Shown here: in pieces, positions 1 to 64,000 of the stretch
Numbering within the stretch: the first letter of the stretch is position 1
Layout: each line of letters starts with the position of its first letter
Source: an uncultured Caryophanales bacterium
GTDB taxonomy: Bacteria > Bacillota_I > Bacilli_A > RF39 > UBA660
Direction of reading: 5' to 3'
NCBI GenBank assembly: GCA_947564265.1
Contig: CANOBK010000002.1
Coordinates: 105,674-169,673, forward strand
Length of the DNA: 64,000 bases
Made by a program: the position numbers and the translations under genes
The notes under the pieces: generated by a model
What the model was told of the DNA's origin: nothing
The model's input: only the letters and a program-made list of their open reading frames with translations
Databases searched by the model: none

Positions 1-268
1 TTCTTCTGTTTGCCTCATCATAAAAATTACCACCAGATTCTTCATTCGTGTCAACCAATTTTTCCTCTTTCTTTTGAATCATCAAAAGTTCATCTGCTGA
101 TATTCCATAAAGTTCACAAAGTGGAGCGATTTTATCAAAGTCTGGCATACTCTGATTGGTCTCCCACTTAGAAACTGTTTGTCTACTGACATTTAATTTA
201 TCTGCAACCTCTTCTTGAGATAAATGTTTTGATTTTCTTAAATCTAACAATTTTTCTCCGATTCCCAT
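1..268 (-). CDS. XRE-family helix-turn-helix regulator (C-terminus off the window)
   Basis: The first 89 codons of a minus-strand gene that runs off the left edge. The ATG at 268 follows a GAGGTG ribosome site. Residues 1-60 form a Cro/C1-type helix-turn-helix: LSQEEVADKLNVSRQT with the recognition helix VSRQTVSKWE, then the usual DxxxLxxLxxLYxISxDELL tail. The visible part after residue 65 is acidic and low in complexity; any membrane domain would lie outside the window. A strong -10 box is 20 nt upstream of the start, with the three-copy activator motif behind it. Targets cannot be told from sequence. Confidence 0.85.
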   Translation of the reverse strand, partial: MGIGEKLLDLRKSKHLSQEEVADKLNVSRQTVSKWETNQSMPDFDKIAPLCELYGISADELLMIQKKEEKLVDTNEESGGNFYDEANRR

Positions 269-287
269 TTCTTTCACCTCACTAAAA

Positions 288-355
288 ATTATATACCGAT
301 TGATAGTTGCATTCCACCTCTCTCAGTTGGAAATTTGTCAACCAGAGTTAACATT
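288..355 (-). promoter_or_regulatory. Promoter with upstream activator-type motif (copy 1) for the XRE gene
   Basis: The -10 box TATAAT is at 293-288. No good -35 box exists at the usual distance (TGGAAT). Exactly 48 nt upstream of the -10 starts TTGACAAATTTCCAA (341-327), preceded by AATGTTA (355-349). The same arrangement with the same spacings occurs at 5416-5483 and 15926-15993. Inside it GTTAAC and GTTGAC are spaced as 10-bp direct repeats, as OmpR-type response regulators often need. Confidence 0.6.
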
Positions 356-371
356 CGAAATAAAACAAGCA

Positions 372-632
372 TTATTCTTTATTATTTTTAATTCTATGTG
401 CTGTAATAATCGTATAACTACTCGCATTCACTGTTAAAATACAATTCCCATTTTCAATATAAAAATTCTTACCATTTTTTATAATTCGACTATCTTTATC
501 CTTAATCATATTGAAACACCATAAAACAACATCATCAACATCCAAAGAAAGATTTCTTTTAATTCTCATTATTCCCATTTCTGTTGTGTGTAGCTTGTCC
601 AAATTAGATAATAAAAGGTCACTATCCTTCAT
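372..632 (-). CDS. DUF3781 family protein
   Basis: An 86-residue protein that I recognise as the small DUF3781 family by its LHTTEMGIMRIKRNLSL start, the VVLWCFNMI centre and the CILTVNASSYTIITAH end. No function is established for the family, and I see no catalytic motif, signal peptide or membrane segment. It is complete, with a GGAGAA ribosome site before the ATG. It sits alone between the ZIP transporter, whose terminator lies just upstream, and the XRE gene. Confidence 0.7.
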   Translation of the reverse strand: MKDSDLLLSNLDKLHTTEMGIMRIKRNLSLDVDDVVLWCFNMIKDKDSRIIKNGKNFYIENGNCILTVNASSYTIITAHRIKNNKE

Positions 633-666
633 AATATTTCTCCTCTTTTTCCTATTATATCATACA

Positions 667-692
667 AAAAGCAAATCAAATGATTTGCTTTC
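667..692 (-). terminator. Rho-independent terminator after the ZIP transporter gene
   Basis: Perfect 10-bp stem AAAGCAAATC / GATTTGCTTT with a 4-nt loop, followed on the minus strand by further T residues, directly after the ZIP stop codon. Confidence 0.8.
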
Positions 693-695
693 CAC

Positions 696-1460
696 TTACC
701 CTAGGGCAATATCTAATACCATCATAATGACAAATCCAATCGTAACCCCAATCACTCCAAGAGATGATTTTTTTCCACTATGCATTTCTGGAATTAATTC
801 TTCTGCCACTACATAAATCATAGCACCAGCTGCAAACGATAATAAATAAGGAAGAAGTGGTACGACTAAATTCAGTAATAGGATGGTTGCGAATGCAGCA
901 ATTGGTTCAACTACTCCAGATAATACACCAGCTAAGAATGATTTTTTCTTACTACTACCTTCAACTTTCATAGGCATCGAAATAATGGCACCCTCTGGAA
1001 TATTTTGAATGGCAATCCCTATCGCTAGAATAATAGCCTCAATCAAAGCAATTCCAGAATTTCCTGCTAAGAATCCCGCAAAACAAACTCCAACTGCCAT
1101 TCCTTCTGGAATGTTGTGAAGTGTTACTGAAAACATGAGCATATTGAATTTCTTTCCATCCTTTTTACTTTCCACTTTTTCTGCCATTCGATTTACAATA
1201 ATTAGAAAAACCACTCCTAAAATAAAACCTACTGCTGCTGGAATCCACGCAAATTGGTAACTTTCCTCTGCCATTTCAACAGAAGGCAAAATTAAAGACC
1301 AAACACTAGCGGCAATCATAACACCAGAAGCAAACCCAATCATCGCTTTTTGAAAATTTTCATTCATATTTTTTTTCAAAAAAAAGACAAAGGCACTTCC
1401 TAAACTGGTTCCTAGAAAAGGTATTAGAATTCCTATTATACTATATAATATATTTTCCAT
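696..1460 (-). CDS. ZIP family divalent metal transporter
   Basis: A 254-residue polytopic membrane protein of the ZIP (ZupT/GufA) family, which moves Zn2+ or other divalent metals into the cytoplasm. The two signature helices are present: HNIPEG at residues 115-120 and QNIPEG at 152-157, supplying metal ligands for the binuclear site. About eight hydrophobic helices are visible, and a charged loop near 92-104 (KVESKKDGKK) matches the family's variable cytoplasmic loop. Length is normal. The ATG follows a GAGGAG ribosome site, and the gene is monocistronic with its own terminator. The metal preferred cannot be read from sequence. Confidence 0.9.
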   Translation of the reverse strand: MENILYSIIGILIPFLGTSLGSAFVFFLKKNMNENFQKAMIGFASGVMIAASVWSLILPSVEMAEESYQFAWIPAAVGFILGVVFLIIVNRMAEKVESKKDGKKFNMLMFSVTLHNIPEGMAVGVCFAGFLAGNSGIALIEAIILAIGIAIQNIPEGAIISMPMKVEGSSKKKSFLAGVLSGVVEPIAAFATILLLNLVVPLLPYLLSFAAGAMIYVVAEELIPEMHSGKKSSLGVIGVTIGFVIMMVLDIALG

Positions 1461-1521
1461 GCTTTTTTCTCCTCAACTATTGTATAGTATGCAGAAAGTT
1501 CTATTATGGGAATCGTTATTC

Positions 1522-1550
1522 AAAAAAAAAACGACTTTATCAAAGTCATT
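1522..1550 (-). terminator. Rho-independent terminator after the DUF362 gene
   Basis: GACTTT / AAAGTC stem with a short loop, followed on the minus strand by a run of about ten T residues, 12 nt past the stop at 1562. Confidence 0.75.
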
Positions 1551-1561
1551 CTTATAATAAT

Positions 1562-2440
1562 TTAATCAATTGAAATTAGTTCGTATTCTCTTGTACCAAT
1601 TTCTTGTTTTTCAGCACACTCAATTGTTAATAATCCATTTCGAGATTCAATTCTCTCTACCAAATGGTCTCTTCCTGGATCATCTGATTGATATACTAAA
1701 TCAATACATGCTTGGTCTAAAGCCACAGGATCTAAAGATGCTAAGATTCCAATATCTTTCATACAAGGATCTTCTGCTACATTACAACAATCACAGTCAA
1801 CAGACATATTTACCATCGCATTAATATAAACGATTTTTCCTTGATAAAAATCTGTAATCGTTTTTGCAGAATCTGCCATGGATCTTAAGAAATTATCATG
1901 ATCCGCATTCATTAATTGATCAAAAGAAGCATTTTCTAGACCAGATGTATGAATATAGCTTTTCCCCTCAGAAGAAGCGAGACCAATCGAAAGATTCTTA
2001 ATTGCGCCTCCAAATCCACCCATTGGATGTCCTTTAAAATGAGATAGTACTAACATGGAATCATAGTTTTTCATTTTAGATCCAACAATATTTTTCTTGA
2101 TTACAGATCCATTTGGATTTTCAAGTACATCTTCTCCATCACTATCTAAAATATCAACAGTAAAGTATTTACTCCATCCATGCTTTTCCATTAATTCTTT
2201 ATGTTTTTCTGTCGTATTTCTAGCACCTTCATAAGCAGTATTACATTCTACAACTGTACCATTTACATGTTCAATCACTTCTTTTACAAATTCTGGTTTC
2301 ATATAATTTTGATTTCCTTCTTCTCCCGAATGTAATTTAACAGCCACTTTTCCAGAAAGAGATACTCCTAATTTGTCATATAATTTAACAAGACTTTCCC
2401 CTTTAATTTCCTTTGTAAAATAAACCTTTGCTTTTTCCAT
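1562..2440 (-). CDS. DUF362 domain-containing protein
   Basis: A 292-residue protein of the DUF362 family, recognisable from the KVAVKLHSGEEGN stretch near the start, the SHFKGHPMGGFGGAIKNL segment in the middle and the LASLDPVALDQACIDL motif near the end. The cluster DCDCCNVAEDPC could bind metal or an Fe-S cluster, and DUF362 proteins often carry ferredoxin-like domains, but here the second CxxCxxC domain is absent. An upstream ATG at 2449 lies inside the AGGA ribosome site, so the ATG 8 nt after it (2440) is taken. Monocistronic. Function unknown. Confidence 0.8.
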   Translation of the reverse strand: MEKAKVYFTKEIKGESLVKLYDKLGVSLSGKVAVKLHSGEEGNQNYMKPEFVKEVIEHVNGTVVECNTAYEGARNTTEKHKELMEKHGWSKYFTVDILDSDGEDVLENPNGSVIKKNIVGSKMKNYDSMLVLSHFKGHPMGGFGGAIKNLSIGLASSEGKSYIHTSGLENASFDQLMNADHDNFLRSMADSAKTITDFYQGKIVYINAMVNMSVDCDCCNVAEDPCMKDIGILASLDPVALDQACIDLVYQSDDPGRDHLVERIESRNGLLTIECAEKQEIGTREYELISID

Positions 2441-2519
2441 AGTAATCATCCTTTCTTTTTCTATAAATTTAGTATACTACATTTAAAAAAATCCAACACC
2501 TAAAAGTTTCACTTTTTTA

Positions 2520-4019
2520 TTACATCAAAGGAGCAAATAATCGTAAGATAGTTTGCCATACCGATTTTAAAAATTTAGGTGTTGCTTCCTTCTTAGTAAC
2601 TCTATGGCACTTCTCAATGGTTTCATCTAAATCCTTTTTTATTTCAGAAATACAACTATGATTTTCTAAATATAGTCCACATTCAAAATGCAAATAAAGA
2701 CTTCTATAATCTAGATTCAGTGTTCCGACCGTTGCCATAGAATCATCAGCAACAAATACTTTTGAGTGAATAAATCCTTTTGTATACTTATATATCTTCA
2801 CTCCACCCTCAATCAATAATTGTAAATAAGATTCAGACAAGGTATAAACTATTTTTTTGTCAGGAATCCCAGGAATCACAATCCGAACATCCACTCCCCT
2901 TTTCGCTGCCAAAACAAGGGCATTCGTCAAATCTGTATCAATAATTAAGTAAGGAGTGAAAATGTAAACATAGTCATTCGCTTGATTAATAATATTTAAG
3001 TAAATATCCTTTCCTACCTGTTCATCATCTAATGGGGTTTCTGCATAAGGAACTACAAACCCATTCTTTGACGGTAACTTTTCATAACTATATTGATATT
3101 TTGAAAAGTCAGTATCCTTTTTTCTAAACGTATTCCATATCGTTAGAAACATCACAGTATAACTCCAAACGGCCTCTCCTTCTACTTTAATTCCGTTATC
3201 TTTCCAATGACCATAAGGACTGGATACATTAATGTATTCATCTGCTAAATTAATTCCACCTGAGAAGGCTACCCTCCCATCGATTACTAGGATTTTCCTA
3301 TGATCCCTATGATTCATAATGACACCAGAGATAGGATTTAATTTATTAAATACAACACACTTTATCCCAAATTTCTCTAACTCTTTCTCATAGCCCTTTT
3401 TTAGAGTTGCAATACACCCCGCATCATCATAAATAACTCTAACTTCAACACCTTCTTGTACCTTTCTTTTTAATATTTCTAAAATTGTATTCCACATCGT
3501 TCCATGACTAATAATAAAATATTCTAAAAAGATGAAATTCTCTGCCTTTTCTAATTCTTCTATCATCGCTTGAAAGGCAATTTCTCCTAATGGATAATAC
3601 GAAATATTATTATTTTGTGTTACAGGAAAACCTGCGAAATCACTAATATATCGAAGTCTCCCATTCTTATCTATTTGTTCTTTTAACTTTTCGTCTTGAA
3701 CCAAATATTTTTTACTACTTTTTTCGCTTTGAATCGTATTCTTTAAAAGTTTACTACTTCTTTTATTTTGATAAAGAATAATATAAAGTAAGGTTCCAAT
3801 CAGTGGAAAAAACAATAAAATAATAATCAAAGGTAGCGTAGAAGAATAATTCTTACTATTTTTGATACAACCGACAATCACCGCAATTTCTAAGAATCCA
3901 AATAAAATATTAATAAACCACAAACGATCGATTAAATACATGTAAATAAGTAGGGATAGGGCAATTTGAATCAGAATCCCTATTCCTACAATAATTCCTC
4001 TTTTAACAGCTTCTTTCAT
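2520..4019 (-). CDS. cls: Cardiolipin synthase (phospholipase D superfamily)
   Basis: A 499-residue membrane enzyme joining two phosphatidylglycerol molecules into cardiolipin and glycerol. Two N-terminal transmembrane helices lie at about residues 8-28 and 35-50, with a third hydrophobic stretch at about 60-80. Two HKD catalytic motifs follow: HRKILVID in the first half and HSKVFVAD in the second, each with the downstream glycine-rich turn (GGIN, GTLN). Length and order match Cls of Bacillota. The start follows a GGTGAG ribosome site and a recognisable promoter. Monocistronic. Confidence 0.93.
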   Translation of the reverse strand: MKEAVKRGIIVGIGILIQIALSLLIYMYLIDRLWFINILFGFLEIAVIVGCIKNSKNYSSTLPLIIILLFFPLIGTLLYIILYQNKRSSKLLKNTIQSEKSSKKYLVQDEKLKEQIDKNGRLRYISDFAGFPVTQNNNISYYPLGEIAFQAMIEELEKAENFIFLEYFIISHGTMWNTILEILKRKVQEGVEVRVIYDDAGCIATLKKGYEKELEKFGIKCVVFNKLNPISGVIMNHRDHRKILVIDGRVAFSGGINLADEYINVSSPYGHWKDNGIKVEGEAVWSYTVMFLTIWNTFRKKDTDFSKYQYSYEKLPSKNGFVVPYAETPLDDEQVGKDIYLNIINQANDYVYIFTPYLIIDTDLTNALVLAAKRGVDVRIVIPGIPDKKIVYTLSESYLQLLIEGGVKIYKYTKGFIHSKVFVADDSMATVGTLNLDYRSLYLHFECGLYLENHSCISEIKKDLDETIEKCHRVTKKEATPKFLKSVWQTILRLFAPLM

Positions 4020-4059
4020 ACTTATCTCACCAACAATTTCTTATCACTTTTCTAAATTG

Positions 4060-4088
4060 ATTATATCATTTCTAAGAAATTTTATCAG
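4060..4088 (-). promoter_or_regulatory. Putative sigma-A promoter of cls
   Basis: On the minus strand CTGATA (4088-4083) and TATAAT (4065-4060) are separated by exactly 17 nt, about 40 nt before the cls start. The -35 overlaps the last codons of the upstream XRE gene, so the two are probably transcribed separately. Confidence 0.5.
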
Positions 4089-4762
4089 TACTTTTCTAAA
4101 TTTAGATTCATTAAAAAGTCATAAGTATCTGAACATTCTTTTCCAGATAGTTTTGTTTCTTTTACCAAATAATCAATCGCTTCTTCCCTAGTTTCCAATT
4201 GGGAAAGAAATTTTTTTGTTTCATGAAGTCGATTGATAGAACTAGAAAATTCTTCTATAGAAAGTTTAGGTTCTCTTCCATAAGCATGTCCTTCAACATA
4301 CACCATCATTTGATGATACTTTTTAATACTAAGGTAGAATCCACTAAAAATCGCAAATAAAAGAAAGACTTCATAGTAAAGACTGAGAACAAAAAGAAAG
4401 AGAATAAAGATAAGTCCTATCACTAACTCGAATCGATGATCCTTTTTCCACTTTTTTGTGTAAAATGATATTTTCTCTTTTAAAGTAAAGGAACTATTTT
4501 CTAAAGCCTGATATAAATTATCATCTGCTACTTCCCTAAATTTTTCTTCCTTTATCTTTTCTCCAGCAAAAAAATCATTTAATGTAATATCTAAAATACT
4601 ACAAAGTTCTTTATATAAAGATACATCTGGCAAGCAAATTCCACATTCCCACTTTGAAACTGATTTATCAGAAACTCCCAATTTTTGTGCCAAATCTTTT
4701 TGTGTTAGTTTTTTCTCTTTTCTGCATTGTGCGATTAACTTTCCAATTTTTTCTTGATTCAT
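4085..4762 (-). CDS. XRE-family regulator with two transmembrane helices
   Basis: A 225-residue protein with an N-terminal helix-turn-helix (LTQKDLAQKLGVSDKSVSKWE, about residues 20-40) and a pair of membrane helices in the middle (about 115-150). This architecture is common in Bacillota, where membrane-bound XRE proteins often sense envelope or peptide signals; that role is inference here. A GTG nine bases upstream is part of the GAGGTG ribosome site, so the ATG at 4762 is the likely start. The C-terminal 70 residues are helical and charged. It lies between cls and a second XRE-membrane gene. Confidence 0.82.
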   Translation of the reverse strand: MNQEKIGKLIAQCRKEKKLTQKDLAQKLGVSDKSVSKWECGICLPDVSLYKELCSILDITLNDFFAGEKIKEEKFREVADDNLYQALENSSFTLKEKISFYTKKWKKDHRFELVIGLIFILFLFVLSLYYEVFLLFAIFSGFYLSIKKYHQMMVYVEGHAYGREPKLSIEEFSSSINRLHETKKFLSQLETREEAIDYLVKETKLSGKECSDTYDFLMNLNLEKY

Positions 4763-4838
4763 TAGAATCACCTCTTGTAACTAAAATAACCAATTTCAAT
4801 ACTTTTGAACACCCCTTGAAAGTAGAATTCTTACCTTT

Positions 4839-5393
4839 TTATTCACAAAGCCCATTTTTTTCTTCAAAATAATGTTCAATCTGTTGAATAGAATAATCTA
4901 CATCAGAGTAATCAATCAATTTTTCTAGCGCTTGTTGTAAATTTTTATTACAGTTAGAACAATTAAAGTAACCATCGCTTCCTATTGTAATTGAGTAATC
5001 CTGTGAATCCATAGAACAATATGTTGTAATTGAATGAGAGTTTCCAGTAGTAGTATGGTCTGCCGCAAAAAGAATCACAGCGATCAAAATTAATACAAAA
5101 TAAAGCCCAATAACAATTCCAATTCCTTTTAATATTTTAATAATAATCCCTGCTAGCTTTTCTGTATTACTCACTCTTTCGACTAAAATATGATTCATAT
5201 CGTTATCGACAAGTTCATCGATACTAACATGAAAGATTTGAGAAAGTAATTTTAATTGTTCAATATTGGGAAGTGTTTCTCCAAGCTCCCAATTTGAGAT
5301 AGTCTGTCTCGTAACATTTACTTTTTCTCCTAATTGTTCCTGAGAAAGCCCTTCTTTTTTTCTTAATTCCAAAATCTTGATTCCTAAATTCAT
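4839..5393 (-). CDS. XRE-family regulator with membrane anchor and Cys-containing C-terminal domain
   Basis: A 184-residue protein: helix-turn-helix at residues 14-40 (LSQEQLGEKVNVTRQTISNWE), one long or two short membrane helices at about 80-110, then an outside or C-terminal domain with three cysteines (CSM, FNCSNC). The ATG at 5393 is preferred over the ATG at 5417 because AAAGGAG lies 7 nt before it and because the -10 box at 5421-5416 would overlap the upstream candidate. It is driven by copy 2 of the three-copy activator motif. The next gene upstream is the last gene of the vanG-type cluster, but its own promoter argues against co-transcription. Confidence 0.83.
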   Translation of the reverse strand: MNLGIKILELRKKEGLSQEQLGEKVNVTRQTISNWELGETLPNIEQLKLLSQIFHVSIDELVDNDMNHILVERVSNTEKLAGIIIKILKGIGIVIGLYFVLILIAVILFAADHTTTGNSHSITTYCSMDSQDYSITIGSDGYFNCSNCNKNLQQALEKLIDYSDVDYSIQQIEHYFEEKNGLCE

Positions 5394-5415
5394 AAAAATT
5401 CTCCTTTCGACAATC

Positions 5416-5483
5416 ATTATATTAGAAGTAATTTCTAGAATCTACCAAAACACTTTGGAAATTTGTCAAAGAATCTTAACATT
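5416..5483 (-). promoter_or_regulatory. Promoter with upstream activator-type motif (copy 2)
   Basis: -10 TATAAT at 5421-5416; TTGACAAATTTCCAA starts at 5469, exactly 48 nt upstream; AATGTTA lies at 5483-5477 with the same 7-nt gap as in the other copies. The -35 position (TAGATT) is poor, which fits a promoter that depends on an activator. Transcription would begin only about 16 nt before the XRE ATG at 5393. Confidence 0.6.
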
Positions 5484-5487
5484 TCCT

Positions 5488-6627
5488 TTAAGACTCTATT
5501 CTTGGAAGACGTTCTCCCAATCTACATAAAAGTTCATTGGTAATCGTACCAGCCTTTTCTGATAATTCTACAGCCGATACAGTATCATCCTTAGAATCAA
5601 TCAAAGAGACAATATCCCCAACATGAATAGAATGAAGATCTGTAATATCAATTACTAACTGATCCATACAGATTCTACCAATTACTTTTGCCAATTGATT
5701 ACGAACCTTCACAACCATTCCCAAATTCGATAAATTTCTAGGAATTCCATCGGCATATCCAATAGAAACAGAAGCAATTTTTCTTGGTTCCGCTGCGACA
5801 TAGGTTCTTCCATAACTAACACTATCTTGATCATTAATTTCCCGAATACTAGTAATTCTCGCATTTAAAGATAAAACAGGTTTTACATTCCAATCGTTAG
5901 CGTGATAAGAATCCTTAGCGCTTGGAACACCATACATTAAAATCCCCATTCTTACATAATCATATTCTAAATCAGGATAATTAAGAGTTCCATAACTGCT
6001 TTGTAAATGTACTTTTCCAACAGAATAGCCAAGTTCTTTTAAATGATTGATACAAGTATTAAAATGTTCAATTTGATTTTTAGTAAATTCGATATCTTCA
6101 GGCGTAGAAGAATCCGCTACACACAAATGACTGAATGTCCCTAAAATTTCTAGTTTTTCATTTTCATAAATTTTCGATAATTTAGGAAAATCATCGTACT
6201 TTTCCCCAATACGATTCATTCCTGTATTAATTTTGATATGACATTTTAATTTTGAATCTAGTGGTAATTCTTTCACAGCTTCAGAGTAATCATAGTCAAC
6301 AATTGTCTGAATCAAATCATATTGAGTTACATATTTTAAACTTTCTAAAGAAGTGTAACCTAAAATTAAAATATTCCCTGAAATATTGTTTTTTCTTAAA
6401 AAAATTCCTTCCTCTAATGTTGCTACTGCAAAGTCGCAAATGCCAATGCTAGATAATTTAGAGGCAATTAATAAAGAATCATGACCATAAGCATTTGCTT
6501 TCACAACGGCCATAATTTTTGTTTTATCAGATAAATTTTTTTTAATTTCCTTGATATTATGTTCTAAATTTTCTAAATTAATTTCAACCCAAGCTCTTGT
6601 CTTGGAACACTTTTCTACTTCGTCCAT
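5488..6627 (-). CDS. vanTr: Alanine/serine racemase, racemase part of a split VanT
   Basis: A 379-residue fold-type III PLP racemase. VVKANAYGHD carries the PLP lysine (Lys43); the second catalytic region and the RMGILMYG segment are present. As the last gene of a vanW-vanG-vanXY-vanTm array it corresponds to the C-terminal racemase half of VanT, which supplies D-Ser. In the C-terminal TITNELLC segment, Asn364 aligns by eye with Tyr354 of Geobacillus alanine racemase; Asn at that site is, from memory, the VanT signature favouring serine. The start has an AGGA ribosome site and overlaps the membrane gene by 44 nt in another frame. It could also serve as the cell's alanine racemase. Confidence 0.85.
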   Translation of the reverse strand: MDEVEKCSKTRAWVEINLENLEHNIKEIKKNLSDKTKIMAVVKANAYGHDSLLIASKLSSIGICDFAVATLEEGIFLRKNNISGNILILGYTSLESLKYVTQYDLIQTIVDYDYSEAVKELPLDSKLKCHIKINTGMNRIGEKYDDFPKLSKIYENEKLEILGTFSHLCVADSSTPEDIEFTKNQIEHFNTCINHLKELGYSVGKVHLQSSYGTLNYPDLEYDYVRMGILMYGVPSAKDSYHANDWNVKPVLSLNARITSIREINDQDSVSYGRTYVAAEPRKIASVSIGYADGIPRNLSNLGMVVKVRNQLAKVIGRICMDQLVIDITDLHSIHVGDIVSLIDSKDDTVSAVELSEKAGTITNELLCRLGERLPRIES

Positions 6628-7600
6628 AATGATTTCCTACTTTCTCTATGATAAATGCAAAAATGGTAGTTGTAATAGATACAATCACATATAGTAATAA
6701 ATTGTTATTTACCAATACTTCTTTCATTCCAATTAGTCCAGATAAAAACCGAATTCCAACTAAAAATAAGGGATGGAAAATATAAATATTCGTTGCTATC
6801 GTTCTCAAAGATTTATGATTTCCTTCGGAATAATTCATGATATAAGAGAAGAAAAAATACATGAAGGGAACTAGGAAAACATACATACTATCATGTCTTT
6901 GAAAGTGATAGTGATGTAATAACATTCCCTCAAAAGTCATCGATAAAAAGAAGAAAAAAATCCAAAAAGGAGAATGGAAATTACTTTTATTGTTCTTTCC
7001 TATACAGTACCCCAGATAAAGAAAAATTGGAGCGAAAAAAACACCATTTCTAGTATAATCAAAAATTTTAAATAATCCGTCATAGATAGTAACGAGTACT
7101 TCATTTTTTTGAACAATTCCATAATAACTATCTCCCAACAAACCAATACAATATAAAATCGTAACAGCGAAAAACACTTTCTTATCATCCATATTTTTTA
7201 ACAAATAATAGGTAATCCATATTCCTAAAATTAAAGCAGGAAAATACCATAAATGATAAAATGTACCATTAATAAAAATATCCTTCAAAATCGATAACAC
7301 ATGAATTTCTTTTAATGTACCCATATAAATATTAATTGGAAGATATAAAAGAATACAAAACAAATAAATTTTTAATATTTTTTTTGTATGATTTTTTAGT
7401 CTTTGTTTATCTTTCAAAGAACGATTTAAAACATAATATCCAGTAATCATTAAAAATAATGGAACTACAATTCTACCTAGTATTCTTGTAAAAAAGAAAT
7501 CAAACTCACCGTTAATCTGGGCAAATGGTGAAATATGATTCGCAATAATTAGAAAAGTTACAAGAAATCTTACAACATCAACATTTATCTTTTTACTCAT
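6584..7600 (-). CDS. vanTm: Acyltransferase-3-like membrane protein, membrane part of a split VanT
   Basis: A 338-residue protein with about ten transmembrane helices and the acyltransferase-3/OafA-like opening RFLVTFLIIANHISPF and MITGYYVLNR. In VanG- and VanC-type clusters VanT is one protein with this domain at its N-terminus, thought to import L-Ser, and a racemase at its C-terminus. Here the two halves are separate, overlapping genes in different frames; their summed length (717) is close to that of intact VanT proteins. VanL clusters also have separate vanTm and vanTr genes, as I recall. The start overlaps the vanXY end by 8 nt. Confidence 0.82.
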   Translation of the reverse strand: MSKKINVDVVRFLVTFLIIANHISPFAQINGEFDFFFTRILGRIVVPLFLMITGYYVLNRSLKDKQRLKNHTKKILKIYLFCILLYLPINIYMGTLKEIHVLSILKDIFINGTFYHLWYFPALILGIWITYYLLKNMDDKKVFFAVTILYCIGLLGDSYYGIVQKNEVLVTIYDGLFKIFDYTRNGVFFAPIFLYLGYCIGKNNKSNFHSPFWIFFFFLSMTFEGMLLHHYHFQRHDSMYVFLVPFMYFFFSYIMNYSEGNHKSLRTIATNIYIFHPLFLVGIRFLSGLIGMKEVLVNNNLLLYVIVSITTTIFAFIIEKVGNHYGRSRKVFQDKSLG

Positions 7601-8330
7601 TTTCTACTCTTCTAGTTAAAATAAAACCATCTACATTATTTCCGGATATGATTGAATCATTTTCCACTTCGATAGAATCTTCTTCATTTTGGTATGGAAG
7701 ATAAAATATTTCATATCCATCGATTTTAAGTGGATTACTTGGATAAATAAAATCTTTTAAGTAATTCAAATATTCTTCTAAACAGAAATCATGATCAGTT
7801 ATTATTTTAGAATGAGGAAATCCAACATAACGGAAATGCCATTCTTCTTTAGAGATTTTTGTAATTTCCTTTTTTTCCTCTTGATACCTTTCGATAAATC
7901 CATAATTTGGTGCTACACTTCTAAATTCTTGGCAGATTCCGTGATAAGGAAAACTAGGACAAATAAAATCAATTTCCCCTTCGTTTAATGCCAAATCAAT
8001 CGCAAGTCCCGTTTGATGCTCACTCGCATTAGGAAGAGCTACAAATTTCTTGGTAAATTCTTCTCCATTTTCCTTAACAGAAGTATCATAAATATCAATT
8101 TGTTCCTCTAAAGAACGATAACCACTAACAGGAACAATCCTCTTTCCTGCCTCAATTTCACTTAACGCAAGATGAAGTTTCTCATTTGCACACTTTTCTA
8201 GTTCAATTTCCTTAAATTCATCATCAAATGGTACTAAAACTGGTTGATTCTTTTGTAATAAATAATCTGGGTTAATTAAAATTAAATATCCTTTTCCAAT
8301 ATTTTCTTTTGTTAATTCGAACTTTTTCAT
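7593..8330 (-). CDS. vanXY: VanXY-like D,D-peptidase (M15B family)
   Basis: A 245-residue zinc D,D-peptidase. The M15 signature is complete: SEHQTGLAIDLAL (zinc His and Asp) and EEWHFRYVG (catalytic Glu and zinc His), with the substrate-side VSGYRSLEEQ upstream. VanXY enzymes remove D-Ala-D-Ala dipeptide and the terminal D-Ala of the pentapeptide, so that only D-Ala-D-Ser precursors remain. There is no signal peptide or membrane anchor, which favours cytoplasmic VanXY over VanY. About 70 residues follow the last motif. It overlaps the ligase gene by 4 nt (ATGA) and vanTm by 8 nt. Confidence 0.85.
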   Translation of the reverse strand: MKKFELTKENIGKGYLILINPDYLLQKNQPVLVPFDDEFKEIELEKCANEKLHLALSEIEAGKRIVPVSGYRSLEEQIDIYDTSVKENGEEFTKKFVALPNASEHQTGLAIDLALNEGEIDFICPSFPYHGICQEFRSVAPNYGFIERYQEEKKEITKISKEEWHFRYVGFPHSKIITDHDFCLEEYLNYLKDFIYPSNPLKIDGYEIFYLPYQNEEDSIEVENDSIISGNNVDGFILTRRVENE

Positions 8331-9373
8331 CTCTCTAACCCCAATTCTATTAACCGATCAATTACACTTTCAAAGGACATTCCAATTTCTTTTAACATAC
8401 TAGGATATCTAGAATGAGAAGTACACCCAGGAATTGTATTTACTTCATTAAATACAATTGTTTTATCTTTAGTATAAAACATATCGACTCTTGCAAAACC
8501 GCTACATCCCAAAACTTTATAAATCTCAAGAGCAATTTTCTTAATCTTTTCTCTTTCCTCTTTAGGAAGTCTAGCAGGTAAATGAATTGCACTTGTCTTC
8601 AAATTATATTTTTCAAAATAATCAAAGAATCCATCTTGTAATTCAATCTCATCCACTTCTCCAATTACTAAGTCATAGTTTCCTAAAACAGCACAACCAA
8701 CTTCAAAACCATCTACATTTTCTTCTATAATCATTTTATTATCATATTGAAATGCTTCCTCAACTGCATCTTTTAAATTCTCAATCGATGAAATTTTTGT
8801 AATACCAAAAGAAGAACCTGCCTTTAATGGTTTTACAAATAATGGAAATTTCAATTGAGATACTTCCCGTTCAATTTCTTCGTAAGAAGTATTTTTATCA
8901 AATAATCGAGAAGTTGGTACCAAAAGTCCATGAGATTGAACCATCTGATGCGCTAAATACTTGTCCATACAAACTGCAGAAGAAGTCATATCACATCCAA
9001 CATAAGGAATCCCTGCAAGTTCAAATAGTCCTTGTAATCTTCCATCTTCTCCGTTCTTACCATGCAATACAGGGAACATAATATCAATTTTTATTACTTT
9101 TCCAGTTTCTGATAGAATAATTCCATGATCACATCGATTGGAAGAAATCGTAATCTTTTGTACTTTTCCTTCTTGAAACCACTCATTCTTTTCGATTTTA
9201 TCTACATCACCGTCATATAAATAAAAATCTCCCTCTTTCGTAATTCCAATCATCACGATATCATATTTTTCCTGATTCATATTTTTTATAACAGAAGTAG
9301 CTGACACTAATGATACATCATATTCACTAGAACAACCACCAAACAAACATCCTACTTTAATTTTCTTCATCAT
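8327..9373 (-). CDS. vanG: VanG-type D-alanine--D-serine ligase
   Basis: A 348-residue ATP-grasp ligase of the Ddl/Van family: FGGCSSEYDVSLVSA at the N-terminus, FPVLHGKNGEDGRLQG, the grasp strand PLFVKPLKAGSSFGI, and FNEVNTIPGCTSHSRYP at the metal site. The segments WFQEGKV, EVGCAVLG, GFFDYFEKYNLK and SGFARVDMFY match VanG of Enterococcus closely as I remember it, including the omega-loop EKY...PAR pattern of the D-Ala-D-Ser group. With VanXY and the racemase beside it, D-Ser is the likely second substrate. It overlaps vanW by 17 nt and vanXY by 4 nt. A housekeeping Ddl should exist elsewhere. Confidence 0.88.
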   Translation of the reverse strand: MMKKIKVGCLFGGCSSEYDVSLVSATSVIKNMNQEKYDIVMIGITKEGDFYLYDGDVDKIEKNEWFQEGKVQKITISSNRCDHGIILSETGKVIKIDIMFPVLHGKNGEDGRLQGLFELAGIPYVGCDMTSSAVCMDKYLAHQMVQSHGLLVPTSRLFDKNTSYEEIEREVSQLKFPLFVKPLKAGSSFGITKISSIENLKDAVEEAFQYDNKMIIEENVDGFEVGCAVLGNYDLVIGEVDEIELQDGFFDYFEKYNLKTSAIHLPARLPKEEREKIKKIALEIYKVLGCSGFARVDMFYTKDKTIVFNEVNTIPGCTSHSRYPSMLKEIGMSFESVIDRLIELGLER

Positions 9374-10193
9374 CTTTAATCTCCTCTACCTTTGTTCCCT
9401 TAGGAAGTTCATAAGTAATCTCTACCACTTCATCATAAAGCTTTTCACGAGAAACTTCCTTTTTCTTCTTTTGATCCGTCATCACACGAATAACAGATAC
9501 ACTTTCATAAATTTTTCCATTCTTTCGAATATACTTAAAATCATCATTGACAATTTCTGCTTTCTCAGAAACCTTATGATCTGATAAAATTTTTGCATAC
9601 ATAAAATCATCATCAAAATCAATTACAATCTGATAGGTATTTTCTGTATTATTCTTCATTCGAAGATCTAACCATCCTCCACGAATTGTGGCATCTACAC
9701 CTTCTAGAGAATCTTTATCAGGATTAGGGAAGGATTTCACCTTATGTCCATGTCTTTCTACAATTGTAAGCGGTGTCTTTAAAAAAGTATAATATAATAA
9801 GTTACTTAAATGACAAATGCCACCACCTTTAGTTGGTACAATTTTATTATCAACAAGAATTAACCCATCCTTTAACTTTCCATACTTTTTACTTTTCCTT
9901 GACAAATAACAAAAAGAAAAAGTTTCTCCCGGTTGAATTAAAACCTGATTCATCGTACGACTAATAATTTTCAGATTATCGACCTTATTTTTCTGATAAA
10001 TAATATCATGTCCACTATTTTCATTAATCATTAATGTTTTAGAATTACAAACCTCATAAGGTAATAAATCCGAAACTGTCTTTGAATATTTATTTTTATC
10101 AAAGTACATGCCAATGTAATAAAATAAATTTCTTTGCCAAACTCTAATTGGTATTAAAAATGGAAATATTTGTGTTACTCTTTTCCTTGCCAT
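9357..10193 (-). CDS. vanW: VanW family protein
   Basis: A 278-residue protein of the VanW family found in VanB- and VanG-type resistance clusters; its biochemical role is unknown. The family core is present: QPGETFSFCYL, KGGGICHLSNLLYYTF, ERHGHKV and the DATIRGGWLDLRMKNNT segment. There is no clear signal peptide, only a short hydrophobic stretch near residues 9-30. It is the first gene of the five-gene cluster, with a GGAAG ribosome site and an extended -10 promoter 40 nt upstream. Confidence 0.88.
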   Translation of the reverse strand: MARKRVTQIFPFLIPIRVWQRNLFYYIGMYFDKNKYSKTVSDLLPYEVCNSKTLMINENSGHDIIYQKNKVDNLKIISRTMNQVLIQPGETFSFCYLSRKSKKYGKLKDGLILVDNKIVPTKGGGICHLSNLLYYTFLKTPLTIVERHGHKVKSFPNPDKDSLEGVDATIRGGWLDLRMKNNTENTYQIVIDFDDDFMYAKILSDHKVSEKAEIVNDDFKYIRKNGKIYESVSVIRVMTDQKKKKEVSREKLYDEVVEITYELPKGTKVEEIKDDEEN

Positions 10194-10237
10194 AAAATTT
10201 CTTCCTTTCTTATGAAACTCAAACTCTCTATAAATAA

Positions 10238-10246
10238 ATTATACCA
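10238..10246 (-). promoter_or_regulatory. Extended -10 promoter of the vanW-vanG-vanXY-vanTm-vanTr operon
   Basis: On the minus strand TGG directly precedes TATAAT (10243-10238), an extended -10 element, about 45 nt before the vanW start. No good -35 box is found at 17 nt (CTATGA). No VanR-like repeat that I recognise lies upstream. Confidence 0.5.
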
Positions 10247-10342
10247 CAGTTTCCTATCAATCATAGTTTTTTACGCTTGATTTTTATTACAGTTTTGTCA
10301 TTTCTAAGTTTTTAGACTCAAAATTTTTCTTTAAAGTAAAAA

Positions 10343-10381
10343 ATATCAACACAAAATCATATAAATTGTGTTGATATTGGA
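10343..10381 (-). terminator. Rho-independent terminator of the ABC exporter operon
   Basis: A 13-bp stem AATATCAACACAA / TTGTGTTGATATT followed on the minus strand by TTTT, 14 nt past the last ABC permease gene. It separates that operon from vanW. Confidence 0.85.
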
Positions 10382-10393
10382 TTATAGATTTTT

Positions 10394-11545
10394 TTAAGAA
10401 TTTGTCTTTCTCATCTTACCAGAAATAAAGTTCATCATTACAACAAATAATAGGATAAATAAAATGACAACTCCCATGTTGAGGAAGATAGGTTTTAAAT
10501 TTTCAAAATTAAATACCTCCATCGTCTTTAATCGTTCATTCGTATTGATATACCAATAAGAAGGAAGAACATGAGCAATCTTTAACACAAAATCTGGTAA
10601 ATATTCAGTCGGTACAAAAGCCCCACACAAGAAACTAGAACCAAGCGCTACTACATTAACAATTCCGTTGATGGCTTCTCGATTATGGACTAAATTTCCA
10701 ATCAAGAACGCAATTGATAAAGCACAGAAAGTAAAAATAAGTGAGTTAATCAGATAAAATATTGTATGAATAGTAAATAGGGAACTGCCGAATAAAAAGA
10801 AACTGACAAGTACATAAAAAGCCCATAAAGAAACGGCAAATAATCCATTAGAAAGTAGTAACTTACGATTATATTTCTTATAATTCATACTACTAATAAT
10901 TGTCCTTTTTCGAACCACATCCCTACCAAAACTAAATAGAACCATACAAATCACAAATACACATCCTGCCAAAAGACTGTAATTGGCAAAGTTATAATAA
11001 TTAGCAATTTGAGTTAGATGATCAGTATCAAGTTTTGAAGTAACTTCAACTTCTAATTTTTCTGATAAAGTTTTATTAAGATTCTCTATTATTTCTTCCT
11101 CTGATGCAAAAGTCTCATGATAAATATTGGCAAGCTTTAAATATCTTTCCAACATCATGTCAGCAAGACTCGCCATATAATCACCAGTACTTTTTACTTC
11201 AATAGTAGGATTTTTATGATCTAAAAAATCTTCACGAAAGTTTTCTGGAATATAGATTATGTAATTGATATCCCGATAAAACAGGGCATCTCGAATCGCA
11301 TTTTCTTCATTTTTTATATCTATAATATTGGCATTCTCTTCAAAATATTGAATTAGATTTTTTGTAATTCCTTCCCTCTCTCCTTGATTGATAATGAATA
11401 CATCTGGTTTTTCGGCAACAAAATTCGTCGTATTATCCCCTGATGTCGTATTAAAAACAGCAAAAAAGATTAAGATAGCACTATAGAGAATAATTGTTCC
11501 TTTACAACTCTTTAGTACTTTTAAAAATGTTTTAAATACTGTCAT
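10394..11545 (-). CDS. ABC-2 type exporter permease (second subunit)
   Basis: A 383-residue permease of the ABC-2/YhgE-like group: one N-terminal helix (about residues 15-32), a roughly 150-residue extracytoplasmic domain, then five membrane helices at the C-terminus. The FLCGAFVPTEYLP turn between the last helices is typical of ABC-2 exporters. It overlaps the preceding permease gene by 14 nt and has its own GGAGG ribosome site. With the other permease and the ATPase it should form a heterodimeric exporter. The substrate is unknown; drug or lipid-like compounds are usual for TetR-controlled ABC-2 systems. Confidence 0.85.
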   Translation of the reverse strand: MTVFKTFLKVLKSCKGTIILYSAILIFFAVFNTTSGDNTTNFVAEKPDVFIINQGEREGITKNLIQYFEENANIIDIKNEENAIRDALFYRDINYIIYIPENFREDFLDHKNPTIEVKSTGDYMASLADMMLERYLKLANIYHETFASEEEIIENLNKTLSEKLEVEVTSKLDTDHLTQIANYYNFANYSLLAGCVFVICMVLFSFGRDVVRKRTIISSMNYKKYNRKLLLSNGLFAVSLWAFYVLVSFFLFGSSLFTIHTIFYLINSLIFTFCALSIAFLIGNLVHNREAINGIVNVVALGSSFLCGAFVPTEYLPDFVLKIAHVLPSYWYINTNERLKTMEVFNFENLKPIFLNMGVVILFILLFVVMMNFISGKMRKTNS

Positions 11546-12743
11546 ATTTCTGCCTCCTTAAACAAAATGCTGAAATTCCAATTAATAGAAAGGAAAAAGC
11601 AAGCAAACTAATAACATTAAAATAATATCTGTGAAACGTATCATAATAATATAAAGAATAAAATCCATCGGTAATCATATTAACAGGATTAAGCTTATTC
11701 ACGATTGGAATATTTTTATCAACTACATATTTCATCGTAATTCCCATCATTCCAGATAGAACACACCCAAGCATTGTAAAAGAAATCATAATTCCCACTT
11801 TGGTATTTTCATTCGATTTAATAACAGACGCTATCAAAACACCAAGAGAAAGACCAGAAAGGGTTCCAACGAGAGACAAAAGAATGACCAACGGCAAATT
11901 TGTCCCATAGTCTACATGAATTACCAAAATAGTATAAAGGAACAACAAGAGAAGACCAAAGAGTTGTGTAACATAGCTAGCAAGCGCACTACTTAAAATC
12001 AATTTTCCCTTGGAAATAGGACTTACTGATACCCTTTTTCCATTACTACTCATATTAGCTAAACATTGGTTAATTGCCGACATTCCCAAAATGCCACCAT
12101 ATAAACAAGTCATCGCAATTAACGTGTAATATTCAATCATTGTATAACTTAAATGATCACTAGAAGTATCTTGAATCCTAATATTTTCTTCATCAAGCAT
12201 TTTCATAATATCTTGATAAATCACTGTATACCAAGAATCAAAGTTTTCGATTCCTGAATTAATATCTTGCGTTAAATCTGGAATATTATCTTGAATCCAT
12301 TTTCCAGAAACATTTTTTAGTATCTCCTGTATATCTATAATCTCTTCTACTACAGATTGAAAGACAGTTTCATTAATCCCATTATGGTTCACAACTACTT
12401 TCGGATGATTAATACCTTCTAATACTAGATATCCAGTAATTTCATTCTTAGAAAGAAGTTCCCTTGCTTCTGCTTCTTCTACATATTGAATCCGAAATAA
12501 TTGTTCTTCCCCATTTTCTTCTCCTAATACTTGAAATGTCTCCTGAAATAATGGATTATTTTTTAGATAGTCATTATCAATAATGGCAATATCGATAAGA
12601 TCCAGCTTTTCATTTTTCTCAATATCTTGAAAAGCCATATTAAATAAAGTTCCTAATATAATTGGAAAGGCAAAAGTCCAAAATATTAGCATTTTATTTC
12701 GAAAAAGTGTTTTTAAGGAATATTTAAAATTATGAAAAAACAT
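11532..12743 (-). CDS. ABC-2 type exporter permease (first subunit)
   Basis: A 403-residue permease built like its neighbour: an N-terminal helix at about residues 20-40, an extracytoplasmic domain of about 170 residues, and five or six C-terminal helices with the GCVLSGMMGI turn. The two permeases are paralogous in layout but diverged in sequence, so a heterodimer is likely. The start codon shares one base with the stop of the ATPase gene (TAATG), implying translational coupling. Confidence 0.85.
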   Translation of the reverse strand: MFFHNFKYSLKTLFRNKMLIFWTFAFPIILGTLFNMAFQDIEKNEKLDLIDIAIIDNDYLKNNPLFQETFQVLGEENGEEQLFRIQYVEEAEARELLSKNEITGYLVLEGINHPKVVVNHNGINETVFQSVVEEIIDIQEILKNVSGKWIQDNIPDLTQDINSGIENFDSWYTVIYQDIMKMLDEENIRIQDTSSDHLSYTMIEYYTLIAMTCLYGGILGMSAINQCLANMSSNGKRVSVSPISKGKLILSSALASYVTQLFGLLLLFLYTILVIHVDYGTNLPLVILLSLVGTLSGLSLGVLIASVIKSNENTKVGIMISFTMLGCVLSGMMGITMKYVVDKNIPIVNKLNPVNMITDGFYSLYYYDTFHRYYFNVISLLAFSFLLIGISAFCLRRQKYDSI

Positions 12744-13681
12744 TAGTCTCGAAGTTCCTTTCCTGTCAGTTCCAAAAACACATCATTTAAAGTTGGTCTC
12801 TCAGAGAATATTTTATTATACTGAATTTTTGCATTTTTCAAATAATCCATTAATTCCACTAAATTATTTTTGCCTTTTTTATACGTAATCAACAAGATTC
12901 CTTCATGATAAGTAACATCTTCTACATTTTTAAATTCTCCTATTTCCTTAATATATTTACTATCTAATTCCATTACTTCAACGGTCACTTTTTCTTCTAA
13001 TTTTGCGAGTTTTTTTAATTCATCGATCGTACCACTTGCGATAATTTGACCACGATCTAAAATAATAACTCGATCACAAAGAATTTCTACTTCTTCCATA
13101 TAATGTGTGGTATAAATAATCGTTGTCCCTTGATCTCGAAGCGTTTTGATTCCATCTAAAATATTATTTCTACTTTGAGGATCTACTGCAACCGTTGGTT
13201 CATCTAAAATGATTAATTTAGGTTTATGGGCAACACCACAAGCGATGTTTAGTCTTCTTAAAAGACCACCTGATAATTGTTTCGGATAGAATTTTTTAAA
13301 TTCTTCTAATCCAACTAACTGAATAGCATCCTCCACATATCGTTTTCTTAATCCTTTATCTTGGATGTAAAGTCCACAGAAATAGTCAATATTTTCAATT
13401 ACAGTTAACTCTTCAAAAACAGCAACATCTTGAAAGACAACACCAATTTTTTCTTTCAATTTGTAAGCATCTGGTTCCATCTCTTGACCAAAAATTTTAA
13501 TGCTTCCCTCGGAAAAGTTTAACAGTGATAAAATACAATTAATTGTCGTTGATTTTCCACTACCATTAGGTCCTAATAATCCAAGAATTTCTCCTTCCTT
13601 TACTTCAAAGGATAAATCATTAACTGCTTTTAATTCTTTATATTCCTTCGTTAATTTCTTAACTTCTACTACATTTTTCAT
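12743..13681 (-). CDS. ABC transporter ATP-binding protein
   Basis: A 312-residue ATPase of the DrrA/CcmA-like group that powers ABC-2 exporters. Walker A GPNGSGKST (residues 36-44), Q-loop, signature motif QLSGGLLRRL (LSGG), Walker B KLIILDEPT and the H-loop TTHYMEE are all intact. The C-terminal 90 residues (ELDSKYIKEIG to PTLNDVFLELTG) form the usual DrrA C-domain. It overlaps the TetR stop by 4 nt (ATGA) and the first permease by 1 nt. Confidence 0.95.
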   Translation of the reverse strand: MKNVVEVKKLTKEYKELKAVNDLSFEVKEGEILGLLGPNGSGKSTTINCILSLLNFSEGSIKIFGQEMEPDAYKLKEKIGVVFQDVAVFEELTVIENIDYFCGLYIQDKGLRKRYVEDAIQLVGLEEFKKFYPKQLSGGLLRRLNIACGVAHKPKLIILDEPTVAVDPQSRNNILDGIKTLRDQGTTIIYTTHYMEEVEILCDRVIILDRGQIIASGTIDELKKLAKLEEKVTVEVMELDSKYIKEIGEFKNVEDVTYHEGILLITYKKGKNNLVELMDYLKNAKIQYNKIFSERPTLNDVFLELTGKELRD

Positions 13682-14253
13682 TTATCTTCCTCCTGATTTT
13701 TTATATAACCCATTAGCATTTCTAATACGGTATTTGTAAGTAACTCTTCGATTTCTGTTTTAGAAAATTGAATTGTTTTTGTAGCGACTAGACACGCAAT
13801 CCCATGAGTAAAAATCCATACTTTGACATGAAACTTTTTCTGTTCCTCATAAGAAAGTCCTGATAACTTTTGACCTACTTTAATTACATGATCTCCAATT
13901 GCATCCGCCATCACAAACTTTTCTGCATCTAAACTTGTCTCCTTCATAAATAGGATCTTAAAAAATTCTGGGTAATCTGCGGCAAACTCAATATAGGAAA
14001 GTCCCATTTGTTTATATGATTTTGGATCATTTCCTCCACGCATCATATATTCTTGGTACTTTGCATAAATCTTCCGATGGACTTCACTGAGCAATTCCTC
14101 CATGGTAGTAAAATTGTGAAAGATTGGTTGTACTGAACAACCTAATTTACCCGCAACTTTTCTAGCATTGACACTTGAGATACCCTCTTCTTTAATTAAT
14201 TGATAAGTAGCTTCTACAATATCTTCTTTTGTGTATTTTCTAATCGGTGGCAT
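13678..14253 (-). CDS. TetR-family transcriptional regulator
   Basis: A 191-residue TetR repressor: helix-turn-helix at residues 10-48 (KEDIVEATYQLIKEEG, then SVNARKVAGKLGCSVQPIFHNF) and a helical ligand-binding domain with the HGIACLVAT helix. It is the first gene of the exporter operon and has a near-perfect 28-bp palindrome 16 nt upstream of its start, so autorepression and control of the exporter by an exported compound are the natural reading. GAGGTG ribosome site. The 4-nt overlap with the ATPase gene makes the coupling tight. Confidence 0.92.
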   Translation of the reverse strand: MPPIRKYTKEDIVEATYQLIKEEGISSVNARKVAGKLGCSVQPIFHNFTTMEELLSEVHRKIYAKYQEYMMRGGNDPKSYKQMGLSYIEFAADYPEFFKILFMKETSLDAEKFVMADAIGDHVIKVGQKLSGLSYEEQKKFHVKVWIFTHGIACLVATKTIQFSKTEIEELLTNTVLEMLMGYIKNQEEDK

Positions 14254-14268
14254 TTTTCACCTCTTTCT

Positions 14269-14296
14269 ATAACTTCTGTTATATAACAAATGTTAT
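14269..14296. promoter_or_regulatory. Palindromic TetR-type operator
   Basis: A 28-bp inverted repeat centred on TGTTATATAACA, with arms ATAACTTCTGTTAT and ATAACAAATGTTAT (12 of 14 positions symmetrical). It sits between the tetR start and the terminator of the upstream operon, the expected place for the operator of this exporter. Confidence 0.7.
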
Positions 14297-14310
14297 TTTA
14301 TCAGAAAAGA

Positions 14311-14340
14311 AAATTCTTGTAAATAATATTACAAGAATTC
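14311..14340 (-). terminator. Terminator of the LiaF-like/DUF4097 operon
   Basis: Perfect 11-bp stem AATTCTTGTAA / TTACAAGAATT with a 6-nt loop, followed on the minus strand by TTCTTTTC, 8 nt after the DUF4097 stop. Confidence 0.75.
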
Positions 14341-14347
14341 ATTCATT

Positions 14348-15160
14348 CTATGAAACAGTTGGAGTACTAAAATCAATTATAATACTACCAACACCACCAT
14401 CTAATTCAAGGAGGTTATCTCCTCTTCCAACAGTAGTATCATTAGAATAATTATTTCCATCGATTTTAATACTTCCGACCCCCTTTTCTGCTTCAATACG
14501 ATAATCTTCTCGATTTCCTAGAAGTAGAATACTGATTTCTCCGACACCACAATCAATACTACTATTTCCTGTAATTAAGGCTTCAATTTCCACTTTCCCA
14601 ACTCCAGCATCTAGTTCTAAATTATTTAAAATGGAAGAAGTAATTTCTATCTTTCCAGCGCCACCATCGATATCAGTCTTTGAAAAGTCTCCTTCTCGGA
14701 TGGATAAGAGTCCCGCTCCTTGAGATACATCTAATCGATCTGCAAGTACCTTATCAATTTCAATCTTTCCAGCACCAGAATCAATCGTTAAATCATGCAA
14801 AACGCTATCTTTTGGAACTGTAATTACAATTTTCCCAGAACTGTTTCCGCCCCAAAACCAATTTCTTTTTTCTCTGATTTTCAATATATCATTTTTTACA
14901 TTGGAAGAGAACTTTTTACTAACATTAGTAGCATCCACTCTAAATTCTTCTCCTGATTCAATTAAAATACTTGAATAAGAAACATCAATATCAATTGAAC
15001 GAATATTTTCATAAGTCTTGGTAAAGTTTTCACCTGATTCATCAGTTCCTATCATAGTAAATATTCCAGCTACACTTAAAATCGCACTAAGAATACTTAC
15101 AATAAGAAAGATTCCAAAGGCAATCGCACAATACTTAATTCCTTTTTGTAAATTTGTCAT
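14348..15160 (-). CDS. DUF4097 family beta-strand repeat protein, membrane-anchored
   Basis: A 270-residue protein with one N-terminal membrane helix (about residues 10-35) and an outside domain of repeated beta strands: GAGKIEID, GAGLLSI, GAGKIEITS, GVGKVEIE, GVGEISI, GVGSIKIDG, GVGSIIID. This is the DUF4097 right-handed beta-solenoid family, often beside LiaF- or PspC-like proteins in envelope-stress operons. It overlaps the LiaF-like gene by 4 nt (ATGA), so the two are coupled. Role unknown; a structural or sensing role at the membrane surface is inference. Confidence 0.82.
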   Translation of the reverse strand: MTNLQKGIKYCAIAFGIFLIVSILSAILSVAGIFTMIGTDESGENFTKTYENIRSIDIDVSYSSILIESGEEFRVDATNVSKKFSSNVKNDILKIREKRNWFWGGNSSGKIVITVPKDSVLHDLTIDSGAGKIEIDKVLADRLDVSQGAGLLSIREGDFSKTDIDGGAGKIEITSSILNNLELDAGVGKVEIEALITGNSSIDCGVGEISILLLGNREDYRIEAEKGVGSIKIDGNNYSNDTTVGRGDNLLELDGGVGSIIIDFSTPTVS

Positions 15161-15837
15161 TTAATATCCACTCCCCCAAACATAGAGAAAGATTCAATAT
15201 AAATCGTCATCTTATTCTCATCAGAATTTTTAACTCGACTTGAAGTTCCTCCAAAAATAGGAGTAGATTTTATTTTTACATTAACATCACTTGGAACCAA
15301 AATCTCAATTCCACCAAAGATAGCACTCGCTTCAATCGTTGTTTCTTTTTCTAGTTTTGCCTTTCTTAAATCTAAAACAATACTACCAAAAACAGCATCT
15401 AGAGAAGCACCTTCGAATTTTTCGTTTTCCTTATCTACTTTTTGTCCAGCAAACGTCGCAACAATCGCTTCCATACCATTCTTTTTTCCTTCTCGAACTT
15501 TGTCTGATATTTTTGCCTTAATCGTATTATTGAAAATCATAGAAAGTCCAATGATTACAAAAATAGCAGGAAGAATTAATTTCGCAATGAAACCAAAACT
15601 TAATACATCCCTAGAGACTAAAAGAAGAGCGACCCCGATCAAAAGTCCAATAACATCTCCTATTTTATCTCCTTTTTCAAAATCAACTAATCCAATGAAA
15701 CAAGGAACGATAATAAATAACGTCCACCATCCATCAAAGAAAATATCAATGTCGGTAACTCCAAAACTATTTAGTCCAATCACTAATCCAATCGCAATTA
15801 ACACAATTCCCCATAAACTTTTACTAATATTTTTCAT
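15157..15837 (-). CDS. LiaF-like membrane protein
   Basis: A 226-residue protein with four membrane helices (about residues 5-110) in the LiaI/LiaF N-terminal pattern and a C-terminal beta domain with AVFGSIVLDLRKA, AIFGGIEILVPSDVNV, PIFGGTSSR and SMFGGVDI repeats, the YvqF/LiaF cell-wall-active-antibiotic response domain. LiaF inhibits the LiaRS two-component system in Bacillus, but no liaRS is near here, so another partner is likely. It is expressed from copy 3 of the three-copy activator motif, with an 80-nt leader. GGAG ribosome site. Confidence 0.8.
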   Translation of the reverse strand: MKNISKSLWGIVLIAIGLVIGLNSFGVTDIDIFFDGWWTLFIIVPCFIGLVDFEKGDKIGDVIGLLIGVALLLVSRDVLSFGFIAKLILPAIFVIIGLSMIFNNTIKAKISDKVREGKKNGMEAIVATFAGQKVDKENEKFEGASLDAVFGSIVLDLRKAKLEKETTIEASAIFGGIEILVPSDVNVKIKSTPIFGGTSSRVKNSDENKMTIYIESFSMFGGVDIK

Positions 15838-15925
15838 ATTTTTTCTCCTTTTTGTTAGTATAACATAGAACAGAGTAATAAGATACTATTTCTATCAAAT
15901 GTCATTTTTCCACTAACTAATAAGA

Positions 15926-15993
15926 ATCATACATGATTTTCCTATTACATGCCACCAGTTTCAGTTGGAAATTTGTCAACTAAAGATAACATT
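15926..15993 (-). promoter_or_regulatory. Promoter with upstream activator-type motif (copy 3)
   Basis: -10 TATGAT at 15931-15926, TTGACAAATTTCCAA starting at 15979 (again exactly 48 nt upstream), and AATGTTA at 15993-15987 with the same 7-nt gap. The 19 bp at 15962-15980 are identical to copy 1 at 324-342. Drives the LiaF-like/DUF4097 operon. Confidence 0.6.
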
Positions 15994-16010
15994 TTGATAT
16001 TTTTGAAGAA

Positions 16011-16032
16011 AAATACCCCAATCACTGGAGTA
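16011..16032 (-). terminator. Terminator after the 16.0-16.5 kb hypothetical gene
   Basis: Stem TACTCC / GGGGTA (one G-T pair) with a 7-nt loop and TTTTT after it on the minus strand, just past the stop codon. Confidence 0.6.
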
Positions 16033-16037
16033 GTTTA

Positions 16038-16469
16038 TTAAAAAACAACAACAGCTTTTTTTAAAATAGATTCTACTTCCTCTTTATAAATGACATTTCC
16101 AAATTCAAAACAATCGAAGTAAATGGAAGCAAGATTAAAATCAATATAATATTTTCCCTCTAAATAATATTTTTTGCCTAAAACATAATTCTCATCCTCA
16201 AATTCTAACAACATATGACTATTGGGATGAAATGTAATATTAAAATCAATCGTAGAGTAATCTCCTACTTTTTCTATTTCAAAAATGAAGAAGTCGGCAC
16301 ATTGATATACTTCTGCATCATAGATACCATCCAGCAAATAGTGATATTTATTTTTTAAATAAATTCCTATTTCTTTTAACATCACTCCCAGATTCGTTCT
16401 ATTTTTAATATCGATTGAACTGGTCATTTGAACTAAAATAGAATCATTTTCTAAAAATTCAACTCTCAA
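16038..16469 (-). CDS. Hypothetical protein
   Basis: A 144-residue soluble protein with no family I recognise. It has a central FFIFEIEKVGDYSTIDFNI stretch of alternating hydrophobic residues, suggesting a mixed alpha/beta fold, and no signal or membrane helix. A GTG at 16478 lies inside the AGGTG ribosome site, so the TTG at 16469, six bases after it, is the more likely start and gives an RVEFLEND N-terminus. It stands alone between the LiaF-like promoter and engB, with terminators on both sides. Confidence 0.6.
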   Translation of the reverse strand: MRVEFLENDSILVQMTSSIDIKNRTNLGVMLKEIGIYLKNKYHYLLDGIYDAEVYQCADFFIFEIEKVGDYSTIDFNITFHPNSHMLLEFEDENYVLGKKYYLEGKYYIDFNLASIYFDCFEFGNVIYKEEVESILKKAVVVF

Positions 16470-16507
16470 AGATATCACCTATAATATCGTATGTATAAAT
16501 CTCCTAT

Positions 16508-16545
16508 TTTGAGAAAAAAAAGAGACTTTAAATCAAGTCTTCTTC
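16508..16545 (-). terminator. Terminator overlapping the end of engB
   Basis: GACTT / AAGTC stem that includes the last engB codons, followed on the minus strand by eight T residues. It ends the ackA-nrnA-engB unit. Confidence 0.6.
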
Positions 16546-17133
16546 ATCACTCTTTAAAAATACCTCTATTTTATTTAGTACATCTTCTCTACCAAGTTTG
16601 GTTACACTAGAAAAGAGTATCAAATCATCTCCCATGACTAAGTCCAAAGTATCCAAAATTAATTTTTTATTTTTCTCCATCTTACTTGGCCCCACTTTAT
16701 CTACTTTCGTAGCGACTACCGTAACTGGAATATTATAATACTTTAAGAAATTATACATAAGTAAATCATCTTCACTCGGTTTATGTCTAAAATCAATTAG
16801 CATGAATACTCGTTTCATTTCTTTTCTTTTTTCTAAATACTCTTCAATCATTTTTCCAAATTTAGACTGTGTTCTCTTATCAACTGCTGCATAACCATAG
16901 CCAGGAACATCCACTAAATAAAAAGACTTATTTACTAAATAGAAATTAAGAGTTTGTGTTTTTCCAGGTCGAGAAGAAATTCGCGCTAAATTTTTACGAT
17001 TGATTAAGCAATTGATGAAACTACTCTTTCCTACATTACTTCGCCCTACCAACATGAATTCTGGAAATTTCTGATCTGGATATTGACTACGCCTAACGGC
17101 AGTCACATCAAGAATTGCATCGGTAACTTTCAT
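16528..17133 (-). CDS. engB: Ribosome biogenesis GTP-binding protein YsxC/EngB
   Basis: A 201-residue TRAFAC GTPase needed for 50S subunit maturation. G1 GRSNVGKSS (residues 30-38), G2 region SRPGKTQTLNFY, G3 DVPGYGYA, G4 TKVD and the G5 SSVTK motif are all intact, and the length is that of YsxC. It overlaps the upstream phosphoesterase by 4 nt (ATGA) and has GGAGG upstream, so the two genes are coupled. Confidence 0.96.
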   Translation of the reverse strand: MKVTDAILDVTAVRRSQYPDQKFPEFMLVGRSNVGKSSFINCLINRKNLARISSRPGKTQTLNFYLVNKSFYLVDVPGYGYAAVDKRTQSKFGKMIEEYLEKRKEMKRVFMLIDFRHKPSEDDLLMYNFLKYYNIPVTVVATKVDKVGPSKMEKNKKLILDTLDLVMGDDLILFSSVTKLGREDVLNKIEVFLKSDEEDLI

Positions 17134-18095
17134 TTTTCTTCTCCACCTTCCATATTTTTAATATATTCCTGACAAACACGATCTAAATCATGAACAAGAA
17201 GCTCTGCTTCTTCCATTGTAGTAACTCGTGCGCCACTCGCAAACTTGTGTCCCCCTCCATGATATTTTTCTGCGACTGTATTAATCACAGGTCCACGAGA
17301 ACGAATATTAATCTTGATAATCTCATTTTTCTTATCTTCAGAAATCATTGTCCAAACTAAAATTTCATCGATATAATTAAAATTATTTACCATGTTTCCT
17401 GCACTACCAACATCCGCAGAAAACTTACTAATCACATCAGATGTTAAGGAAATGTACCCTACACCGTTTTCTGTTACTTTCATATTTTGTTCAATGTACC
17501 CTTGTAATCGAACTTCATGAAGTGGTCTCATATAAAGTTTTTGATAAAGACTTGGTAAATCCAACGGATACTCTTTTAAAATCTTCGCTATCAAGGAAAA
17601 CAATTCACTATTTGAATTGAATAAGAATCGATTCGTATCAGAAACTAACCCGATAAACAATTTTTCAATGATCGACTGATTTCTTTTTAATTTTGTTTTA
17701 TAAAGCAATTCTAAGACTAACTGACAGGCAGAAGACTTTTCTTCCTCAATCATCTCGATGTCACAAAATTTTTCTACGAAAGGATGATGATCCATTTTTA
17801 CCTTGTATGAGAAAGAATCGATTTCAGGACAGTCAACTCTTCTTTGATCAGGAGTATCTAAAACGATTAGCATAGCATTCGAATAATCAACATTTTCTAG
17901 TTTATCTAAGGTACCAAGATAAGCAAATTTTGCTCCCCCAGTTCCCACCGCCAATACATTTTTTTTAGGAAATGTTAAAAGAATCGCTTCTTTTAAGGCG
18001 AGCTCACTAGCCATCGCATCAGGGTCTACTCCAATATGCCTCGCAATTACAATCGTATCGTACTTCTTAATTGCTTTATAAATTTTCTTAAACAT
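17130..18095 (-). CDS. nrnA: DHH/DHHA1 phosphoesterase, NrnA-like
   Basis: A 321-residue DHH-family phosphoesterase resembling NrnA (nanoRNase and pAp phosphatase). Motifs: ARHIGVDPDA at the N-terminus, LIVLDTPD, KMDHHPF (the DHH triad), LVSDTNRF, and the C-terminal GGGHKFASGA of DHHA1. A longer frame extends to 18179, but the ATG at 18095 has AGGAAG just before it and starts at FKKIYKAIKKYD, the normal family start. It lies 14 nt after ackA and is coupled to engB. Substrate (nanoRNA, pAp or cyclic dinucleotide products) is not decided by sequence alone. Confidence 0.88.
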   Translation of the reverse strand: MFKKIYKAIKKYDTIVIARHIGVDPDAMASELALKEAILLTFPKKNVLAVGTGGAKFAYLGTLDKLENVDYSNAMLIVLDTPDQRRVDCPEIDSFSYKVKMDHHPFVEKFCDIEMIEEEKSSACQLVLELLYKTKLKRNQSIIEKLFIGLVSDTNRFLFNSNSELFSLIAKILKEYPLDLPSLYQKLYMRPLHEVRLQGYIEQNMKVTENGVGYISLTSDVISKFSADVGSAGNMVNNFNYIDEILVWTMISEDKKNEIIKINIRSRGPVINTVAEKYHGGGHKFASGARVTTMEEAELLVHDLDRVCQEYIKNMEGGEEK

Positions 18096-18109
18096 AAATT
18101 TCTTCCTAT

Positions 18110-19291
18110 CTATTCTCCAATGAGAGACAGTGTATCTTCTGCAATCATAAGTTCTTCGTTCGTAGGAACTACAAAACACATGATACTAGAATCCTCACTA
18201 CTAATCTTAATTTCTTCTCCACGGACTTGATTTGCTTTAGAATCTAATTTTACTCCTAAGCAACTAAGTTTCTCCATAATAGCCTCTCTTGCTTCACTCG
18301 CATTTTCCCCAAGACCAGCAGTAAAGCAAATCACATCGGCACCACCTAGTTCTACATAATAAGTTGCGATATAATTTACAACTGTTTGAACAAATTTATC
18401 AAATGCTAACTTACATTGTTCATTACCATCTTGGACTCCTTGATAAATATCTCTAAAGTCACTCGCATATTCACTAAGTCCTAAGAATCCTGATTTTTTA
18501 TTTAAATCGTTCATCACTTCATCAATAGATTTTCCTTCTTTTTCCATAATAAATGGAAGGATAGATGGATCGATATCTCCACTACGAGTTCCCATCATAA
18601 CCCCAACAACAGGAGTAAATCCCATCGAAGTATCAATACATACGCCATCCTTTACCGCTGCGATAGAAGCCCCACTTCCTAAGTGACAGATAATTGCTTT
18701 ATATTTGTCTTTTCCAAATAATCTTGGAATTTGCTTACTAATATAACGGTAACTTGTACCATGAAATCCATATTTACGAATTCCGTAATTTCGATACCAT
18801 TCGTAAGGAACTGGATAAATATATTTTATTTTATCTAAAGTTTGATGAAATGCAGTATCAAAAACTCCTACCATAGGTACATTCGGTAGCACTTTTTTAA
18901 CAGCCTCTACCCCTAAGATATTGGCCGGAACATGTAGAGGAGCAAGCTCTGTATAACCTTTGAAGTCTTCCATTAACTGATCCGTAATTAAGGCACTTGT
19001 CTTATATTTATCTCCTCCATGAGCCAAACGATGTCCAACACCCTCGATTTCTTCTAGATTTTTGATAATTCCAAGAGAAATTAAACGATCTAATAAAACC
19101 TCAACTGCCACAGTATGGTTTGGCATGTCTACTTCCTCTTTGATTTTTTCTCCATTATATTTTATGGTATAAAAGCTACCATCTAATGTTACTCTTTCAA
19201 AATAACCTGATGCGATGCAAGTTTTCGTATCCATTTCAAATAAACTAAATTTTAGGGAACTACTTCCTGCATTAATTGACATTATTTTCAT
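18110..19291 (-). CDS. ackA: Acetate kinase, copy 1
   Basis: A 393-residue acetate kinase (acetyl phosphate + ADP to acetate + ATP). Motifs: SINAGSSSLKF at the N-terminus, HRLAHGGD, VFDTAFHQT with the catalytic Asp, YGFHGTSYRY, ICHLGSGAS, MGTRSGDID with the catalytic Arg, and FTAGLGENA. Two points differ from most acetate kinases: HLGSG replaces the usual HLGNG, and HGTSY replaces HGTSH. Copy 2, 2 kb upstream, keeps HIGNG. Activity is therefore likely but less certain than for copy 2. It is the last gene of a duplicated (WG-like + ackA) module. Confidence 0.93.
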   Translation of the reverse strand: MKIMSINAGSSSLKFSLFEMDTKTCIASGYFERVTLDGSFYTIKYNGEKIKEEVDMPNHTVAVEVLLDRLISLGIIKNLEEIEGVGHRLAHGGDKYKTSALITDQLMEDFKGYTELAPLHVPANILGVEAVKKVLPNVPMVGVFDTAFHQTLDKIKYIYPVPYEWYRNYGIRKYGFHGTSYRYISKQIPRLFGKDKYKAIICHLGSGASIAAVKDGVCIDTSMGFTPVVGVMMGTRSGDIDPSILPFIMEKEGKSIDEVMNDLNKKSGFLGLSEYASDFRDIYQGVQDGNEQCKLAFDKFVQTVVNYIATYYVELGGADVICFTAGLGENASEAREAIMEKLSCLGVKLDSKANQVRGEEIKISSEDSSIMCFVVPTNEELMIAEDTLSLIGE

Positions 19292-19390
19292 ATTATCCCT
19301 CTTTCTACAACAATCATTATACTACAAAAAAGAAGAAAAAAAAAGAAAAAGGACACATCTTCTATGAATCCTTCCCTTTCTAAGTTAGTT

Positions 19391-21325
19391 CTACTTTCCT
19401 ATCCTTTTTTGAGGATTTATCTCTTTCTTTTCTTCTTCAATTGTCTTAAGCCACGTCCCATTGGAATCAAAACAGTTCACTTCTTCCCCATTTTTTCCTA
19501 TAAATTGACCTTCTTGATAGCCAATCTCGCCAAATTCAAATGGAAGACAAATTTCTCCTGTATTGGTATCAAGAACTCCTGCTTGAAGCTTTTTCTTTTC
19601 TTCTGAAAAAGTAGTAAGAATTACCCGTCCAATTTCTGGTAATAAAAGAAAATTCTTAATATATCCCTGAAATAAATTTGTAATATTTCTTAATTGAACT
19701 CCACTGTGTTCTATTAAGTAAAGTTCAAAATATTGTTCATGGTCTCTTTGGGAGTCTTTTCCACCAACTTTTACTAACAAGCGCTTTTCCCCATTAGAAG
19801 GTGTTTGATAAAATAAAGTACAATCACCATACAGTGGCATCTTTTTTTCTTTCATATAAGAAATTGATAAGTCATCTTGAAAAATAGTATGAGTACCATC
19901 TTTATGTTCTACATCAATCACTCCTAGTAACTCATGAATGGTATAAGAATTTACATCAAAGACATTTTTTAATCGAAGTTTCCAACGATGATTGAAAAGA
20001 GTAGTTTTTCCATTAGAAGAAATACACTCTCGAATCGTTTCCTTCTTCTGATAGTCTATAATACTTTCTAAAATTGGTTGAGCGTTATCTTCAGAAATCA
20101 AATCAAAGACAAGATTCCCCTCTTCGTTATGATAAAAACCCTGAATCACTCCCTCTACTTCTTTTAATTCTTCATATTCTTGATCCGTTGTTTGAAAGAA
20201 AAAACCGTAACGTTCAGGTTGATACGTAGAATTTCCATAGATTACTTTTCCATTTGACAGAGTAAGTTGATAACCAGATCCCAACTTTTCAATATTAGAG
20301 TAGCTATTAGGAGAAAGAACACTAATTCCATGAGTAGGAAAATAAAGTTCACTTTTATAAAGAATCAATAATTTCTTAACACCATTCTCTTCTAAAATAA
20401 ATTCATAATTATGATAATCACCATTTGGTAAAAAATCAAATCCTTTTCCAAATTCAATACTTTCAGGCTGATTGTATTTATAACTAATTGATTCACTATA
20501 TGAACCGACAGAATAATTTAAATCGAATGGACTATGTTGTTTTAGAAATTGAACTTCAATAACTCCCCATTTTCCATTTACTTTTATCTTAATAAAAGGA
20601 GTATCTGGAATCAATTCAAAATCTTCAATTTTTTCATAAATTAAAAAGGGAGTTTCAAGTATTGGTTGTCCATAAATACAAGCGGTTGTATCTCGACTAT
20701 CCCATTTGCCATCTTTATAAATATCCCAGTAATAGGTATAAGGAATCAGTTGAAAGAAAGTCTTTCCTTTCTCTCGATAGGTTCCAATTAAAAATTGACG
20801 TTCCTGATTGAGAGTTAATTCATCAAAATAATCTGAAACTGGCTGATAGGTATCAAACTCTTCTCTTTCTTGAAGAGGATTTCTTTGACGAACTCTAAGT
20901 TGTGTCTTAGTTTGCCCATCTACTACTTTATGACACCAAAGTAATTCTACTTTTCTTGAAAACTTTTCTAAAGAAAACTGACAGGTCACTGTAAGTTGGG
21001 GCCACTTAGGACGAGGGATTACTGGTTTTTCACTTAATTCAATTGTTTGATATTGAAAAGAATCCCCATTTCCTGTTTGGAAACGAACATCCTGTTCTCC
21101 AACTTCTAAAATTTGAATTCCCTCTAAAGAATCACTCTCTTGAATAATTTTGTTTCCATGATAAAAAATCTCATCTGGATATCCTTTTCTTCTTAATACA
21201 AAAGCCTGATCCTTTTCTATAATTTCATCATAATCAGGACTGATTACTTCTACCGATCTATAATCAACAATTCCATATTTCTTCTTTTCATCTACAATTA
21301 TTTCTTTTATCTGATATTTCTTCAT
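19391..21325 (-). CDS. WG-repeat-like protein, copy 1
   Basis: A 644-residue soluble protein that starts with a WG-type unit (KKYGIVDYRSVEVISPDYDEII) and has a second one near residue 250 (KWGVIEVQFL). The rest is rich in beta strands and aromatic residues, with pairs such as YSEGYS and KVGGK. It is clearly paralogous to the 697-residue protein at 22785-24842: shared starts, the FELIPxTxxxK(V/I)KVxGKWGV(I/L)EV segment, SDGYQL/GSGYQL and the CLPFEF..I end. No signal peptide. Function unknown; WG repeats usually mediate protein contacts. GGAGG ribosome site. Confidence 0.72.
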   Translation of the reverse strand: MKKYQIKEIIVDEKKKYGIVDYRSVEVISPDYDEIIEKDQAFVLRRKGYPDEIFYHGNKIIQESDSLEGIQILEVGEQDVRFQTGNGDSFQYQTIELSEKPVIPRPKWPQLTVTCQFSLEKFSRKVELLWCHKVVDGQTKTQLRVRQRNPLQEREEFDTYQPVSDYFDELTLNQERQFLIGTYREKGKTFFQLIPYTYYWDIYKDGKWDSRDTTACIYGQPILETPFLIYEKIEDFELIPDTPFIKIKVNGKWGVIEVQFLKQHSPFDLNYSVGSYSESISYKYNQPESIEFGKGFDFLPNGDYHNYEFILEENGVKKLLILYKSELYFPTHGISVLSPNSYSNIEKLGSGYQLTLSNGKVIYGNSTYQPERYGFFFQTTDQEYEELKEVEGVIQGFYHNEEGNLVFDLISEDNAQPILESIIDYQKKETIRECISSNGKTTLFNHRWKLRLKNVFDVNSYTIHELLGVIDVEHKDGTHTIFQDDLSISYMKEKKMPLYGDCTLFYQTPSNGEKRLLVKVGGKDSQRDHEQYFELYLIEHSGVQLRNITNLFQGYIKNFLLLPEIGRVILTTFSEEKKKLQAGVLDTNTGEICLPFEFGEIGYQEGQFIGKNGEEVNCFDSNGTWLKTIEEEKKEINPQKRIGK

Positions 21326-21384
21326 GTTACTTCCTCCAAAACCCTTATAATTTCATTATAGAAGAAATCAGTCTGTTTTACAAT

Positions 21385-21420
21385 TAAAAAAAAGAAAAGA
21401 ATCTAATTTCTAAATTCTTC
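21385..21420 (-). terminator. Putative terminator between ackA copy 2 and WG-like copy 1
   Basis: AGAATTTA / TAGATTCT stem (8 bp with a G-T pair, 4-5 nt loop) followed on the minus strand by TTTTCTTTTTTTT. It would partly separate the two duplicated modules. Confidence 0.5.
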
Positions 21421-21442
21421 TCTAACAAGTAAAAGAAATTTT

Positions 21443-22633
21443 CTACTCAGATAATTCATAAGTATCACGAGCAATCATCAATTCTTCATCAGTTCCAACA
21501 ACATAAACTGGAATTTTTGATTCATCCTTCGTAATAACTCCTTCAATCCCTTTACGACAAATCGTTTGGTCATTCTTTTCTTCATCTAAGACAATTCCCA
21601 AAGAAGTTAATTTCTTTAAAGCTTCTGCCCGAATAATGGAATCATTTTCCCCAACACCAGCGGTAAAGCAAATCGCATCTACTTTTCCATCAAGTTTCAC
21701 GTAATATTTAGCAATATAATCGACGATTTTATTCGTATAGATATCAAAAGCAAGACAAGTTTTTTCCTCTCCATTTTCAAAAGCTTGATCTAAATCTCTT
21801 AAATCACTCATTCCTGTGATTCCCTCTAAACCACTCTTTTTATTTAGGATCGAATCAATTTCTTCTAAACTAGAATTCGTCTTTTTCATCAAATAAGAAA
21901 TCATGGTATAATCGATATCTCCACTACGAGTTCCCATCATAATTCCAGCATTTGGTGTAAATCCCATCGAAGTGTCGATACATTTTCCTTCTTTTACTGC
22001 AGAAATACTAGCACCATTTCCAATATGACAAATAATTAAATTAGGATTTTTCTTATTTAACAACTCTGCTAATTTCTCGCTAACAAATTTATGGCTCATA
22101 CCATGGAATCCATATTTACGAACATGATATTTTGAATACCATTCGTAAGGAACTGGATATAAGTAATCTGCTTCCTTCATTGTTTGGTGAAAAGCAGTAT
22201 CAAAACATCCTACTTGTACTGCACTAGGAATTGCCTTTTTAAATGCTTTTACTCCTGTTAAATTTGCTGGATTATGAAGAGGAGCTAAATCAGAAATCCC
22301 TTCAATTTCTTCAATTGCCTTATCATCTAAAACAACACTCTTTGAATAAAGATTTCCTCCATGAACAATTCGGTGTCCTACGGCACCAATTTCCTCCAAA
22401 GACTGAATTAATCCAGTAGAAACCAATTCTTTTAATAAAGCATCCACCGCTTCCCCATGATTTTTTAAAGGAAGCTCTTTTTTTATTTTCTTTTCATCGA
22501 TGTTAATCGCATAATTACTGCCATCTAAACCAATCCGTTCTACAGCACCCTTCATTAATAATTTTTCTTCTGGCATTTCATACAAACGGAATTTTAATGT
22601 AGAACTACCAGCATTTACTGATAAAACTTTCAT
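21443..22633 (-). CDS. ackA: Acetate kinase, copy 2
   Basis: A 396-residue acetate kinase with the complete family motif set: SVNAGSSTLKF, HRIVHGGN, CFDTAFHQT, ICHIGNGAS, MGTRSGDID and FTAGVGEND. In the HGTSH motif Thr is replaced by Met (HGMSH). By eye it is roughly half identical to copy 1, so the duplication is old and not a recent amplification. It lies downstream of the larger WG-like paralogue, mirroring the arrangement of copy 1. Together with phosphotransacetylase (not in this window) it would make ATP from acetyl-CoA in fermentation. GGAGAG ribosome site. Confidence 0.95.
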   Translation of the reverse strand: MKVLSVNAGSSTLKFRLYEMPEEKLLMKGAVERIGLDGSNYAINIDEKKIKKELPLKNHGEAVDALLKELVSTGLIQSLEEIGAVGHRIVHGGNLYSKSVVLDDKAIEEIEGISDLAPLHNPANLTGVKAFKKAIPSAVQVGCFDTAFHQTMKEADYLYPVPYEWYSKYHVRKYGFHGMSHKFVSEKLAELLNKKNPNLIICHIGNGASISAVKEGKCIDTSMGFTPNAGIMMGTRSGDIDYTMISYLMKKTNSSLEEIDSILNKKSGLEGITGMSDLRDLDQAFENGEEKTCLAFDIYTNKIVDYIAKYYVKLDGKVDAICFTAGVGENDSIIRAEALKKLTSLGIVLDEEKNDQTICRKGIEGVITKDESKIPVYVVGTDEELMIARDTYELSE

Positions 22634-22715
22634 ATAATCTCTCCTTTATACCCTATTATACTATCAGTAAAATTTAAAAAGCAATAAAATTCCATTTACT
22701 TTTAATATCGTAAAG

Positions 22716-22752
22716 AAAAAACGTATCTTCTTTTCAGAAAATTACGTTTTGT
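22716..22752 (-). terminator. Terminator after WG-like copy 2
   Basis: AAAACGTA / TACGTTTT stem (8 bp) with a 17-nt loop and TTC/TTT on the minus strand, 35 nt after the stop at 22785. The long loop lowers confidence. Confidence 0.5.
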
Positions 22753-22784
22753 TAATTTAATAAATCAATCGTATCAAAACAATA

Positions 22785-24842
22785 TTATGATTCTTTAGAA
22801 TTTTTTACTTTTACAGGATGAGAATGAGAATCTATTGATTTAAAATGATCCTCATCATACCAAGTATAAGATTCTCCCGATTTTCCTAAGAAACGATCAG
22901 TCCAATGCTCAATTGAATCATATTCAAAAGGAAAACAGATTGTACCTGTAATATTTTCAATGCCACCAACCACATTTTTTTCTTGTTCTGGATCAAACAC
23001 TGTAAGAATGGTAGCATTTTCATATACCTTAGCATCTACTACGATTCCTTCAAATAGTTTTCTCTTACTGCGAATCGAATGATCCCCATTTTCTCCCTCA
23101 ATTCGAGATTCTGACACAAAGGACTTGTCAGGTCCTATTTTCTGTTCCGTTAAAATAATAGGTCCCCTAGTGAATACATTACTATAAGTTCCAAACAAGT
23201 CTTCCATTTGTTCACGTACTTTCGGATTCATATTTCTACTAGGAACAATACTCTTTGTATCATCATGATGAGTAACAATAAAATATCTTAAAACATCATC
23301 ATATTCATAACTCTTTACTTCTGCTTCCTTTAAGAGTAAATGAAAATAAGGATCAAATAACATAGTATTACCATCTATATCTAGACATTGACGAAACTGA
23401 TGAAAAGAATCAATTGGATGAAAATCAACAAGATTTGAAGCAAGAACAGAAGTAGATTCAGTAGAAATCATATCAAATAGTTTCACTCCATCCACTACTT
23501 CTTTGACCCCTAATAATACTTTTCCCCCAACAAGAGGTCGCCCGTAGGAATCACAAGAAATCAATTCAGAATAAGAATCTTCCGTTGTTTGAAATTCACA
23601 TTCAAAGTAACGATAACGTTGATCTACCAAATTTCTATATAATTTCCCATATTGATAGCGTCCATCTTCTCTTTGAAGTTGATACCCATCTGATAATTTT
23701 TGAATATCTAAATAACGATTCGGAACAATATAGCATTGATCATAATGACTATTATAACGATATCCAGAATAGAAACCTACTAATTTCTTCTGATCACCAT
23801 CCTTTAAAATAAAAGAATGAATCAGATTATTACCACTATATTGAATATCCTCTTTATTTTCATATTGAAAATCAAGTACAGTAGAATATCCCTCTTTTAA
23901 ACTAGTATCTTTAGAATAACGAATATTTGCTTCCACCTGTTCTTGATAGAAGATAACTTCTAGAACACCCCATTTTCCACCGACTTTAACTTTTACATAG
24001 TCAGTCTCTGGAATAAATTCATAGTCTTCAATTTCTAAATCAATCGAAAAAGGAAATGTCATCGTTAGATGCCCATCTACTGAAGTTCCTAGACAAGATA
24101 GTTTCCACAAATAGGTAGCAGGAACTAATTCGAATATTTTCTTACCCGATTCATTTTTCTCTAAGATAAAGAATTGACAATCTTTATTGAAAGTAATTTT
24201 ATTTGCATTTAAAAGTTCCTTTCCATGAAGTCTTACACTGATTTCTTCTTTTCCTTTTACCATTCGTGAAGTCCATAATAATTTCATAGTATTTTCAAAA
24301 CAGCCATAATGCCAAGTGGCATTTGCATCACCAAATATCTTACTAGCATCAGGTAGTACTGGGTAATTCAACTCAATGGATTCTTTATAAAAAGAATCAT
24401 AAATAGGATCTAAATGACCCACTTCTATGTCTCCCCAGATACCCTTTTCTGTTTTTGTTTTTTTATGATTATATAAAAGAACCCTCCCATTATCTACGAC
24501 CATCTCATTAGCTTTTCCAAAGGGATAAGCAATACGAATTCCACTAAATGGACAAGCATAAATAATTCCATATTCCAAAGAAGAATCTTCATTTTTTCTA
24601 CCAACTTTAAAATAAGATCCCATAACATGTTCAATATCATAATAACAATCTTCTTCCTTGACTATTAGTTTCCCATTTTCGAACACTTCATCTGGTTGAC
24701 CATTACGTTTTAAAATTAAAACATCGTCATTTTCTATTACCTGATCATATTGAAATGGTAATATTTCATTGAATTGTTCATCAACAAGTCCATATTTTAA
24801 TTCATCATTGATTACTTTTTCTTTTACCTCATATTTCATCAT
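22785..24842 (-). CDS. WG-repeat-like protein, copy 2
   Basis: A 685-residue soluble protein paralogous to the one at 19391-21325. It opens with KYEVKEKVINDELKYGLVDEQFNEILPFQYDQVI, a WG unit, and has KWGVLEVIFYQ near residue 300 and CFPFEYDSIEHW at the end. Beta-rich throughout, with no signal or membrane helix. A longer frame starts at 24875, but AGGGGG lies 5-8 nt before the ATGATG pair at 24842, and this start aligns with the paralogue. It follows the 24.9-25.6 kb gene by 33 nt, so it may share an operon with the AAA ATPase cluster. Function unknown. Confidence 0.72.
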   Translation of the reverse strand: MMKYEVKEKVINDELKYGLVDEQFNEILPFQYDQVIENDDVLILKRNGQPDEVFENGKLIVKEEDCYYDIEHVMGSYFKVGRKNEDSSLEYGIIYACPFSGIRIAYPFGKANEMVVDNGRVLLYNHKKTKTEKGIWGDIEVGHLDPIYDSFYKESIELNYPVLPDASKIFGDANATWHYGCFENTMKLLWTSRMVKGKEEISVRLHGKELLNANKITFNKDCQFFILEKNESGKKIFELVPATYLWKLSCLGTSVDGHLTMTFPFSIDLEIEDYEFIPETDYVKVKVGGKWGVLEVIFYQEQVEANIRYSKDTSLKEGYSTVLDFQYENKEDIQYSGNNLIHSFILKDGDQKKLVGFYSGYRYNSHYDQCYIVPNRYLDIQKLSDGYQLQREDGRYQYGKLYRNLVDQRYRYFECEFQTTEDSYSELISCDSYGRPLVGGKVLLGVKEVVDGVKLFDMISTESTSVLASNLVDFHPIDSFHQFRQCLDIDGNTMLFDPYFHLLLKEAEVKSYEYDDVLRYFIVTHHDDTKSIVPSRNMNPKVREQMEDLFGTYSNVFTRGPIILTEQKIGPDKSFVSESRIEGENGDHSIRSKRKLFEGIVVDAKVYENATILTVFDPEQEKNVVGGIENITGTICFPFEYDSIEHWTDRFLGKSGESYTWYDEDHFKSIDSHSHPVKVKNSKES

Positions 24843-24875
24843 TCTAACCCCCTCAATTATCTTTTTCTGCATCAT

Positions 24876-25643
24876 TTAATTTTTCTTTTGTTTTTCTTCA
24901 GTAAAATGTTTTTTAGAACCAAAATATTGATTAATTTTTTGCATTCCCAATACTTCATCATAGATGCCATTCTCATCGACTGATTCTTGGATGAGGGAAT
25001 CAATAGTAGAAAACTCATCACTAGATAAACCCGCAAAAGCGGCATTACCCATAGAGAATAACTTCTGGGTAAGATTGGAATCATCGGCATGACTAACTGC
25101 CCAATCAATGAAAATATCACAAATTTTCACACTAGGAATCGTAAGACTTTCATCTAAGAAAAAGTCACCGTATTGCTTTGCGAACATCTCTGGTTGAATC
25201 AAAAGTCCAATGACTAATTTTGCCTGAGCATCCAAAGAAGTAGCACACAATTTCTCTAAAACTGGTCTTTTCATTTCATTTTTCATAGTCGCAAATAGAA
25301 AAGTTTCAATACTATCTGACAATCTCTCTAGGTGAAAAGAAAAAGTACCTTGGCCAAACACTGGTAAAACAGGATCCTTTTCTCCCGTCGTAATTTTTAA
25401 TAACTCCATTAACATTTCATGGGTTAAAAAATTGGAACTATCGGATAACATATAAGACCCTGGAAAGGTATTTAGCATTTCAAATTTCCATTGATCTACT
25501 TCATTAGGATACTTTGTTTTAATTTCTCTAATTAACAAATCAATGGCATTTTTATGACAAAAATAATCACTCGTTGAAATTGGCAATTGCATTAGATTGA
25601 TAAAGTTCAAACCTTCTTCTGTTGTTTTTTCTAATTCTCTCAT
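24876..25643 (-). CDS. Hypothetical protein of the AAA ATPase cluster
   Basis: A 255-residue, mainly helical, acidic soluble protein with no family I recognise. Helix-like stretches recur (NFLTHEMLMELLKITTG, ETFLFATMKNEMKRPVLEKL, DAQAKLVIGLLIQPEMFAKQY), suggesting a HEAT- or TPR-like helical repeat fold; that is inference. The ATG at 25643 with AAGGAG nine bases before it is preferred over the ATG at 25661, which lies upstream of the ribosome site. It lies 14 nt after the possible VWA-type gene, so it is probably co-transcribed with it. Confidence 0.65.
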   Translation of the reverse strand: MRELEKTTEEGLNFINLMQLPISTSDYFCHKNAIDLLIREIKTKYPNEVDQWKFEMLNTFPGSYMLSDSSNFLTHEMLMELLKITTGEKDPVLPVFGQGTFSFHLERLSDSIETFLFATMKNEMKRPVLEKLCATSLDAQAKLVIGLLIQPEMFAKQYGDFFLDESLTIPSVKICDIFIDWAVSHADDSNLTQKLFSMGNAAFAGLSSDEFSTIDSLIQESVDENGIYDEVLGMQKINQYFGSKKHFTEEKQKKN

Positions 25644-25657
25644 TACATTACTCTCCT

Positions 25658-26560
25658 TCATCTATTAAACACTGGCATTTTTAACTGCTTTTGTTTATTT
25701 CTTTTATTAATCGTTTCAAGCATTGCTTCTGTATCTTCAATTAAATTTTTTCCTTTGACATCCATATCATCTGCCCAACCAATAATAATTCTTTTATCAT
25801 CGACACCTAATACTTCCTGCATCTCATCAAGAGAACATTTGTAGCCCATGCTACCTTCAAAGCCATATGCTAGATCTGGTGTTTGTTCAGTTAATCTAAA
25901 TATTAATCTTCTATTAAAAGAAGGATGACACATAGGAAAATAGATGAGTTGAGGGTTCAAACGTTCCCCCTTCTTTTTCATTAGAAATTTTATTAATAAA
26001 TATTGAGAACCACTATAATATCTATCTTTCGATAAATCAAACAAGTGAAGATCAACATCATATCCCATTCTTTCGAATGATTCGATAATATTTAAAGTAA
26101 TCACACCACGATTATAAATTACTTTTTCATTACTAGCACCTGACATACCAACACAATAATAAATGCTAATTTGACTTTTTGGGGTTGATACTCGATTGAT
26201 CATATTTAATGGATTTCCTTCTAGATAAGCTTTTACATCAGGAAAAAAGCCAACATAATCATGAACATCCCGTAGTTCTTGCCCATCAAAATTGATATAA
26301 GGTTCTATCATAATTTTATCTTGGTAAAATCTTTCAAAGTTTTCAAAATATCCAAATCGACATAATTTCACTGCTTCTTCAAAATTTTCTGTTTTGGTAA
26401 ATTTTGTTGCTACTTCACTGATCTCGGCGCTTTCTAAATTTGACTTTGAAAATACGTGTTCATTAATAGGTTGCGTTTCAATATAATCCAGAAAATCAGA
26501 CATAGACTCAAAGCTATGTTCTAGAACCTCTTTGTCATTAGTTAAATGGTAGCGCTTCAT
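25658..26560 (-). CDS. Possible VWA-type partner of the AAA ATPase (hypothetical)
   Basis: A 300-residue soluble protein. The N-terminal half has SFESMSDFLDYIE and NFEEAVKLCRFGYF, a pattern I associate, not firmly, with phage and bacterial DUF7192-type proteins. The C-terminal half looks like a degenerate VWA domain: ISIYYCVGMSG at the MIDAS-strand position, IIESFERMGYDVDLHLFDLS as the helix-strand pair, then PQLIYFPMCHP and KRIIIGWADDMD. A full DxSxS MIDAS is not visible. CobS/MoxR ATPases normally pair with VWA proteins, which supports the reading. It overlaps the ATPase gene by 23 nt. Confidence 0.6.
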   Translation of the reverse strand: MKRYHLTNDKEVLEHSFESMSDFLDYIETQPINEHVFSKSNLESAEISEVATKFTKTENFEEAVKLCRFGYFENFERFYQDKIMIEPYINFDGQELRDVHDYVGFFPDVKAYLEGNPLNMINRVSTPKSQISIYYCVGMSGASNEKVIYNRGVITLNIIESFERMGYDVDLHLFDLSKDRYYSGSQYLLIKFLMKKKGERLNPQLIYFPMCHPSFNRRLIFRLTEQTPDLAYGFEGSMGYKCSLDEMQEVLGVDDKRIIIGWADDMDVKGKNLIEDTEAMLETINKRNKQKQLKMPVFNR

Positions 26561-28568
26561 CGATTACCTCCAAATTACCATCATACTCTTCTTCTACACC
26601 CATTACAATTCGATCACGATCCAAATTATCCCCTTGCTGATTTTGTTTTTTTTCAGGAACTTCAGGAGTAGGTTTATAAATTAATCTCTTTACTTTTTGA
26701 TAATATTGATTTTCTTCAGGAATGGTGTTCATTTCCTCCATTTTACCTATTAAAATCGATAATTGATCCTTTGATAAACCTTTTACAATATTCTTAGAAA
26801 CAGCACTATCAATTGAAATTCCATTTACTTTCTTCGTATATACCTTATTAATTCCTCTCGTAGAAACAATATGAGGAGTTTTCGTATCAAAAACGGCCCT
26901 TCTAAAATTCCACATAAACTCTAAAACTTCATCGTCTGGATATAAAATACTTTCCATCTTTTCATCATAATCTAAGAAAAGCATATCAAAGCGATCCAAG
27001 GTAGACGCATCTAAAGGATTTCTACCAACATATTGCAAATCAGCACCTTTTCCCCAAGTATTAGCTCCTGCAACCATTCTAAAATTAGGATGCATCTCTA
27101 CAGGCTTAGGAGAATTAGGAAATTCCATATAACCATTAGAAAGACCTGAGTTGGCTACCGTTAAAGCAGCAGGATCAGATGTATCAATTTCATCTAATAA
27201 AAATATGCCACCTTCTGTAAAAGCCTTATAATAAGGTGTTTCATGATAGACTCCTCCGGCATCCATATACCCAAGTAATTTAAATTCGTTACTAGCTTTT
27301 ACCGTATAATACATTGGTAATCCTAAAACATCAGCCGCTTGACTAACAGCAACATTTTTTCCGCTACCCGCAGGACCCACTAGCATGATTGGTTCATTCA
27401 ACTGAATCGATGATAAGACCTCTGGGAATTGTTCATGAAAAACACCAGGAACTTCACGACGAGTCTTATCTTTATCAGTGATGATATAGACTTGCGGAAT
27501 ATAAATTGTTTCCATAAATTCATCAATTCTTTGTTTACAAGTATCTTTGATTTGCTGTTCAAAATCCAAAACAGCAGTATGTACCATCTCACTCGCTTGT
27601 AAATCATCCCTCACAGAAGTTAATACTGCATGCTTTACATCACTAATCAAAGTATCTCTTTGTTTTTTGGTAAGAAGCCGATTGACATCGAATTGCTTAA
27701 TATAATCTTCTGTTATTTTTTCAAGAGAATCAACAAACTGGTCTTGATATCTTTGCATTTGTTTAAAAGTAGTTTGTCGAATCACATCACTCATCGCTTT
27801 ACTCAAATTGTTATTTTCTTCCTCTATTTCTTGATCAATAATTTCTGGTTCTGGTTTTAGTTTTTCAATAAAACCATTCATCACATAAGAATTTTCAGGA
27901 AGATGATAAATTTTATCAGCTAAAGTTATAATTAATTCTCTTGTATTCGATAAAACAATATTGTCTTTTTCATCATTTAAAAAAGCATAATAGATTTGAG
28001 GATTATAACCCTTATTTCCCGTTTTCTTTCTCCCAACACAAGCAAAATAAGTATCTGTATCTTTATTATAATTTACATAATTAAAAGATCCATGTCTTAA
28101 TAATTTAGAAAGACCAGCTGCTCCATATTTTTGAAAAGCATTATTATAAATTTCATGAGGACCTTTCAAGTTTGCAAGATCTCCAAATTCCTGTTTCTCT
28201 GCCCAGGTTAATCGCCCAGCTTTTTTAGAATTACCATATTCATCATCTTCATATTCATAAAAAGCTCGATTATAAGATTCTGTAAAATAATCACGATAAC
28301 TTGTAATATAAATGTAACTTTGATTTTCTGAATTTTCACTAACAACAGGATCCAACTCTTTTTCAGCATTATTAGGAGTAAAAGCCACTGTTTGTCCAAA
28401 AATAGCTTTCCCTAACTGTTCTATTCTTACCATACCACCATCATTAAAATACCCAAGACTTTCTAAGTCCAAAGCTTTTCTGATATCTTCTTCTGTTAAA
28501 GCTGTCTTATCCTTTTCATCTTTTTTTGGTTGGTTTCCTATATAAGCAACCCAAATATTTTTTGCCAT
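26538..28568 (-). CDS. CobS/MoxR-like AAA+ ATPase with long N-terminal region
   Basis: A 676-residue protein. The AAA+ core lies at about residues 385-600: Walker A LVGPAGSGKN, Walker B GGIFLLDEIDTSD, sensor-like MVAGANTWGKG and an arginine-finger-like LDASTLDRFD. These fit the CobS/MoxR/dynein-related group. The first 380 residues hold an unrecognised domain and a coiled-coil-like stretch at about 250-350. The last 60 residues are polar and proline-rich. It starts after AGGGGG and overlaps the next gene by 23 nt. Such ATPases remodel or activate partner proteins with a VWA protein; the target here is unknown. Confidence 0.85.
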   Translation of the reverse strand: MAKNIWVAYIGNQPKKDEKDKTALTEEDIRKALDLESLGYFNDGGMVRIEQLGKAIFGQTVAFTPNNAEKELDPVVSENSENQSYIYITSYRDYFTESYNRAFYEYEDDEYGNSKKAGRLTWAEKQEFGDLANLKGPHEIYNNAFQKYGAAGLSKLLRHGSFNYVNYNKDTDTYFACVGRKKTGNKGYNPQIYYAFLNDEKDNIVLSNTRELIITLADKIYHLPENSYVMNGFIEKLKPEPEIIDQEIEEENNNLSKAMSDVIRQTTFKQMQRYQDQFVDSLEKITEDYIKQFDVNRLLTKKQRDTLISDVKHAVLTSVRDDLQASEMVHTAVLDFEQQIKDTCKQRIDEFMETIYIPQVYIITDKDKTRREVPGVFHEQFPEVLSSIQLNEPIMLVGPAGSGKNVAVSQAADVLGLPMYYTVKASNEFKLLGYMDAGGVYHETPYYKAFTEGGIFLLDEIDTSDPAALTVANSGLSNGYMEFPNSPKPVEMHPNFRMVAGANTWGKGADLQYVGRNPLDASTLDRFDMLFLDYDEKMESILYPDDEVLEFMWNFRRAVFDTKTPHIVSTRGINKVYTKKVNGISIDSAVSKNIVKGLSKDQLSILIGKMEEMNTIPEENQYYQKVKRLIYKPTPEVPEKKQNQQGDNLDRDRIVMGVEEEYDGNLEVIDEALPFN

Positions 28569-28665
28569 GATATACCCCCTAAAATAAATTGGTTATTATT
28601 ATAACATATTTTTCCTATTTAAAAAACTTTTTTTATTAGAATTTTACTTACAAAAAGAAAGTATT

Positions 28666-29382
28666 TTAAGAAAGAAATCCTAATCTTTTCATATTATTAC
28701 GCTCTTCTTGATAAATACGATCATAATCAATTTCTTTTTTATAGAAATCGAGTTCTCTTCGTAACGCATCCATATGAAATGGTTGTCCAACTGCAAGACA
28801 AGCTTCATAAGTAGGAACAAGACCAAAAGAGGCATATTTACTTACTTCAATATCTTCACTTAAAATATCCAAATATTCATAAGAACTTAAAATTTCTTCT
28901 TTAGATTTTGTTTTTTGTACCATAGGATGTTCAATTTCATCATAAATATCTTGTCTGTAAACGAGTCCATAAGAAGGCTCATAAACCCAAATGCTTCCGT
29001 CTTCCCTTGTACGTTTCATATAGCAGTGTTCCCCATAAAGAAATTGTTTCTTTTCCTCTTCACTATATTCTTGATATTTATTAATATAATCTGGTCTTAG
29101 ACGAATCCCATCAATCGTTGCATACACTCTTTGAAAATCATCTTCCCCAAATCCATAAGCAGAAAGAAAACTTCTATCATAACAGAACCCATTTGTCATT
29201 CGATTACAAAGTACAATCACAGAAAGAGCCATACCTCCCCAATAGACATGTCTTAGTCTTTCCATAAAATCATCATCAAGTTCATAGGGATAAATGAGTC
29301 CTTGATCTATTCCATACCGAAAGAGTTCTCTTTCCCGATTGGCATATTGATTCCATTCTTCTATTTGTAATTTACTAGCCAT
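28666..29382 (-). CDS. Hypothetical protein of the AAA ATPase cluster
   Basis: A 238-residue soluble protein without a recognised family. It is rich in aromatic and acidic residues (YANRERELFRYGID, YWGGMALSVIV, KFLYG-type segments) and carries WVYEPSYGLVYRQDIYDEIEHPMV in the middle. It lies one base after the 29.4-30.0 kb gene and 98 nt before the ATPase, all on the same strand, so an operon is likely. AGGGGGA precedes the ATG, the same unusual ribosome site as in three other genes of this cluster. Confidence 0.65.
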   Translation of the reverse strand: MASKLQIEEWNQYANRERELFRYGIDQGLIYPYELDDDFMERLRHVYWGGMALSVIVLCNRMTNGFCYDRSFLSAYGFGEDDFQRVYATIDGIRLRPDYINKYQEYSEEEKKQFLYGEHCYMKRTREDGSIWVYEPSYGLVYRQDIYDEIEHPMVQKTKSKEEILSSYEYLDILSEDIEVSKYASFGLVPTYEACLAVGQPFHMDALRRELDFYKKEIDYDRIYQEERNNMKRLGFLS

Positions 29383-29383
29383 A

Positions 29384-30049
29384 CTATCCCCCTAACTCAT
29401 ACGCATAAAAATGGGCTGACAATGTTTTAATTTTTCCGTTTTCAACAGAACCGATATAGCCCATACTCCCATGATACATCGCATCATTGATACCATTACT
29501 GCCAGAAATCTGCACTTCTTTCTTTTGACGTTGAAAAGATTCCCCACCTAATTGTTCTAATCTTTCTAAAAATTTCATACATTCTTTAGAATACTCACGT
29601 TTTGGCGGATTCAAAAGGTTTTGTATTAAATAATTTCTAGTTTTTAAAGCAGAAGAATATCCCTCTATATGAGTTTCAAATAACGAATCATATAATTCTT
29701 TTTTACATAAAACATCGAGTGCTAAATCTAAGACATACTTTTGACCATTAAAAGAGAATAAAATCCATGAATGATCAAATCTTTCATTGGGATAAACAAC
29801 AATACTCCCCCGTTCTATCAAATCTTCATCATTAAAAAATACAATCGCCGTATTAGTAGATTCATAACACCAATTTTTTAAATAGTGATGTTTCATTAAC
29901 TGGATAGGATTTCCTTCATAATTACCCATAACATTGATAGTTAAATTCTGTAGTTTTTTTATTAAGTAAGGAAAAACTTCTAGATCAATCTTACTATCTT
30001 TCGCAATGATAAATTTTCTTTCTCCTAGCATTACTGGATTTTCCATCAT
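29384..30049 (-). CDS. Hypothetical protein, possible transglutaminase-like fold
   Basis: A 221-residue soluble protein. NWCYESTNTAIVFF (Cys61), FDHSWILFSF (His93) and KYVLDLALDVL (Asp108/112) have the order and spacing of a Cys-His-Asp papain/transglutaminase-like triad, so a peptidase- or transglutaminase-like fold is possible; I cannot confirm it. The C-terminal 70 residues include SGSNGINDAMYHGSMGYIGSVENGK, which looks like a glycine-rich beta hairpin. It starts after AGGGGGTATC; two ATG codons in a row make the exact start ambiguous by one codon. First gene of the presumed operon after the P-loop kinase. Confidence 0.62.
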   Translation of the reverse strand: MMENPVMLGERKFIIAKDSKIDLEVFPYLIKKLQNLTINVMGNYEGNPIQLMKHHYLKNWCYESTNTAIVFFNDEDLIERGSIVVYPNERFDHSWILFSFNGQKYVLDLALDVLCKKELYDSLFETHIEGYSSALKTRNYLIQNLLNPPKREYSKECMKFLERLEQLGGESFQRQKKEVQISGSNGINDAMYHGSMGYIGSVENGKIKTLSAHFYAYELGG

Positions 30050-30107
30050 GATACCCCCTAAAGTGGTTTATATTTTAACATAAAAACAAGGAAATGAAAA
30101 GAAAAAA

Positions 30108-30131
30108 ATAAAACTGTGTTATAACAGTTTT
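30108..30131 (-). terminator. Terminator overlapping the end of the P-loop kinase gene
   Basis: AAAACTG / CAGTTTT stem that includes the stop codon at 30119, followed on the minus strand by ATTTTTTT. It separates this gene from the AAA cluster. Confidence 0.65.
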
Positions 30132-30610
30132 AAATCGAATAATAAATCTTCTAAATATTGATTTTTTTCTAAAATTAGAATTGGATAGGAATAATCTTCT
30201 GGATTTCTACTCCAAGTATCAAAATATTCCATAACATTTCGAATCAAATCTTCACTATTTCCTCTTTTCTGATATCTTTTCAATAACAACTCACGACTAT
30301 CTAGAGAAGGTAAAATAAATAGAAATGGAATGTTATTTTCAATTAATAGATTCCTAATATCTAAATTAGAAGGAACCAACACAAGATCATACTGTTTCAT
30401 TGCTTCCTTTAACGCTTTCACATAATTATTTGGCCAATCTGGATTTGGAATACGATTTTCTACACATTTCATTTTTTCATAGTCTTCTTCTTTAATATGA
30501 GAATAATCACAACGATAAGCGGAACTCCTTAAATCACATACATTCGGATATTTTTCTCCTACAGTTGTCTTTCCAAGTCCTGCGAATACACTAATTACCT
30601 TGATAGCCAT
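30119..30610 (-). CDS. P-loop nucleotide kinase-like protein
   Basis: A 163-residue protein with a short Walker A, VFAGLGKTTV (Gly11 to Thr16), followed by VCDLRSSAYRCDY, KQYDLVLVPSN (a Walker-B-like strand) and LKRYQKRGNSEDLI, the arginine-rich lid of small nucleotide/shikimate-type kinases. The C-terminal PILILEKNQYLEDL fits the last strand. The ATG at 30610 after GGTG is preferred over an ATG 18 nt upstream. The substrate is unknown. Similar small P-loop proteins occur in phages and mobile regions of Bacillota. Confidence 0.7.
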   Translation of the reverse strand: MAIKVISVFAGLGKTTVGEKYPNVCDLRSSAYRCDYSHIKEEDYEKMKCVENRIPNPDWPNNYVKALKEAMKQYDLVLVPSNLDIRNLLIENNIPFLFILPSLDSRELLLKRYQKRGNSEDLIRNVMEYFDTWSRNPEDYSYPILILEKNQYLEDLLFDLKLL

Positions 30611-30670
30611 ATATATCACCAATTTCATTATAATTATTTTTCTTTATCATATCAAGTGAAATAAAAACAA

Positions 30671-30697
30671 AAAGATAGGTATCTATCACCTATCTTT
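30671..30697 (-). terminator. Terminator of the spore protein gene
   Basis: Perfect 10-bp stem AAAGATAGGT / ACCTATCTTT with a 7-nt loop and TTGTTTTTA after it on the minus strand, 19 nt past the SASP stop. Confidence 0.85.
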
Positions 30698-30715
30698 TAA
30701 GCTATCCTAAATTAA

Positions 30716-30928
30716 TTATTTGTTTTGGTAGCTTCCACTAATTTGGTTCATTCCGTTTTGAACTAAACGTCTAGTGATTTCACCACCTACAGTTCCGTTA
30801 GCACGGCTAGTAGCATCTGGTCCTAAATTAACACCGAATTCGTTAGCGATTTCGTATTTCATCTTATCGATTGCTTGTTTAGCACCTGGAACTCTCATTT
30901 TCATTGATGAGTTGTTTGTGTTATTCAT
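30716..30928 (-). CDS. Small acid-soluble spore protein, alpha/beta type
   Basis: A 70-residue alpha/beta-type SASP, which coats and protects DNA in dormant spores and is degraded at germination. The family hallmarks are present: the GPR protease site [13 protein letters not shown] and the DNA-binding C-terminal helix [19 protein letters not shown]. Monocistronic with a strong GAGG ribosome site and its own terminator. This is the clearest evidence in the window that the organism sporulates or descends from a spore former. Confidence 0.96.
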
Positions 30929-31017
30929 TGGTTCTCACCTCCTATACATTACTAGGTTGTGAGAATTGGAAAATTTCATACACAAAATTTACTGGAAATT
31001 TTTTACTTTTTTATTTT

Positions 31018-32202
31018 TTATAATAAATCTTGATAAGATTCCTGCATTTTTTCTTGAATTACAATTGTTTGAACATGTTCAATTGTAGTTTCAATCATTG
31101 TTTCATAATCAAATTTTTTTTCATTATCCAAACATTCTTGTAAATTTGGATTAATGACAGGATGTTTGGGTACAAAAACAGTACAACAATCTTCATACGG
31201 TAAAATACTAATATCATATGTATCAATTTTTTTCGCAAGATCAATAATTTCTAATTTATCGAGACAGGCAACTGGACGAATGACTGGCATATTAGTAACT
31301 TCGTTAATCACACTCATACTAGTTAATGTTTGGCTTGCAACTTGACCAATCGATTCTCCATTAATAATTACAAGTCCCTTATGTTTTTTTGCCATTTTTT
31401 CCATAATACGATACATCATTCTTCTCATAATTGTAATACAGTATTCTGGATTACATTCTTTATAAATTGCCTCTTGAATTTCAGTAAATGGAATAATATG
31501 GAGATTGATTTTATCTGAATAAACAGATAATTTTTTACAAAGATCAATGACCTTATTTCTAGCTTCAATACTAGTATGTGGAATTGCTTCAAAGTAAACC
31601 GCTTCAATTTTAACACCTCGTTTTAAAGCAAGATAACCAGCAACAGGAGAATCGATTCCACCACTAAGCATCAACATTCCACGAGGTTGTGTTCCAACAG
31701 GATATCCACCAAGTCCCGAAAAACTATCCACATAAAGATAAGTAAATCTCTCTAAGATTTCAATAAAAAGAGTAGTATCTGGATGATGAACGTCAACACT
31801 TAAGGAAGAATTATTTTTTAAAATAACACCACCCATTTGTCTACTAAATTCGGTACTTTGAATTGGGAAATTCTTATCACTGCGTTTGGTATCTACTTTA
31901 AAAGTACCACATTTATCTTTCATTAATTCTATAATATTAGTCTTAATCTCCTCGATATCAGTAGGAACCTTACTAGCAACTTGATAAGTATGAATTCCAA
32001 ACACTTGATTGATTCTTTTTAAAACAAAATCCAGTTCACTTTCTTCAAACTCAATATACATTCTAGAAATATCTCGACTGATTTTCACATGAAGACCATT
32101 TAATTTTTTTTGTAAATTTTGATAAAGGGTATTAATAAAAAACTTGCGATTCCCTTTTTTAGTAGTAAGTTCTCCATACTTAATTAATACTACTTTCTCC
32201 AT
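31018..32202 (-). CDS. thiI: tRNA 4-thiouridine synthase ThiI
   Basis: A 394-residue ThiI: N-terminal ferredoxin-like/THUMP region (about residues 1-165), the PP-loop MLSGGIDSPVAGY at about 180, and the conserved Cys pair region YCITIMRR and YEDCCTVFVPKHP. There is no C-terminal rhodanese domain, as is usual in Bacillota, where a dedicated cysteine desulfurase supplies sulfur. It makes s4U8 in tRNA and may take part in thiamin thiazole sulfur transfer. The cysteine desulfurase expected next to it is 2 kb upstream, with three unknown genes between. Confidence 0.95.
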   Translation of the reverse strand: MEKVVLIKYGELTTKKGNRKFFINTLYQNLQKKLNGLHVKISRDISRMYIEFEESELDFVLKRINQVFGIHTYQVASKVPTDIEEIKTNIIELMKDKCGTFKVDTKRSDKNFPIQSTEFSRQMGGVILKNNSSLSVDVHHPDTTLFIEILERFTYLYVDSFSGLGGYPVGTQPRGMLMLSGGIDSPVAGYLALKRGVKIEAVYFEAIPHTSIEARNKVIDLCKKLSVYSDKINLHIIPFTEIQEAIYKECNPEYCITIMRRMMYRIMEKMAKKHKGLVIINGESIGQVASQTLTSMSVINEVTNMPVIRPVACLDKLEIIDLAKKIDTYDISILPYEDCCTVFVPKHPVINPNLQECLDNEKKFDYETMIETTIEHVQTIVIQEKMQESYQDLL

Positions 32203-32235
32203 ATTATTCCCACTTTCTTATTTTTTAAACATTTT

Positions 32236-33054
32236 TTATTTTTCTTGAGGATTTCTACCGATTGTCTTTTGAAATCCTGAATTTTCTTTATCGTAATTTT
32301 CTACCATAGACGTAATCATTTGAATGATTGCATCTACTTCTTGATTGACCATTTTTATCGCCCTAAAAGCATCCTTACTAGAATTAGGATCATATCCAAT
32401 ATTTTCTATTTGATAGGGATAAGATGTCTGCACATGAATTGGTTGCATATTCCGATAGGAAATGACTAACTCCGCACTATGAAAATATAATAGTGGTACG
32501 ATACTAGAGTCTTCATATTCATCACGATTTAATACCAAAGTCTCCGGTTGAAAAGTTTCTTGTAGCAAGGTAGAATCAGTCAAATTGTTATAAGCATGAA
32601 AGGTAGTACCATGATAATTACCTTTTAGATAAACAGTAGTATCTGTAAATTCTACCAGTTTCTCCTCAGATGGAAATTGAGTATTCCCTTCAGAATCTTG
32701 TAACACATGAAAATAAGTCTGTTTCTCACTCTCAAAACTAACACAAACCAATTGATTAGATTTCTCTGTTAATACCATTTCTCTTCTCATGCATGAATTT
32801 CCTTTTTCATTTGTATAAGAAGCTTCTATTAGATAGAAATCAAGTCCATTTTCAAAAGAATAATCTAATCCGACGAATTTAGAATCAGGATTTTCTATGA
32901 CAAAATTTTTAATTCTTTGTTCATATCCAGAATCTAAAAGCCATTTTTTAGCCTTTTCATTTTCTTCATCGAATAAATCGTATACCTCATATTTAAAATC
33001 ACAACAAGCATCCATTAGTACCTTTTTCATTTTTTCATAAGCATTCATTTCCAT
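32236..33054 (-). CDS. Hypothetical protein, paralogue A of a pair
   Basis: A 272-residue soluble protein of unknown family, paralogous to its neighbour at 33111-33959. Both share a NAYExxK start, an FxNGLxFYLIEASYTNEKGNS-like segment (ending GNSxxMRxxxLT), a CGTTFxxYxNL-type turn, the VExAGYDPNSxxDAxxxI segment and a C-terminal QKTIGxNPxxK tail. Beta strands alternate in the middle third. The ATG at 33054 is chosen because GGAGAG lies before it and it aligns with the paralogue. No signal or membrane helix. It lies between the sulfur-transfer genes thiI and the cysteine desulfurase. Confidence 0.68.
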   Translation of the reverse strand: MEMNAYEKMKKVLMDACCDFKYEVYDLFDEENEKAKKWLLDSGYEQRIKNFVIENPDSKFVGLDYSFENGLDFYLIEASYTNEKGNSCMRREMVLTEKSNQLVCVSFESEKQTYFHVLQDSEGNTQFPSEEKLVEFTDTTVYLKGNYHGTTFHAYNNLTDSTLLQETFQPETLVLNRDEYEDSSIVPLLYFHSAELVISYRNMQPIHVQTSYPYQIENIGYDPNSSKDAFRAIKMVNQEVDAIIQMITSMVENYDKENSGFQKTIGRNPQEK

Positions 33055-33110
33055 TTTTAAATCTCTCCTTCTTTGCAATCACACGAATCCCCTAATTTTT
33101 CTTTTTAAAT

Positions 33111-33959
33111 TTATTTTGCTTCTGGATTAGTACCAATTGTCTTTTGAACTGGTTTCTGTATTTCTAGATAATTCTCTACTAATGCTTTTGTTAGTTCGAC
33201 AATTGCGTTTACTTCTTCTTGTATAATGCTAATCATTTTTTCTGCATCTTCTCTAGAATTTGGATTAAACCCTGCATCCTCTACTTTATATTTTTCAGAA
33301 AGTTGAGCATAGATGGGAGTAGGAGCTCCATCCGCATAAGTCGAAGCAGATGCCTCACCACCATATACAATTTCAATTTTTCTATCAAAACAACCACATA
33401 ACTTAAGTAATTTTAAAGACGGAACATATTGATCTATAATAGGATAACCCTGTCGATATTCTTCTTTCAATAAAGTGTTTTTTCTTAAATCTTTATAGAT
33501 AGTAAAAGTATCTCCACAAGTACCATTCACACCTATCTTCACTTTTTCAATCTCAACATCCTTTTCACTAATTGGAAACAAATCATCTTTAGGACTTGTC
33601 TCAGTAATTAATTGACGATAAGATTTTAAATCCCTTTCTAATACAATATTTACAAAAGGTTCTTCATAGTAATTTGAAGTTAAAGTAAATTGCCTCATAG
33701 TATGTGAATTTCCATTGTTATCTTTATAATAAATTTCACTATCTAAAAAGAACAATCCATTATGAAATTGATATTCAATCGAAGAAACAGTAGAATTTTT
33801 ATTTCTTTTCAAAAACCATGTTCCATATCCTCCTTTTCCACAACCATTTTCCAATTTTTCTTGGATTTCTTCTTGGGACAACTCACGTTTCTCAAATGGG
33901 AAACGTTCTAGAAGTTCTCCTAATGTTTGTTTGATTTGTTCATATGCATTAATCGCCAT
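33111..33959 (-). CDS. Hypothetical protein, paralogue B of a pair
   Basis: A 282-residue soluble protein, the second member of the tandem pair. It has the same skeleton as paralogue A: NAYEQIKQTLGELLE start, a YQFHNGLFFLDSEIYYKDNNG strand pair, FTIYKDLRKNTLLKEEY, a GFNPNSREDAEKMI segment and a QKTIGTNPEAK tail, but the GKGGYGTWFLK segment is its own. The conserved tail suggests a common partner or a short docking motif. GGAGAG ribosome site right before the ATG. Function unknown. Confidence 0.68.
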   Translation of the reverse strand: MAINAYEQIKQTLGELLERFPFEKRELSQEEIQEKLENGCGKGGYGTWFLKRNKNSTVSSIEYQFHNGLFFLDSEIYYKDNNGNSHTMRQFTLTSNYYEEPFVNIVLERDLKSYRQLITETSPKDDLFPISEKDVEIEKVKIGVNGTCGDTFTIYKDLRKNTLLKEEYRQGYPIIDQYVPSLKLLKLCGCFDRKIEIVYGGEASASTYADGAPTPIYAQLSEKYKVEDAGFNPNSREDAEKMISIIQEEVNAIVELTKALVENYLEIQKPVQKTIGTNPEAK

Positions 33960-33978
33960 TTTTCTCTCTCCTTTTTAA

Positions 33979-34260
33979 TTACTGAAATGGATTTAACCTT
34001 TTCAACATTGACTTAGTTCGCTTCTTTGAGTCAGGATTAGCTTCTGTTTTCTCCGAACAAGAAGGTACTAAAAACTTTCTTTGTTCTTTTTCTAGTTTTT
34101 TGATTTCACTTTCAATTCTATATCGTTCAAAGGCATTTTCACAATATCTTAAAGAATCCTTTAAACAAAGAATATATTCTGAATAAGCATGGTAAATATT
34201 TCTTTTCTTGTTTTCTAGTACTTTGGAAACCATCCATTGATCGGTTTGATCTAATTTCAT
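33979..34260 (-). CDS. Hypothetical helical protein
   Basis: A 93-residue charged, helical protein with no recognised family: the long helix ERYRIESEIKKLEKEQRKFL suggests a coiled coil, and the C-terminal KKRTKSMLKRLNPF is basic. It lies 10 nt after the cysteine desulfurase gene and 19 nt before paralogue B, so it is probably part of the same operon. Ribosome site GGAGAA. Confidence 0.6.
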   Translation of the reverse strand: MKLDQTDQWMVSKVLENKKRNIYHAYSEYILCLKDSLRYCENAFERYRIESEIKKLEKEQRKFLVPSCSEKTEANPDSKKRTKSMLKRLNPFQ

Positions 34261-34270
34261 GACTTTTCTC

Positions 34271-35392
34271 CTAAAATTTTAATTTTTGAATACATATTTT
34301 TAAGTTTTCCACAAAACTGTGGATTTCTTCTTCGGTAGTTAAGTAACTGATACTAACACGGATAGAATATCCAGAAATTTCATGAGGTTTCCCCATCGCA
34401 GTCAGAGATAAGGAATCACTATTATCTTTAGAACAAGCTGTCTTTGTCGAAATATAAATCTCTTTTTCTTCTAATGCATGAAGCATTGTTTCTGGCTTAA
34501 TTCCAGGAATACTAAGATTCACGATATGAGGAATCGAAGTATCCTTACTATTTAAAACAATACCATCAATCTCTGAAATTTCTTTCTTAAGTAAATCACT
34601 TAACATTTTTACTTTTTGATACTTCTTATCAAAATCATCAAGTGCCATTCGTAATGCCTTAGAAAGACTTACGATAAGAGGAAGTGCAGGTGTACCACTT
34701 CGATAATTCGATTGGCTTTTTCCTCCATGAATGAGGGGCTCCAATTGAATTTTTTCCTTTTTAATCAAACAACCAATTCCCTTCATCCCGTAGAATTTAT
34801 GGGCACTGAAACTATATAAATCAATTTCCTCTAAGGAAATAGGAATTTTTCCAACTGCCTGTGTCCCATCGACATGAAAAATGGTTGTAGGAAAGCGATG
34901 AACGATTTTAGAAATCTCTTCGATAGGCTGAAAAATTCCTATCTCACTATTTACCTGTGCAATACTAACAAGAACCGTATCTTTTGTAACTAAATTAGAT
35001 AAAGCATCCAAATCAACAAGTCCATTTTCTAGAAGGGGAACATAATCGATGATATAGCCCTTTTTTTCTAGATAAAATATGGTTTCTAAAATACTAGAAT
35101 GCTCTAACTTGGTAGTAATAATATGCTTTCCACGATTTTTATAGTATTCTACTATTCCTACGAGTGCCAAGTTATTAGACTCGCTGGCTCCACTTGTGAA
35201 AATAACTTCATCGCTCTTACATCCAAGTAATTGAGCTACCTGTTCAGTCGCAGAATCCATTAGTTTTTTTGATTCAACTCCCAATCTATGAAGAGAATTC
35301 GGATTTCCAGGATAATTACGACAGCATTTTAAATAAGAATCAAGAACTGACTCATCAACTGGTGTTGTTGCACTATAATCTAAATAAATCAT
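34271..35392 (-). CDS. Cysteine desulfurase (NifS/IscS-like)
   Basis: A 373-residue class V PLP desulfurase that takes sulfur from cysteine as an enzyme persulfide. Motifs: LDYSATTPVD at the start, TSGASESNNLAL, HVDGTQAVGKI, the PLP lysine in SFSAHKFYGMKGIG, and the active-site cysteine in ISTKTACSKD. It resembles the NifZ/IscS-type partner of ThiI in Bacillus, which supplies tRNA thiolation and not bulk Fe-S assembly. AGGGTG ribosome site; a terminator at 35470-35495 precedes it, so it starts a new transcript that may run through to thiI. Confidence 0.93.
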   Translation of the reverse strand: MIYLDYSATTPVDESVLDSYLKCCRNYPGNPNSLHRLGVESKKLMDSATEQVAQLLGCKSDEVIFTSGASESNNLALVGIVEYYKNRGKHIITTKLEHSSILETIFYLEKKGYIIDYVPLLENGLVDLDALSNLVTKDTVLVSIAQVNSEIGIFQPIEEISKIVHRFPTTIFHVDGTQAVGKIPISLEEIDLYSFSAHKFYGMKGIGCLIKKEKIQLEPLIHGGKSQSNYRSGTPALPLIVSLSKALRMALDDFDKKYQKVKMLSDLLKKEISEIDGIVLNSKDTSIPHIVNLSIPGIKPETMLHALEEKEIYISTKTACSKDNSDSLSLTAMGKPHEISGYSIRVSISYLTTEEEIHSFVENLKICIQKLKF

Positions 35393-35469
35393 GAACTTAC
35401 ACCCTCTTCTGTCCCTTTATTCTACCAAAAAACATGAAAAAAAACTACCATTTTTTACAAAAATTAAAA

Positions 35470-35495
35470 GACAGAAAATATTTCTTTTTTCTGTC
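35470..35495 (-). terminator. Terminator after the 35.5-36.0 kb gene
   Basis: Perfect 9-bp stem GACAGAAAA / TTTTCTGTC with an 8-nt loop, followed on the minus strand by TTTTAATTTTT, 10 nt past the stop codon. Confidence 0.8.
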
Positions 35496-35504
35496 CAAAT
35501 TAAA

Positions 35505-35963
35505 TTAATTTTGTTCCGAAATCATTTTTTTCTTTTGAATCCCTTTAACGAAGGAGTTTATCATTTCATCTGGTATTTCAACCGCATCATCGTATAAAGA
35601 TTTTTCTCCAACTTTTTCTGGATCAATTGTACCAAACATATCGTATGCTAGCATTTCCATATCTTCTTTAATTTCATCAATATCATAGATACAACGAAGT
35701 TCAATTTTATTATCCTTTGGAGAAGTAAGTTGAAGCGCATGCCTACCAAAATCGATCTGTTCTTTCCTTTTCCAGCTCATTAATACTTTCGCAACATCCG
35801 TTTCAACATCTAATTCTACAAAAACATCCGAGAAACTTTCAAGACATTCTGCTATTACAGAATAGATTAATATTTCTGAAGTCTTCTCAGCTACTACTGC
35901 TTTTTTCCACACATTCGGTATTTTTTCTTGTGTATAAAAATTACACATTTTTTGATAATCCAT
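35505..35963 (-). CDS. Hypothetical protein
   Basis: A 152-residue acidic protein of no family I recognise. It opens with a helical YQKMCNFYTQEKIP segment, carries CLESFSDVFVELDVETDVAKVLMSW in the middle, and ends with a helix rich in Lys and Ile. No signal peptide or membrane segment. It is monocistronic between its own terminator and the divergent rpsD promoter region. Ribosome site AAAGGATG. Confidence 0.6.
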   Translation of the reverse strand: MDYQKMCNFYTQEKIPNVWKKAVVAEKTSEILIYSVIAECLESFSDVFVELDVETDVAKVLMSWKRKEQIDFGRHALQLTSPKDNKIELRCIYDIDEIKEDMEMLAYDMFGTIDPEKVGEKSLYDDAVEIPDEMINSFVKGIQKKKMISEQN

Positions 35964-36080
35964 AAAACATCATCCTTTCATAAATTATTTTAGCACAAGC
36001 AACTTCTATTTCAAAGAACAAAATAAAATGATAAAACAGTATATAAATGGAAATATTAAGTGGATAAATAGAAAATTCAC

Positions 36081-36109
36081 TTGACTTTCTACCATTCATC
36101 CCTTATAAT
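36081..36109 (+). promoter_or_regulatory. Sigma-A promoter of rpsD
   Basis: TTGACT (36081-36086) and TATAAT (36104-36109) separated by exactly 17 nt, upstream of the S4 leader. The region 35964-36080 before it shows nothing else that I can recognise. Confidence 0.85.
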
Positions 36110-36114
36110 CTAGA

Positions 36115-36262
36115 GTGCATATTCATTGAACAGCGCATATTCGTTTGTATTAATGTGTTCTTTAAATGATTAGTACCCTTCGCTGTTAGGTGAACGTATG
36201 AAAAAGAACTCCCTAATATGAAACGAATATCAATTCGATGCTTATGAAATATCGAAGGAGGA
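36115..36262 (+). promoter_or_regulatory. Ribosomal protein S4 autoregulatory leader of rpsD
   Basis: About 150 nt of structured 5' leader between the promoter and rpsD. ATATTCGTTT (near 36137) can pair with AAACGAATAT (near 36221) and AACAGCG (near 36130) with CGCTGTT (near 36181), a nested pattern with unpaired GG and A stretches between, as in the pseudoknotted S4 leaders of Bacillota. S4 is expected to bind it and repress its own translation or transcription. The AAGGAGG ribosome site at 36257 is partly covered by the last hairpin. Confidence 0.65.
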
Positions 36263-36269
36263 AAGAAAT

Positions 36270-36872
36270 ATGGCAAGATATACAGGGCCAAGTTACAAAC
36301 AATCTCGTAGAGTTAACTTTTCATTAAGTGAAACTGGAAAAGAATTAGCTCGTCGTCCTTACGGACCAGGACAACATGGAAAAGACAGAAGAGGAAAACT
36401 TTCTAACTATGCAGAACAGTTAAAAGAAAAGCAAAAGGTTAGATTCATGTATGGAGTAAACGAAAGACAATTCAAGAAAACTTTCAAAGAGGCAGCAAAC
36501 ATGAAAGGAATTCATGGTGAAAACTTCTTAAAATTGCTAGAGTCAAGATTAGATAACGTTGTTTATCGTTTAGGACTTGCATCTACTCGTCGTGGAGCTA
36601 GACAATTAGTAAATCACGGACATATTACAGTAGATGGGAAGAAAGTAGATATTCCATCATTCCGTGTAAAAGTAGGTTCAACAATTGCAGTAAAAGAAAG
36701 TTCTAAAGAACATCCAGCAATGAAAGCCGCTTTAGAAAAGGTAAATAAAAGAGTAGAATTTGTAACTTTTGATGACAAAAAATTAGAAGGTAAACTTGTT
36801 AGATTACCTGAACGTAGCGAACTTAACGCTGACATTAACGAATCATTAATCGTTGAATTCTATAACAGATAA
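36270..36872 (+). CDS. rpsD: 30S ribosomal protein S4
   Basis: A 200-residue S4: [14 protein letters not shown] start, [10 protein letters not shown], the S4 RNA-binding domain [15 protein letters not shown] and [19 protein letters not shown], and the [10 protein letters not shown] end. This is the short, cysteine-free form of S4 without the zinc-binding CxxC..C motif. It is one of the few plus-strand genes, with its own promoter, leader and terminator, as in Bacillus, where rpsD is monocistronic. Confidence 0.98.
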
Positions 36873-36876
36873 AAAA

Positions 36877-36903
36877 AGAAAGCACATTTAATGTGCTTTT
36901 TTC
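36877..36903 (+). terminator. Terminator of rpsD
   Basis: AAAGCACAT / ATGTGCTTT stem with a 3-nt loop and a T-tract, 5 nt past the stop codon at 36872. AAAAAAG upstream makes it potentially two-way. Confidence 0.9.
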
Positions 36904-36946
36904 GTTTGATAAATCAAAATAAAAAGTCTCTAGTATGAGGCTTTTA

Positions 36947-37870
36947 TTATGCACTTTTATAAATATAAATTTTTGGTTTAGAATAGAAAATAATTCTTGT
37001 TGTGGGTAGATAAGGATAAAGTATGATTTTTTTAGAAGAAAGATTAGAAGGATAAATATGAAGATTTGGAAACATAGGACTTCTTAAAAATAAAGGAGTC
37101 CTATTTTGATAATAAGATTCTTCCATCCATATTCTTTCAATCATACGAGCCATTATTACACGTCGCATTGCCATAAAATCGAAAACATGAGACTCATAGG
37201 AACTTCTAGAAACATCCGTTGAATTTTTAAAACTAGTCCCCTGTCTTGTTTGATAACAATGAGAAGAAGATGAAGCTGATTGGGACTTTTTAAAACCTTT
37301 TCTCATACTTTGAAATGCATCAAATTGCTGATGAAGTTCCTTCCCAGTAGAAATATAGATATGATGCTCTCTACACCAAAATAAGAAACGTTTAATATCA
37401 TACTCTATATAACCACACTGTTTCAACATATCAGAAATTGTCTGCTCAGAAAAATAAGGATCTTCTGCAAATGAATTTTTCTTGAAGTTACGATCATTCG
37501 ATTGACTACTAGAATTCGTAAAAGTCCAGTTATTAGACCGAGATTGATTTTCACTTTTTTGGTTATTACTTGTACCAAATTCAGATGATTGATAACGATA
37601 AGGTGCACTATTTCTTTTTTCTTCTGAATTATAATATTCATCGTATAAATTTCTTGTATCTGAATTTTTCAAAATTCCATAAGCAATTCCAAGTTGTTTC
37701 ATTTTTTCTTCATTTGCTGTGGGCGCATCAGGATGATACATTTTACATAATCGTCGATAATTCTTTTTAATCTCTTCTACAGTAGCTTTTGAATCTACTT
37801 CCAATAGACGATAAAAATCCTGAAACGTTCCATTTTCATAAAATGAACTTACCTTTGAATCTGCCTCCAT
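36947..37870 (-). CDS. J-domain protein with Ser-rich, poorly ordered tail
   Basis: A 307-residue protein. The J domain is at residues 17-80: DFYRLLEVDSKATVEEIKKNYRRLCKMYHPDAP, with the HPD motif and the AYGILKN helix. J domains stimulate DnaK ATPase activity. The next 110 residues are Ser/Asn-rich and probably disordered, and the C-terminus is rich in aromatic and basic residues (MRRVIMARMIERIWMEESYYQN). No G/F-rich region, zinc finger or C-terminal peptide-binding domain, so it is not canonical DnaJ (type III-like). GGAGG ribosome site. The upstream J-domain gene probably belongs to the same transcript. Confidence 0.8.
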   Translation of the reverse strand: MEADSKVSSFYENGTFQDFYRLLEVDSKATVEEIKKNYRRLCKMYHPDAPTANEEKMKQLGIAYGILKNSDTRNLYDEYYNSEEKRNSAPYRYQSSEFGTSNNQKSENQSRSNNWTFTNSSSQSNDRNFKKNSFAEDPYFSEQTISDMLKQCGYIEYDIKRFLFWCREHHIYISTGKELHQQFDAFQSMRKGFKKSQSASSSSHCYQTRQGTSFKNSTDVSRSSYESHVFDFMAMRRVIMARMIERIWMEESYYQNRTPLFLRSPMFPNLHIYPSNLSSKKIILYPYLPTTRIIFYSKPKIYIYKSA

Positions 37871-37960
37871 AGTAATACCTCCTTAACAATGGATTATTAT
37901 ACTACTAAAAAAATTTTTTTCAATCCCATTTCAATTTAAAAATTTAAATTCAAAGTGCTT

Positions 37961-39655
37961 CTATTTAATCTTTTTTTGCATATATCCTGTTTCTTTTTCT
38001 ATCCAATTTCCATATTTTTCATTAGCTTGCTCACATAAAATTAATAAAACAGAATCTGCATCACCTAATCTTGAATCTCCATCTGTAAATTTTCTAGAAT
38101 CCAAATGCTCTTTTTTATATAATACCGTTTTTCCATAGTAGTCCATGGTTAAATAAAATCCATTATATAAATATAAAACATCGAGATCCCCTATTTTTTT
38201 CCCAATAAAATCACCATCTAAAATAATTCTTCTAATCGGAAGATAACGATCTATTTTTTCAAGCGTAGGTTTTTTCATTTCCATTTTTTGAAACATTCCT
38301 AACTCATTTTCAAACACAATCTCATAGTTTTTTTTCAATCGATGTAGTATCAAAAAAGGATTTTCCCTATTTTCTTCTAAGCTAATAAAAAGATAATCAG
38401 GATTAGTAATTAAGTCAGTTGAGGAAGAACAAATATTGAGTGCAAATTGTAAAGTCAGTAATATATCTTCGGTTGCATAATCTACCACTAAGCCCTGCTC
38501 TACTTCCATTAATGTATCGACTGTGATAATCCCATTGCTTGCTAGTTCAAGAATTTCAAGCATATAATCCAAAAACAAATTAATATTTTTGTTTCTGGCA
38601 AAATTTTGTTCTCGCATCTTAATACCAAGAAAATTTGACATATCATTCCAAACATTTTCCAAATAGAAATCTCTATCAAAAGTAATATTTTGATATACAT
38701 CTAAAGGAGGAGAGTCTGGTGAATATTCAATTCTATTAACAGAAAGATGAATCACTTTTTCTAAAAAGATACGATTCATGTATCCTCTAAATGAAAATTT
38801 TTCTAAAAGAGAGGATAATAAACTTACTGCTTCTGCTTCCTTTAAAAAATCAATTAAACAAAGAATACTTTTTCCAAGAGTTACTTCTTTCATAGAATTA
38901 CGTAAGACTTCAATTGCAATCTTTCTTATATCATCATCTCTCATTATGTGTGGTTGTCCATTAACCATTGATCGAACATTTCTTATGATAATATCATTTA
39001 AATCTGTTTGATTGAATCCCAATATTTTTTGAGCAAGTCTATATTCTAAGGTATTTTCCACAACGGGTATAATTTGGTGTTTATATTCTGTTTCATATTT
39101 TTTAATTAGTTCACTATAAAAAACCAATTGTTCACTTAATGATTTAAAATTTTCCTTTTTCTTTATCTTTAAATGTGGATTCTCTGTAAAAAAGCGATTG
39201 GCAAAACGATTCATTTCAAGAAAAACATTTTGTTCAAATTGCTCTTTAATTGCCTCTATTTCCCCTTTAGAAGAACTAACCTCTACCATATTCATATAAC
39301 CTTTAAATAATAGATAAAGGTTATTTAGGTAATTCATGTAATTAAAAGAAACCAAGTCTAACTTCTCTAAATCTACATAAATCATATTGTACATCTTCTG
39401 TTTAGTATCTTCTCTGATGATAGACAAATCTTCTTCTTTATGATACTTACTACCTCTATATTCTAATTCTTTTTTTAATAAGTCATGAGCTACATTGATG
39501 TCTTGTGACGTTGCAGTAGAATCAACAGAAAGATTCGCATCAGGATGATTCTTTTTCTGTAGTGCACGATATGCAGCTTTTACTTTTTTTTCAGTAAGTG
39601 GTTCTTGTACGTTAAGTAACTCCATTGCTCGCTGAATAGTCATTTGAGTAGCCAT
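37961..39655 (-). CDS. Large J-domain protein of unknown role
   Basis: A 564-residue protein with an N-terminal J domain (IQRAMELLNVQEPLTEKKVKAAYRALQKKNHPDAN, HPD at about 37-39) and then a 490-residue helical region of no recognised family, ending with IDRYLPIRRIILDGDFIGKKIGDLDVLYLYNGFYL, a beta-rich segment. It sits directly upstream of the second J-domain gene with a 91-nt gap on the same strand. Two adjacent genes with diverged J domains suggest a specialised DnaK co-chaperone pair. Ribosome site AGGG. Confidence 0.78.
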   Translation of the reverse strand: MATQMTIQRAMELLNVQEPLTEKKVKAAYRALQKKNHPDANLSVDSTATSQDINVAHDLLKKELEYRGSKYHKEEDLSIIREDTKQKMYNMIYVDLEKLDLVSFNYMNYLNNLYLLFKGYMNMVEVSSSKGEIEAIKEQFEQNVFLEMNRFANRFFTENPHLKIKKKENFKSLSEQLVFYSELIKKYETEYKHQIIPVVENTLEYRLAQKILGFNQTDLNDIIIRNVRSMVNGQPHIMRDDDIRKIAIEVLRNSMKEVTLGKSILCLIDFLKEAEAVSLLSSLLEKFSFRGYMNRIFLEKVIHLSVNRIEYSPDSPPLDVYQNITFDRDFYLENVWNDMSNFLGIKMREQNFARNKNINLFLDYMLEILELASNGIITVDTLMEVEQGLVVDYATEDILLTLQFALNICSSSTDLITNPDYLFISLEENRENPFLILHRLKKNYEIVFENELGMFQKMEMKKPTLEKIDRYLPIRRIILDGDFIGKKIGDLDVLYLYNGFYLTMDYYGKTVLYKKEHLDSRKFTDGDSRLGDADSVLLILCEQANEKYGNWIEKETGYMQKKIK

Positions 39656-39771
39656 TTCAATCCCTTCCCCTTTTTTTATCAGGGCTTATTATAACATAAA
39701 TACCACGTTTTGAAAAGGGCTAACTTCATATAACAATAAAAATTTTTTTCCACAAAAAGTGTGAATAATTC

Positions 39772-40572
39772 CTAACTCAAGAATTTATCATGAACTTTAT
39801 CCACAAAGGTATTAGAAAAGCGAAGACAATGAATTCGTTTTTGTTTTACCACAGTATCAATTTTTTGAACATTAGAAAACGAAGTATTCACACCATCTAC
39901 CGTTACCATAAATTCATTTTTTTTGCTTCTAGGAAGAATGGTAACTGTTTTATTTTCTGGAATAATTAAAGAATTTCTTAAAGCACAGTAAACCTTTGAA
40001 TTTAAAGGTGCGATGGGAGTTAATTGAAGGGTATGAAAATCATCAAAGACAATACTTCCTCCAAACGATAAATTATAGGCAGTCGATCCAGCAGAAGTCG
40101 CGATTAACATTCCATCTCCTGCATAATGCTCCAATAATCGATTCTCAATTTTTACATCAAAATGACAAGTATCTAATAAACTATTTCGTACTACAATCTC
40201 ATTTAGGGATTTAAAATCCTGAATTTCTTCTTCGGTATATACTGTTGTTTCTTGAATCCCTAAAGGAGAAACCTCATAAGAACTATCTTTTAAACTTTGA
40301 ACAAACTGATCCATTTCTTCGAACTTAACTTCCTGTAGAAATCCTAAAGTTCCAGCATTGATTCCTACATAATAAATCTCTTCATCAAAGTCATTTTCCT
40401 TCACCATTCTTAGAAAAGATCCATCTCCACCAATCGCAATCGCTAAATCATAGTTAGAATCAACACAAATAAAATGGGCATCTTCTAATCTTTTTTGAAC
40501 AGAATAGGCAATTGATTGAGCTCTTTCATTCTCATTCACAAACAATTTAAAGTTTTGGATCTTCTTACTCAT
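39772..40572 (-). CDS. nadK: NAD kinase
   Basis: A 267-residue NAD kinase (NAD + ATP to NADP). Motifs: IAIGGDGSFLR with the GGDG loop, GINAGTLGFLQEV, RNSLLDTCHFDVKI (a VNE-like region), LLEHYAGDGMLIATSAGSTAYNLSFGG and PIAPLNSKVYCALRNSLI. The frame extends upstream to 40656, but the ATG at 40572 gives the normal family start SKKIQNFKLFVN. Its ribosome site is weak, and it overlaps the Nudix-like regulator gene, so expression is probably coupled to that gene. Part of the NAD cluster. Confidence 0.92.
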   Translation of the reverse strand: MSKKIQNFKLFVNENERAQSIAYSVQKRLEDAHFICVDSNYDLAIAIGGDGSFLRMVKENDFDEEIYYVGINAGTLGFLQEVKFEEMDQFVQSLKDSSYEVSPLGIQETTVYTEEEIQDFKSLNEIVVRNSLLDTCHFDVKIENRLLEHYAGDGMLIATSAGSTAYNLSFGGSIVFDDFHTLQLTPIAPLNSKVYCALRNSLIIPENKTVTILPRSKKNEFMVTVDGVNTSFSNVQKIDTVVKQKRIHCLRFSNTFVDKVHDKFLS

Positions 40573-41398
40573 GATTTTTCTTATAACGGAACAAGGCAGA
40601 AGGCCTATGTCCTCCCCCTGTTTGTACCTTATCCGTTTTCTCCACTTTATTGGCAATAATTCTACGGAATGCTGGATCTAATAATTCTTTTCCTAAAATG
40701 ACCTCATATACTTGTTGGAGTTCTCCCAATGTGAAATATTCTCCCATCATGTTAAAGACAACATCTGTATAAGAAATTTTATTCTTTAGTCGTGAAATTC
40801 CTGAAACAATCGTTTTTGCATGATCGAAAGCAAGTGCGTCGTTCTTCTTTATGATATATTCATATCGATCACTAGTAGGGCTCTTTAACTTCTTTCCAAT
40901 TACAATAGAAAAATGTTCGATTCCATTATCAAAAGATACTTGAATTTCTTTTTCATCTTCCAAAATATCCATGGAAAACCAAGAAGCGTTTTCCGTAATG
41001 CAATCCTCTAGTTTATTCTTATCTACCAAAGCAATATAAGAAACACTAACAATTCTCATTCTAGGATCACGATTGACATCACCAAACGTATAAAGTTGTT
41101 CCATATAAATATTGTGTAAGTTCGTTTCTCGTTCCAAAATTCGTTTTGCAGCATCATCAATTGTCTCATCGATACCGACAAATCCCCCAGGAAGACACCA
41201 TTTTCCCTTAAATGGATAAGTATCTCTTTTTACTAATAATACACTAAAATTTTTCTTAGACAGTTTTCGATAATTCCCAGTATTTTCACTCGAAACACTA
41301 AAAATTGCCATATCTGTTGTAAGAGACAATTTTTCAAATTGACTTGAATCATATTCTTTTAAGAACTCTTCCTCTGATTGATATTCTTTTCCATCCAT
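40565..41398 (-). CDS. nrtR: NrtR-like regulator of NAD metabolism (degenerate Nudix + winged helix)
   Basis: A 277-residue protein with an N-terminal Nudix domain (about residues 25-165) and a C-terminal winged helix (about 200-270: YTDVVFNMMGEYFTLGELQQVYEVILG, then RRIIANKVEKT and RPSALFRYK). The Nudix box GFVGIDETIDDAAKRILERE reads R-I-L-E-R-E where the active form needs R-E-U-x-E-E, so hydrolysis is probably lost, as in NrtR repressors, which sense ADP-ribose. The start ATG at 41398 follows GAGGTG. Location among nadK, pncC and nadD supports a role as the local NAD regulator, likely binding the 21-bp palindromes at 44383-44453 and 55169-55245. Confidence 0.82.
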   Translation of the reverse strand: MDGKEYQSEEEFLKEYDSSQFEKLSLTTDMAIFSVSSENTGNYRKLSKKNFSVLLVKRDTYPFKGKWCLPGGFVGIDETIDDAAKRILERETNLHNIYMEQLYTFGDVNRDPRMRIVSVSYIALVDKNKLEDCITENASWFSMDILEDEKEIQVSFDNGIEHFSIVIGKKLKSPTSDRYEYIIKKNDALAFDHAKTIVSGISRLKNKISYTDVVFNMMGEYFTLGELQQVYEVILGKELLDPAFRRIIANKVEKTDKVQTGGGHRPSALFRYKKNHE

Positions 41399-41456
41399 AA
41401 AAACACCTCTTTTTCTCAATTTGATTATAACAATTTAGTAAATAAAAGACAAGCAA

Positions 41457-41936
41457 TCAATTTAGAATTTCCAAAAATAAATCTATGATTTCTTTTAAGA
41501 CTGTATTTTTATTCCGATAACGAATAAATTCATGAACCTCTACTTGCCTCTGATACACTTTTTTCTGATCACGATCATAAATACTAATGTAAATTTTATT
41601 TTTAGCATCTACCGGATTTTCTGGATCAATTACATTTAACATTCCCGTAATTCCAATTCCATAATTACTATCTGAAAACTCTGAAATTGCTTGACTCATA
41701 GCATCTGCCGTTTCTTGACTATAAACAGTATATTTTTCAATAATTTCTTTAGGTACTCCCATTTTCATTTTATATTCATTAGAGTAAGTAACAGCTGCAA
41801 AATGAAAGACATCACTCGCTCCCCCAACATTTGTAATGAGATTGGCAACGCCTCCACCAGTACAGGACTCCATCGTCGCAACTGTTTTTTTCTGACTCTC
41901 TAAAATGCGAATAATTTTTCTCATATCTTCTAACAT
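41457..41936 (-). CDS. pncC: Nicotinamide-nucleotide amidohydrolase PncC (CinA C-terminal domain)
   Basis: A 159-residue CinA C-terminal-type protein, the NMN deamidase that returns NMN to the pathway as NaMN. Family motifs: TVATMESCTGGGVANLIT, the TYSNEYKMKMGV segment, SQETADAMSQA and GIGITGMLN. The larger N-terminal MoeA-like domain of full CinA is absent. An ATG six bases upstream is too close to the AGAGGG ribosome site, so 41936 is taken. It starts 27 nt after the next upstream gene's end and shares the NAD cluster. Confidence 0.87.
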   Translation of the reverse strand: MLEDMRKIIRILESQKKTVATMESCTGGGVANLITNVGGASDVFHFAAVTYSNEYKMKMGVPKEIIEKYTVYSQETADAMSQAISEFSDSNYGIGITGMLNVIDPENPVDAKNKIYISIYDRDQKKVYQRQVEVHEFIRYRNKNTVLKEIIDLFLEILN

Positions 41937-41963
41937 ATTCATTCCCTCTTTCTATTAATTTTC

Positions 41964-42563
41964 CTACCTCATCTGTCTGATATACTCTTTTATTGTATCT
42001 TTTTCAATTATCTTCTTCTCTTCTACATCGATAAATGGAAAATTACCGCCTACTGATTCCATTTTTTCTAAGAAAAAATCAATCCCTCGAGTGTCTTTAG
42101 GATAAGACATACAGTATTTAGAAAATGAACATTTCCTATTTGGAATTTTAATTCCTACCACTTTATCGAGTGGAATATAATCTTTTACTTGATACTCATC
42201 ACACCATGCTGAATATCTTTTATTGATAGGAAGTCTAGAGAGCATTCTATAATAACCAAAATTTCTTTCAACAAATTCCGTTTTAACTGCTTCCACATTT
42301 TCGATTACAAAGGCATATTGACCTGCAATGAACTCTCTATAAGAACTATTATGACTCCAAACTAAATCTGGCATGTATTTAGCAAGAGAAATCCATCTAG
42401 TCCCATTGGCAGTATTTTTTCCTTTATCTTCAAATACTTCTCCCTTTATATATTTTTTAGCACGAATCCCGCCATCCAAAATAATTCTATCGATCGTGGT
42501 TGCCGTCACCCGATGATATAAAAAATCCTGATTAATTTCAATATTACGTATTCCACTAGACAT
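41964..42563 (-). CDS. Hypothetical protein in the NAD cluster, possible ADP-ribosyltransferase fold
   Basis: A 199-residue soluble protein. FLYHRVTATTIDRIILDGGIRAKKYIKGE followed by NGTRWISLAKYMPDLV and later KVVGIKIPN resembles the opening of ADP-ribosyltransferase-type folds (His/Arg near the first strand, then an S-x-A strand, with the helix in between), but the catalytic Glu cannot be placed with confidence. Its position between pncC and nadD, in a cluster that makes NAD, is what draws attention. GGGGTG precedes the ATG at 42563; the upstream TTG and ATG lie in the ribosome site. No close family recognised. Confidence 0.6.
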   Translation of the reverse strand: MSSGIRNIEINQDFLYHRVTATTIDRIILDGGIRAKKYIKGEVFEDKGKNTANGTRWISLAKYMPDLVWSHNSSYREFIAGQYAFVIENVEAVKTEFVERNFGYYRMLSRLPINKRYSAWCDEYQVKDYIPLDKVVGIKIPNRKCSFSKYCMSYPKDTRGIDFFLEKMESVGGNFPFIDVEEKKIIEKDTIKEYIRQMR

Positions 42564-42697
42564 AAAGTCACACCCCATCAATTGCTTTTCGATATATTAT
42601 ATAATATCTTCAAATAATATTCAATTGATAAAATTTGACTAAAATCCTATATATTTCCTTTCCCAAATACTTTTTCTTTTCCATCATAATTAATCTC

Positions 42698-43291
42698 TTA
42701 TCTTTTTTCTTGATACAAATTTCTTTCTACAATGAAGTCAAATACTTTAGGAGAAAGATATTCCTTCACAAAGGTAAAATCTTTTCTTTGAAAAGCATCT
42801 CTTACCTTCGTTGATGATAAAACAAAAGGATGTACATCCGTAAATAAAACATTTTTTGGAATATTCGGATAAAGTTTTTCTAATTCTTCCCTCTTGTCAT
42901 CATCTCTTAATACAACAAGAATCTGATAATTTTCTAAAATATAAGTATAGTTCTTCCATGTAGAAAAACTAGAATAAAGATCACTTCCTAAGATAAAACA
43001 AATTTCATCATTAGAATATTTTCCCTTAAAATAATCAAGTGTCTGATAGGTATAAATCAAATGATTTTGAAGTTCATAATCAGATACTTCTAAGTGAGGA
43101 TGATCTTCTGTCATAAGACATACCATCTGATAGCGAATATCATCATCTAACAACTCTGATTTAGGATACTTTTTCCCTGTAGGAACATAAATCACTTGAT
43201 CTACATACTCGTGAGAAATCATTTCTTGTCCGATTTCTAAATGCATCCTATGAGGTGGATTAAAACTTCCACCGAAAATACCAATTCTCAT
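42698..43291 (-). CDS. nadD: Nicotinate-nucleotide adenylyltransferase
   Basis: A 197-residue nucleotidyltransferase (NaMN + ATP to deamido-NAD). Motifs: IGIFGGSFNPPHRMHLEIG with the HxGH-like site, VIYVPTGKKYPKSE, CFILGSDLYSSFSTWKNYTYIL, LSSTKVRDAF (the second substrate motif). It overlaps the PRPP synthetase gene by 4 nt (ATGA), with GGAGG upstream, and shares its promoter. Length normal for NadD. Confidence 0.94.
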   Translation of the reverse strand: MRIGIFGGSFNPPHRMHLEIGQEMISHEYVDQVIYVPTGKKYPKSELLDDDIRYQMVCLMTEDHPHLEVSDYELQNHLIYTYQTLDYFKGKYSNDEICFILGSDLYSSFSTWKNYTYILENYQILVVLRDDDKREELEKLYPNIPKNVLFTDVHPFVLSSTKVRDAFQRKDFTFVKEYLSPKVFDFIVERNLYQEKR

Positions 43292-44367
43292 GATTTTCTA
43301 CCTCCTAAAGCCTTTTGTAATATTTCATTTCTTCCATTTATTAATGTACCCATCGGTTTCTTTTCATGTAGAGTTTCAATAATCGTACTTAATTGATGAG
43401 AACAATCTACATCTTCGTACCATGGTTCCTTCTTGATAGATTCTGGTACATAACTCAAATTCGTCGAATAAAGTTTATCAAAAACTCCTTTTTCATAAGC
43501 TTCTACAAAAGGAGTAATTCCTTCGGTTAATAAGGCAAAACTTGCGACAAAGTAAACATTATTTGCTCCTCTCTTCTTAAGTTCTTCCCCAACTTCAATC
43601 ATAGAAGAACCAGAGGCAATCATATCATCAACTACTAAAACGTCTTTTCCTTCTACTGACTCTCCTAAATAGGTATGTTCTAAAATAGGGTTTTTCCCGT
43701 TAACTACTCTACTTAAATCACGTCTTTTATAAAAAGCACCCACATTACATCCTAACATTTCAGCATAATATTTTGCTCTCTCCATCGCACCAAAATCGGG
43801 ACTTACTACAAATAAATTTTCTAAATTTTCATTTTCCTTTTCAAGTAAAGTAGATAAAATTACATTCGTTGGATAAAAACTTTCAAAAGGAAGAAGAGGA
43901 ACAGCATTACTCACGTTTGGATCATGACAATCAAAGGTTACAATATGGTCAACTCCGAGTCTCTCTAATTCCTGAAGCGCAATCGCACAATCGAGAGATT
44001 CTCTACATTTTCTTTTATGCTGTCTAGATTGATACAAGAGTGGCATTACAACAGTAATTTTAGAAGCATACCCTGAAGCCGCCGAAATCACTCTTTTAAT
44101 ATCCTGAAAATGTTCATCCGGTGATAAAAAATGTTCTCTTCCATGCATAGAATATGAAGTGTCATAATTACCTACATCTGATAAAATGTATAAATCTTGA
44201 TCCCTAATACTTTCCTCAATTTTGATTTTTCCCTCTCCATTGGAAAAACGGTTATTAGAAATAGGAATAATGGTTGATTCCTGATATGTTTTTTGTAAAT
44301 GCACATCTACCTTCTTACCAAAATCCCAACAGTTTTCCATAACGACTAATTTTAAATTATTTTTCAT
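43288..44367 (-). CDS. prs: Ribose-phosphate pyrophosphokinase-like protein (NAD operon)
   Basis: A 359-residue PRPP synthetase/phosphoribosyltransferase-fold protein. The PRPP-binding loop VLVVDDMIASGSSMIEVGEEL is intact, and ISNNRFSNGEGKIKIEESIRDQDLYILSD is the PrsA flexible-loop start. It is longer than usual (about 310) and diverged, so it may be a specialised paralogue giving PRPP to the nicotinate phosphoribosyltransferase and nadD-linked pathway. It is the first gene after an operator-bearing promoter and is coupled to nadD. GGAAAG ribosome site. Confidence 0.85.
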   Translation of the reverse strand: MKNNLKLVVMENCWDFGKKVDVHLQKTYQESTIIPISNNRFSNGEGKIKIEESIRDQDLYILSDVGNYDTSYSMHGREHFLSPDEHFQDIKRVISAASGYASKITVVMPLLYQSRQHKRKCRESLDCAIALQELERLGVDHIVTFDCHDPNVSNAVPLLPFESFYPTNVILSTLLEKENENLENLFVVSPDFGAMERAKYYAEMLGCNVGAFYKRRDLSRVVNGKNPILEHTYLGESVEGKDVLVVDDMIASGSSMIEVGEELKKRGANNVYFVASFALLTEGITPFVEAYEKGVFDKLYSTNLSYVPESIKKEPWYEDVDCSHQLSTIIETLHEKKPMGTLINGRNEILQKALGGRKS

Positions 44368-44382
44368 AACTTTCCTCTTTTC

Positions 44383-44468
44383 TTATTATTTTTTTATTAA
44401 TAACATAAATCAAAAAAATAAATTTGTTTTGTTATTAACATTATATTAATAACAATGGAGTTTGTCAA
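44383..44468 (-). promoter_or_regulatory. Promoter and two operators of the prs-nadD operon
   Basis: Minus-strand promoter TTGACA (44468-44463), 17 nt, TATAAT (44445-44440). A 23-bp palindrome GTTATTAA-N7-TTAATAAC at 44431-44453 overlaps the -10 box, and a second copy with the same 7-7-7 layout (TTATTAT-N7-TTAATAA) lies in the leader at 44383-44403, 16 nt before the ATG. The same promoter/operator pair recurs at 55169-55260. NrtR is the best candidate binder. Confidence 0.75.
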
Positions 44469-44534
44469 CAATTTTTCATAAAAAATTTAAAAAAAGAATA
44501 AAAAATAATAAGAGTAAAAAATAAAGAGGTACAA

Positions 44535-44936
44535 ATGAATAAAGAGGAATTACAAAACAGACAACTTAAAATTATTGATGGACAACTAATTGGATGCATT
44601 CTTTATATTATCTCGATTATTGTATCGATTATTATTATCCTAAATCAAAGAAAAAGTGCTCTTAATAAAGATCAGTTTTTAACGGGAAGAGAATCCCAAA
44701 CAATCGCCCTTGCCAATAAAATTTTTATTCTACTTTTAATTATTTTCTTTTTTTACCTAAACTTTGAATCCTACCATCTCGCTAAGGATACAAGCCAAGA
44801 TACTTCCGCATTAGAATTACAGATCATAGGTTCTGTTCTATCTACCGCAGTTGGGTTAATTGGACTCTATGTAGTCGCAACAAATTTCCAAAATACAAAT
44901 TTACAAACCGCCGAAATTGAAAACCCTTTCGCATAA
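44535..44936 (+). CDS. Hypothetical membrane protein
   Basis: A 133-residue protein with three transmembrane helices (about residues 16-38, 62-83 and 96-115) and a short charged loop after the first. No family recognised. It has a GAGG ribosome site and is probably co-transcribed with the following GDPD-like gene 48 nt downstream. It is divergent from the prs-nadD operon, so the operators at 44383-44453 might also touch its promoter. Confidence 0.65.
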   Translation: MNKEELQNRQLKIIDGQLIGCILYIISIIVSIIIILNQRKSALNKDQFLTGRESQTIALANKIFILLLIIFFFYLNFESYHLAKDTSQDTSALELQIIGSVLSTAVGLIGLYVVATNFQNTNLQTAEIENPFA

Positions 44937-44984
44937 AAAAGTGCCCAGTCTAAATTTTATGCATAAATAATAATAGGTGATAAT

Positions 44985-45716
44985 ATGAGAATACTTGCAA
45001 ATAAAACAAATCTTTATAATAATTTAGATTTTCTCCAACAATCAACAGAAGAAGAAAACAATTTAGAGGGAGTGGGATTTAATGTTGCGATTACAAAAGA
45101 TAATCAATTTGTAATCTTTAGCCCTGTTTCTGATAATCAAACAACCATTCAAACAATTACTAGTAAAAACTTAAATGAATTAGAACATTTGGACTTATTA
45201 ACACTAAAAGATACTTTAGATTTTTATCAAAATAAAAAAAGTAAGTTAAAAATTTTCCTAAACTTACTTCCCTCTACCATCCCGATTACTTCAGAAAAAA
45301 GTCTATTAGCGCTGAAAGGGATCAATGAGAATTATGCCAAAAATTTACTAGACATCATTCGTTCTTATCAAACACTGAATCTATATCTAGGAAGTGTTAA
45401 CGCTTCTTTAATAGAACTATTAAAAGTACAAAACATTTCATGGAAAACAGGAATTGTATTATTTGGTGGAAATATGAATTATATCGATGTTGATTTTTAT
45501 GTTTTTGGGACTGGACTATTAAGTGAAGAAATCTTTAATCAACAATTAGAATTAAAGAAAGAAGTAATACTTTATTTAGGAACTGCTAGTGATTTATCCA
45601 CAACTTATGAATTTTTTAAAGGAGAAAAATCAACAGCACTAGCCCATAGTATTTTTGATCAAATTATGTTTTTAAATGACTATCCTGATCTCTTCCTAAA
45701 AATATTTTCAAACTAA
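44985..45716 (+). CDS. Degenerate GDPD-like TIM-barrel protein
   Basis: A 243-residue protein. The segments GVGFNVAITKDNQFVIFSP and LLTLKDTLDFYQNKKSKLKIFLNLLP fit the glycerophosphodiester phosphodiesterase fold at the positions of E-x-D-V-x-x-T-K-D-G-x-x-V-V-x-H-D and the TLEExL strand, but the catalytic Glu/Asp and His residues of the HRG and HD motifs are missing. It also lacks a signal peptide. It is therefore likely a non-catalytic binding or structural version. It lies behind a small membrane protein gene, which may be its partner. Ribosome site AGGTGA. Confidence 0.62.
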   Translation: MRILANKTNLYNNLDFLQQSTEEENNLEGVGFNVAITKDNQFVIFSPVSDNQTTIQTITSKNLNELEHLDLLTLKDTLDFYQNKKSKLKIFLNLLPSTIPITSEKSLLALKGINENYAKNLLDIIRSYQTLNLYLGSVNASLIELLKVQNISWKTGIVLFGGNMNYIDVDFYVFGTGLLSEEIFNQQLELKKEVILYLGTASDLSTTYEFFKGEKSTALAHSIFDQIMFLNDYPDLFLKIFSN

Positions 45717-45749
45717 AAGAGTGTTAGAAACAATCTATCACTCTTTTTA
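45716..45749. terminator. Two-way terminator between the converging genes at 45.7 kb
   Basis: AAAGAGTG / CACTCTTT stem with T-tracts on both sides, between the GDPD-like gene (plus) and the Cys-rich gene (minus). Confidence 0.8.
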
Positions 45750-46133
45750 TTAAATATCCCAAGAATCACGAAAATGTGGGCACCGTTTCGCCTTCACTTT
45801 CCCATCCCCGTCTTTTTCTAGAGATTCCTTTTTGAATAACTGAAATTCTCCTGGACAAAATCCTGGTTGATTTAAAGAACAATCACTATCACAAACAAAT
45901 CGTTCTGGAACACAGTCCTGTCCTTTTTTCTGCCAAGAAAAAGCCATTAAAACTCGAACTGCTTCCATAAATTCATTACTATCAACGGCAGAAGCCTTAG
46001 AAGGTATAATATTACCTTTTTGATCTATAGTTGAGTTTTGTATAAACTCTCTTACCTTTAAACAAGCTTCCTTACTTCCACCTGGAGCACAGTTAAAGTG
46101 TTCCACTAAAAAGTCAAAATAATCTTTTTCCAT
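45750..46133 (-). CDS. Hypothetical cysteine-rich protein
   Basis: A 127-residue soluble protein with eight cysteines, most in the C-terminal half: DCVPERFVCDSDCSLNQPGFCPGEF and KRCPHF. The pattern C-x6-C-x3-C-x7-C suggests a zinc or Fe-S site. No signal peptide, so it is probably cytoplasmic. No family recognised. GGAGG ribosome site; single gene. Confidence 0.62.
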   Translation of the reverse strand: MEKDYFDFLVEHFNCAPGGSKEACLKVREFIQNSTIDQKGNIIPSKASAVDSNEFMEAVRVLMAFSWQKKGQDCVPERFVCDSDCSLNQPGFCPGEFQLFKKESLEKDGDGKVKAKRCPHFRDSWDI

Positions 46134-46179
46134 AAACCCTCCTACTTTTGATTATATAATACACAAAGAAAAAAGTAAA

Positions 46180-47523
46180 CTATTCCACAGGGGCCCAAGT
46201 ATTTGGATATTGCCTTGCTGTAAATTTATTATCTTCTAGTACATCATAAACATCAGATTCTTGTACATAATCTTCATTACTTTCTTTTGTATAAAAAATA
46301 ATAATCCAACAACTAGTAGGATCAAAGAAATCCCCTTCAGAATATTTAGCCTCATAAGTACCAGTTCTTTTAACAACAGTTTCTTCTCCTAAATAATTCT
46401 TCCATGTATTTTCATATACAAAAGTTCCATCTGAATTTAAAGTATAGAACCCTCCAGAAATTGTTCCTGGTTCTTGATCGCTTTGATATTTTCCGTATTT
46501 TAAATAATGATCTCCTACTTGAAATCCCTTTTTCTCTATTTCTTCTTTTATTTTTTGAATTTGTTCTTGTTTTTCTATAACCTCTTCTACTTTCTTCTCT
46601 ATCCCTTTTTCTACCTCTTTGTTTACAATTTCTTTTTGAGGTAGATAAGTAGAAGCAGCTTGATCAATCGCTTCTTCTAATTCTTCTTCATTAAAATCGT
46701 TTTTATAAGAAACAGAATGATCCTTTTTATCCTCTACTTTTACAAAAGTTGTATCAAACTTTGAGATTTCGAGTTGATTTCCATCTTCATCTGTTACGGT
46801 TTCAACATCATCTTTATTAAATACATATTCAGGAACTTCTTCAATTTTATTGGAATCATCACGATCTTCCTGTCCTTTAGAAATATCGTCAATCTGCTCA
46901 CTAATGGATTGATAACTATCTTTATCATCTTGACTTGTATGAATATAATAATCATACTTCTTAGAATCAATATGATATAAAAGCTCTACTTCTGTTGGTG
47001 TTTGATATGTCAAAGCATTGACTTTCCCATTTTCAATGTAATAAATATTAGAATACTTCTCATCCTCTACCTGATAATCTAGTACCATAATAGGATCTTC
47101 TAGATTAGAAATTTCATAAAAAGAGATTCTCGCATCTTCCATTTCTTCTGGAATACCAGCTTCTTCCTCTTTCTGTTCTTCTTTCATTTCCTTTAAATAA
47201 ACATAATAAGTTTTTCCCCAAGTGTTTTTTTCTACTTGTTTTTCTTCCTCTAAATATTGTTTTAAGAAAAATCCTCCAACAGCAAGTCCAACAACTACTA
47301 GTACTGAAACAAGACAAATCATAAGATTTTTATTTGATTTCTCCTTCTTTGGATTTACTACAACAGTCTCTTCTTTTACTGCCTGTTTTTGTTCTTTTTT
47401 CCTAATTGATTCTTTAATCTTGGATAAGTCATTTCCGCAGCCCTCACAGAATACATCTTCTTCTGTAAATGGATGACCACAAGTTCTACAAAAACCGTAA
47501 GGTTTCTTTTCTTCTTTTCCCAT
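46180..47523 (-). CDS. Zinc-ribbon membrane protein with large outside domain
   Basis: A 447-residue protein: N-terminal zinc ribbon FCRTCGHPFTEEDVFCEGCGNDL (two CxxC pairs), a Lys/Glu-rich linker, one membrane helix (about residues 68-90, LMICLVSVLVVVGLAVGGFFL), then a 355-residue outside domain. That domain is acidic with a coiled-coil stretch (about 285-330, EKGIEKKVEEVIEKQEQIQKI) and a beta C-terminus (GTISGGFYTLNSDGTFVY). This zinc-ribbon-TM layout is common in Bacillota envelope proteins of unknown role. GAGGTG ribosome site. Confidence 0.75.
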   Translation of the reverse strand: MGKEEKKPYGFCRTCGHPFTEEDVFCEGCGNDLSKIKESIRKKEQKQAVKEETVVVNPKKEKSNKNLMICLVSVLVVVGLAVGGFFLKQYLEEEKQVEKNTWGKTYYVYLKEMKEEQKEEEAGIPEEMEDARISFYEISNLEDPIMVLDYQVEDEKYSNIYYIENGKVNALTYQTPTEVELLYHIDSKKYDYYIHTSQDDKDSYQSISEQIDDISKGQEDRDDSNKIEEVPEYVFNKDDVETVTDEDGNQLEISKFDTTFVKVEDKKDHSVSYKNDFNEEELEEAIDQAASTYLPQKEIVNKEVEKGIEKKVEEVIEKQEQIQKIKEEIEKKGFQVGDHYLKYGKYQSDQEPGTISGGFYTLNSDGTFVYENTWKNYLGEETVVKRTGTYEAKYSEGDFFDPTSCWIIIFYTKESNEDYVQESDVYDVLEDNKFTARQYPNTWAPVE

Positions 47524-47602
47524 TATTTCACCTCTACTATAAATTATATAGGAAAACGAAAAGATATGAAATAAAAACTTCTAAAAACCAAAAATAATTT
47601 TC

Positions 47603-47630
47603 TTGATAATGAAATAAAATCTGTTATAAT
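47603..47630 (+). promoter_or_regulatory. Promoter of the interrupted radical SAM gene
   Basis: TTGATA (47603-47608), 16 nt, TATAAT (47625-47630), followed by an AGAAGGG ribosome site. It suggests that the broken gene was, or still is, transcribed. Confidence 0.6.
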
Positions 47631-47662
47631 AACTACTTAAAAGAAGAAGGGTGAGAAGAAAA

Positions 47663-48421
47663 ATGAAAATCTTATATCACGACTTACAAATCGAAATCAC
47701 CAGAAGATGTACAGGGGACTGCAAACACTGTTGTCGAGGTGATCAACAGAATCTTGATTTAACAAAAGAAGAAATAGATGCCCTTTTAAATTATAATGAC
47801 ATTCATAGTGTGAATCGTCTATTATTTAGTGGAGGAAACCCACCTTTAAATGGGGAAATGTTAGAATAAACCGTTGATTCTTTTATTAAAAGAAATATCC
47901 CGATTCATTGTTTCATCCTAGCGATGAATGGGCTCGATTATAACGAAGCATTTGTAAGAGGACTCAATAAATTAAATGATTATTGTGGTAGCTTTTCCAA
48001 AAGAAAAAATCCCAAGAGTGGATTACTCTTTATCTCACAAAGTCAATTTCATAAGAAAGCAATCCCAGAAATCGTAGAAAAATATGAAGGATTATCCTAT
48101 TTTTCTCCTCTAGCTGAAATGCAAGTAATTCCGCCAGATCATATTCTTCCTTATGGAAACGCAATAAAAAATCATTTAACCACAAAACAACCGAATCTAG
48201 AAGAAATTACAGATTATAATCGTGATATAAAAATAATTGAACATGAAAACGAAATTTTTTTAGTATTTGATTATCAATATATCAGTTCTAATGGAAATAT
48301 ATTATGTAGTGCATGTATGTCTTATGATATGATGGATCAATATAAAATAGGAAACGTGAAGGATGGACCAATGACAGAAATCTATAAAAATCAGCCAAAA
48401 ATGAAAAGTTTAAGTATATAA
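47663..48421 (+). pseudogene. Radical SAM protein interrupted by an in-frame TAA
   Basis: One reading frame holds a radical SAM protein (about 252 residues) with a single TAA stop at 47867-47869. Before the stop: the [4Fe-4S] motif RRCTGDCKHCC (CxxxCxxC) and the LFSGGNPPLNGEMLE strand. After it the same frame continues without shift: TVDSFIKRNIPIHCFILAMNG, to the C-terminal CSACMSYDMMDQYKIGNVKDG segment that resembles a SPASM-like cysteine site. The downstream part could restart at the ATG at 47924. A GTG upstream (47651) is within the ribosome site. It may be a recent nonsense mutation or a readthrough site. Confidence 0.78.
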
Positions 48422-48442
48422 AACGAAAAAAGGAGAATTTGA

Positions 48443-48967
48443 ATGAAAGAAAAATTATCGTATGATTTAGAGGAATTGAATAGCACTGCCTCTATAGAAA
48501 AATTAAAAGCCATGTTATCAATTCAAACAGAAGGAAATTTGATTTATCTTTGTCATCCGAGACATCTTTTCGATGAATTAACGGAAGATTCTGAAACAAA
48601 AATGATTACAGAAGTAGACTGGGATAGCATCAATGTAGAAAAAATGATACAGTATAACGATTTTGGAAGATACTCAATCGTAGAAGAAATCTGTTATAAA
48701 AGAAAGAATCAATTTGATTATCTACAAAGGAGAGCGGCTCATATGATGAAAAAATATCAAGAAAAAGGATACAAGGAATGGAGCTATCCAATTGCGATAT
48801 TAGAGGAAGTAGATCATGGGCCTTCTGCTCCAACATATTTCGCTAGAGGAATTGTCAACTTCAATCAAAGTGGAATCTCTTTCGCATTTAATCCAATCGC
48901 AGTGAAAGAACTTCCAAAAGAAAGCATATGGCAAAAAGGTTTAAAATTTGGGGATAATTTCGATTAA
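48443..48967 (+). CDS. Hypothetical protein next to the radical SAM gene
   Basis: A 174-residue soluble protein with no recognised family. It includes EGNLIYLCHPRHLFDEL, a basic helix YLQRRAAHMMKKYQEKGYKEW and the beta-like PIAILEEVDHGPSAPTYFARGIVNFNQSG. It lies 21 nt after the radical SAM frame with its own GGAG ribosome site, so the two were probably an operon, perhaps enzyme and substrate or partner. It has no stop-codon damage. Confidence 0.62.
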   Translation: MKEKLSYDLEELNSTASIEKLKAMLSIQTEGNLIYLCHPRHLFDELTEDSETKMITEVDWDSINVEKMIQYNDFGRYSIVEEICYKRKNQFDYLQRRAAHMMKKYQEKGYKEWSYPIAILEEVDHGPSAPTYFARGIVNFNQSGISFAFNPIAVKELPKESIWQKGLKFGDNFD

Positions 48968-48973
48968 TAAAAG

Positions 48974-49010
48974 AAAACAGGAACCTAATCACTAGTATTC
49001 CTGTTTTTAT
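48974..49010. terminator. Terminator between converging genes at 49.0 kb
   Basis: AAACAGGAA / TTCCTGTTT stem with TTA after it, between the 48.4-49.0 kb plus gene and the 49.0-49.7 kb minus gene. Confidence 0.7.
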
Positions 49011-49018
49011 TTGAACTT

Positions 49019-49657
49019 TTATGAAGAAATCCTTTTCTGATATCCAGATTCTTTTTGATTCTCAGTATTTCTTTCTTGAACTTCCCTATATTTTATATAG
49101 TCTTGGACATTTTTATCAATCAAAGGAAACATGTCAAAAGGCAGTCCCATACGCTCCAAAAACAACTTTCTTGTTTCCTCACTGATAGAACGATCCTCTC
49201 CCATAATAATTAAACAATCAATCTCTGCATCAGCAGTAGAAGTTCCTTCTCTAAACATTTGAATTTCTTGTTCTCTAGCTTCAGGTGATAATTGAAGACA
49301 CCACTGAAAATTCATCATTCCCTCATCATCCTCTTTTATCGTATAGAATAACGTAGGTTCTCCAAACTGTTCCACTAATGCTTCACAAAAATCACTTAAT
49401 GCTGCCAGTTTATGACCATCACTAGATTTAGAAATACAATCTCCAACACCAATTCTAAGAAATTCATGATTACAATATTTATAATAGAATTCAAGTTTAT
49501 CCTTAAAATAACCTTCAGAATAAAAAGGAAAACTATGATAATAACCAGTTACTACCTCATAAGGGACTCCATAAATTTCCATTTTTTCACCTAATGCTTT
49601 TCCTAATATTTTTCTAAGTTCACGGCAATCCTTTTCATTAGAATATACTTCTTTCAT
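49019..49657 (-). CDS. Hypothetical protein
   Basis: A 212-residue acidic soluble protein of unknown family. It has NEKDCRELRKILGKALGEKM, a central FYYKYCNHEFLRIGVGD strand pair, CLQLSPEAREQEIQMFREG and DAEIDCLIIMGEDR. A polar C-terminus rich in Arg/Glu/Asn/Gln suggests a disordered tail. It has its own GGAGG ribosome site; a terminator of nadE separates it from the NAD operon upstream. Confidence 0.6.
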   Translation of the reverse strand: MKEVYSNEKDCRELRKILGKALGEKMEIYGVPYEVVTGYYHSFPFYSEGYFKDKLEFYYKYCNHEFLRIGVGDCISKSSDGHKLAALSDFCEALVEQFGEPTLFYTIKEDDEGMMNFQWCLQLSPEAREQEIQMFREGTSTADAEIDCLIIMGEDRSISEETRKLFLERMGLPFDMFPLIDKNVQDYIKYREVQERNTENQKESGYQKRISS

Positions 49658-49711
49658 CCAAAATCCTCCTTTAATAACTAATATTCTATCATAAAATTAA
49701 AAAAAATCCAT

Positions 49712-49740
49712 ATAAAAAAGAGATTTTAATTCAATCTCTA
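49712..49740 (-). terminator. Terminator at the end of the NAD salvage operon (after nadE)
   Basis: AGAGATT / AATCTCT stem containing the last bases of nadE, followed on the minus strand by TTTTTTAT. Confidence 0.75.
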
Positions 49741-49745
49741 TTTCA

Positions 49746-51668
49746 CTATTTCATTTCTTCTAAATCTCGAAGCCAAACTTCCACATCAGCATCACTTGGC
49801 ATACGGAGATCTCCTCTAGGAGATAGACTAACTGTACCAACCTTAGGACCATCTGGTAAGCAACTTCTTTTAAATTGTTGAGAGAAAAATCTCTTTAAGA
49901 ATATAATTAACCATTTTTTAATTTCATCAGAAGAATAGTCGCCTTTAAAAACTTGATTTGCCATAAATAAAATCTTTTTAGGTTCAGCACCATATCGAAA
50001 GAAATGATATAAGAAGAAATCATGAAGTTCATAAGGACCAATTTTATCTTCTGTTTTTTGTTTGATTTTACCATCCTTCGTTGGAGGAAGTAATTCTGGA
50101 GAAATTGGCGTATCTAAAATATCATAAAGTACCTGTTTTACGTCTGAATTGGTATCAGCCACATAACGAACTAAGTATTTTACTAACGTCTTAGGAATCG
50201 AAGTATTTACCGCATACATACTCATGTGATCTCCATTATAAGTACACCATCCAAGTGCAAGTTCAGATAAATCTCCAGTACCAACCACAAGTCCTCCTTC
50301 GCGATTGGCAATATCCATTAAAATTTGAGTTCTCTCTCTTGCCTGTACATTTTCATAAGTAACATCATGAACCTCTTTATCATGACCGATATCTTTCATG
50401 TGTAATAAACTGGCATCAACAATTGGAATTTCACGAATGGTAACTCCATACTTTTCCATAAGAGAAATAGAATTATTTAAGGTTCTAGAAGTAGTCCCAA
50501 ATCCAGGCATTGTCACTGCGATGATATTGTCATAAGAAATACCAAGCATGCGATAAGCTTCTGTGATTACTAAAAAGGCAAGCGTTGAATCAAGTCCTCC
50601 AGAAATACCAATGACTGTTTTCTTACATCCTATATGACGAAGTCTTTTAGCGAGTCCTGATGCTTGAATACGGAAAATTTCGCTACAACGAACATTTCGA
50701 TATTCTAAATTACTAGGAACAAATGGATTTTTAGAAATCTTTCTTTCTAAAGTTTTTGTATCAGGAATTAAAACTTTAACTCTTCTAACACCTTTTCTTG
50801 GTTTAATTCCCATATAACTGATATCTTTAATTCTCATATTATGAAGTTTTAATACATCAATATCCTGATAAATTAGATTACTATCAAATTGAAACCGTTC
50901 ATTCTCCTTCAAAATACTTCCATTTTCACTAATCATCGCACTTCCAGAGAATACAACATCCGTCGTAGATTCAGAGATTCCACTAGACGTATAAATATAC
51001 CCACTAATTAATTTGGCAGAATGATTTTTTACTAAGTTTTTTCGATACTCATACTTTCCAATAATTTCATTACTACTAGAAAGATTAAATAAAAGAGTAG
51101 CTCCATTTAAGGCAAGATCCGTACTTGGTGGTACAATACTCCACAAATCTTCACAAATTTCAACCCCAATTGCCGCTTCCTTTAATTCTTGATCTTCGAA
51201 AATAAGATCTGTTCCAATTGGGACAGTTTCTCCAAATAAGGAGATTTCTGTTTCTAATAAATCCTCACTAGACGCAAACCAACGCTTTTCATAGAATTCG
51301 TTATAATTAGGAATATACGTTTTGGGTACAATTCCTAAAATATGACCTTTTTGTAGTACCACTGCTGTATTATATAATTGATTTCCAATCTTTAAAGGAA
51401 CTCCCACAAGTGTAACCAAAGATAACTTCTTTGTCTCTTCTTTTATCCTTTCAAGCCCAGAAATAGCTTCCTTAAGAAGTAAATCCTGCATGAATAAATC
51501 AGCACAGGTATAACCAGTAATAGAAAGTTCTGGAAATACCAGCACCCCAATTTCTTTTTTACTTGCATCCTCCATCATCTGTATCATCTTTTCTACATTA
51601 AATTTTGGATTTGCCACTTTTAATTCAGGAACTGCCGCTCCTACTCTAATAAAACCATACTCTTTCAT
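49746..51668 (-). CDS. nadE: Glutamine-dependent NAD+ synthetase
   Basis: A 640-residue two-domain enzyme. Residues 1-270 form a nitrilase-type glutaminase domain (LVFPELSITGYTC, GVPLKIGNQLYNTAVVLQKG, GVEICEDLWSIVPPS, with the catalytic Cys in ICEDL). Residues 330-640 form the synthetase with the PP-loop GISGGLDSTLAFLV and VGTGDLSELALGWCTYNGDHMSMY. It turns deamido-NAD into NAD using Gln. It is the last gene of the nicotinamidase-to-nadE operon. GGAGG ribosome site. Confidence 0.96.
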   Translation of the reverse strand: MKEYGFIRVGAAVPELKVANPKFNVEKMIQMMEDASKKEIGVLVFPELSITGYTCADLFMQDLLLKEAISGLERIKEETKKLSLVTLVGVPLKIGNQLYNTAVVLQKGHILGIVPKTYIPNYNEFYEKRWFASSEDLLETEISLFGETVPIGTDLIFEDQELKEAAIGVEICEDLWSIVPPSTDLALNGATLLFNLSSSNEIIGKYEYRKNLVKNHSAKLISGYIYTSSGISESTTDVVFSGSAMISENGSILKENERFQFDSNLIYQDIDVLKLHNMRIKDISYMGIKPRKGVRRVKVLIPDTKTLERKISKNPFVPSNLEYRNVRCSEIFRIQASGLAKRLRHIGCKKTVIGISGGLDSTLAFLVITEAYRMLGISYDNIIAVTMPGFGTTSRTLNNSISLMEKYGVTIREIPIVDASLLHMKDIGHDKEVHDVTYENVQARERTQILMDIANREGGLVVGTGDLSELALGWCTYNGDHMSMYAVNTSIPKTLVKYLVRYVADTNSDVKQVLYDILDTPISPELLPPTKDGKIKQKTEDKIGPYELHDFFLYHFFRYGAEPKKILFMANQVFKGDYSSDEIKKWLIIFLKRFFSQQFKRSCLPDGPKVGTVSLSPRGDLRMPSDADVEVWLRDLEEMK

Positions 51669-51697
51669 AATAACCTCCTTTTATTTAGTATAACACA

Positions 51698-52288
51698 TTA
51701 TTTTTTTAATAACCTTCTTGCTTTTTCATAAATCAATTGGCTATTGGCACCTAGTATATATTTTTTATCAATTAACTCTTCAACATCCTCAAAATCACAG
51801 GTAAAATAGCGAATGAACTCATCCTTATCTAGTTTCTGAGCTCCTATTTTTTGACACCCTGTTGCTAAGACTCCATAATTATAGGCCGCACTACATCCCT
51901 CATCCTGATAAAATTCTGCTAAATACTCTAAGTGTTTCGCTTGATATCCTGTTTCTTCTAAAAGCTCCCGTTCTGATGCCTCAAAATAGCTTTCTCCCTC
52001 ATTGATATATCCCGCAGGAAAACCAACACCAACTGTTCTTTTTGTATGTACTCTAGGTTCTACTGCTAGAATACACTCTCCTGATTCAGTAATAGGAAGA
52101 ATAATTGCAGCACTTCCATCGCCACCATCTTTTTCTATTCTTTCGCGATAGATTGTCTTTCCATTATTTAAGTGATAATAGGCACCTGTTATAGATAAGA
52201 AGCCAGAAGGAGTTACGACCGGCTCTACAGAAATTGTTTTTAGCTCTTCAATGTAATTTTTTAACTCCTTCCATTTCTCTGAACGCAT
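51698..52288 (-). CDS. nudF: ADP-ribose pyrophosphatase (Nudix hydrolase)
   Basis: A 196-residue Nudix hydrolase with an intact box GYINEGESYFEASERELLEETGY (G-x5-E-x7-REUxEExGU). The surrounding fold matches ADP-ribose pyrophosphatases: a short N-terminal strand, AVEPRVHTKRTVG and the EFYQDEGCSAAYNYGV loop. It breaks ADP-ribose to AMP and ribose 5-phosphate, so it lowers the likely NrtR ligand. It shares one base (TAATG) with the phosphoribosyltransferase gene and lies 29 nt before nadE. Confidence 0.88.
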   Translation of the reverse strand: MRSEKWKELKNYIEELKTISVEPVVTPSGFLSITGAYYHLNNGKTIYRERIEKDGGDGSAAIILPITESGECILAVEPRVHTKRTVGVGFPAGYINEGESYFEASERELLEETGYQAKHLEYLAEFYQDEGCSAAYNYGVLATGCQKIGAQKLDKDEFIRYFTCDFEDVEELIDKKYILGANSQLIYEKARRLLKK

Positions 52289-54060
52289 TATTTTCTTTCT
52301 CCTAGAGATTTTTGATAAGCTTGTTTTCTTTCCTCTACCTCTAAAGTAGCCTTATGTAGCATCTCTTCTTTTAAATTTCTTAAATCATCACTTAAATCTA
52401 CATAATAAGTATGTGGATTTACTGGATCCTTAATACGATCTGTTAGTGTTTGATACTCTTCATTTGCGTAATCTCTTCTAAGTTTCAAAGATGGGATATT
52501 ATAAACGAGTTCTCCATTTACAAAGATAGGTACTTGTAAATTACGAACTGTATAATTTGTAAGTTCTGTCCTCTTCCAAGTATTATTATGATCCACTAAA
52601 GTATAATGATCCTCATCTATTTTCTCATCTCTTAGAGTAATCGCATCTCCTAAGACTTTATTCGTATCTTTATCATAAAAACGAACCACTTTTTTAAATC
52701 CAGGGTTAATTGTCTTTGCGGTTTCTCCACTTACCTTAATCCTATTATCGATTTCACTGTCTTTTGTCTTCTTAACCCCTACTAGCTTATAAACGTGATC
52801 TGCTCGCTCACGTGGCGCTACAATATTATCTCCAATTCCTAACGTATCAATTTCTGCACCACGATTTAAAAGATCTTGTAATGAATCAGCATCTAGTCCA
52901 TTAGATACACAAATCTGAACATAATCCATCCCAGCTTCTTGAAACATTCTTCTAGCTTCTTTAGTTAGATACACCAAGTCACCACTATCAATTCGAATAC
53001 CTGATAGCTTGCATCCAAGAGGATCTAAGTATTCCTTCTGTAGACGAATAGCATTTAAAATTCCTCCAATTGTGTCATAGGTATCCACAAGTAAAGTCAA
53101 TTTATTTTTATCTGGAGCCTCTTTCGCATAAGTTAAAAATGCTTCATATTCATCATCAAACGCTTGAACTAACGCATGCGCAATCGTTCCTGTTACTGGA
53201 ATATCATAAAGTTTTCCAGCTAATGTGTTACTAGTCGCACTACATCCTCCCATATAAGCATATTTACTTTCAACAAGTGTAGCATCTAATCCTCCACGAA
53301 CACGTCTTGCCCCAAATTCAGCAACTGGTCTTCCATCCGCAACTTCAGTAATTCTCTTTGCCGCAGTTGCTGCTAAAGATCCACTGTTAAAAGCTGTAAG
53401 AAGTGCAGTTTCTAAGATTTGTCCCTCGATAATAGGTGCTTCAATTGTCATATTAGGTTCATTAGGGAATATTGGTGTTCCATCTGGTACTGCCCAAACG
53501 TTTCCAGTAAATCGAATATTTCTTAGGTACTCTAAAAAGTTTTCATTGAATTTTCCAGTACTTCTTAAATATTCAATATCTTCTTCACTAAAGTGAAAAT
53601 TCTTAATATATTCAATCGCTTCCTCTAATCCAGCTGATATTTGGTATCCTCCATGAAATACGTTTCGTCTATGGAATAAATCAAAATATCCAGTCCAATC
53701 TTTCATTCCTCCGTTAAAATAAACATCTGACATAGTAAGTTCATATAAATCTGTCATTAAAGTTTGATTATCCTCTTCCGTATTAGGCAAGGCATTTAAA
53801 ATAGTTCGAATCTGCTTACGTTCTACATCACTAACACACAATTCTTCGATAATATAATCAATCACATCATTCGTATGATAGAATTCCTGAATACCAAACT
53901 TATGACTACGATCAATTGTATAAACTTGATAATGATTTTCTAAGACACGAACCACAAGTGTTCCCGTTCCATAATCAATTTCTTCCCCATCATAACAAAT
54001 TGTTAAATATGATTTTCCTAATAATTCTTCTACTACTTTTAATTTATATGCATCTTTCAT
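52288..54060 (-). CDS. pncB: Nicotinate phosphoribosyltransferase with extra N-terminal domain
   Basis: A 590-residue protein. The C-terminal 485 residues are a nicotinate phosphoribosyltransferase (nicotinate + PRPP + ATP to NaMN): LMTDLYELTMSDVYF, FHRRNVFHGGYQI, the signature FGARRVRGGLDATLVES, LLVDTYDTIGG and GIRIDSGDL. The first 98 residues are an unrecognised domain with strands LTICYDGEEI, TLVVRVLENHYQVYTID and helix VIDYIIEELCVSD, not found in ordinary PncB. The ATG follows GGAGGAG one base after the nicotinamidase stop. The extra domain may regulate or localise the enzyme. Confidence 0.9.
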   Translation of the reverse strand: MKDAYKLKVVEELLGKSYLTICYDGEEIDYGTGTLVVRVLENHYQVYTIDRSHKFGIQEFYHTNDVIDYIIEELCVSDVERKQIRTILNALPNTEEDNQTLMTDLYELTMSDVYFNGGMKDWTGYFDLFHRRNVFHGGYQISAGLEEAIEYIKNFHFSEEDIEYLRSTGKFNENFLEYLRNIRFTGNVWAVPDGTPIFPNEPNMTIEAPIIEGQILETALLTAFNSGSLAATAAKRITEVADGRPVAEFGARRVRGGLDATLVESKYAYMGGCSATSNTLAGKLYDIPVTGTIAHALVQAFDDEYEAFLTYAKEAPDKNKLTLLVDTYDTIGGILNAIRLQKEYLDPLGCKLSGIRIDSGDLVYLTKEARRMFQEAGMDYVQICVSNGLDADSLQDLLNRGAEIDTLGIGDNIVAPRERADHVYKLVGVKKTKDSEIDNRIKVSGETAKTINPGFKKVVRFYDKDTNKVLGDAITLRDEKIDEDHYTLVDHNNTWKRTELTNYTVRNLQVPIFVNGELVYNIPSLKLRRDYANEEYQTLTDRIKDPVNPHTYYVDLSDDLRNLKEEMLHKATLEVEERKQAYQKSLGERK

Positions 54061-54061
54061 T

Positions 54062-54706
54062 TTATTCTCCTCCTAATTTCTTCACTCTTTTAGCTCCTTG
54101 TTGTTCTAATAACAAGTAAGCTGCATCAGTATATAAATCTCTGTTATGCCATGGTGCATCATAAGTTTCTATTGCATCTTCTAATAACTCCACTTCGATA
54201 TTTCGATTATTTTCATCGAAGTAATTCATCATAGGCAAGACACCATTGATATCACAAATATCGGTACAGCATCCACATATTTGAACCTTTTTTAAATTTT
54301 CTAAACCATCTAACATCTCCATAAATCCATATTTAAAGTTAGGATTTTTACCAAACATAAAACTCGTTGAATTCTTTTCAAAAGAAATGGCATCTTCTTC
54401 AAAGGGAACTAACTCATCAACAAGTTCCGCTTCCTTAGTACCGCGAAGACAATGAGGCTGATTTCCAAATCTTTTGAATTCTACTGAATCTTTATCGTGT
54501 GTATCTTTAATAAATACAACTAAACATTTTTTGTTCTTTCTAGCATCTTCTACATAAGACACAACATTTGGTATAATCGCTTCGACTAACGGTGAAGCAA
54601 GCATTCCCTCTCTAGCAAATCCATTCACCATATCAACAACAATGAATGCCTCTTCGTAAACTGCTAAATTTTTGATTAATAATTTTTCATTTTCTGTTTT
54701 TTTCAT
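54062..54706 (-). CDS. pncA: Nicotinamidase (isochorismatase family)
   Basis: A 214-residue cysteine hydrolase (nicotinamide to nicotinate). FIVVDMVNGFAREG carries the catalytic Asp, FEKNSTSFMF the Lys, and VQICGCCTDICDIN the nucleophilic Cys; HCLRGT supplies the metal-site and cis-peptide region. The immediate coupling to pncB makes nicotinamidase the sensible choice within the isochorismatase family. GGAGAA ribosome site. Confidence 0.9.
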   Translation of the reverse strand: MKKTENEKLLIKNLAVYEEAFIVVDMVNGFAREGMLASPLVEAIIPNVVSYVEDARKNKKCLVVFIKDTHDKDSVEFKRFGNQPHCLRGTKEAELVDELVPFEEDAISFEKNSTSFMFGKNPNFKYGFMEMLDGLENLKKVQICGCCTDICDINGVLPMMNYFDENNRNIEVELLEDAIETYDAPWHNRDLYTDAAYLLLEQQGAKRVKKLGGE

Positions 54707-54758
54707 AATTTTTCTCCTTTTTCTTTTTAATATTTTAAGCTCATTTCCAGAACTTTAG

Positions 54759-55154
54759 TTATCTACCAATTGACTTTACTTTTTGATCAACTTTTTTAGC
54801 AACACTTACAGATACTCCATGAAAGTAACACCTAGTACCACGATCGAAAAAATCTCCCGTTGTAAAACCAGCATCGTAGGAAATAGAATCAAGACTATAT
54901 CCTTCTTCTGAAAGCATGGTTGCTAAAATCGCTTCCACTTCTTTCTTCGATAGTTGAACCTCCTCCTTAACACTTTCTCCTAAAAGAGAAGTAACACTAC
55001 TTACAGTAAAAGTAACATTCGCACAAGGTGTTTCGTAAAGTCCTTCGCATCCTCTAGTTACTTTAGAACTGATTTCAGCATCCTTGGATTCATGGACCTG
55101 ATAATATGTTTGAATGACTCGCTCAGTTTGCTCTTTTGAAAGTTTTAACTCCAT
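54759..55154 (-). CDS. Hypothetical first gene of the NAD salvage operon
   Basis: A 131-residue soluble protein with no family I recognise: ELKLSKEQTERVIQTYYQVHES, CEGLYETPCANVTFTVSSVTS, KKEVEAILATMLSEEGYSLDSISYD and a FDRGTRCYFHGVSVSVAKKV end. Its alternation of helix and strands suggests a small alpha/beta domain. The frame runs to 55220, but the ATG at 55154 follows AAAGGAGG and lies after the leader operator. It heads the operon to pncA, pncB, nudF and nadE, so a role in NAD metabolism is likely but unproved. Confidence 0.7.
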   Translation of the reverse strand: MELKLSKEQTERVIQTYYQVHESKDAEISSKVTRGCEGLYETPCANVTFTVSSVTSLLGESVKEEVQLSKKEVEAILATMLSEEGYSLDSISYDAGFTTGDFFDRGTRCYFHGVSVSVAKKVDQKVKSIGR

Positions 55155-55168
55155 AGTTCCTCCTTTTG

Positions 55169-55260
55169 TTATTATTTTTTTGTTAATAACATATTTTTGA
55201 AATAATACAGATTTGTTCATCTGTTATTAACATTATATTAATAAGAATCGAAAAAGTCAA
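55169..55260 (-). promoter_or_regulatory. Promoter and two operators of the NAD salvage operon
   Basis: Minus-strand promoter TTGACT (55260-55255), 17 nt, TATAAT (55237-55232). Palindrome TTATTAA-N7-TTAATAA at 55224-55244 overlaps the -10, and a second copy TTATTAT-N7-TTAATAA lies in the leader at 55169-55189. Matches the pair at 44383-44468 in motif, layout and position. The rest of 55261-55373 is AT-rich without further features that I can see. Confidence 0.75.
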
Positions 55261-55373
55261 CATGTTTTTAATAAAAAATTAAAAAGACTTTAAAAAAGGA
55301 GAAAAAATCCCTCTTAAACTCTTTATTTATATGGATATAACTTATTTTTAAAAATTAGCAATTTTTGATAAAA

Positions 55374-55406
55374 AAAAGAAATTTATTAACAAATAAATCT
55401 CTTTTT
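55374..55406 (-). terminator. Terminator after the 55.4-55.8 kb membrane gene
   Basis: AGAGATTTATT / AATAAATTTCT stem (one G-T pair) with a 4-nt loop and seven T residues on the minus strand, directly after the stop at 55415. Confidence 0.75.
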
Positions 55407-55414
55407 ACCGACAA

Positions 55415-55762
55415 TTAGCAGTTTTTATCTTTTACCTTTGTTGTTACATATAGACCCAAAGTAAGTGCCATTCCAGCTAACCCAAGGTAGAAGATCCCAT
55501 CTCTTTCGTATTGAAAGTAATAAAATCCTTGGTAGGCTTCCTTACTTCCTAGTTGCATAGCGTTACTATAGCGTTCTCCTAACCCTATACTTTTTACTCC
55601 TGCAGTTACGAGAAGTAAACTAGACAAAACAGTTAGAAATAATAAAACATAGTAAATAATAGGTATTGGGGTAACCGATGTTTGATCTACTTTTGAGAAC
55701 TTCTTCACTGTTTCTTTTTTTGTTTCATTTTTTAATAATTCTTGATTTTCTTTTTTCTTCAT
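55415..55762 (-). CDS. Hypothetical small membrane protein
   Basis: A 115-residue protein with a charged N-terminus (KKKENQELLKNETKKETVKKF), two membrane helices (about residues 37-58 and 91-107) and a short loop between them with tyrosines and FYYFQYERDG. No family recognised. Monocistronic, with a GGA ribosome site and its own terminator. Confidence 0.62.
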   Translation of the reverse strand: MKKKENQELLKNETKKETVKKFSKVDQTSVTPIPIIYYVLLFLTVLSSLLLVTAGVKSIGLGERYSNAMQLGSKEAYQGFYYFQYERDGIFYLGLAGMALTLGLYVTTKVKDKNC

Positions 55763-55837
55763 CGTAAAATCCTTTCTAAACTAATATTCAGTATAATGAA
55801 GATTTTATAAAAAGTCAATTACCGCAAAAAAGAACAA

Positions 55838-55892
55838 AAAACAGATTCTCTACTTCACATAGAGTGTGCGAAGTCTAGAATCCGTTTTAATC
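55838..55892 (-). terminator. Long terminator hairpin overlapping the end of the repeat protein gene
   Basis: AAAACGGATTCT...GACTTC paired with GAAGT...AGAATCTGTTTT, with TTG/TTC after it on the minus strand; the stem begins in the last codons before the stop at 55850. Confidence 0.7.
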
Positions 55893-57706
55893 ATTTTTCC
55901 AAAAGAATCTTTTCCATTATCAAACTCAGTTAAAATATTTCCATCTTTACTATTAGAAACCGAAGTGATATAAAGATTACTATTATCGGTTGTAATATCA
56001 GTCATGATATCATTATTACTTCCGCCAAATATTGCCTTTCTTTCAATATCTCCGTCAGTATCATACTTGATTAGAATTCCTGTTTTCTTTTTCCCATCTG
56101 TAAATATTTTAAGACCAGAATCAGTAGAATTACTATACCCTACAACTAATAAATAATTTCGACTCGTAGTAAGCGCTACATAAGCATCTTGATTACTTCC
56201 TCCAAACACCTTTTCAAATTCGATATCTCCCGCTAGATTATATTTTAAAAATAAAGCATCCGTGTTACTGGTTTTCCGTTCTTCATTCTCAATCGAATTT
56301 GGTAAGATTTTTTTAGAACCTACCACAAATAAAGATTCATTTTTAAAAAGAATATCAGAGAATCCTGCTTCATCAGTATAAGTATAGGTTTTTTCCCACT
56401 CTAGATTTCCTTCCATGGAATAACGTACTAAGACTCCAAGATCCTCCTCATTTTTACCAACGACATAAATACCACCATTCGCTACCACTAAGCTATTGAA
56501 TTTGGCCTTTGTTTGGCTTCCATAATATTGTTGCCAAATTAAGTTTCCTTCTAAATCATATTTAAATAGAAGAGCCCCACAGTCTGTAATTTCTTTGTTT
56601 TCGGAAGTCATTGTACTAGATCCAACAATCAAATATCCATCAGATACGGTTTGAACCTTTAAAAATTGAACATTACCAGAAGATTCATAGACCTTTTCCC
56701 AAAGTAAATTACCTTCTTTATCATATTTTACGATAAGTCCTAATTGTTTCCCATTCCTGTTTTCCTGATCACCTGCCATGGAACCAACAACGAGATAACC
56801 ATCTCCAATAACTTCTAAAGAATTGAAAACAGAGGATTTTTTAGAATCATATACTTTTTCAAAAATAAGATCTCCTGAAGTATTCATTTTTACGATCTTA
56901 GCTTTAGCATTTTCTTTGATATATTCATTTACTGTACTATGCTTAAAATTACTGCTTCCTGCTGTTACAATATCAGTTTGATCTAGTGCTACTGTATTTA
57001 ATGTATCATACGAATTTGTACGATTTACTTCCCCACTTTTTCCATTAAACTTCGTATAAAGTGTTACTCCTAGAAATCCAATAGAGAAAACCGCTACAAA
57101 CGCAACAACAAGCTCCCAAGGGAATTTTCTTTTGTTCTTTTTTTCTAGTTGACTAGGACTAATATAAATTGCCGTTTTTTTCTTTTCCTTGACAGGTTTT
57201 TTAACAATTTTCTTGAGTTTAGAAACCTCTGGAACTTCTTCCTTTTTCTTAGCTTTTGTTTCCTTTTTACTTGAATTTGCCTGTCTAGATTTTTGAACAG
57301 CTTTTGCCTTTGCCTTTTCTTTAGTAGAAGACTTTTTCTGAGATAGTTTAGAAATATCATCATTTGAATTACTTGATGCGATTTTTTTAGAAGAAGAGGT
57401 TGGTTTCTTTTTACTTACAGAACTCTTACTAGAAGATTTGGAATTTGTTTTTGGTGCTACTTTTACAGATGATTTCGTAGTAGAAGTTTTTTTCTTTCCT
57501 ACCTTTTGTCGTCCGTGCCCAGTAGAAGAAGTTCCACTCTTCTTGGAATTCGACTTAACAGAAGAGCTTTTTTGCTTAGAACTTTTCTTTGTTACAGATT
57601 CCCTTTTTTCACTCTCAGAAGAGGCTTTTCCCTTTTTAGGAGAATCTCCTTTTTTCTCTATCTTTTTTGTATTTTTTTTCTTTTCTTCTTCCTTCTTTTG
57701 AGCCAT
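55850..57706 (-). CDS. Membrane protein with Lys/Ser-rich cytoplasmic region and outside repeat domain
   Basis: A 618-residue protein. Residues 1-190 are Lys/Ser/Thr-rich and surely disordered (many KKKSS-type repeats). One membrane helix follows (about 196-215, FPWELVVAFVAVFSIGFLGV), then a 400-residue outside domain of repeated units of the form GDGYLVVGS, KYDxEGNLLWEKVYGGS (six or seven copies), like a beta-propeller made of PQQ- or delta-60-type repeats. Base use is strongly A-rich in the N-terminal part. The positive tail could bind RNA, DNA or the membrane. GAGGTG ribosome site; gap of 22 nt from tyrS upstream. Confidence 0.75.
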   Translation of the reverse strand: MAQKKEEEKKKNTKKIEKKGDSPKKGKASSESEKRESVTKKSSKQKSSSVKSNSKKSGTSSTGHGRQKVGKKKTSTTKSSVKVAPKTNSKSSSKSSVSKKKPTSSSKKIASSNSNDDISKLSQKKSSTKEKAKAKAVQKSRQANSSKKETKAKKKEEVPEVSKLKKIVKKPVKEKKKTAIYISPSQLEKKNKRKFPWELVVAFVAVFSIGFLGVTLYTKFNGKSGEVNRTNSYDTLNTVALDQTDIVTAGSSNFKHSTVNEYIKENAKAKIVKMNTSGDLIFEKVYDSKKSSVFNSLEVIGDGYLVVGSMAGDQENRNGKQLGLIVKYDKEGNLLWEKVYESSGNVQFLKVQTVSDGYLIVGSSTMTSENKEITDCGALLFKYDLEGNLIWQQYYGSQTKAKFNSLVVANGGIYVVGKNEEDLGVLVRYSMEGNLEWEKTYTYTDEAGFSDILFKNESLFVVGSKKILPNSIENEERKTSNTDALFLKYNLAGDIEFEKVFGGSNQDAYVALTTSRNYLLVVGYSNSTDSGLKIFTDGKKKTGILIKYDTDGDIERKAIFGGSNNDIMTDITTDNSNLYITSVSNSKDGNILTEFDNGKDSFGKMIKTDSRLRTLYVK

Positions 57707-57728
57707 CTATCTCACCTCATCTAAAATT

Positions 57729-58952
57729 CTAAAATGCTCCTAAATAGTATTTCTTCTTTCCACGTCTTACAATAATATACTTTGAATCTAAGGCATCTTG
57801 TTTTGTAATCATTTGATCAATCGATTCTACTTTTAATCCATTGATCGTAATACTACCACTCGTAATCAATTCCCTAGCTTCTCTCTTACTAGTTACTATA
57901 CCATTATTTACTAATAAATCAACAATATTTATATCATTTTCTAAAGAAAATGTTGGTACACCATGGAAAACAACTTCAATCTCCTTAGCAGTTAAATTAC
58001 GAACATCCCCACTAAACAGTACCTTGCTAAGTTCCACTGCCTTTTTGTATTCTTCTTCTCCATGAAGATCTGTAATAATCTCTCTTGCAAGTGCTTGATG
58101 TGCTTCCCTTAATTCTGGATGCTCACGATTAGAAACCTCAAGTTTCTCAATTTCTTCTTTCGATAAGAATGTTAGCATTTTTAAATATTGAATTATCATA
58201 GAGTCCTCTAAATTAATCAAGTATTGATATAACTCGTAAGAAGAAGTTTTCTCTTTATCTAACCATAAAGCATTTCCCTCTGTTTTTCCAAATTTTACCC
58301 CATTGGAATCTGTAACTAATGGCATAACCATACCATAAGCTTCTTTCCCAAGCTTTTTACGAATCAGTTCAATTCCAGAAGTAATATTTCCCCATTGATC
58401 AGAACCAGCTACTTGTAATACACAATTTCTTGTTTTATATAGATGTAAGAAATCTAAGGCTTGTAAAATCATATAAGAGAACTCTGCATACGTAATACCA
58501 GATTCAATTCTAGATTTTACCTTATCCTTCGCAAGCATATAATTGATATTAAAGTATTTTCCATAATCCCTTAAGAAATCTATGACATTAATATCTTTTG
58601 TCCAATCATAATTGTTAACTACCTCAAATCCAAAAATCTTCTCAGCTTGTTTCTTTAAACCCTCAAAATTATGTGCCACTTCTTCTTTAGAAATCATCGG
58701 TCTTTCACTCGTAGGTTTTGGATCTCCAATCAGTCCAGTAGCGCCACCTACTAAAAGGATAGGATGATGTCCAGCACGAGCTAATCTCTTAGAAATTAAA
58801 AAGGAAGAGTAATGACCAATATGCATAGAATCTGCCGTTGGATCTGTTCCAATATAGAATGTTAATCCTCCCTTATTTAATTTTTCAATTAAACTTTCAT
58901 CACTGATATCTTGAACTAATCCTCTCCATACTAATTCTTCATATAATTTCAT
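57729..58952 (-). CDS. tyrS: Tyrosyl-tRNA synthetase
   Basis: A 407-residue class I synthetase. FYIGTDPTADSMHIGHY carries the HIGH motif, KTEGNALWLDKEKTSSYELYQ is near the KMSKS-equivalent region (KFGKTEG), the tRNA-binding S4-like domain is at the C-terminus (LITSGSITINGLKVES). The frame extends to 59060, but the ATG at 58952 starts the normal KLYEELVWRGLVQDI sequence with GGAGG upstream. It is preceded by a T-box leader, so it is induced by uncharged tRNA-Tyr. Confidence 0.97.
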   Translation of the reverse strand: MKLYEELVWRGLVQDISDESLIEKLNKGGLTFYIGTDPTADSMHIGHYSSFLISKRLARAGHHPILLVGGATGLIGDPKPTSERPMISKEEVAHNFEGLKKQAEKIFGFEVVNNYDWTKDINVIDFLRDYGKYFNINYMLAKDKVKSRIESGITYAEFSYMILQALDFLHLYKTRNCVLQVAGSDQWGNITSGIELIRKKLGKEAYGMVMPLVTDSNGVKFGKTEGNALWLDKEKTSSYELYQYLINLEDSMIIQYLKMLTFLSKEEIEKLEVSNREHPELREAHQALAREIITDLHGEEEYKKAVELSKVLFSGDVRNLTAKEIEVVFHGVPTFSLENDINIVDLLVNNGIVTSKREARELITSGSITINGLKVESIDQMITKQDALDSKYIIVRRGKKKYYLGAF

Positions 58953-59029
58953 ATTCTTCCCTCCTTTAAAGTTTTCTCTCCTGTTACATTTAATATTCGC
59001 ACATCCTCTTTTATATGCATATTTTCCAC

Positions 59030-59260
59030 CTCCAAAAGAAAACGCGACTATTTCTTCCATAAGGACGAAAAAATCGCGGTACCACCTTAATTGATAAGTA
59101 AACCTTATCCACTTTAATCTTTAACGGAATGACCCGATTCAACTAAAAATAGTGTAATTCATTACCTTTTCATGATCCGTTTTCACCATCCACGAATTCT
59201 CTACTACAAACAAAAAGTAATTACTAGAGTATTTCTTTTCATTGAATAATTAAGTTCAAC
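59030..59260 (-). promoter_or_regulatory. T-box riboswitch (tRNA-Tyr) in the tyrS leader
   Basis: The T-box sequence AAGGTGGTACCGCGA is at 59088-59074, with the antiterminator/terminator helix next to it: CGCGA...GGA pairs with TCC...TCGCG (59043-59078), followed by TTTTCTTTT. Upstream, Stem I features (GGTGAAAACGGATC and a specifier-loop TAC at 59156-59154) fit a tyrosine codon. It controls tyrS by binding uncharged tRNA-Tyr. This leader fills the 375-nt gap before tyrS. Confidence 0.92.
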
Positions 59261-59286
59261 TCTATACTAACATAAATTAAGAAAAA

Positions 59287-59315
59287 AACCAAGAGAGTAA
59301 TCTAATTTCTTGGTT
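59287..59315 (-). terminator. Terminator of the YtxH operon
   Basis: Perfect 8-bp stem AACCAAGA / TCTTGGTT followed on the minus strand by six T residues, 12 nt past the YtxH stop. It separates this operon from the tyrS leader. Confidence 0.8.
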
Positions 59316-59326
59316 AATTTCTATTA

Positions 59327-59767
59327 TTATTTTGCTTTCTTTTCTTTTCCTTCTAGTTTATCTAGAATTTCTTTTACTGCTTCAATTGTCTTTTCACGAA
59401 CATCATTGGCAGCTTTTTCTAGTACTGGAGTTCCTTTATCAACTGCCATTTGAACTAATTGTTCACAACCTTCTTTGATGTCATTTCCTTTTTTCTTCGC
59501 AATCTCTAGTACTTTTTCTTTATCTAATTCAGATAATTCTTGTTTGATTTCTTCAATCTTATTTTGAAATTCTTCTTTTACATCTTCCATATCGATTTCT
59601 TTTACTTTTTTAACAAGCTCATCGATTTTCTTTTTTAAATCTTTTCTTGTTTCACTTCCTGCTTTTGGAGCGAATAACACTCCAAGTCCAGCACCAACTG
59701 CTGCCCCTAACAAGAACTTCCCAGCTCCACCCTTTTTAGCCTTTTTTTCTTTCTTTTCCTTACTCAT
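59327..59767 (-). CDS. YtxH domain-containing protein
   Basis: A 146-residue protein of the YtxH family. Residues 13-38 form a glycine-zipper hydrophobic stretch (GKFLLGAAVGAGLGVLFAPKAG, close to the family signature GxxxGxxxLxAPxSG), and the rest is a long Lys/Glu-rich amphipathic helix, probably a coiled coil. YtxH proteins are linked to general stress in Bacillota; function unknown. The frame runs to 59848, but the ATG at 59767 follows GGAG by 10 nt. It overlaps the DUF948 gene end by 8 nt. Confidence 0.82.
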   Translation of the reverse strand: MSKEKKEKKAKKGGAGKFLLGAAVGAGLGVLFAPKAGSETRKDLKKKIDELVKKVKEIDMEDVKEEFQNKIEEIKQELSELDKEKVLEIAKKKGNDIKEGCEQLVQMAVDKGTPVLEKAANDVREKTIEAVKEILDKLEGKEKKAK

Positions 59768-60062
59768 AGTCTTCATTCTCCTTTTCTTTTTTATTTTTTT
59801 TCCTTCTAGGAAGGATTTTTCCAACAATACTGGTAATACTCGATACAACGGTATCTGTAAATACAGACAATGTATCGGTTACCCCATCAATTACTTGAAA
59901 TAATCCATTCAGTGATTTTGATTTTCTCTCAACATCATCTAAAATACGATTAACCTTATCTACTGTATGCATTAATTTAACAATAAATACCATCAGTAGA
60001 ATAATCAAAGCAATTGCCAAACAGTATAATGCGATCGGAAAAAATTCCATTAATGATTCCAT
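59760..60062 (-). CDS. DUF948-like membrane protein
   Basis: A 100-residue protein with one N-terminal membrane helix (about residues 8-32) followed by an amphipathic helix (TVDKVNRILDDVERKSKSLNGLFQVIDGV) and a Lys-rich end. It fits the DUF948 family, which usually sits beside YtxH genes. GAGGTGA ribosome site directly before the ATG. Likely co-transcribed with YtxH and the acidic protein gene. Confidence 0.75.
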   Translation of the reverse strand: MESLMEFFPIALYCLAIALIILLMVFIVKLMHTVDKVNRILDDVERKSKSLNGLFQVIDGVTDTLSVFTDTVVSSITSIVGKILPRRKKNKKEKENEDYE

Positions 60063-60067
60063 TCACC

Positions 60068-61057
60068 TCACTCCTTTTCTTCATACATAGAATCAACTAA
60101 ATCAAATAGATTATCTTCTAATTTTGTCTCTTCTGGTTCTCTCATCATATAGCTATGATCCTCTTCAGTTTCTGGATTTGTATCTTCTACTTCAGTAGTA
60201 ACTTCTTTTTCTAATCTAGAAGGAGTTTCGGATTCAGAATGATCCTCTTTGGTAATACGACTACGTCTTCCCGTTATCTTTTCATGTCGAACATCAGTAT
60301 AGTCTATATTATATTCTAACCCCAAATCCTCAAAATATTCTTCTGCATCCGCTAAAGTCACTTTATCAACAGAAGGAGTTCCCTCTGTCATATCATAAAG
60401 TAAGTTTTCTTCACTTTCTTCTAAGTTTGGAAATTCATTTTTTTCAACCTTAGAACCAATATTTTTTAAATCTTCTTCTAATCCTCCAAATGCTTTATTT
60501 CTAACAGAATCTAAATCCACATTTTTTCTAGAAACGTAACTTCTAGGCCTGTCCTTTTTATCAATCACTTCTTCTTTGCGATAATTTTTATCTAAAATCC
60601 CATAAATTGGTGAGATGATAGGAGTTGGCTTAAACGACGGCTTTCCTTCTTTTGTTCCTGTATACGCTTTATCTTCTAAATCATAAGAATCCATTTCTAT
60701 ATGTTGATAAATCTCGGATGGATCTCCCCCATAAATCTTTTTTTGTTCGCTTTCTGGATAAATAGACTCTGATTCTACAAAATCTTCTTCTTCAAAGTAT
60801 GGAATTTCTACCTCCGTTTTTAATAACTCGGTATCTGCTTGACTTTCCATTTCTAGTTCTGAAGCGACTCTGGCAAGTTCCATCGTAGAAGCTGTTTCTT
60901 CTGGTTCATAAACTTCTTGTTGTTTTTCGACAACATCCACTTTTTTGGCAATTGGGTTTACTTCTTTTTTTGCATTTTTCTTATGTGTCTCTACTTCATC
61001 TACTTCTACATACTCTTCTTCAAAGAAAGTATTTTTTAATTTTTCTAAAAGTCCCAT
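60068..61057 (-). CDS. Acidic, mostly disordered protein of unknown function
   Basis: A 329-residue soluble protein with very high Glu/Asp content and few predicted structured parts. Its start GLLEKLKNTFFEEEYVEVDE looks like the SepF N-terminus (a membrane-targeting amphipathic helix before an acidic linker), but no SepF core domain follows. A conserved-looking island KPTPIISPIYGILDKNY lies near residue 150. It is followed 5 nt later by the DUF948 gene and preceded by the lipoprotein gene, so it probably works at the envelope or division site. GAGGTG ribosome site. Confidence 0.65.
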   Translation of the reverse strand: MGLLEKLKNTFFEEEYVEVDEVETHKKNAKKEVNPIAKKVDVVEKQQEVYEPEETASTMELARVASELEMESQADTELLKTEVEIPYFEEEDFVESESIYPESEQKKIYGGDPSEIYQHIEMDSYDLEDKAYTGTKEGKPSFKPTPIISPIYGILDKNYRKEEVIDKKDRPRSYVSRKNVDLDSVRNKAFGGLEEDLKNIGSKVEKNEFPNLEESEENLLYDMTEGTPSVDKVTLADAEEYFEDLGLEYNIDYTDVRHEKITGRRSRITKEDHSESETPSRLEKEVTTEVEDTNPETEEDHSYMMREPEETKLEDNLFDLVDSMYEEKE

Positions 61058-61071
61058 AAAGCACCTCTTCC

Positions 61072-61731
61072 TTACTCTACTTTATCTTCCACTTCTAAAC
61101 GATCCTCATCTTTTACATTTCCACCTTGATTTCGATCTTGCTCCTCATAATCTAAGAAGCTTCCCTCTTCTCTTTTCGGTTTGAAAATGTTAAATTTTTC
61201 TTCATTATAGTCTAAGACTTGGTTTCCAACTAAAGTAGCTAACACAGCATCTTGATACTGAACACTATTTAAAACATAGGCCATTTGAGTAATTGTTTTT
61301 TTCAAATCCTCTTCCTCTACATAAGCCTCAATCTTAGCATAATGATACATGAATTCAACAAAATATTTTGTAGAAATTTGGGTAATTTCTAAATATCCTT
61401 GTTTCCCATTCTGATCGATTTTGTAAGAATAATAACTATTCTCACTTTTTTGGTAATCACTCTCTACATGATGATAGTAGGATAGTACATCCACATACAA
61501 ATATAAATTTCGATGATTATAATAAAGAACGGAATTCATTGAATGATTTTTCTTAAGTAAAACACCCTTTGGTAAGTAAAATGAATATCCTTCGGAAGAA
61601 ACATTTTTTAAACTAAAGTTTGGAGTTAAAATATCATTTAGTATTTCTTCATAAGATTGTTCACTAATTTTTACCAAAGAACACCCGCTTAGGAGTATAG
61701 TCAAAGAAAATAGTATCAGTAATTTCTTCAT
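61072..61731 (-). CDS. Putative lipoprotein
   Basis: A 219-residue protein with a lipoprotein signal peptide: KKLLILFSLTILLSGCSL, lipobox LSGC with the modified Cys at residue 17. The outside part is beta-rich with many tyrosines (YYNHRNLYLYVDVLSYYHH) and an acidic, disordered C-terminal tail. No family recognised. It lies 14 nt before the acidic protein gene, in the same apparent operon as DUF948 and YtxH. Confidence 0.75.
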   Translation of the reverse strand: MKKLLILFSLTILLSGCSLVKISEQSYEEILNDILTPNFSLKNVSSEGYSFYLPKGVLLKKNHSMNSVLYYNHRNLYLYVDVLSYYHHVESDYQKSENSYYSYKIDQNGKQGYLEITQISTKYFVEFMYHYAKIEAYVEEEDLKKTITQMAYVLNSVQYQDAVLATLVGNQVLDYNEEKFNIFKPKREEGSFLDYEEQDRNQGGNVKDEDRLEVEDKVE

Positions 61732-61785
61732 ATTTCACCTACTATAAACATATTATATCAAATTATCTAATAAAGAAAAATAAAA

Positions 61786-62439
61786 TTAATCTTTTTTTCT
61801 TTTACTAGACAGTTTTTTTCTAGCGGATACATAAAATATCCGTTGCCCCTTCTTCGAAAATTTTTCCTCATACTCGGTCATAATGTTTCCTTCAATTACC
61901 GAATGATGTAAGTCAAGAGAGAGTTCCAAAAACTGATAGCCAAATTGACTAAGGGAACATAAAGAGTATTCAAATAGTTGCTGATTGTCAGTCTTTTGAA
62001 TAATGACAGCGTCTTTTTGAAATAAAGACTCATATTTTTCAAGAAAAACGTCACTAGTAAGCCGTCTTTTTGTCTGCCGCTTTTTTGGCCATGGATCAGA
62101 AAAATTTAAATAGATAGAAGAAATCTCATGATCAAAGATTTCTGGAAGCCCCAAAGCATCCATTCGAATCATACAGAGATTAGGAATCCCCTCTGGAATT
62201 TTTTCTAACGCTCTCGCAATGACACTATCATATTTTTCGATTCCAATAAAGTTAATTTCTGGGTGCGCTAACGCCATCCCTATAATAAATTGACCTTTAC
62301 CAGTACCTATTTCAATATGAATCGGATGATTGTTTTTAAAGTAGTTTTTCCACAATCCTCGATAATCAATTGGGGTTCTTACCAAATAGGAAGAAGCATC
62401 CATAATTTGTTGTTTGTTTTTTACATTTCTAAGTCGCAT
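61786..62439 (-). CDS. trmB: tRNA (guanine-N7-)-methyltransferase
   Basis: A 217-residue TrmB that makes m7G46 in tRNA. SAM-binding motif IEIGTGKGQFIIGMA, FIGIEKYDSVI, ISSIYLNFSDPWPKKRQTKRRL (the DPWPK signature) and the NxxTDNxxLFEYSL-like segment near the C-terminus are present. The frame runs to 62466, but the ATG at 62439 starts at the family's RLRNVKNKQQIMDAS, although its GGTGA ribosome site is weak. It is the last gene before the divergent coat-like gene. Confidence 0.94.
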   Translation of the reverse strand: MRLRNVKNKQQIMDASSYLVRTPIDYRGLWKNYFKNNHPIHIEIGTGKGQFIIGMALAHPEINFIGIEKYDSVIARALEKIPEGIPNLCMIRMDALGLPEIFDHEISSIYLNFSDPWPKKRQTKRRLTSDVFLEKYESLFQKDAVIIQKTDNQQLFEYSLCSLSQFGYQFLELSLDLHHSVIEGNIMTEYEEKFSKKGQRIFYVSARKKLSSKRKKD

Positions 62440-62507
62440 TTTATCACCGTTTTTATTATATAACATATAATAAAATAAAGAAAGAAGATAATTTAAGGAG
62501 ATGTTTT

Positions 62508-62759
62508 ATGAATAATTCAGTGGAACCATCTTTCATGATGCAACCAGGATTTAATCCAAATTTTATGCCAGGAAGACCAAATTGTAATTGTAGTCAAGAA
62601 ATTAGAAGATTAGAAAACAGAATCTTTTCTTTAGAAAGAGAAGTAAATCGACTAAGATCAAGAGTATCAAGAATAGAAAATAATATACCAACCATGACAC
62701 CATTTAATGATAATAATCAAACCTCAAACTATAATCCAAACAGTTATAATTTAATGTAA
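62508..62759 (+). CDS. Small coiled-coil protein, spore-coat-like
   Basis: An 83-residue protein: Asn/Pro/Phe-rich start (MMQPGFNPNFMPGRPNCNCSQ) with a CNC motif, a regular heptad coiled coil (RRLENRIFSLEREVNRLRSRVSRIE) and an Asn-rich tail. The composition and size resemble small spore-coat or exosporium proteins of Bacillota, but no family signature is present, so this is a composition-based guess. GGAG ribosome site, own terminator, plus strand. Confidence 0.65.
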   Translation: MNNSVEPSFMMQPGFNPNFMPGRPNCNCSQEIRRLENRIFSLEREVNRLRSRVSRIENNIPTMTPFNDNNQTSNYNPNSYNLM

Positions 62760-62788
62760 AGAGTCCTAATTTATAGGACTTTTTTATT
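62760..62788 (+). terminator. Terminator of the coat-like gene
   Basis: AGTCCTA / TAGGACT stem with a short loop and six T residues, immediately after the stop codon. Confidence 0.85.
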
Positions 62789-62815
62789 ATCTTCTATATA
62801 TCTTTCATTTTATTA

Positions 62816-62844
62816 TCAAAAAAAGAATAGGGATTCCCTATCCA
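62816..62844 (-). terminator. Terminator after the Rpn-type gene
   Basis: GATAGGGA / TCCCTATT stem with a very small loop, followed on the minus strand by TTTTTTTG, 15 nt past the stop at 62859. Confidence 0.55.
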
Positions 62845-62858
62845 GTTCATTAATAAAT

Positions 62859-63812
62859 TTAATTCGTTCCTGAAATATTTTTGATTTCCTCTATTGTTAA
62901 ACCAGTAATCTTTGAAATTAAAGAGGGCTCTAACTTCTCTTTTAACATAGATTTGACAGTATCAAAAACTCCTTCACATCTACCCTTCTCAATTCCTTCT
63001 TCTAATCCTTCTTTTCTTCCTTCTTCTTTTCCTTTCTCTTCTGCATGATGTAATTCTGTGTTTCTTAACATCTCTAAATGTAACTCTTTATCATAAAGTC
63101 CGATAATTTCTTCATCATCTGATGCTTCCAATGCATCCTTCCGATATTCACTCATTACTTCATCCTCCCCTATTAGATTTTCTAAACGGTCAGGACTTCC
63201 TTCATTAAATACTAAAAGAAGTCTCTCTAGTTCCGTCAACTTATCTCCATTATATAATTTCTTTCTTATTTTGGGAAGATAGATATAAATAATTGTAATT
63301 TTATCTGTTAATGATATTCCTTCTTCATCTCGTAATTGATAAACTTCAATCGTGTTGTGATCTCCTTCAAAGGAAAAGTTATTAAGATTAATCTGAATCG
63401 ACTTTTGATACTGATATTCACTTCCCCTTTTCATCTTTGATTTATATAAGTCATTAATATAGGAAATATTTCGTTCTAAAGATTCAATACTTATATTATT
63501 ATTCATCTCAATATTATAGATTTCTTCTTCAATCTCACAGACAAAATCTACGGTCTTACTTGAATCATGATAGTTTTTCTTATCTAGTTTATTTTTAACA
63601 AAGATAATATTTTCTTCGATCTCTTTTCTATCTTTTCCTATTAATAAAGATAAGAAATAAGATACATATTGCTTTCTTGATTCATTGTTTAACATGGTAT
63701 GAAACATAACATCAGATACAATTGGAAAGGGTTCCCCTTCTTTCCGATCACTTAACTTATAAATATATTCATGATTGATTGGTAAACTTAACCGACTCTT
63801 TTTTTCTTTCAT
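62859..63812 (-). CDS. Rpn family PD-(D/E)XK nuclease/putative transposase
   Basis: A 317-residue protein of the Rpn/PDDEXK transposase-like family. Opening: YIYKLSDRKEGEPFPIVSDVMFHTMLN; the nuclease core is SSKTVDFVCEIEEEIYNIEMNNN, with the Asp and the ExN version of the (D/E)xK site; then YxSLERNISYINDLYKS. The C-terminus has the Lys/Glu-Gly repeat EEKGKEEGRKEGLEEGIEKG, typical of the family, and a small terminal helix domain. Rpn proteins promote recombination or act in phage defence. No inverted repeats of a mobile element are seen at its ends. GGAG ribosome site. Confidence 0.88.
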   Translation of the reverse strand: MKEKKSRLSLPINHEYIYKLSDRKEGEPFPIVSDVMFHTMLNNESRKQYVSYFLSLLIGKDRKEIEENIIFVKNKLDKKNYHDSSKTVDFVCEIEEEIYNIEMNNNISIESLERNISYINDLYKSKMKRGSEYQYQKSIQINLNNFSFEGDHNTIEVYQLRDEEGISLTDKITIIYIYLPKIRKKLYNGDKLTELERLLLVFNEGSPDRLENLIGEDEVMSEYRKDALEASDDEEIIGLYDKELHLEMLRNTELHHAEEKGKEEGRKEGLEEGIEKGRCEGVFDTVKSMLKEKLEPSLISKITGLTIEEIKNISGTN

Positions 63813-63900
63813 TGCTGACTCCTTTTAAATGATAGTAAGGTAATTGCCTTCTAATTATATTATTTATAAAAGGGAATCAGTTGGACAAAATTTTCACAAA

Positions 63901-63929
63901 AAAGAGGACTATTCATTGAGTCCTCTTTT
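63901..63929 (-). terminator. Terminator at the end of the dockerin gene
   Basis: Perfect 10-bp stem AAAGAGGACT / AGTCCTCTTT, loop of 9 nt, followed on the minus strand by TTTTTTG. It includes the last codons and stop of the dockerin gene. Confidence 0.85.
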
Positions 63930-64000
63930 ACCTAAAATGTAATTCTTAATTCGAACGATATCTGGTGCGGTTACTAATCCATCTTTGTTGATATCGATAA
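63909..64000 (-). CDS. Dockerin-type C-terminus (gene cut by the window's right edge)
   Basis: The last 30 codons of a minus-strand gene. The visible tail contains DINKDGLVTAPDIVRIKNYILG, a dockerin type I duplicated calcium-binding unit with the D-x-N-x-D-G loop and the following helix, then KRGLNE and a stop. Type I dockerins dock enzymes onto cohesin scaffolds. Only the last repeat is inside the window, so the rest of the protein, including its catalytic domain, is unknown. A terminator follows. Confidence 0.85.
   Translation of the reverse strand, partial: IDINKDGLVTAPDIVRIKNYILGKRGLNE

Follow-up and report, generated by a model that had tools for sequence, protein, structure and literature searches.

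Paired palindromic boxes at two NAD promoters of an uncultured RF39 bacterium are probable operators of NrtR

Introduction

Two groups of NAD genes lie within one stretch of 64,000 nucleotides (the window) from an uncultured bacterium of the RF39 lineage, and the promoters in front of them carry the same palindromic box. Is this box the operator of a single regulon, and is its owner the NrtR-like Nudix protein encoded beside one of the operons? The initial annotation of the window had proposed a NAD regulon of this kind, and it is examined here in the window, in the remainder of the genome and in related genomes.

Results

Both promoters contain TTGACW, a 17-bp spacer and TATAAT, as initially annotated (genes, boxes and the hairpin below are all on the minus strand). 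In the prs operon, TTGACA (44468-44463) precedes TATAAT (44445-44440), and box O1 (TTATTAATATAATGTTAATAA; 44432..44452; PWM score 26.6) is centred on the -10 element, with a second box, O2, in the leader (44383..44403; PWM 15.8). In the unkB-pncA-pncB-nudF-nadE operon, TTGACT (55260-55255) and TATAAT (55237-55232) are accompanied by O1 at 55224..55244 (PWM 26.6), also centred on the -10, and by a leader box O2 at 55169..55189 (PWM 17.0), immediately 5' of the Shine-Dalgarno sequence. The centre-to-centre distances from O1 to O2, when re-measured, were again 49 and 55 bp, respectively. Upstream of the second operon there is also a weaker box, O3 (55265..55285; PWM 15.2), exactly 41 bp from O1 and 4 bp upstream of the -35; the prs promoter has no third box at this position (PWM -4.3). 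The four 21-bp palindromes of the initial annotation are real, but the operator consensus (TTATTAAYAWWWTRTTAATAA) is longer than the 21-bp version derived from them, and O3, which is added by the present analysis, had been missed. Directly after O1 of the second operon, the leader encodes a 5' hairpin (55208..55223; CAGAT-GAACAA-ATCTG), whose arms covary in relatives (77 distinct leaders counted).

A chance origin had been considered unlikely, and the counts bear this out: TTATTAWN7TTAATAA occurs at 4 sites in the window (6 strand hits) against 0.06 expected from 100 dinucleotide shuffles, in which the largest count was 2. Those 4 sites, at the two NAD promoters, are the only exact matches in the whole genome assembly (1.675 Mb in 25 contigs, 89.6% complete), and the reversed control gives 1+1 matches. 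When two mismatches are allowed the pattern is no longer specific, with 260+252 genome matches versus 321+350 for the control.

The first operon begins with prs (43288..44367; ribose-phosphate pyrophosphokinase), followed by nadD (42698..43291; nicotinate-nucleotide adenylyltransferase). Beyond them lie unkA (41964..42563), whose product is tentatively predicted to have an ADP-ribosyltransferase-like fold of the DarT/Tpt1 kind and has residues Y16, H17, E123 and P141 invariant in 11 aligned sequences, a pncC/CinA-C domain gene of the nicotinamide-nucleotide amidase family (41457..41942), nrtR (40565..41398) and nadK (39772..40572; NAD kinase, above the Pfam cut-off and below those of the NCBIfam models). 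These four genes may each be transcribed from promoters of their own, and a promoter-like match at 41452-41424 upstream of nrtR may be the one that serves it. The second operon starts with unkB (54759..55154), which encodes an uncharacterised protein, recurs behind NrtR boxes and, in one relative, is joined to a PncA-type domain. It continues with pncA (54062..54706), an isochorismatase-family gene by Pfam, with no NCBIfam match, that is called nicotinamidase because of its place in the cluster; pncB (52288..54060; nicotinate phosphoribosyltransferase), the product of which has an additional N-terminal stretch of about 93 residues; nudF (51698..52288), a Nudix hydrolase gene whose product is presumed to be an ADP-ribose pyrophosphatase; and lastly nadE (49746..51668), glutamine-dependent NAD synthetase-like and named by eye from sequence and place.

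The Nudix gene of the prs cluster, a presumed repressor gene, encodes what is by its sequence a genuine NrtR. Its product contains a Nudix domain (PF00293, 52.8 bits) and the NrtR winged helix (PF21906, NrtR_WHD, 62.9 bits; cut-off 27), both above cut-off; for NCBIfam NF050029 its score of 164.7 falls short of the 400 required. The Nudix catalytic motif GX5EX7REUXEEXGU is intact in none of 78 NrtR sequences from the relatives' loci, window included, and is intact in 47 of 48 NudF sequences of the lineage. In the window and in the examined relatives, nrtR is clustered with NAD genes. The relatives of this protein in the PDB are AraR (5bs6, E 5e-36) and 3gz5/3gz6 (E 5e-23), titled MutT/nudix family, which we take to be Shewanella NrtR.

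Related genomes, in which a motif search had been suggested, carry the same box at the same promoter place before the same genes, mostly where nrtR is present. After removal of loci sharing >20% of 60-mers, 89 loci and the window were left. They contained 103 boxes with a -10-like core, of which 80 remained once a -35 was required and 79 once a leader box of locus L040 was removed; these 79 promoters, in which both elements are thus present by selection, come from 61 genomes/loci. An O2 (at least 11 bits, +35..+75) is present in 66 of the 79, mostly at +53 to +56, and an O2-like box was found in 0/78, 0/79 and 0/79 control stretches of the same length. The O1-O2 distance varies far less (sd 4.6 bp) than that from O2 to the start codon (23.3 bp); distances of 48-49 bp (n=7) and 65-67 bp (n=4) fall off the helical face of the remainder. 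O3 stands at exactly -41 in 19/79 promoters, the pncA operon of the window included, against at most 1 in shuffles.

Over 1.337 Mb of the relatives' loci there are 172 boxes scoring at least 16, and 145 of them lie no more than 300 bp ahead of a NAD gene, a near/far ratio that is partly built in because the matrix was itself derived from boxes close to such genes; 20 column-permuted matrices gave a mean of 2.15 boxes (0.25 near NAD genes) and a maximum of 6 in the same sequence. Of the 27 boxes that the script placed outside that range, several are at the start of pncA, between pncA and pncB, or ahead of an additional first gene. The initial annotation had regarded boxes before many non-NAD genes as evidence against the regulon; the exact boxes of the bacterium's own assembly (89.6% complete) are NAD-only, but some in relatives precede genes for radical-SAM proteins.

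The presence of the box also follows that of the regulator. Some nrtR match occurs in 87 of the 145 genomes of the family, and 43 with a match of at least 100 bits were taken as nrtR-positive, most of the others being matches to a shorter paralogue. The strict box is present in 36/43 nrtR genomes versus 13/102 without nrtR (Fisher 2e-16), whereas the reversed-pattern control is found in 13/43 and 22/102 (p 0.29). Within the genus, it is present in 10 of 11 genomes with nrtR and in none of 7 without. The strict pattern was not found in seven of the 43 nrtR genomes (G033, G077, G122, G126, G128, G155 and G181); weaker boxes are present at the loci of G122, G126 and G128, the best box of G033 reaches only 8.5 bits, and in G181 a site with one mismatch lies 768 bp from pncA. 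The pncB gene is present in 39/43 nrtR genomes versus 1/102 others (40 of 41 matching genomes counted, G029 with 19.5 bits being left out). Conservation and co-occurrence in relatives thus support the NAD regulon under a Nudix regulator that had been proposed.

Discussion

Our results make it highly probable that NrtR, encoded with the same gene set, uses these boxes as its operators; it would repress over the promoter and be released by ADP-ribose. An NrtR dimer on O1 would cover the -10 and the start site, which is predicted to fall on the final letters of this box, and shut out RNA polymerase. Additional dimers on O2 in the leader and, where present, on O3 just upstream of the -35 may tighten repression, either cooperatively or by forming a roadblock. 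Release of NrtR from DNA by ADP-ribose is described for Streptococcus and Mycobacterium in excerpts of two reports (PMC12735969, PMC6800001). In the bacterium studied here, NAD turnover would raise ADP-ribose and release NrtR, so that both operons are expressed; the output would comprise nicotinamide salvage (pncA, pncB), PRPP supply (prs), nadD, nadE and nudF, and NudF would degrade the ADP-ribose signal and bring repression back.

There is some chance, though not a large one, that the boxes are real and the logic is different, with another effector, such as NAD or a nicotinamide-related metabolite, or with activation. In Corynebacterium, binding by NdnR/NrtR is strengthened by NAD (Teramoto 2012, cited in an excerpt of PMC6800001) and the AraR branch senses arabinose (excerpt of PMC4666351), but the location of O1 over the -10 fits repression, and nudF within the regulon fits an ADP-ribose signal. 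Ownership of the boxes by another regulator, either a second NrtR-family protein or one like NiaR, with nrtR clustered for some other reason, is very improbable. The genome does encode a second NrtR-family protein (G000:C5:69819), and by sequence the NrtR of the window resembles AraR, a sugar regulator, more closely than it does 3gz5; against this, the paralogue's locus has a different palindrome, GTGTA-N5-TACAC, whose 3 genome sites (genome 89.6% complete) are all at that locus, and the paralogue is therefore unlikely to own the NAD box, the presence of which tracks window-type nrtR even at genus level. NiaR (YrxA) represses NAD genes in Bacillus/Clostridium relatives, according to an excerpt of PMC7713382. 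Its 3H effector domain was over cut-off in 0/145 family genomes, the single sub-threshold match being in G028 (18.9 bits), and NiaR was rejected as the regulator. Least credible of all is that the palindromes are mere A/T-rich promoter sequence (an extended -10, UP-element tracts) kept for strength: TATAAT does lie inside O1, and O3 is at the place of an UP element, where a simple A/T tract is common among the promoters, but O2 repeats the palindrome outside the promoter at a kept distance, with no such box in control stretches, positions 8 and 14 of the box conserve their C/G letters, O3 matches at -41 and not at adjacent offsets, an internal box occurs in 13/55 pncA-pncB gaps (10 of these 30-36 nt before pncB), and the box is rare in genomes without nrtR.

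Beyond the NrtR repression proposed above, it is conceivable, but rather doubtful, that the whole gene set forms a one-regulon ADP-ribose circuit. UnkA would then be an NAD-consuming enzyme of the ADP-ribosyltransferase fold, NrtR a sensor-repressor that works through three spaced operators together with a leader RNA hairpin that stabilises the 5' end, NudF the eraser and UnkB a new nicotinamidase partner; the rate of NAD consumption, not the NAD level, would set the salvage output. Regardless of this, the analysis provides an operator consensus and a regulon, both open to experimental test, for uncultured small-genome gut Bacilli, a group for which no regulon study was found. Two uncharacterised gene families are linked by it to NAD metabolism, and in one relative a member of one of these families is joined to a nicotinamidase-type domain. 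The promoters with 1, 2 or 3 NrtR boxes at kept distances also form a natural series in which multi-operator action can be studied.

The system is of a known kind. In the literature searched, which included neither the founding NrtR paper nor the RegPrecise motif collection, the operator itself is unrecorded and no study of NrtR in this lineage was found. In the Bacteroides AraR branch, nearest to the window NrtR by sequence among solved structures, there is likewise a 21-bp operator, with tandem sites 3 bp or 42 nt apart; AraR, however, controls arabinose genes and binds L-arabinose (excerpt of PMC4666351). Assignment to this AraR/XylR sugar branch was rejected, the exact boxes being at two NAD promoters only (genome 89.6% complete) and at no sugar catabolic gene. 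With the NrtR regulons of Shewanella, Mycobacterium and Streptococcus, the present one shares a Nudix and winged-helix regulator with a broken Nudix motif, a regulator gene in the NAD cluster and palindromes at NAD promoters. The operators differ, TTATTAAYAWWWTRTTAATAA here versus GTTTTCGA-N7-TCGAAAAC in Mycobacterium and ATA-N-TTTA-N3-TAAAA-N2-ATA in Streptococcus, as given in the source excerpts. Also unlike in the known NrtR regulons, the -10 here is within the box, two to three boxes are held at kept distances, and the gene set joins the salvage route with prs, nadK, nudF and two uncharacterised genes.

The putative NrtR box in the window and in related genomes

The initial annotation had described two promoters and four palindromes at two NAD operons, and all of them lie exactly where it placed them. 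It had also considered the match unlikely to be due to chance, and this holds, given that dinucleotide shuffles predict 0.06 occurrences of the exact palindrome (TTATTAWN7TTAATAA) within the window, against four sites found. In the genome-wide motif search that it proposed, these four sites were the only exact matches in the window's genome (1.675 Mb, 25 contigs, 89.6% complete). With two mismatches allowed, the same genome gives 512 strand matches, compared with 671 for the reversed pattern; the loosened pattern thus sinks into the background, and the evidence from a single genome is limited to the exact sites.

NAD loci were fetched from most genomes with nrtR or pncB and from relatives of the same genus, together with 44 named loci, chiefly MAGs of Bacilli, Tenericutes and Erysipelotrichaceae and including Ca. 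Onthousia and Ca. Pelethosoma. A matrix of 21 bits, with the consensus TTATTAAYAWWWTRTTAATAA, was built from 117 boxes in 89 non-redundant loci plus the window. With a threshold of 16 bits, it detects 172 boxes in 1.337 Mb, of which 145 lie upstream of a NAD gene at a distance of 300 bp or less, a share that is partly built in because the matrix was derived from NAD promoters. Twenty symmetric permuted matrices find a mean of 2.15 boxes and a maximum of 6, and this surplus is not accounted for by the origin of the matrix.

Gene content of the two operons

The first operon has the order prs, nadD, unkA, pncC, nrtR, nadK, and the second unkB, pncA, pncB, nudF, nadE, where unkA and unkB are unnamed genes. 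The pncA product is an isochorismatase-family protein, its name being taken from the gene's place, and nadE was named by eye from its sequence and position. The Nudix gene called nrtR has the NrtR winged-helix domain above the curated cut-off and is below the NCBIfam cut-off; the solved structures nearest to it include Bacteroides AraR (5bs6) and 3gz5/3gz6, which we take to be Shewanella NrtR. Promoter-like matches, no more frequent than in shuffled sequence, precede unkA and nrtR, so the tail of the first operon may not be under the boxes alone.

Within this NAD gene set, unkA (41964-42563, minus strand) has a predicted ADP-ribosyltransferase-like fold, and a diverged paralogue occurs in the same genome (G000:C5:40647). 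The gene unkB (54759-55154, minus strand) recurs behind NrtR boxes and is fused to a PncA-type domain in one relative (G090, L134:5631-6500). PncB of the window (52288-54060, minus strand) has an additional N-terminal stretch of about 93 residues, and in G154 (L135) about 100 residues lie ahead of the PncA part within one ORF. Elsewhere in the window, a T-box leader (59058-59240, minus strand) lies upstream of a gene (57729-59060) that by eye resembles tyrosyl-tRNA synthetase.

Proposed assignment of the box to NrtR

Among 145 family genomes searched, 43 have an nrtR of the window type; pncB is present in 39 of these versus 1 of the other 102. The strict pattern occurs in 36/43 genomes with nrtR versus 13/102 without (reversed control, 13/43 versus 22/102), and the shorter core TTAATATAATGTTAA in 25/43 versus 2/102. 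For the genus alone, 10 of 11 nrtR genomes have the strict pattern, versus none of 7 others, of which two reach a completeness of just 53% and 86%; the one nrtR genome without it, G009, has a completeness of 76% and an nrtR contig that stops within nadD. A second NrtR-family gene (L005, G000:C5:69819) adjoins what looks by eye like a thymidine kinase gene, and all three GTGTA-N5-TACAC sites (G000:C5:69033, 69094 and 70485) are at this paralogue's locus, with no other in the remainder of that 1.675-Mb assembly. The 3H domain of NiaR scores above cut-off in 0/145 family genomes. Because of the co-occurrence with nrtR, the paralogue's own palindrome and the lack of a 3H domain above cut-off, the box is assigned, on comparative grounds, to the window NrtR as its putative operator.

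Promoter architecture

A -35 element stands at the proper distance in 80 of the 103 boxes with a -10-like core, which is TATAAT in 69 of the 80 and TAAAAT in 11; TTGACA or TTGACT lies at 17 bp in 78. Removal of one leader box left 79 promoters, which come from 61 genomes or loci. Besides the box on the -10 (O1), a leader box (O2) is present at +35 to +75 in 66/79 promoters, 47 of these at +53 to +56, whereas three control stretches as long as this interval gave 0/78, 0/79 and 0/79. The O1-O2 distance varies far less (sd 4.6 bp) than that from O2 to the start codon (sd 23.3 bp), which indicates that O2 is positioned relative to the promoter; off-phase distances of 65-67 bp occur in 4 promoters. 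A third box (O3) is centred at exactly -41 from O1 in 19/79 promoters, where shuffled 21-mers give at most 1; across the offsets tested between -55 and -37, the only other match is one at -52. Other promoters have an A/T tract at this place, which may be an UP element. Moreover, 13 of 55 pncA-pncB gaps contain an internal box (e.g. L120:8779, L123:5003), centred in 10 of the 13 at 30-36 nt ahead of where the pncB match starts. The first gene behind an NrtR-box promoter encodes a radical-SAM-type protein in three relatives, in one of them twice (L176, L177, L070:12823 and L057:5412, the L070 one below the Pfam cut-off).

Many leaders have a five-pair hairpin directly 3' of O1, where the transcript is predicted to start, and the two arms of the hairpin change together (CAGAT/ATCTG, CAAGT/ACTTG, CAGAA/TTCTG and others). 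The arms pair in 37/77 leaders, whereas 2000 random reassignments of arms to leaders give 9.2 on average and 19 at most, with relatedness controlled only in part; arms shifted 1 to 7 letters downstream pair in 11 to 21 leaders. The pncA operon of the window has the hairpin (55208-55223, minus strand), and the leader of its prs operon has none. Our guess is that such a 5'-terminal stem slows mRNA decay.

Proposed mechanism and known systems

Since O1 covers the -10, a bound NrtR dimer should exclude the polymerase. In the fetched loci, the Nudix motif is lost in 78/78 NrtR and intact in 47/48 NudF sequences, which is what one would predict were NrtR a sensor of ADP-ribose and NudF the protein that removes it. 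In Streptococcus and Mycobacterium, NrtR is released by ADP-ribose (PMC12735969, PMC6800001). We infer that the same would hold in this lineage.

The lineage of the window is presumably the GTDB order RF39. A literature search returned no paper on NrtR in it, with RegPrecise and the founding NrtR paper outside its coverage, and there may be a prior record. The word 'NAD' does not occur as a whole word in PMC7301438, on RF39/RFN20, and PMC3616900 deals with lactic acid bacteria. The kind of system is already known. The operator described here differs from the Mycobacterium and Streptococcus NrtR motifs quoted in PMC6800001.
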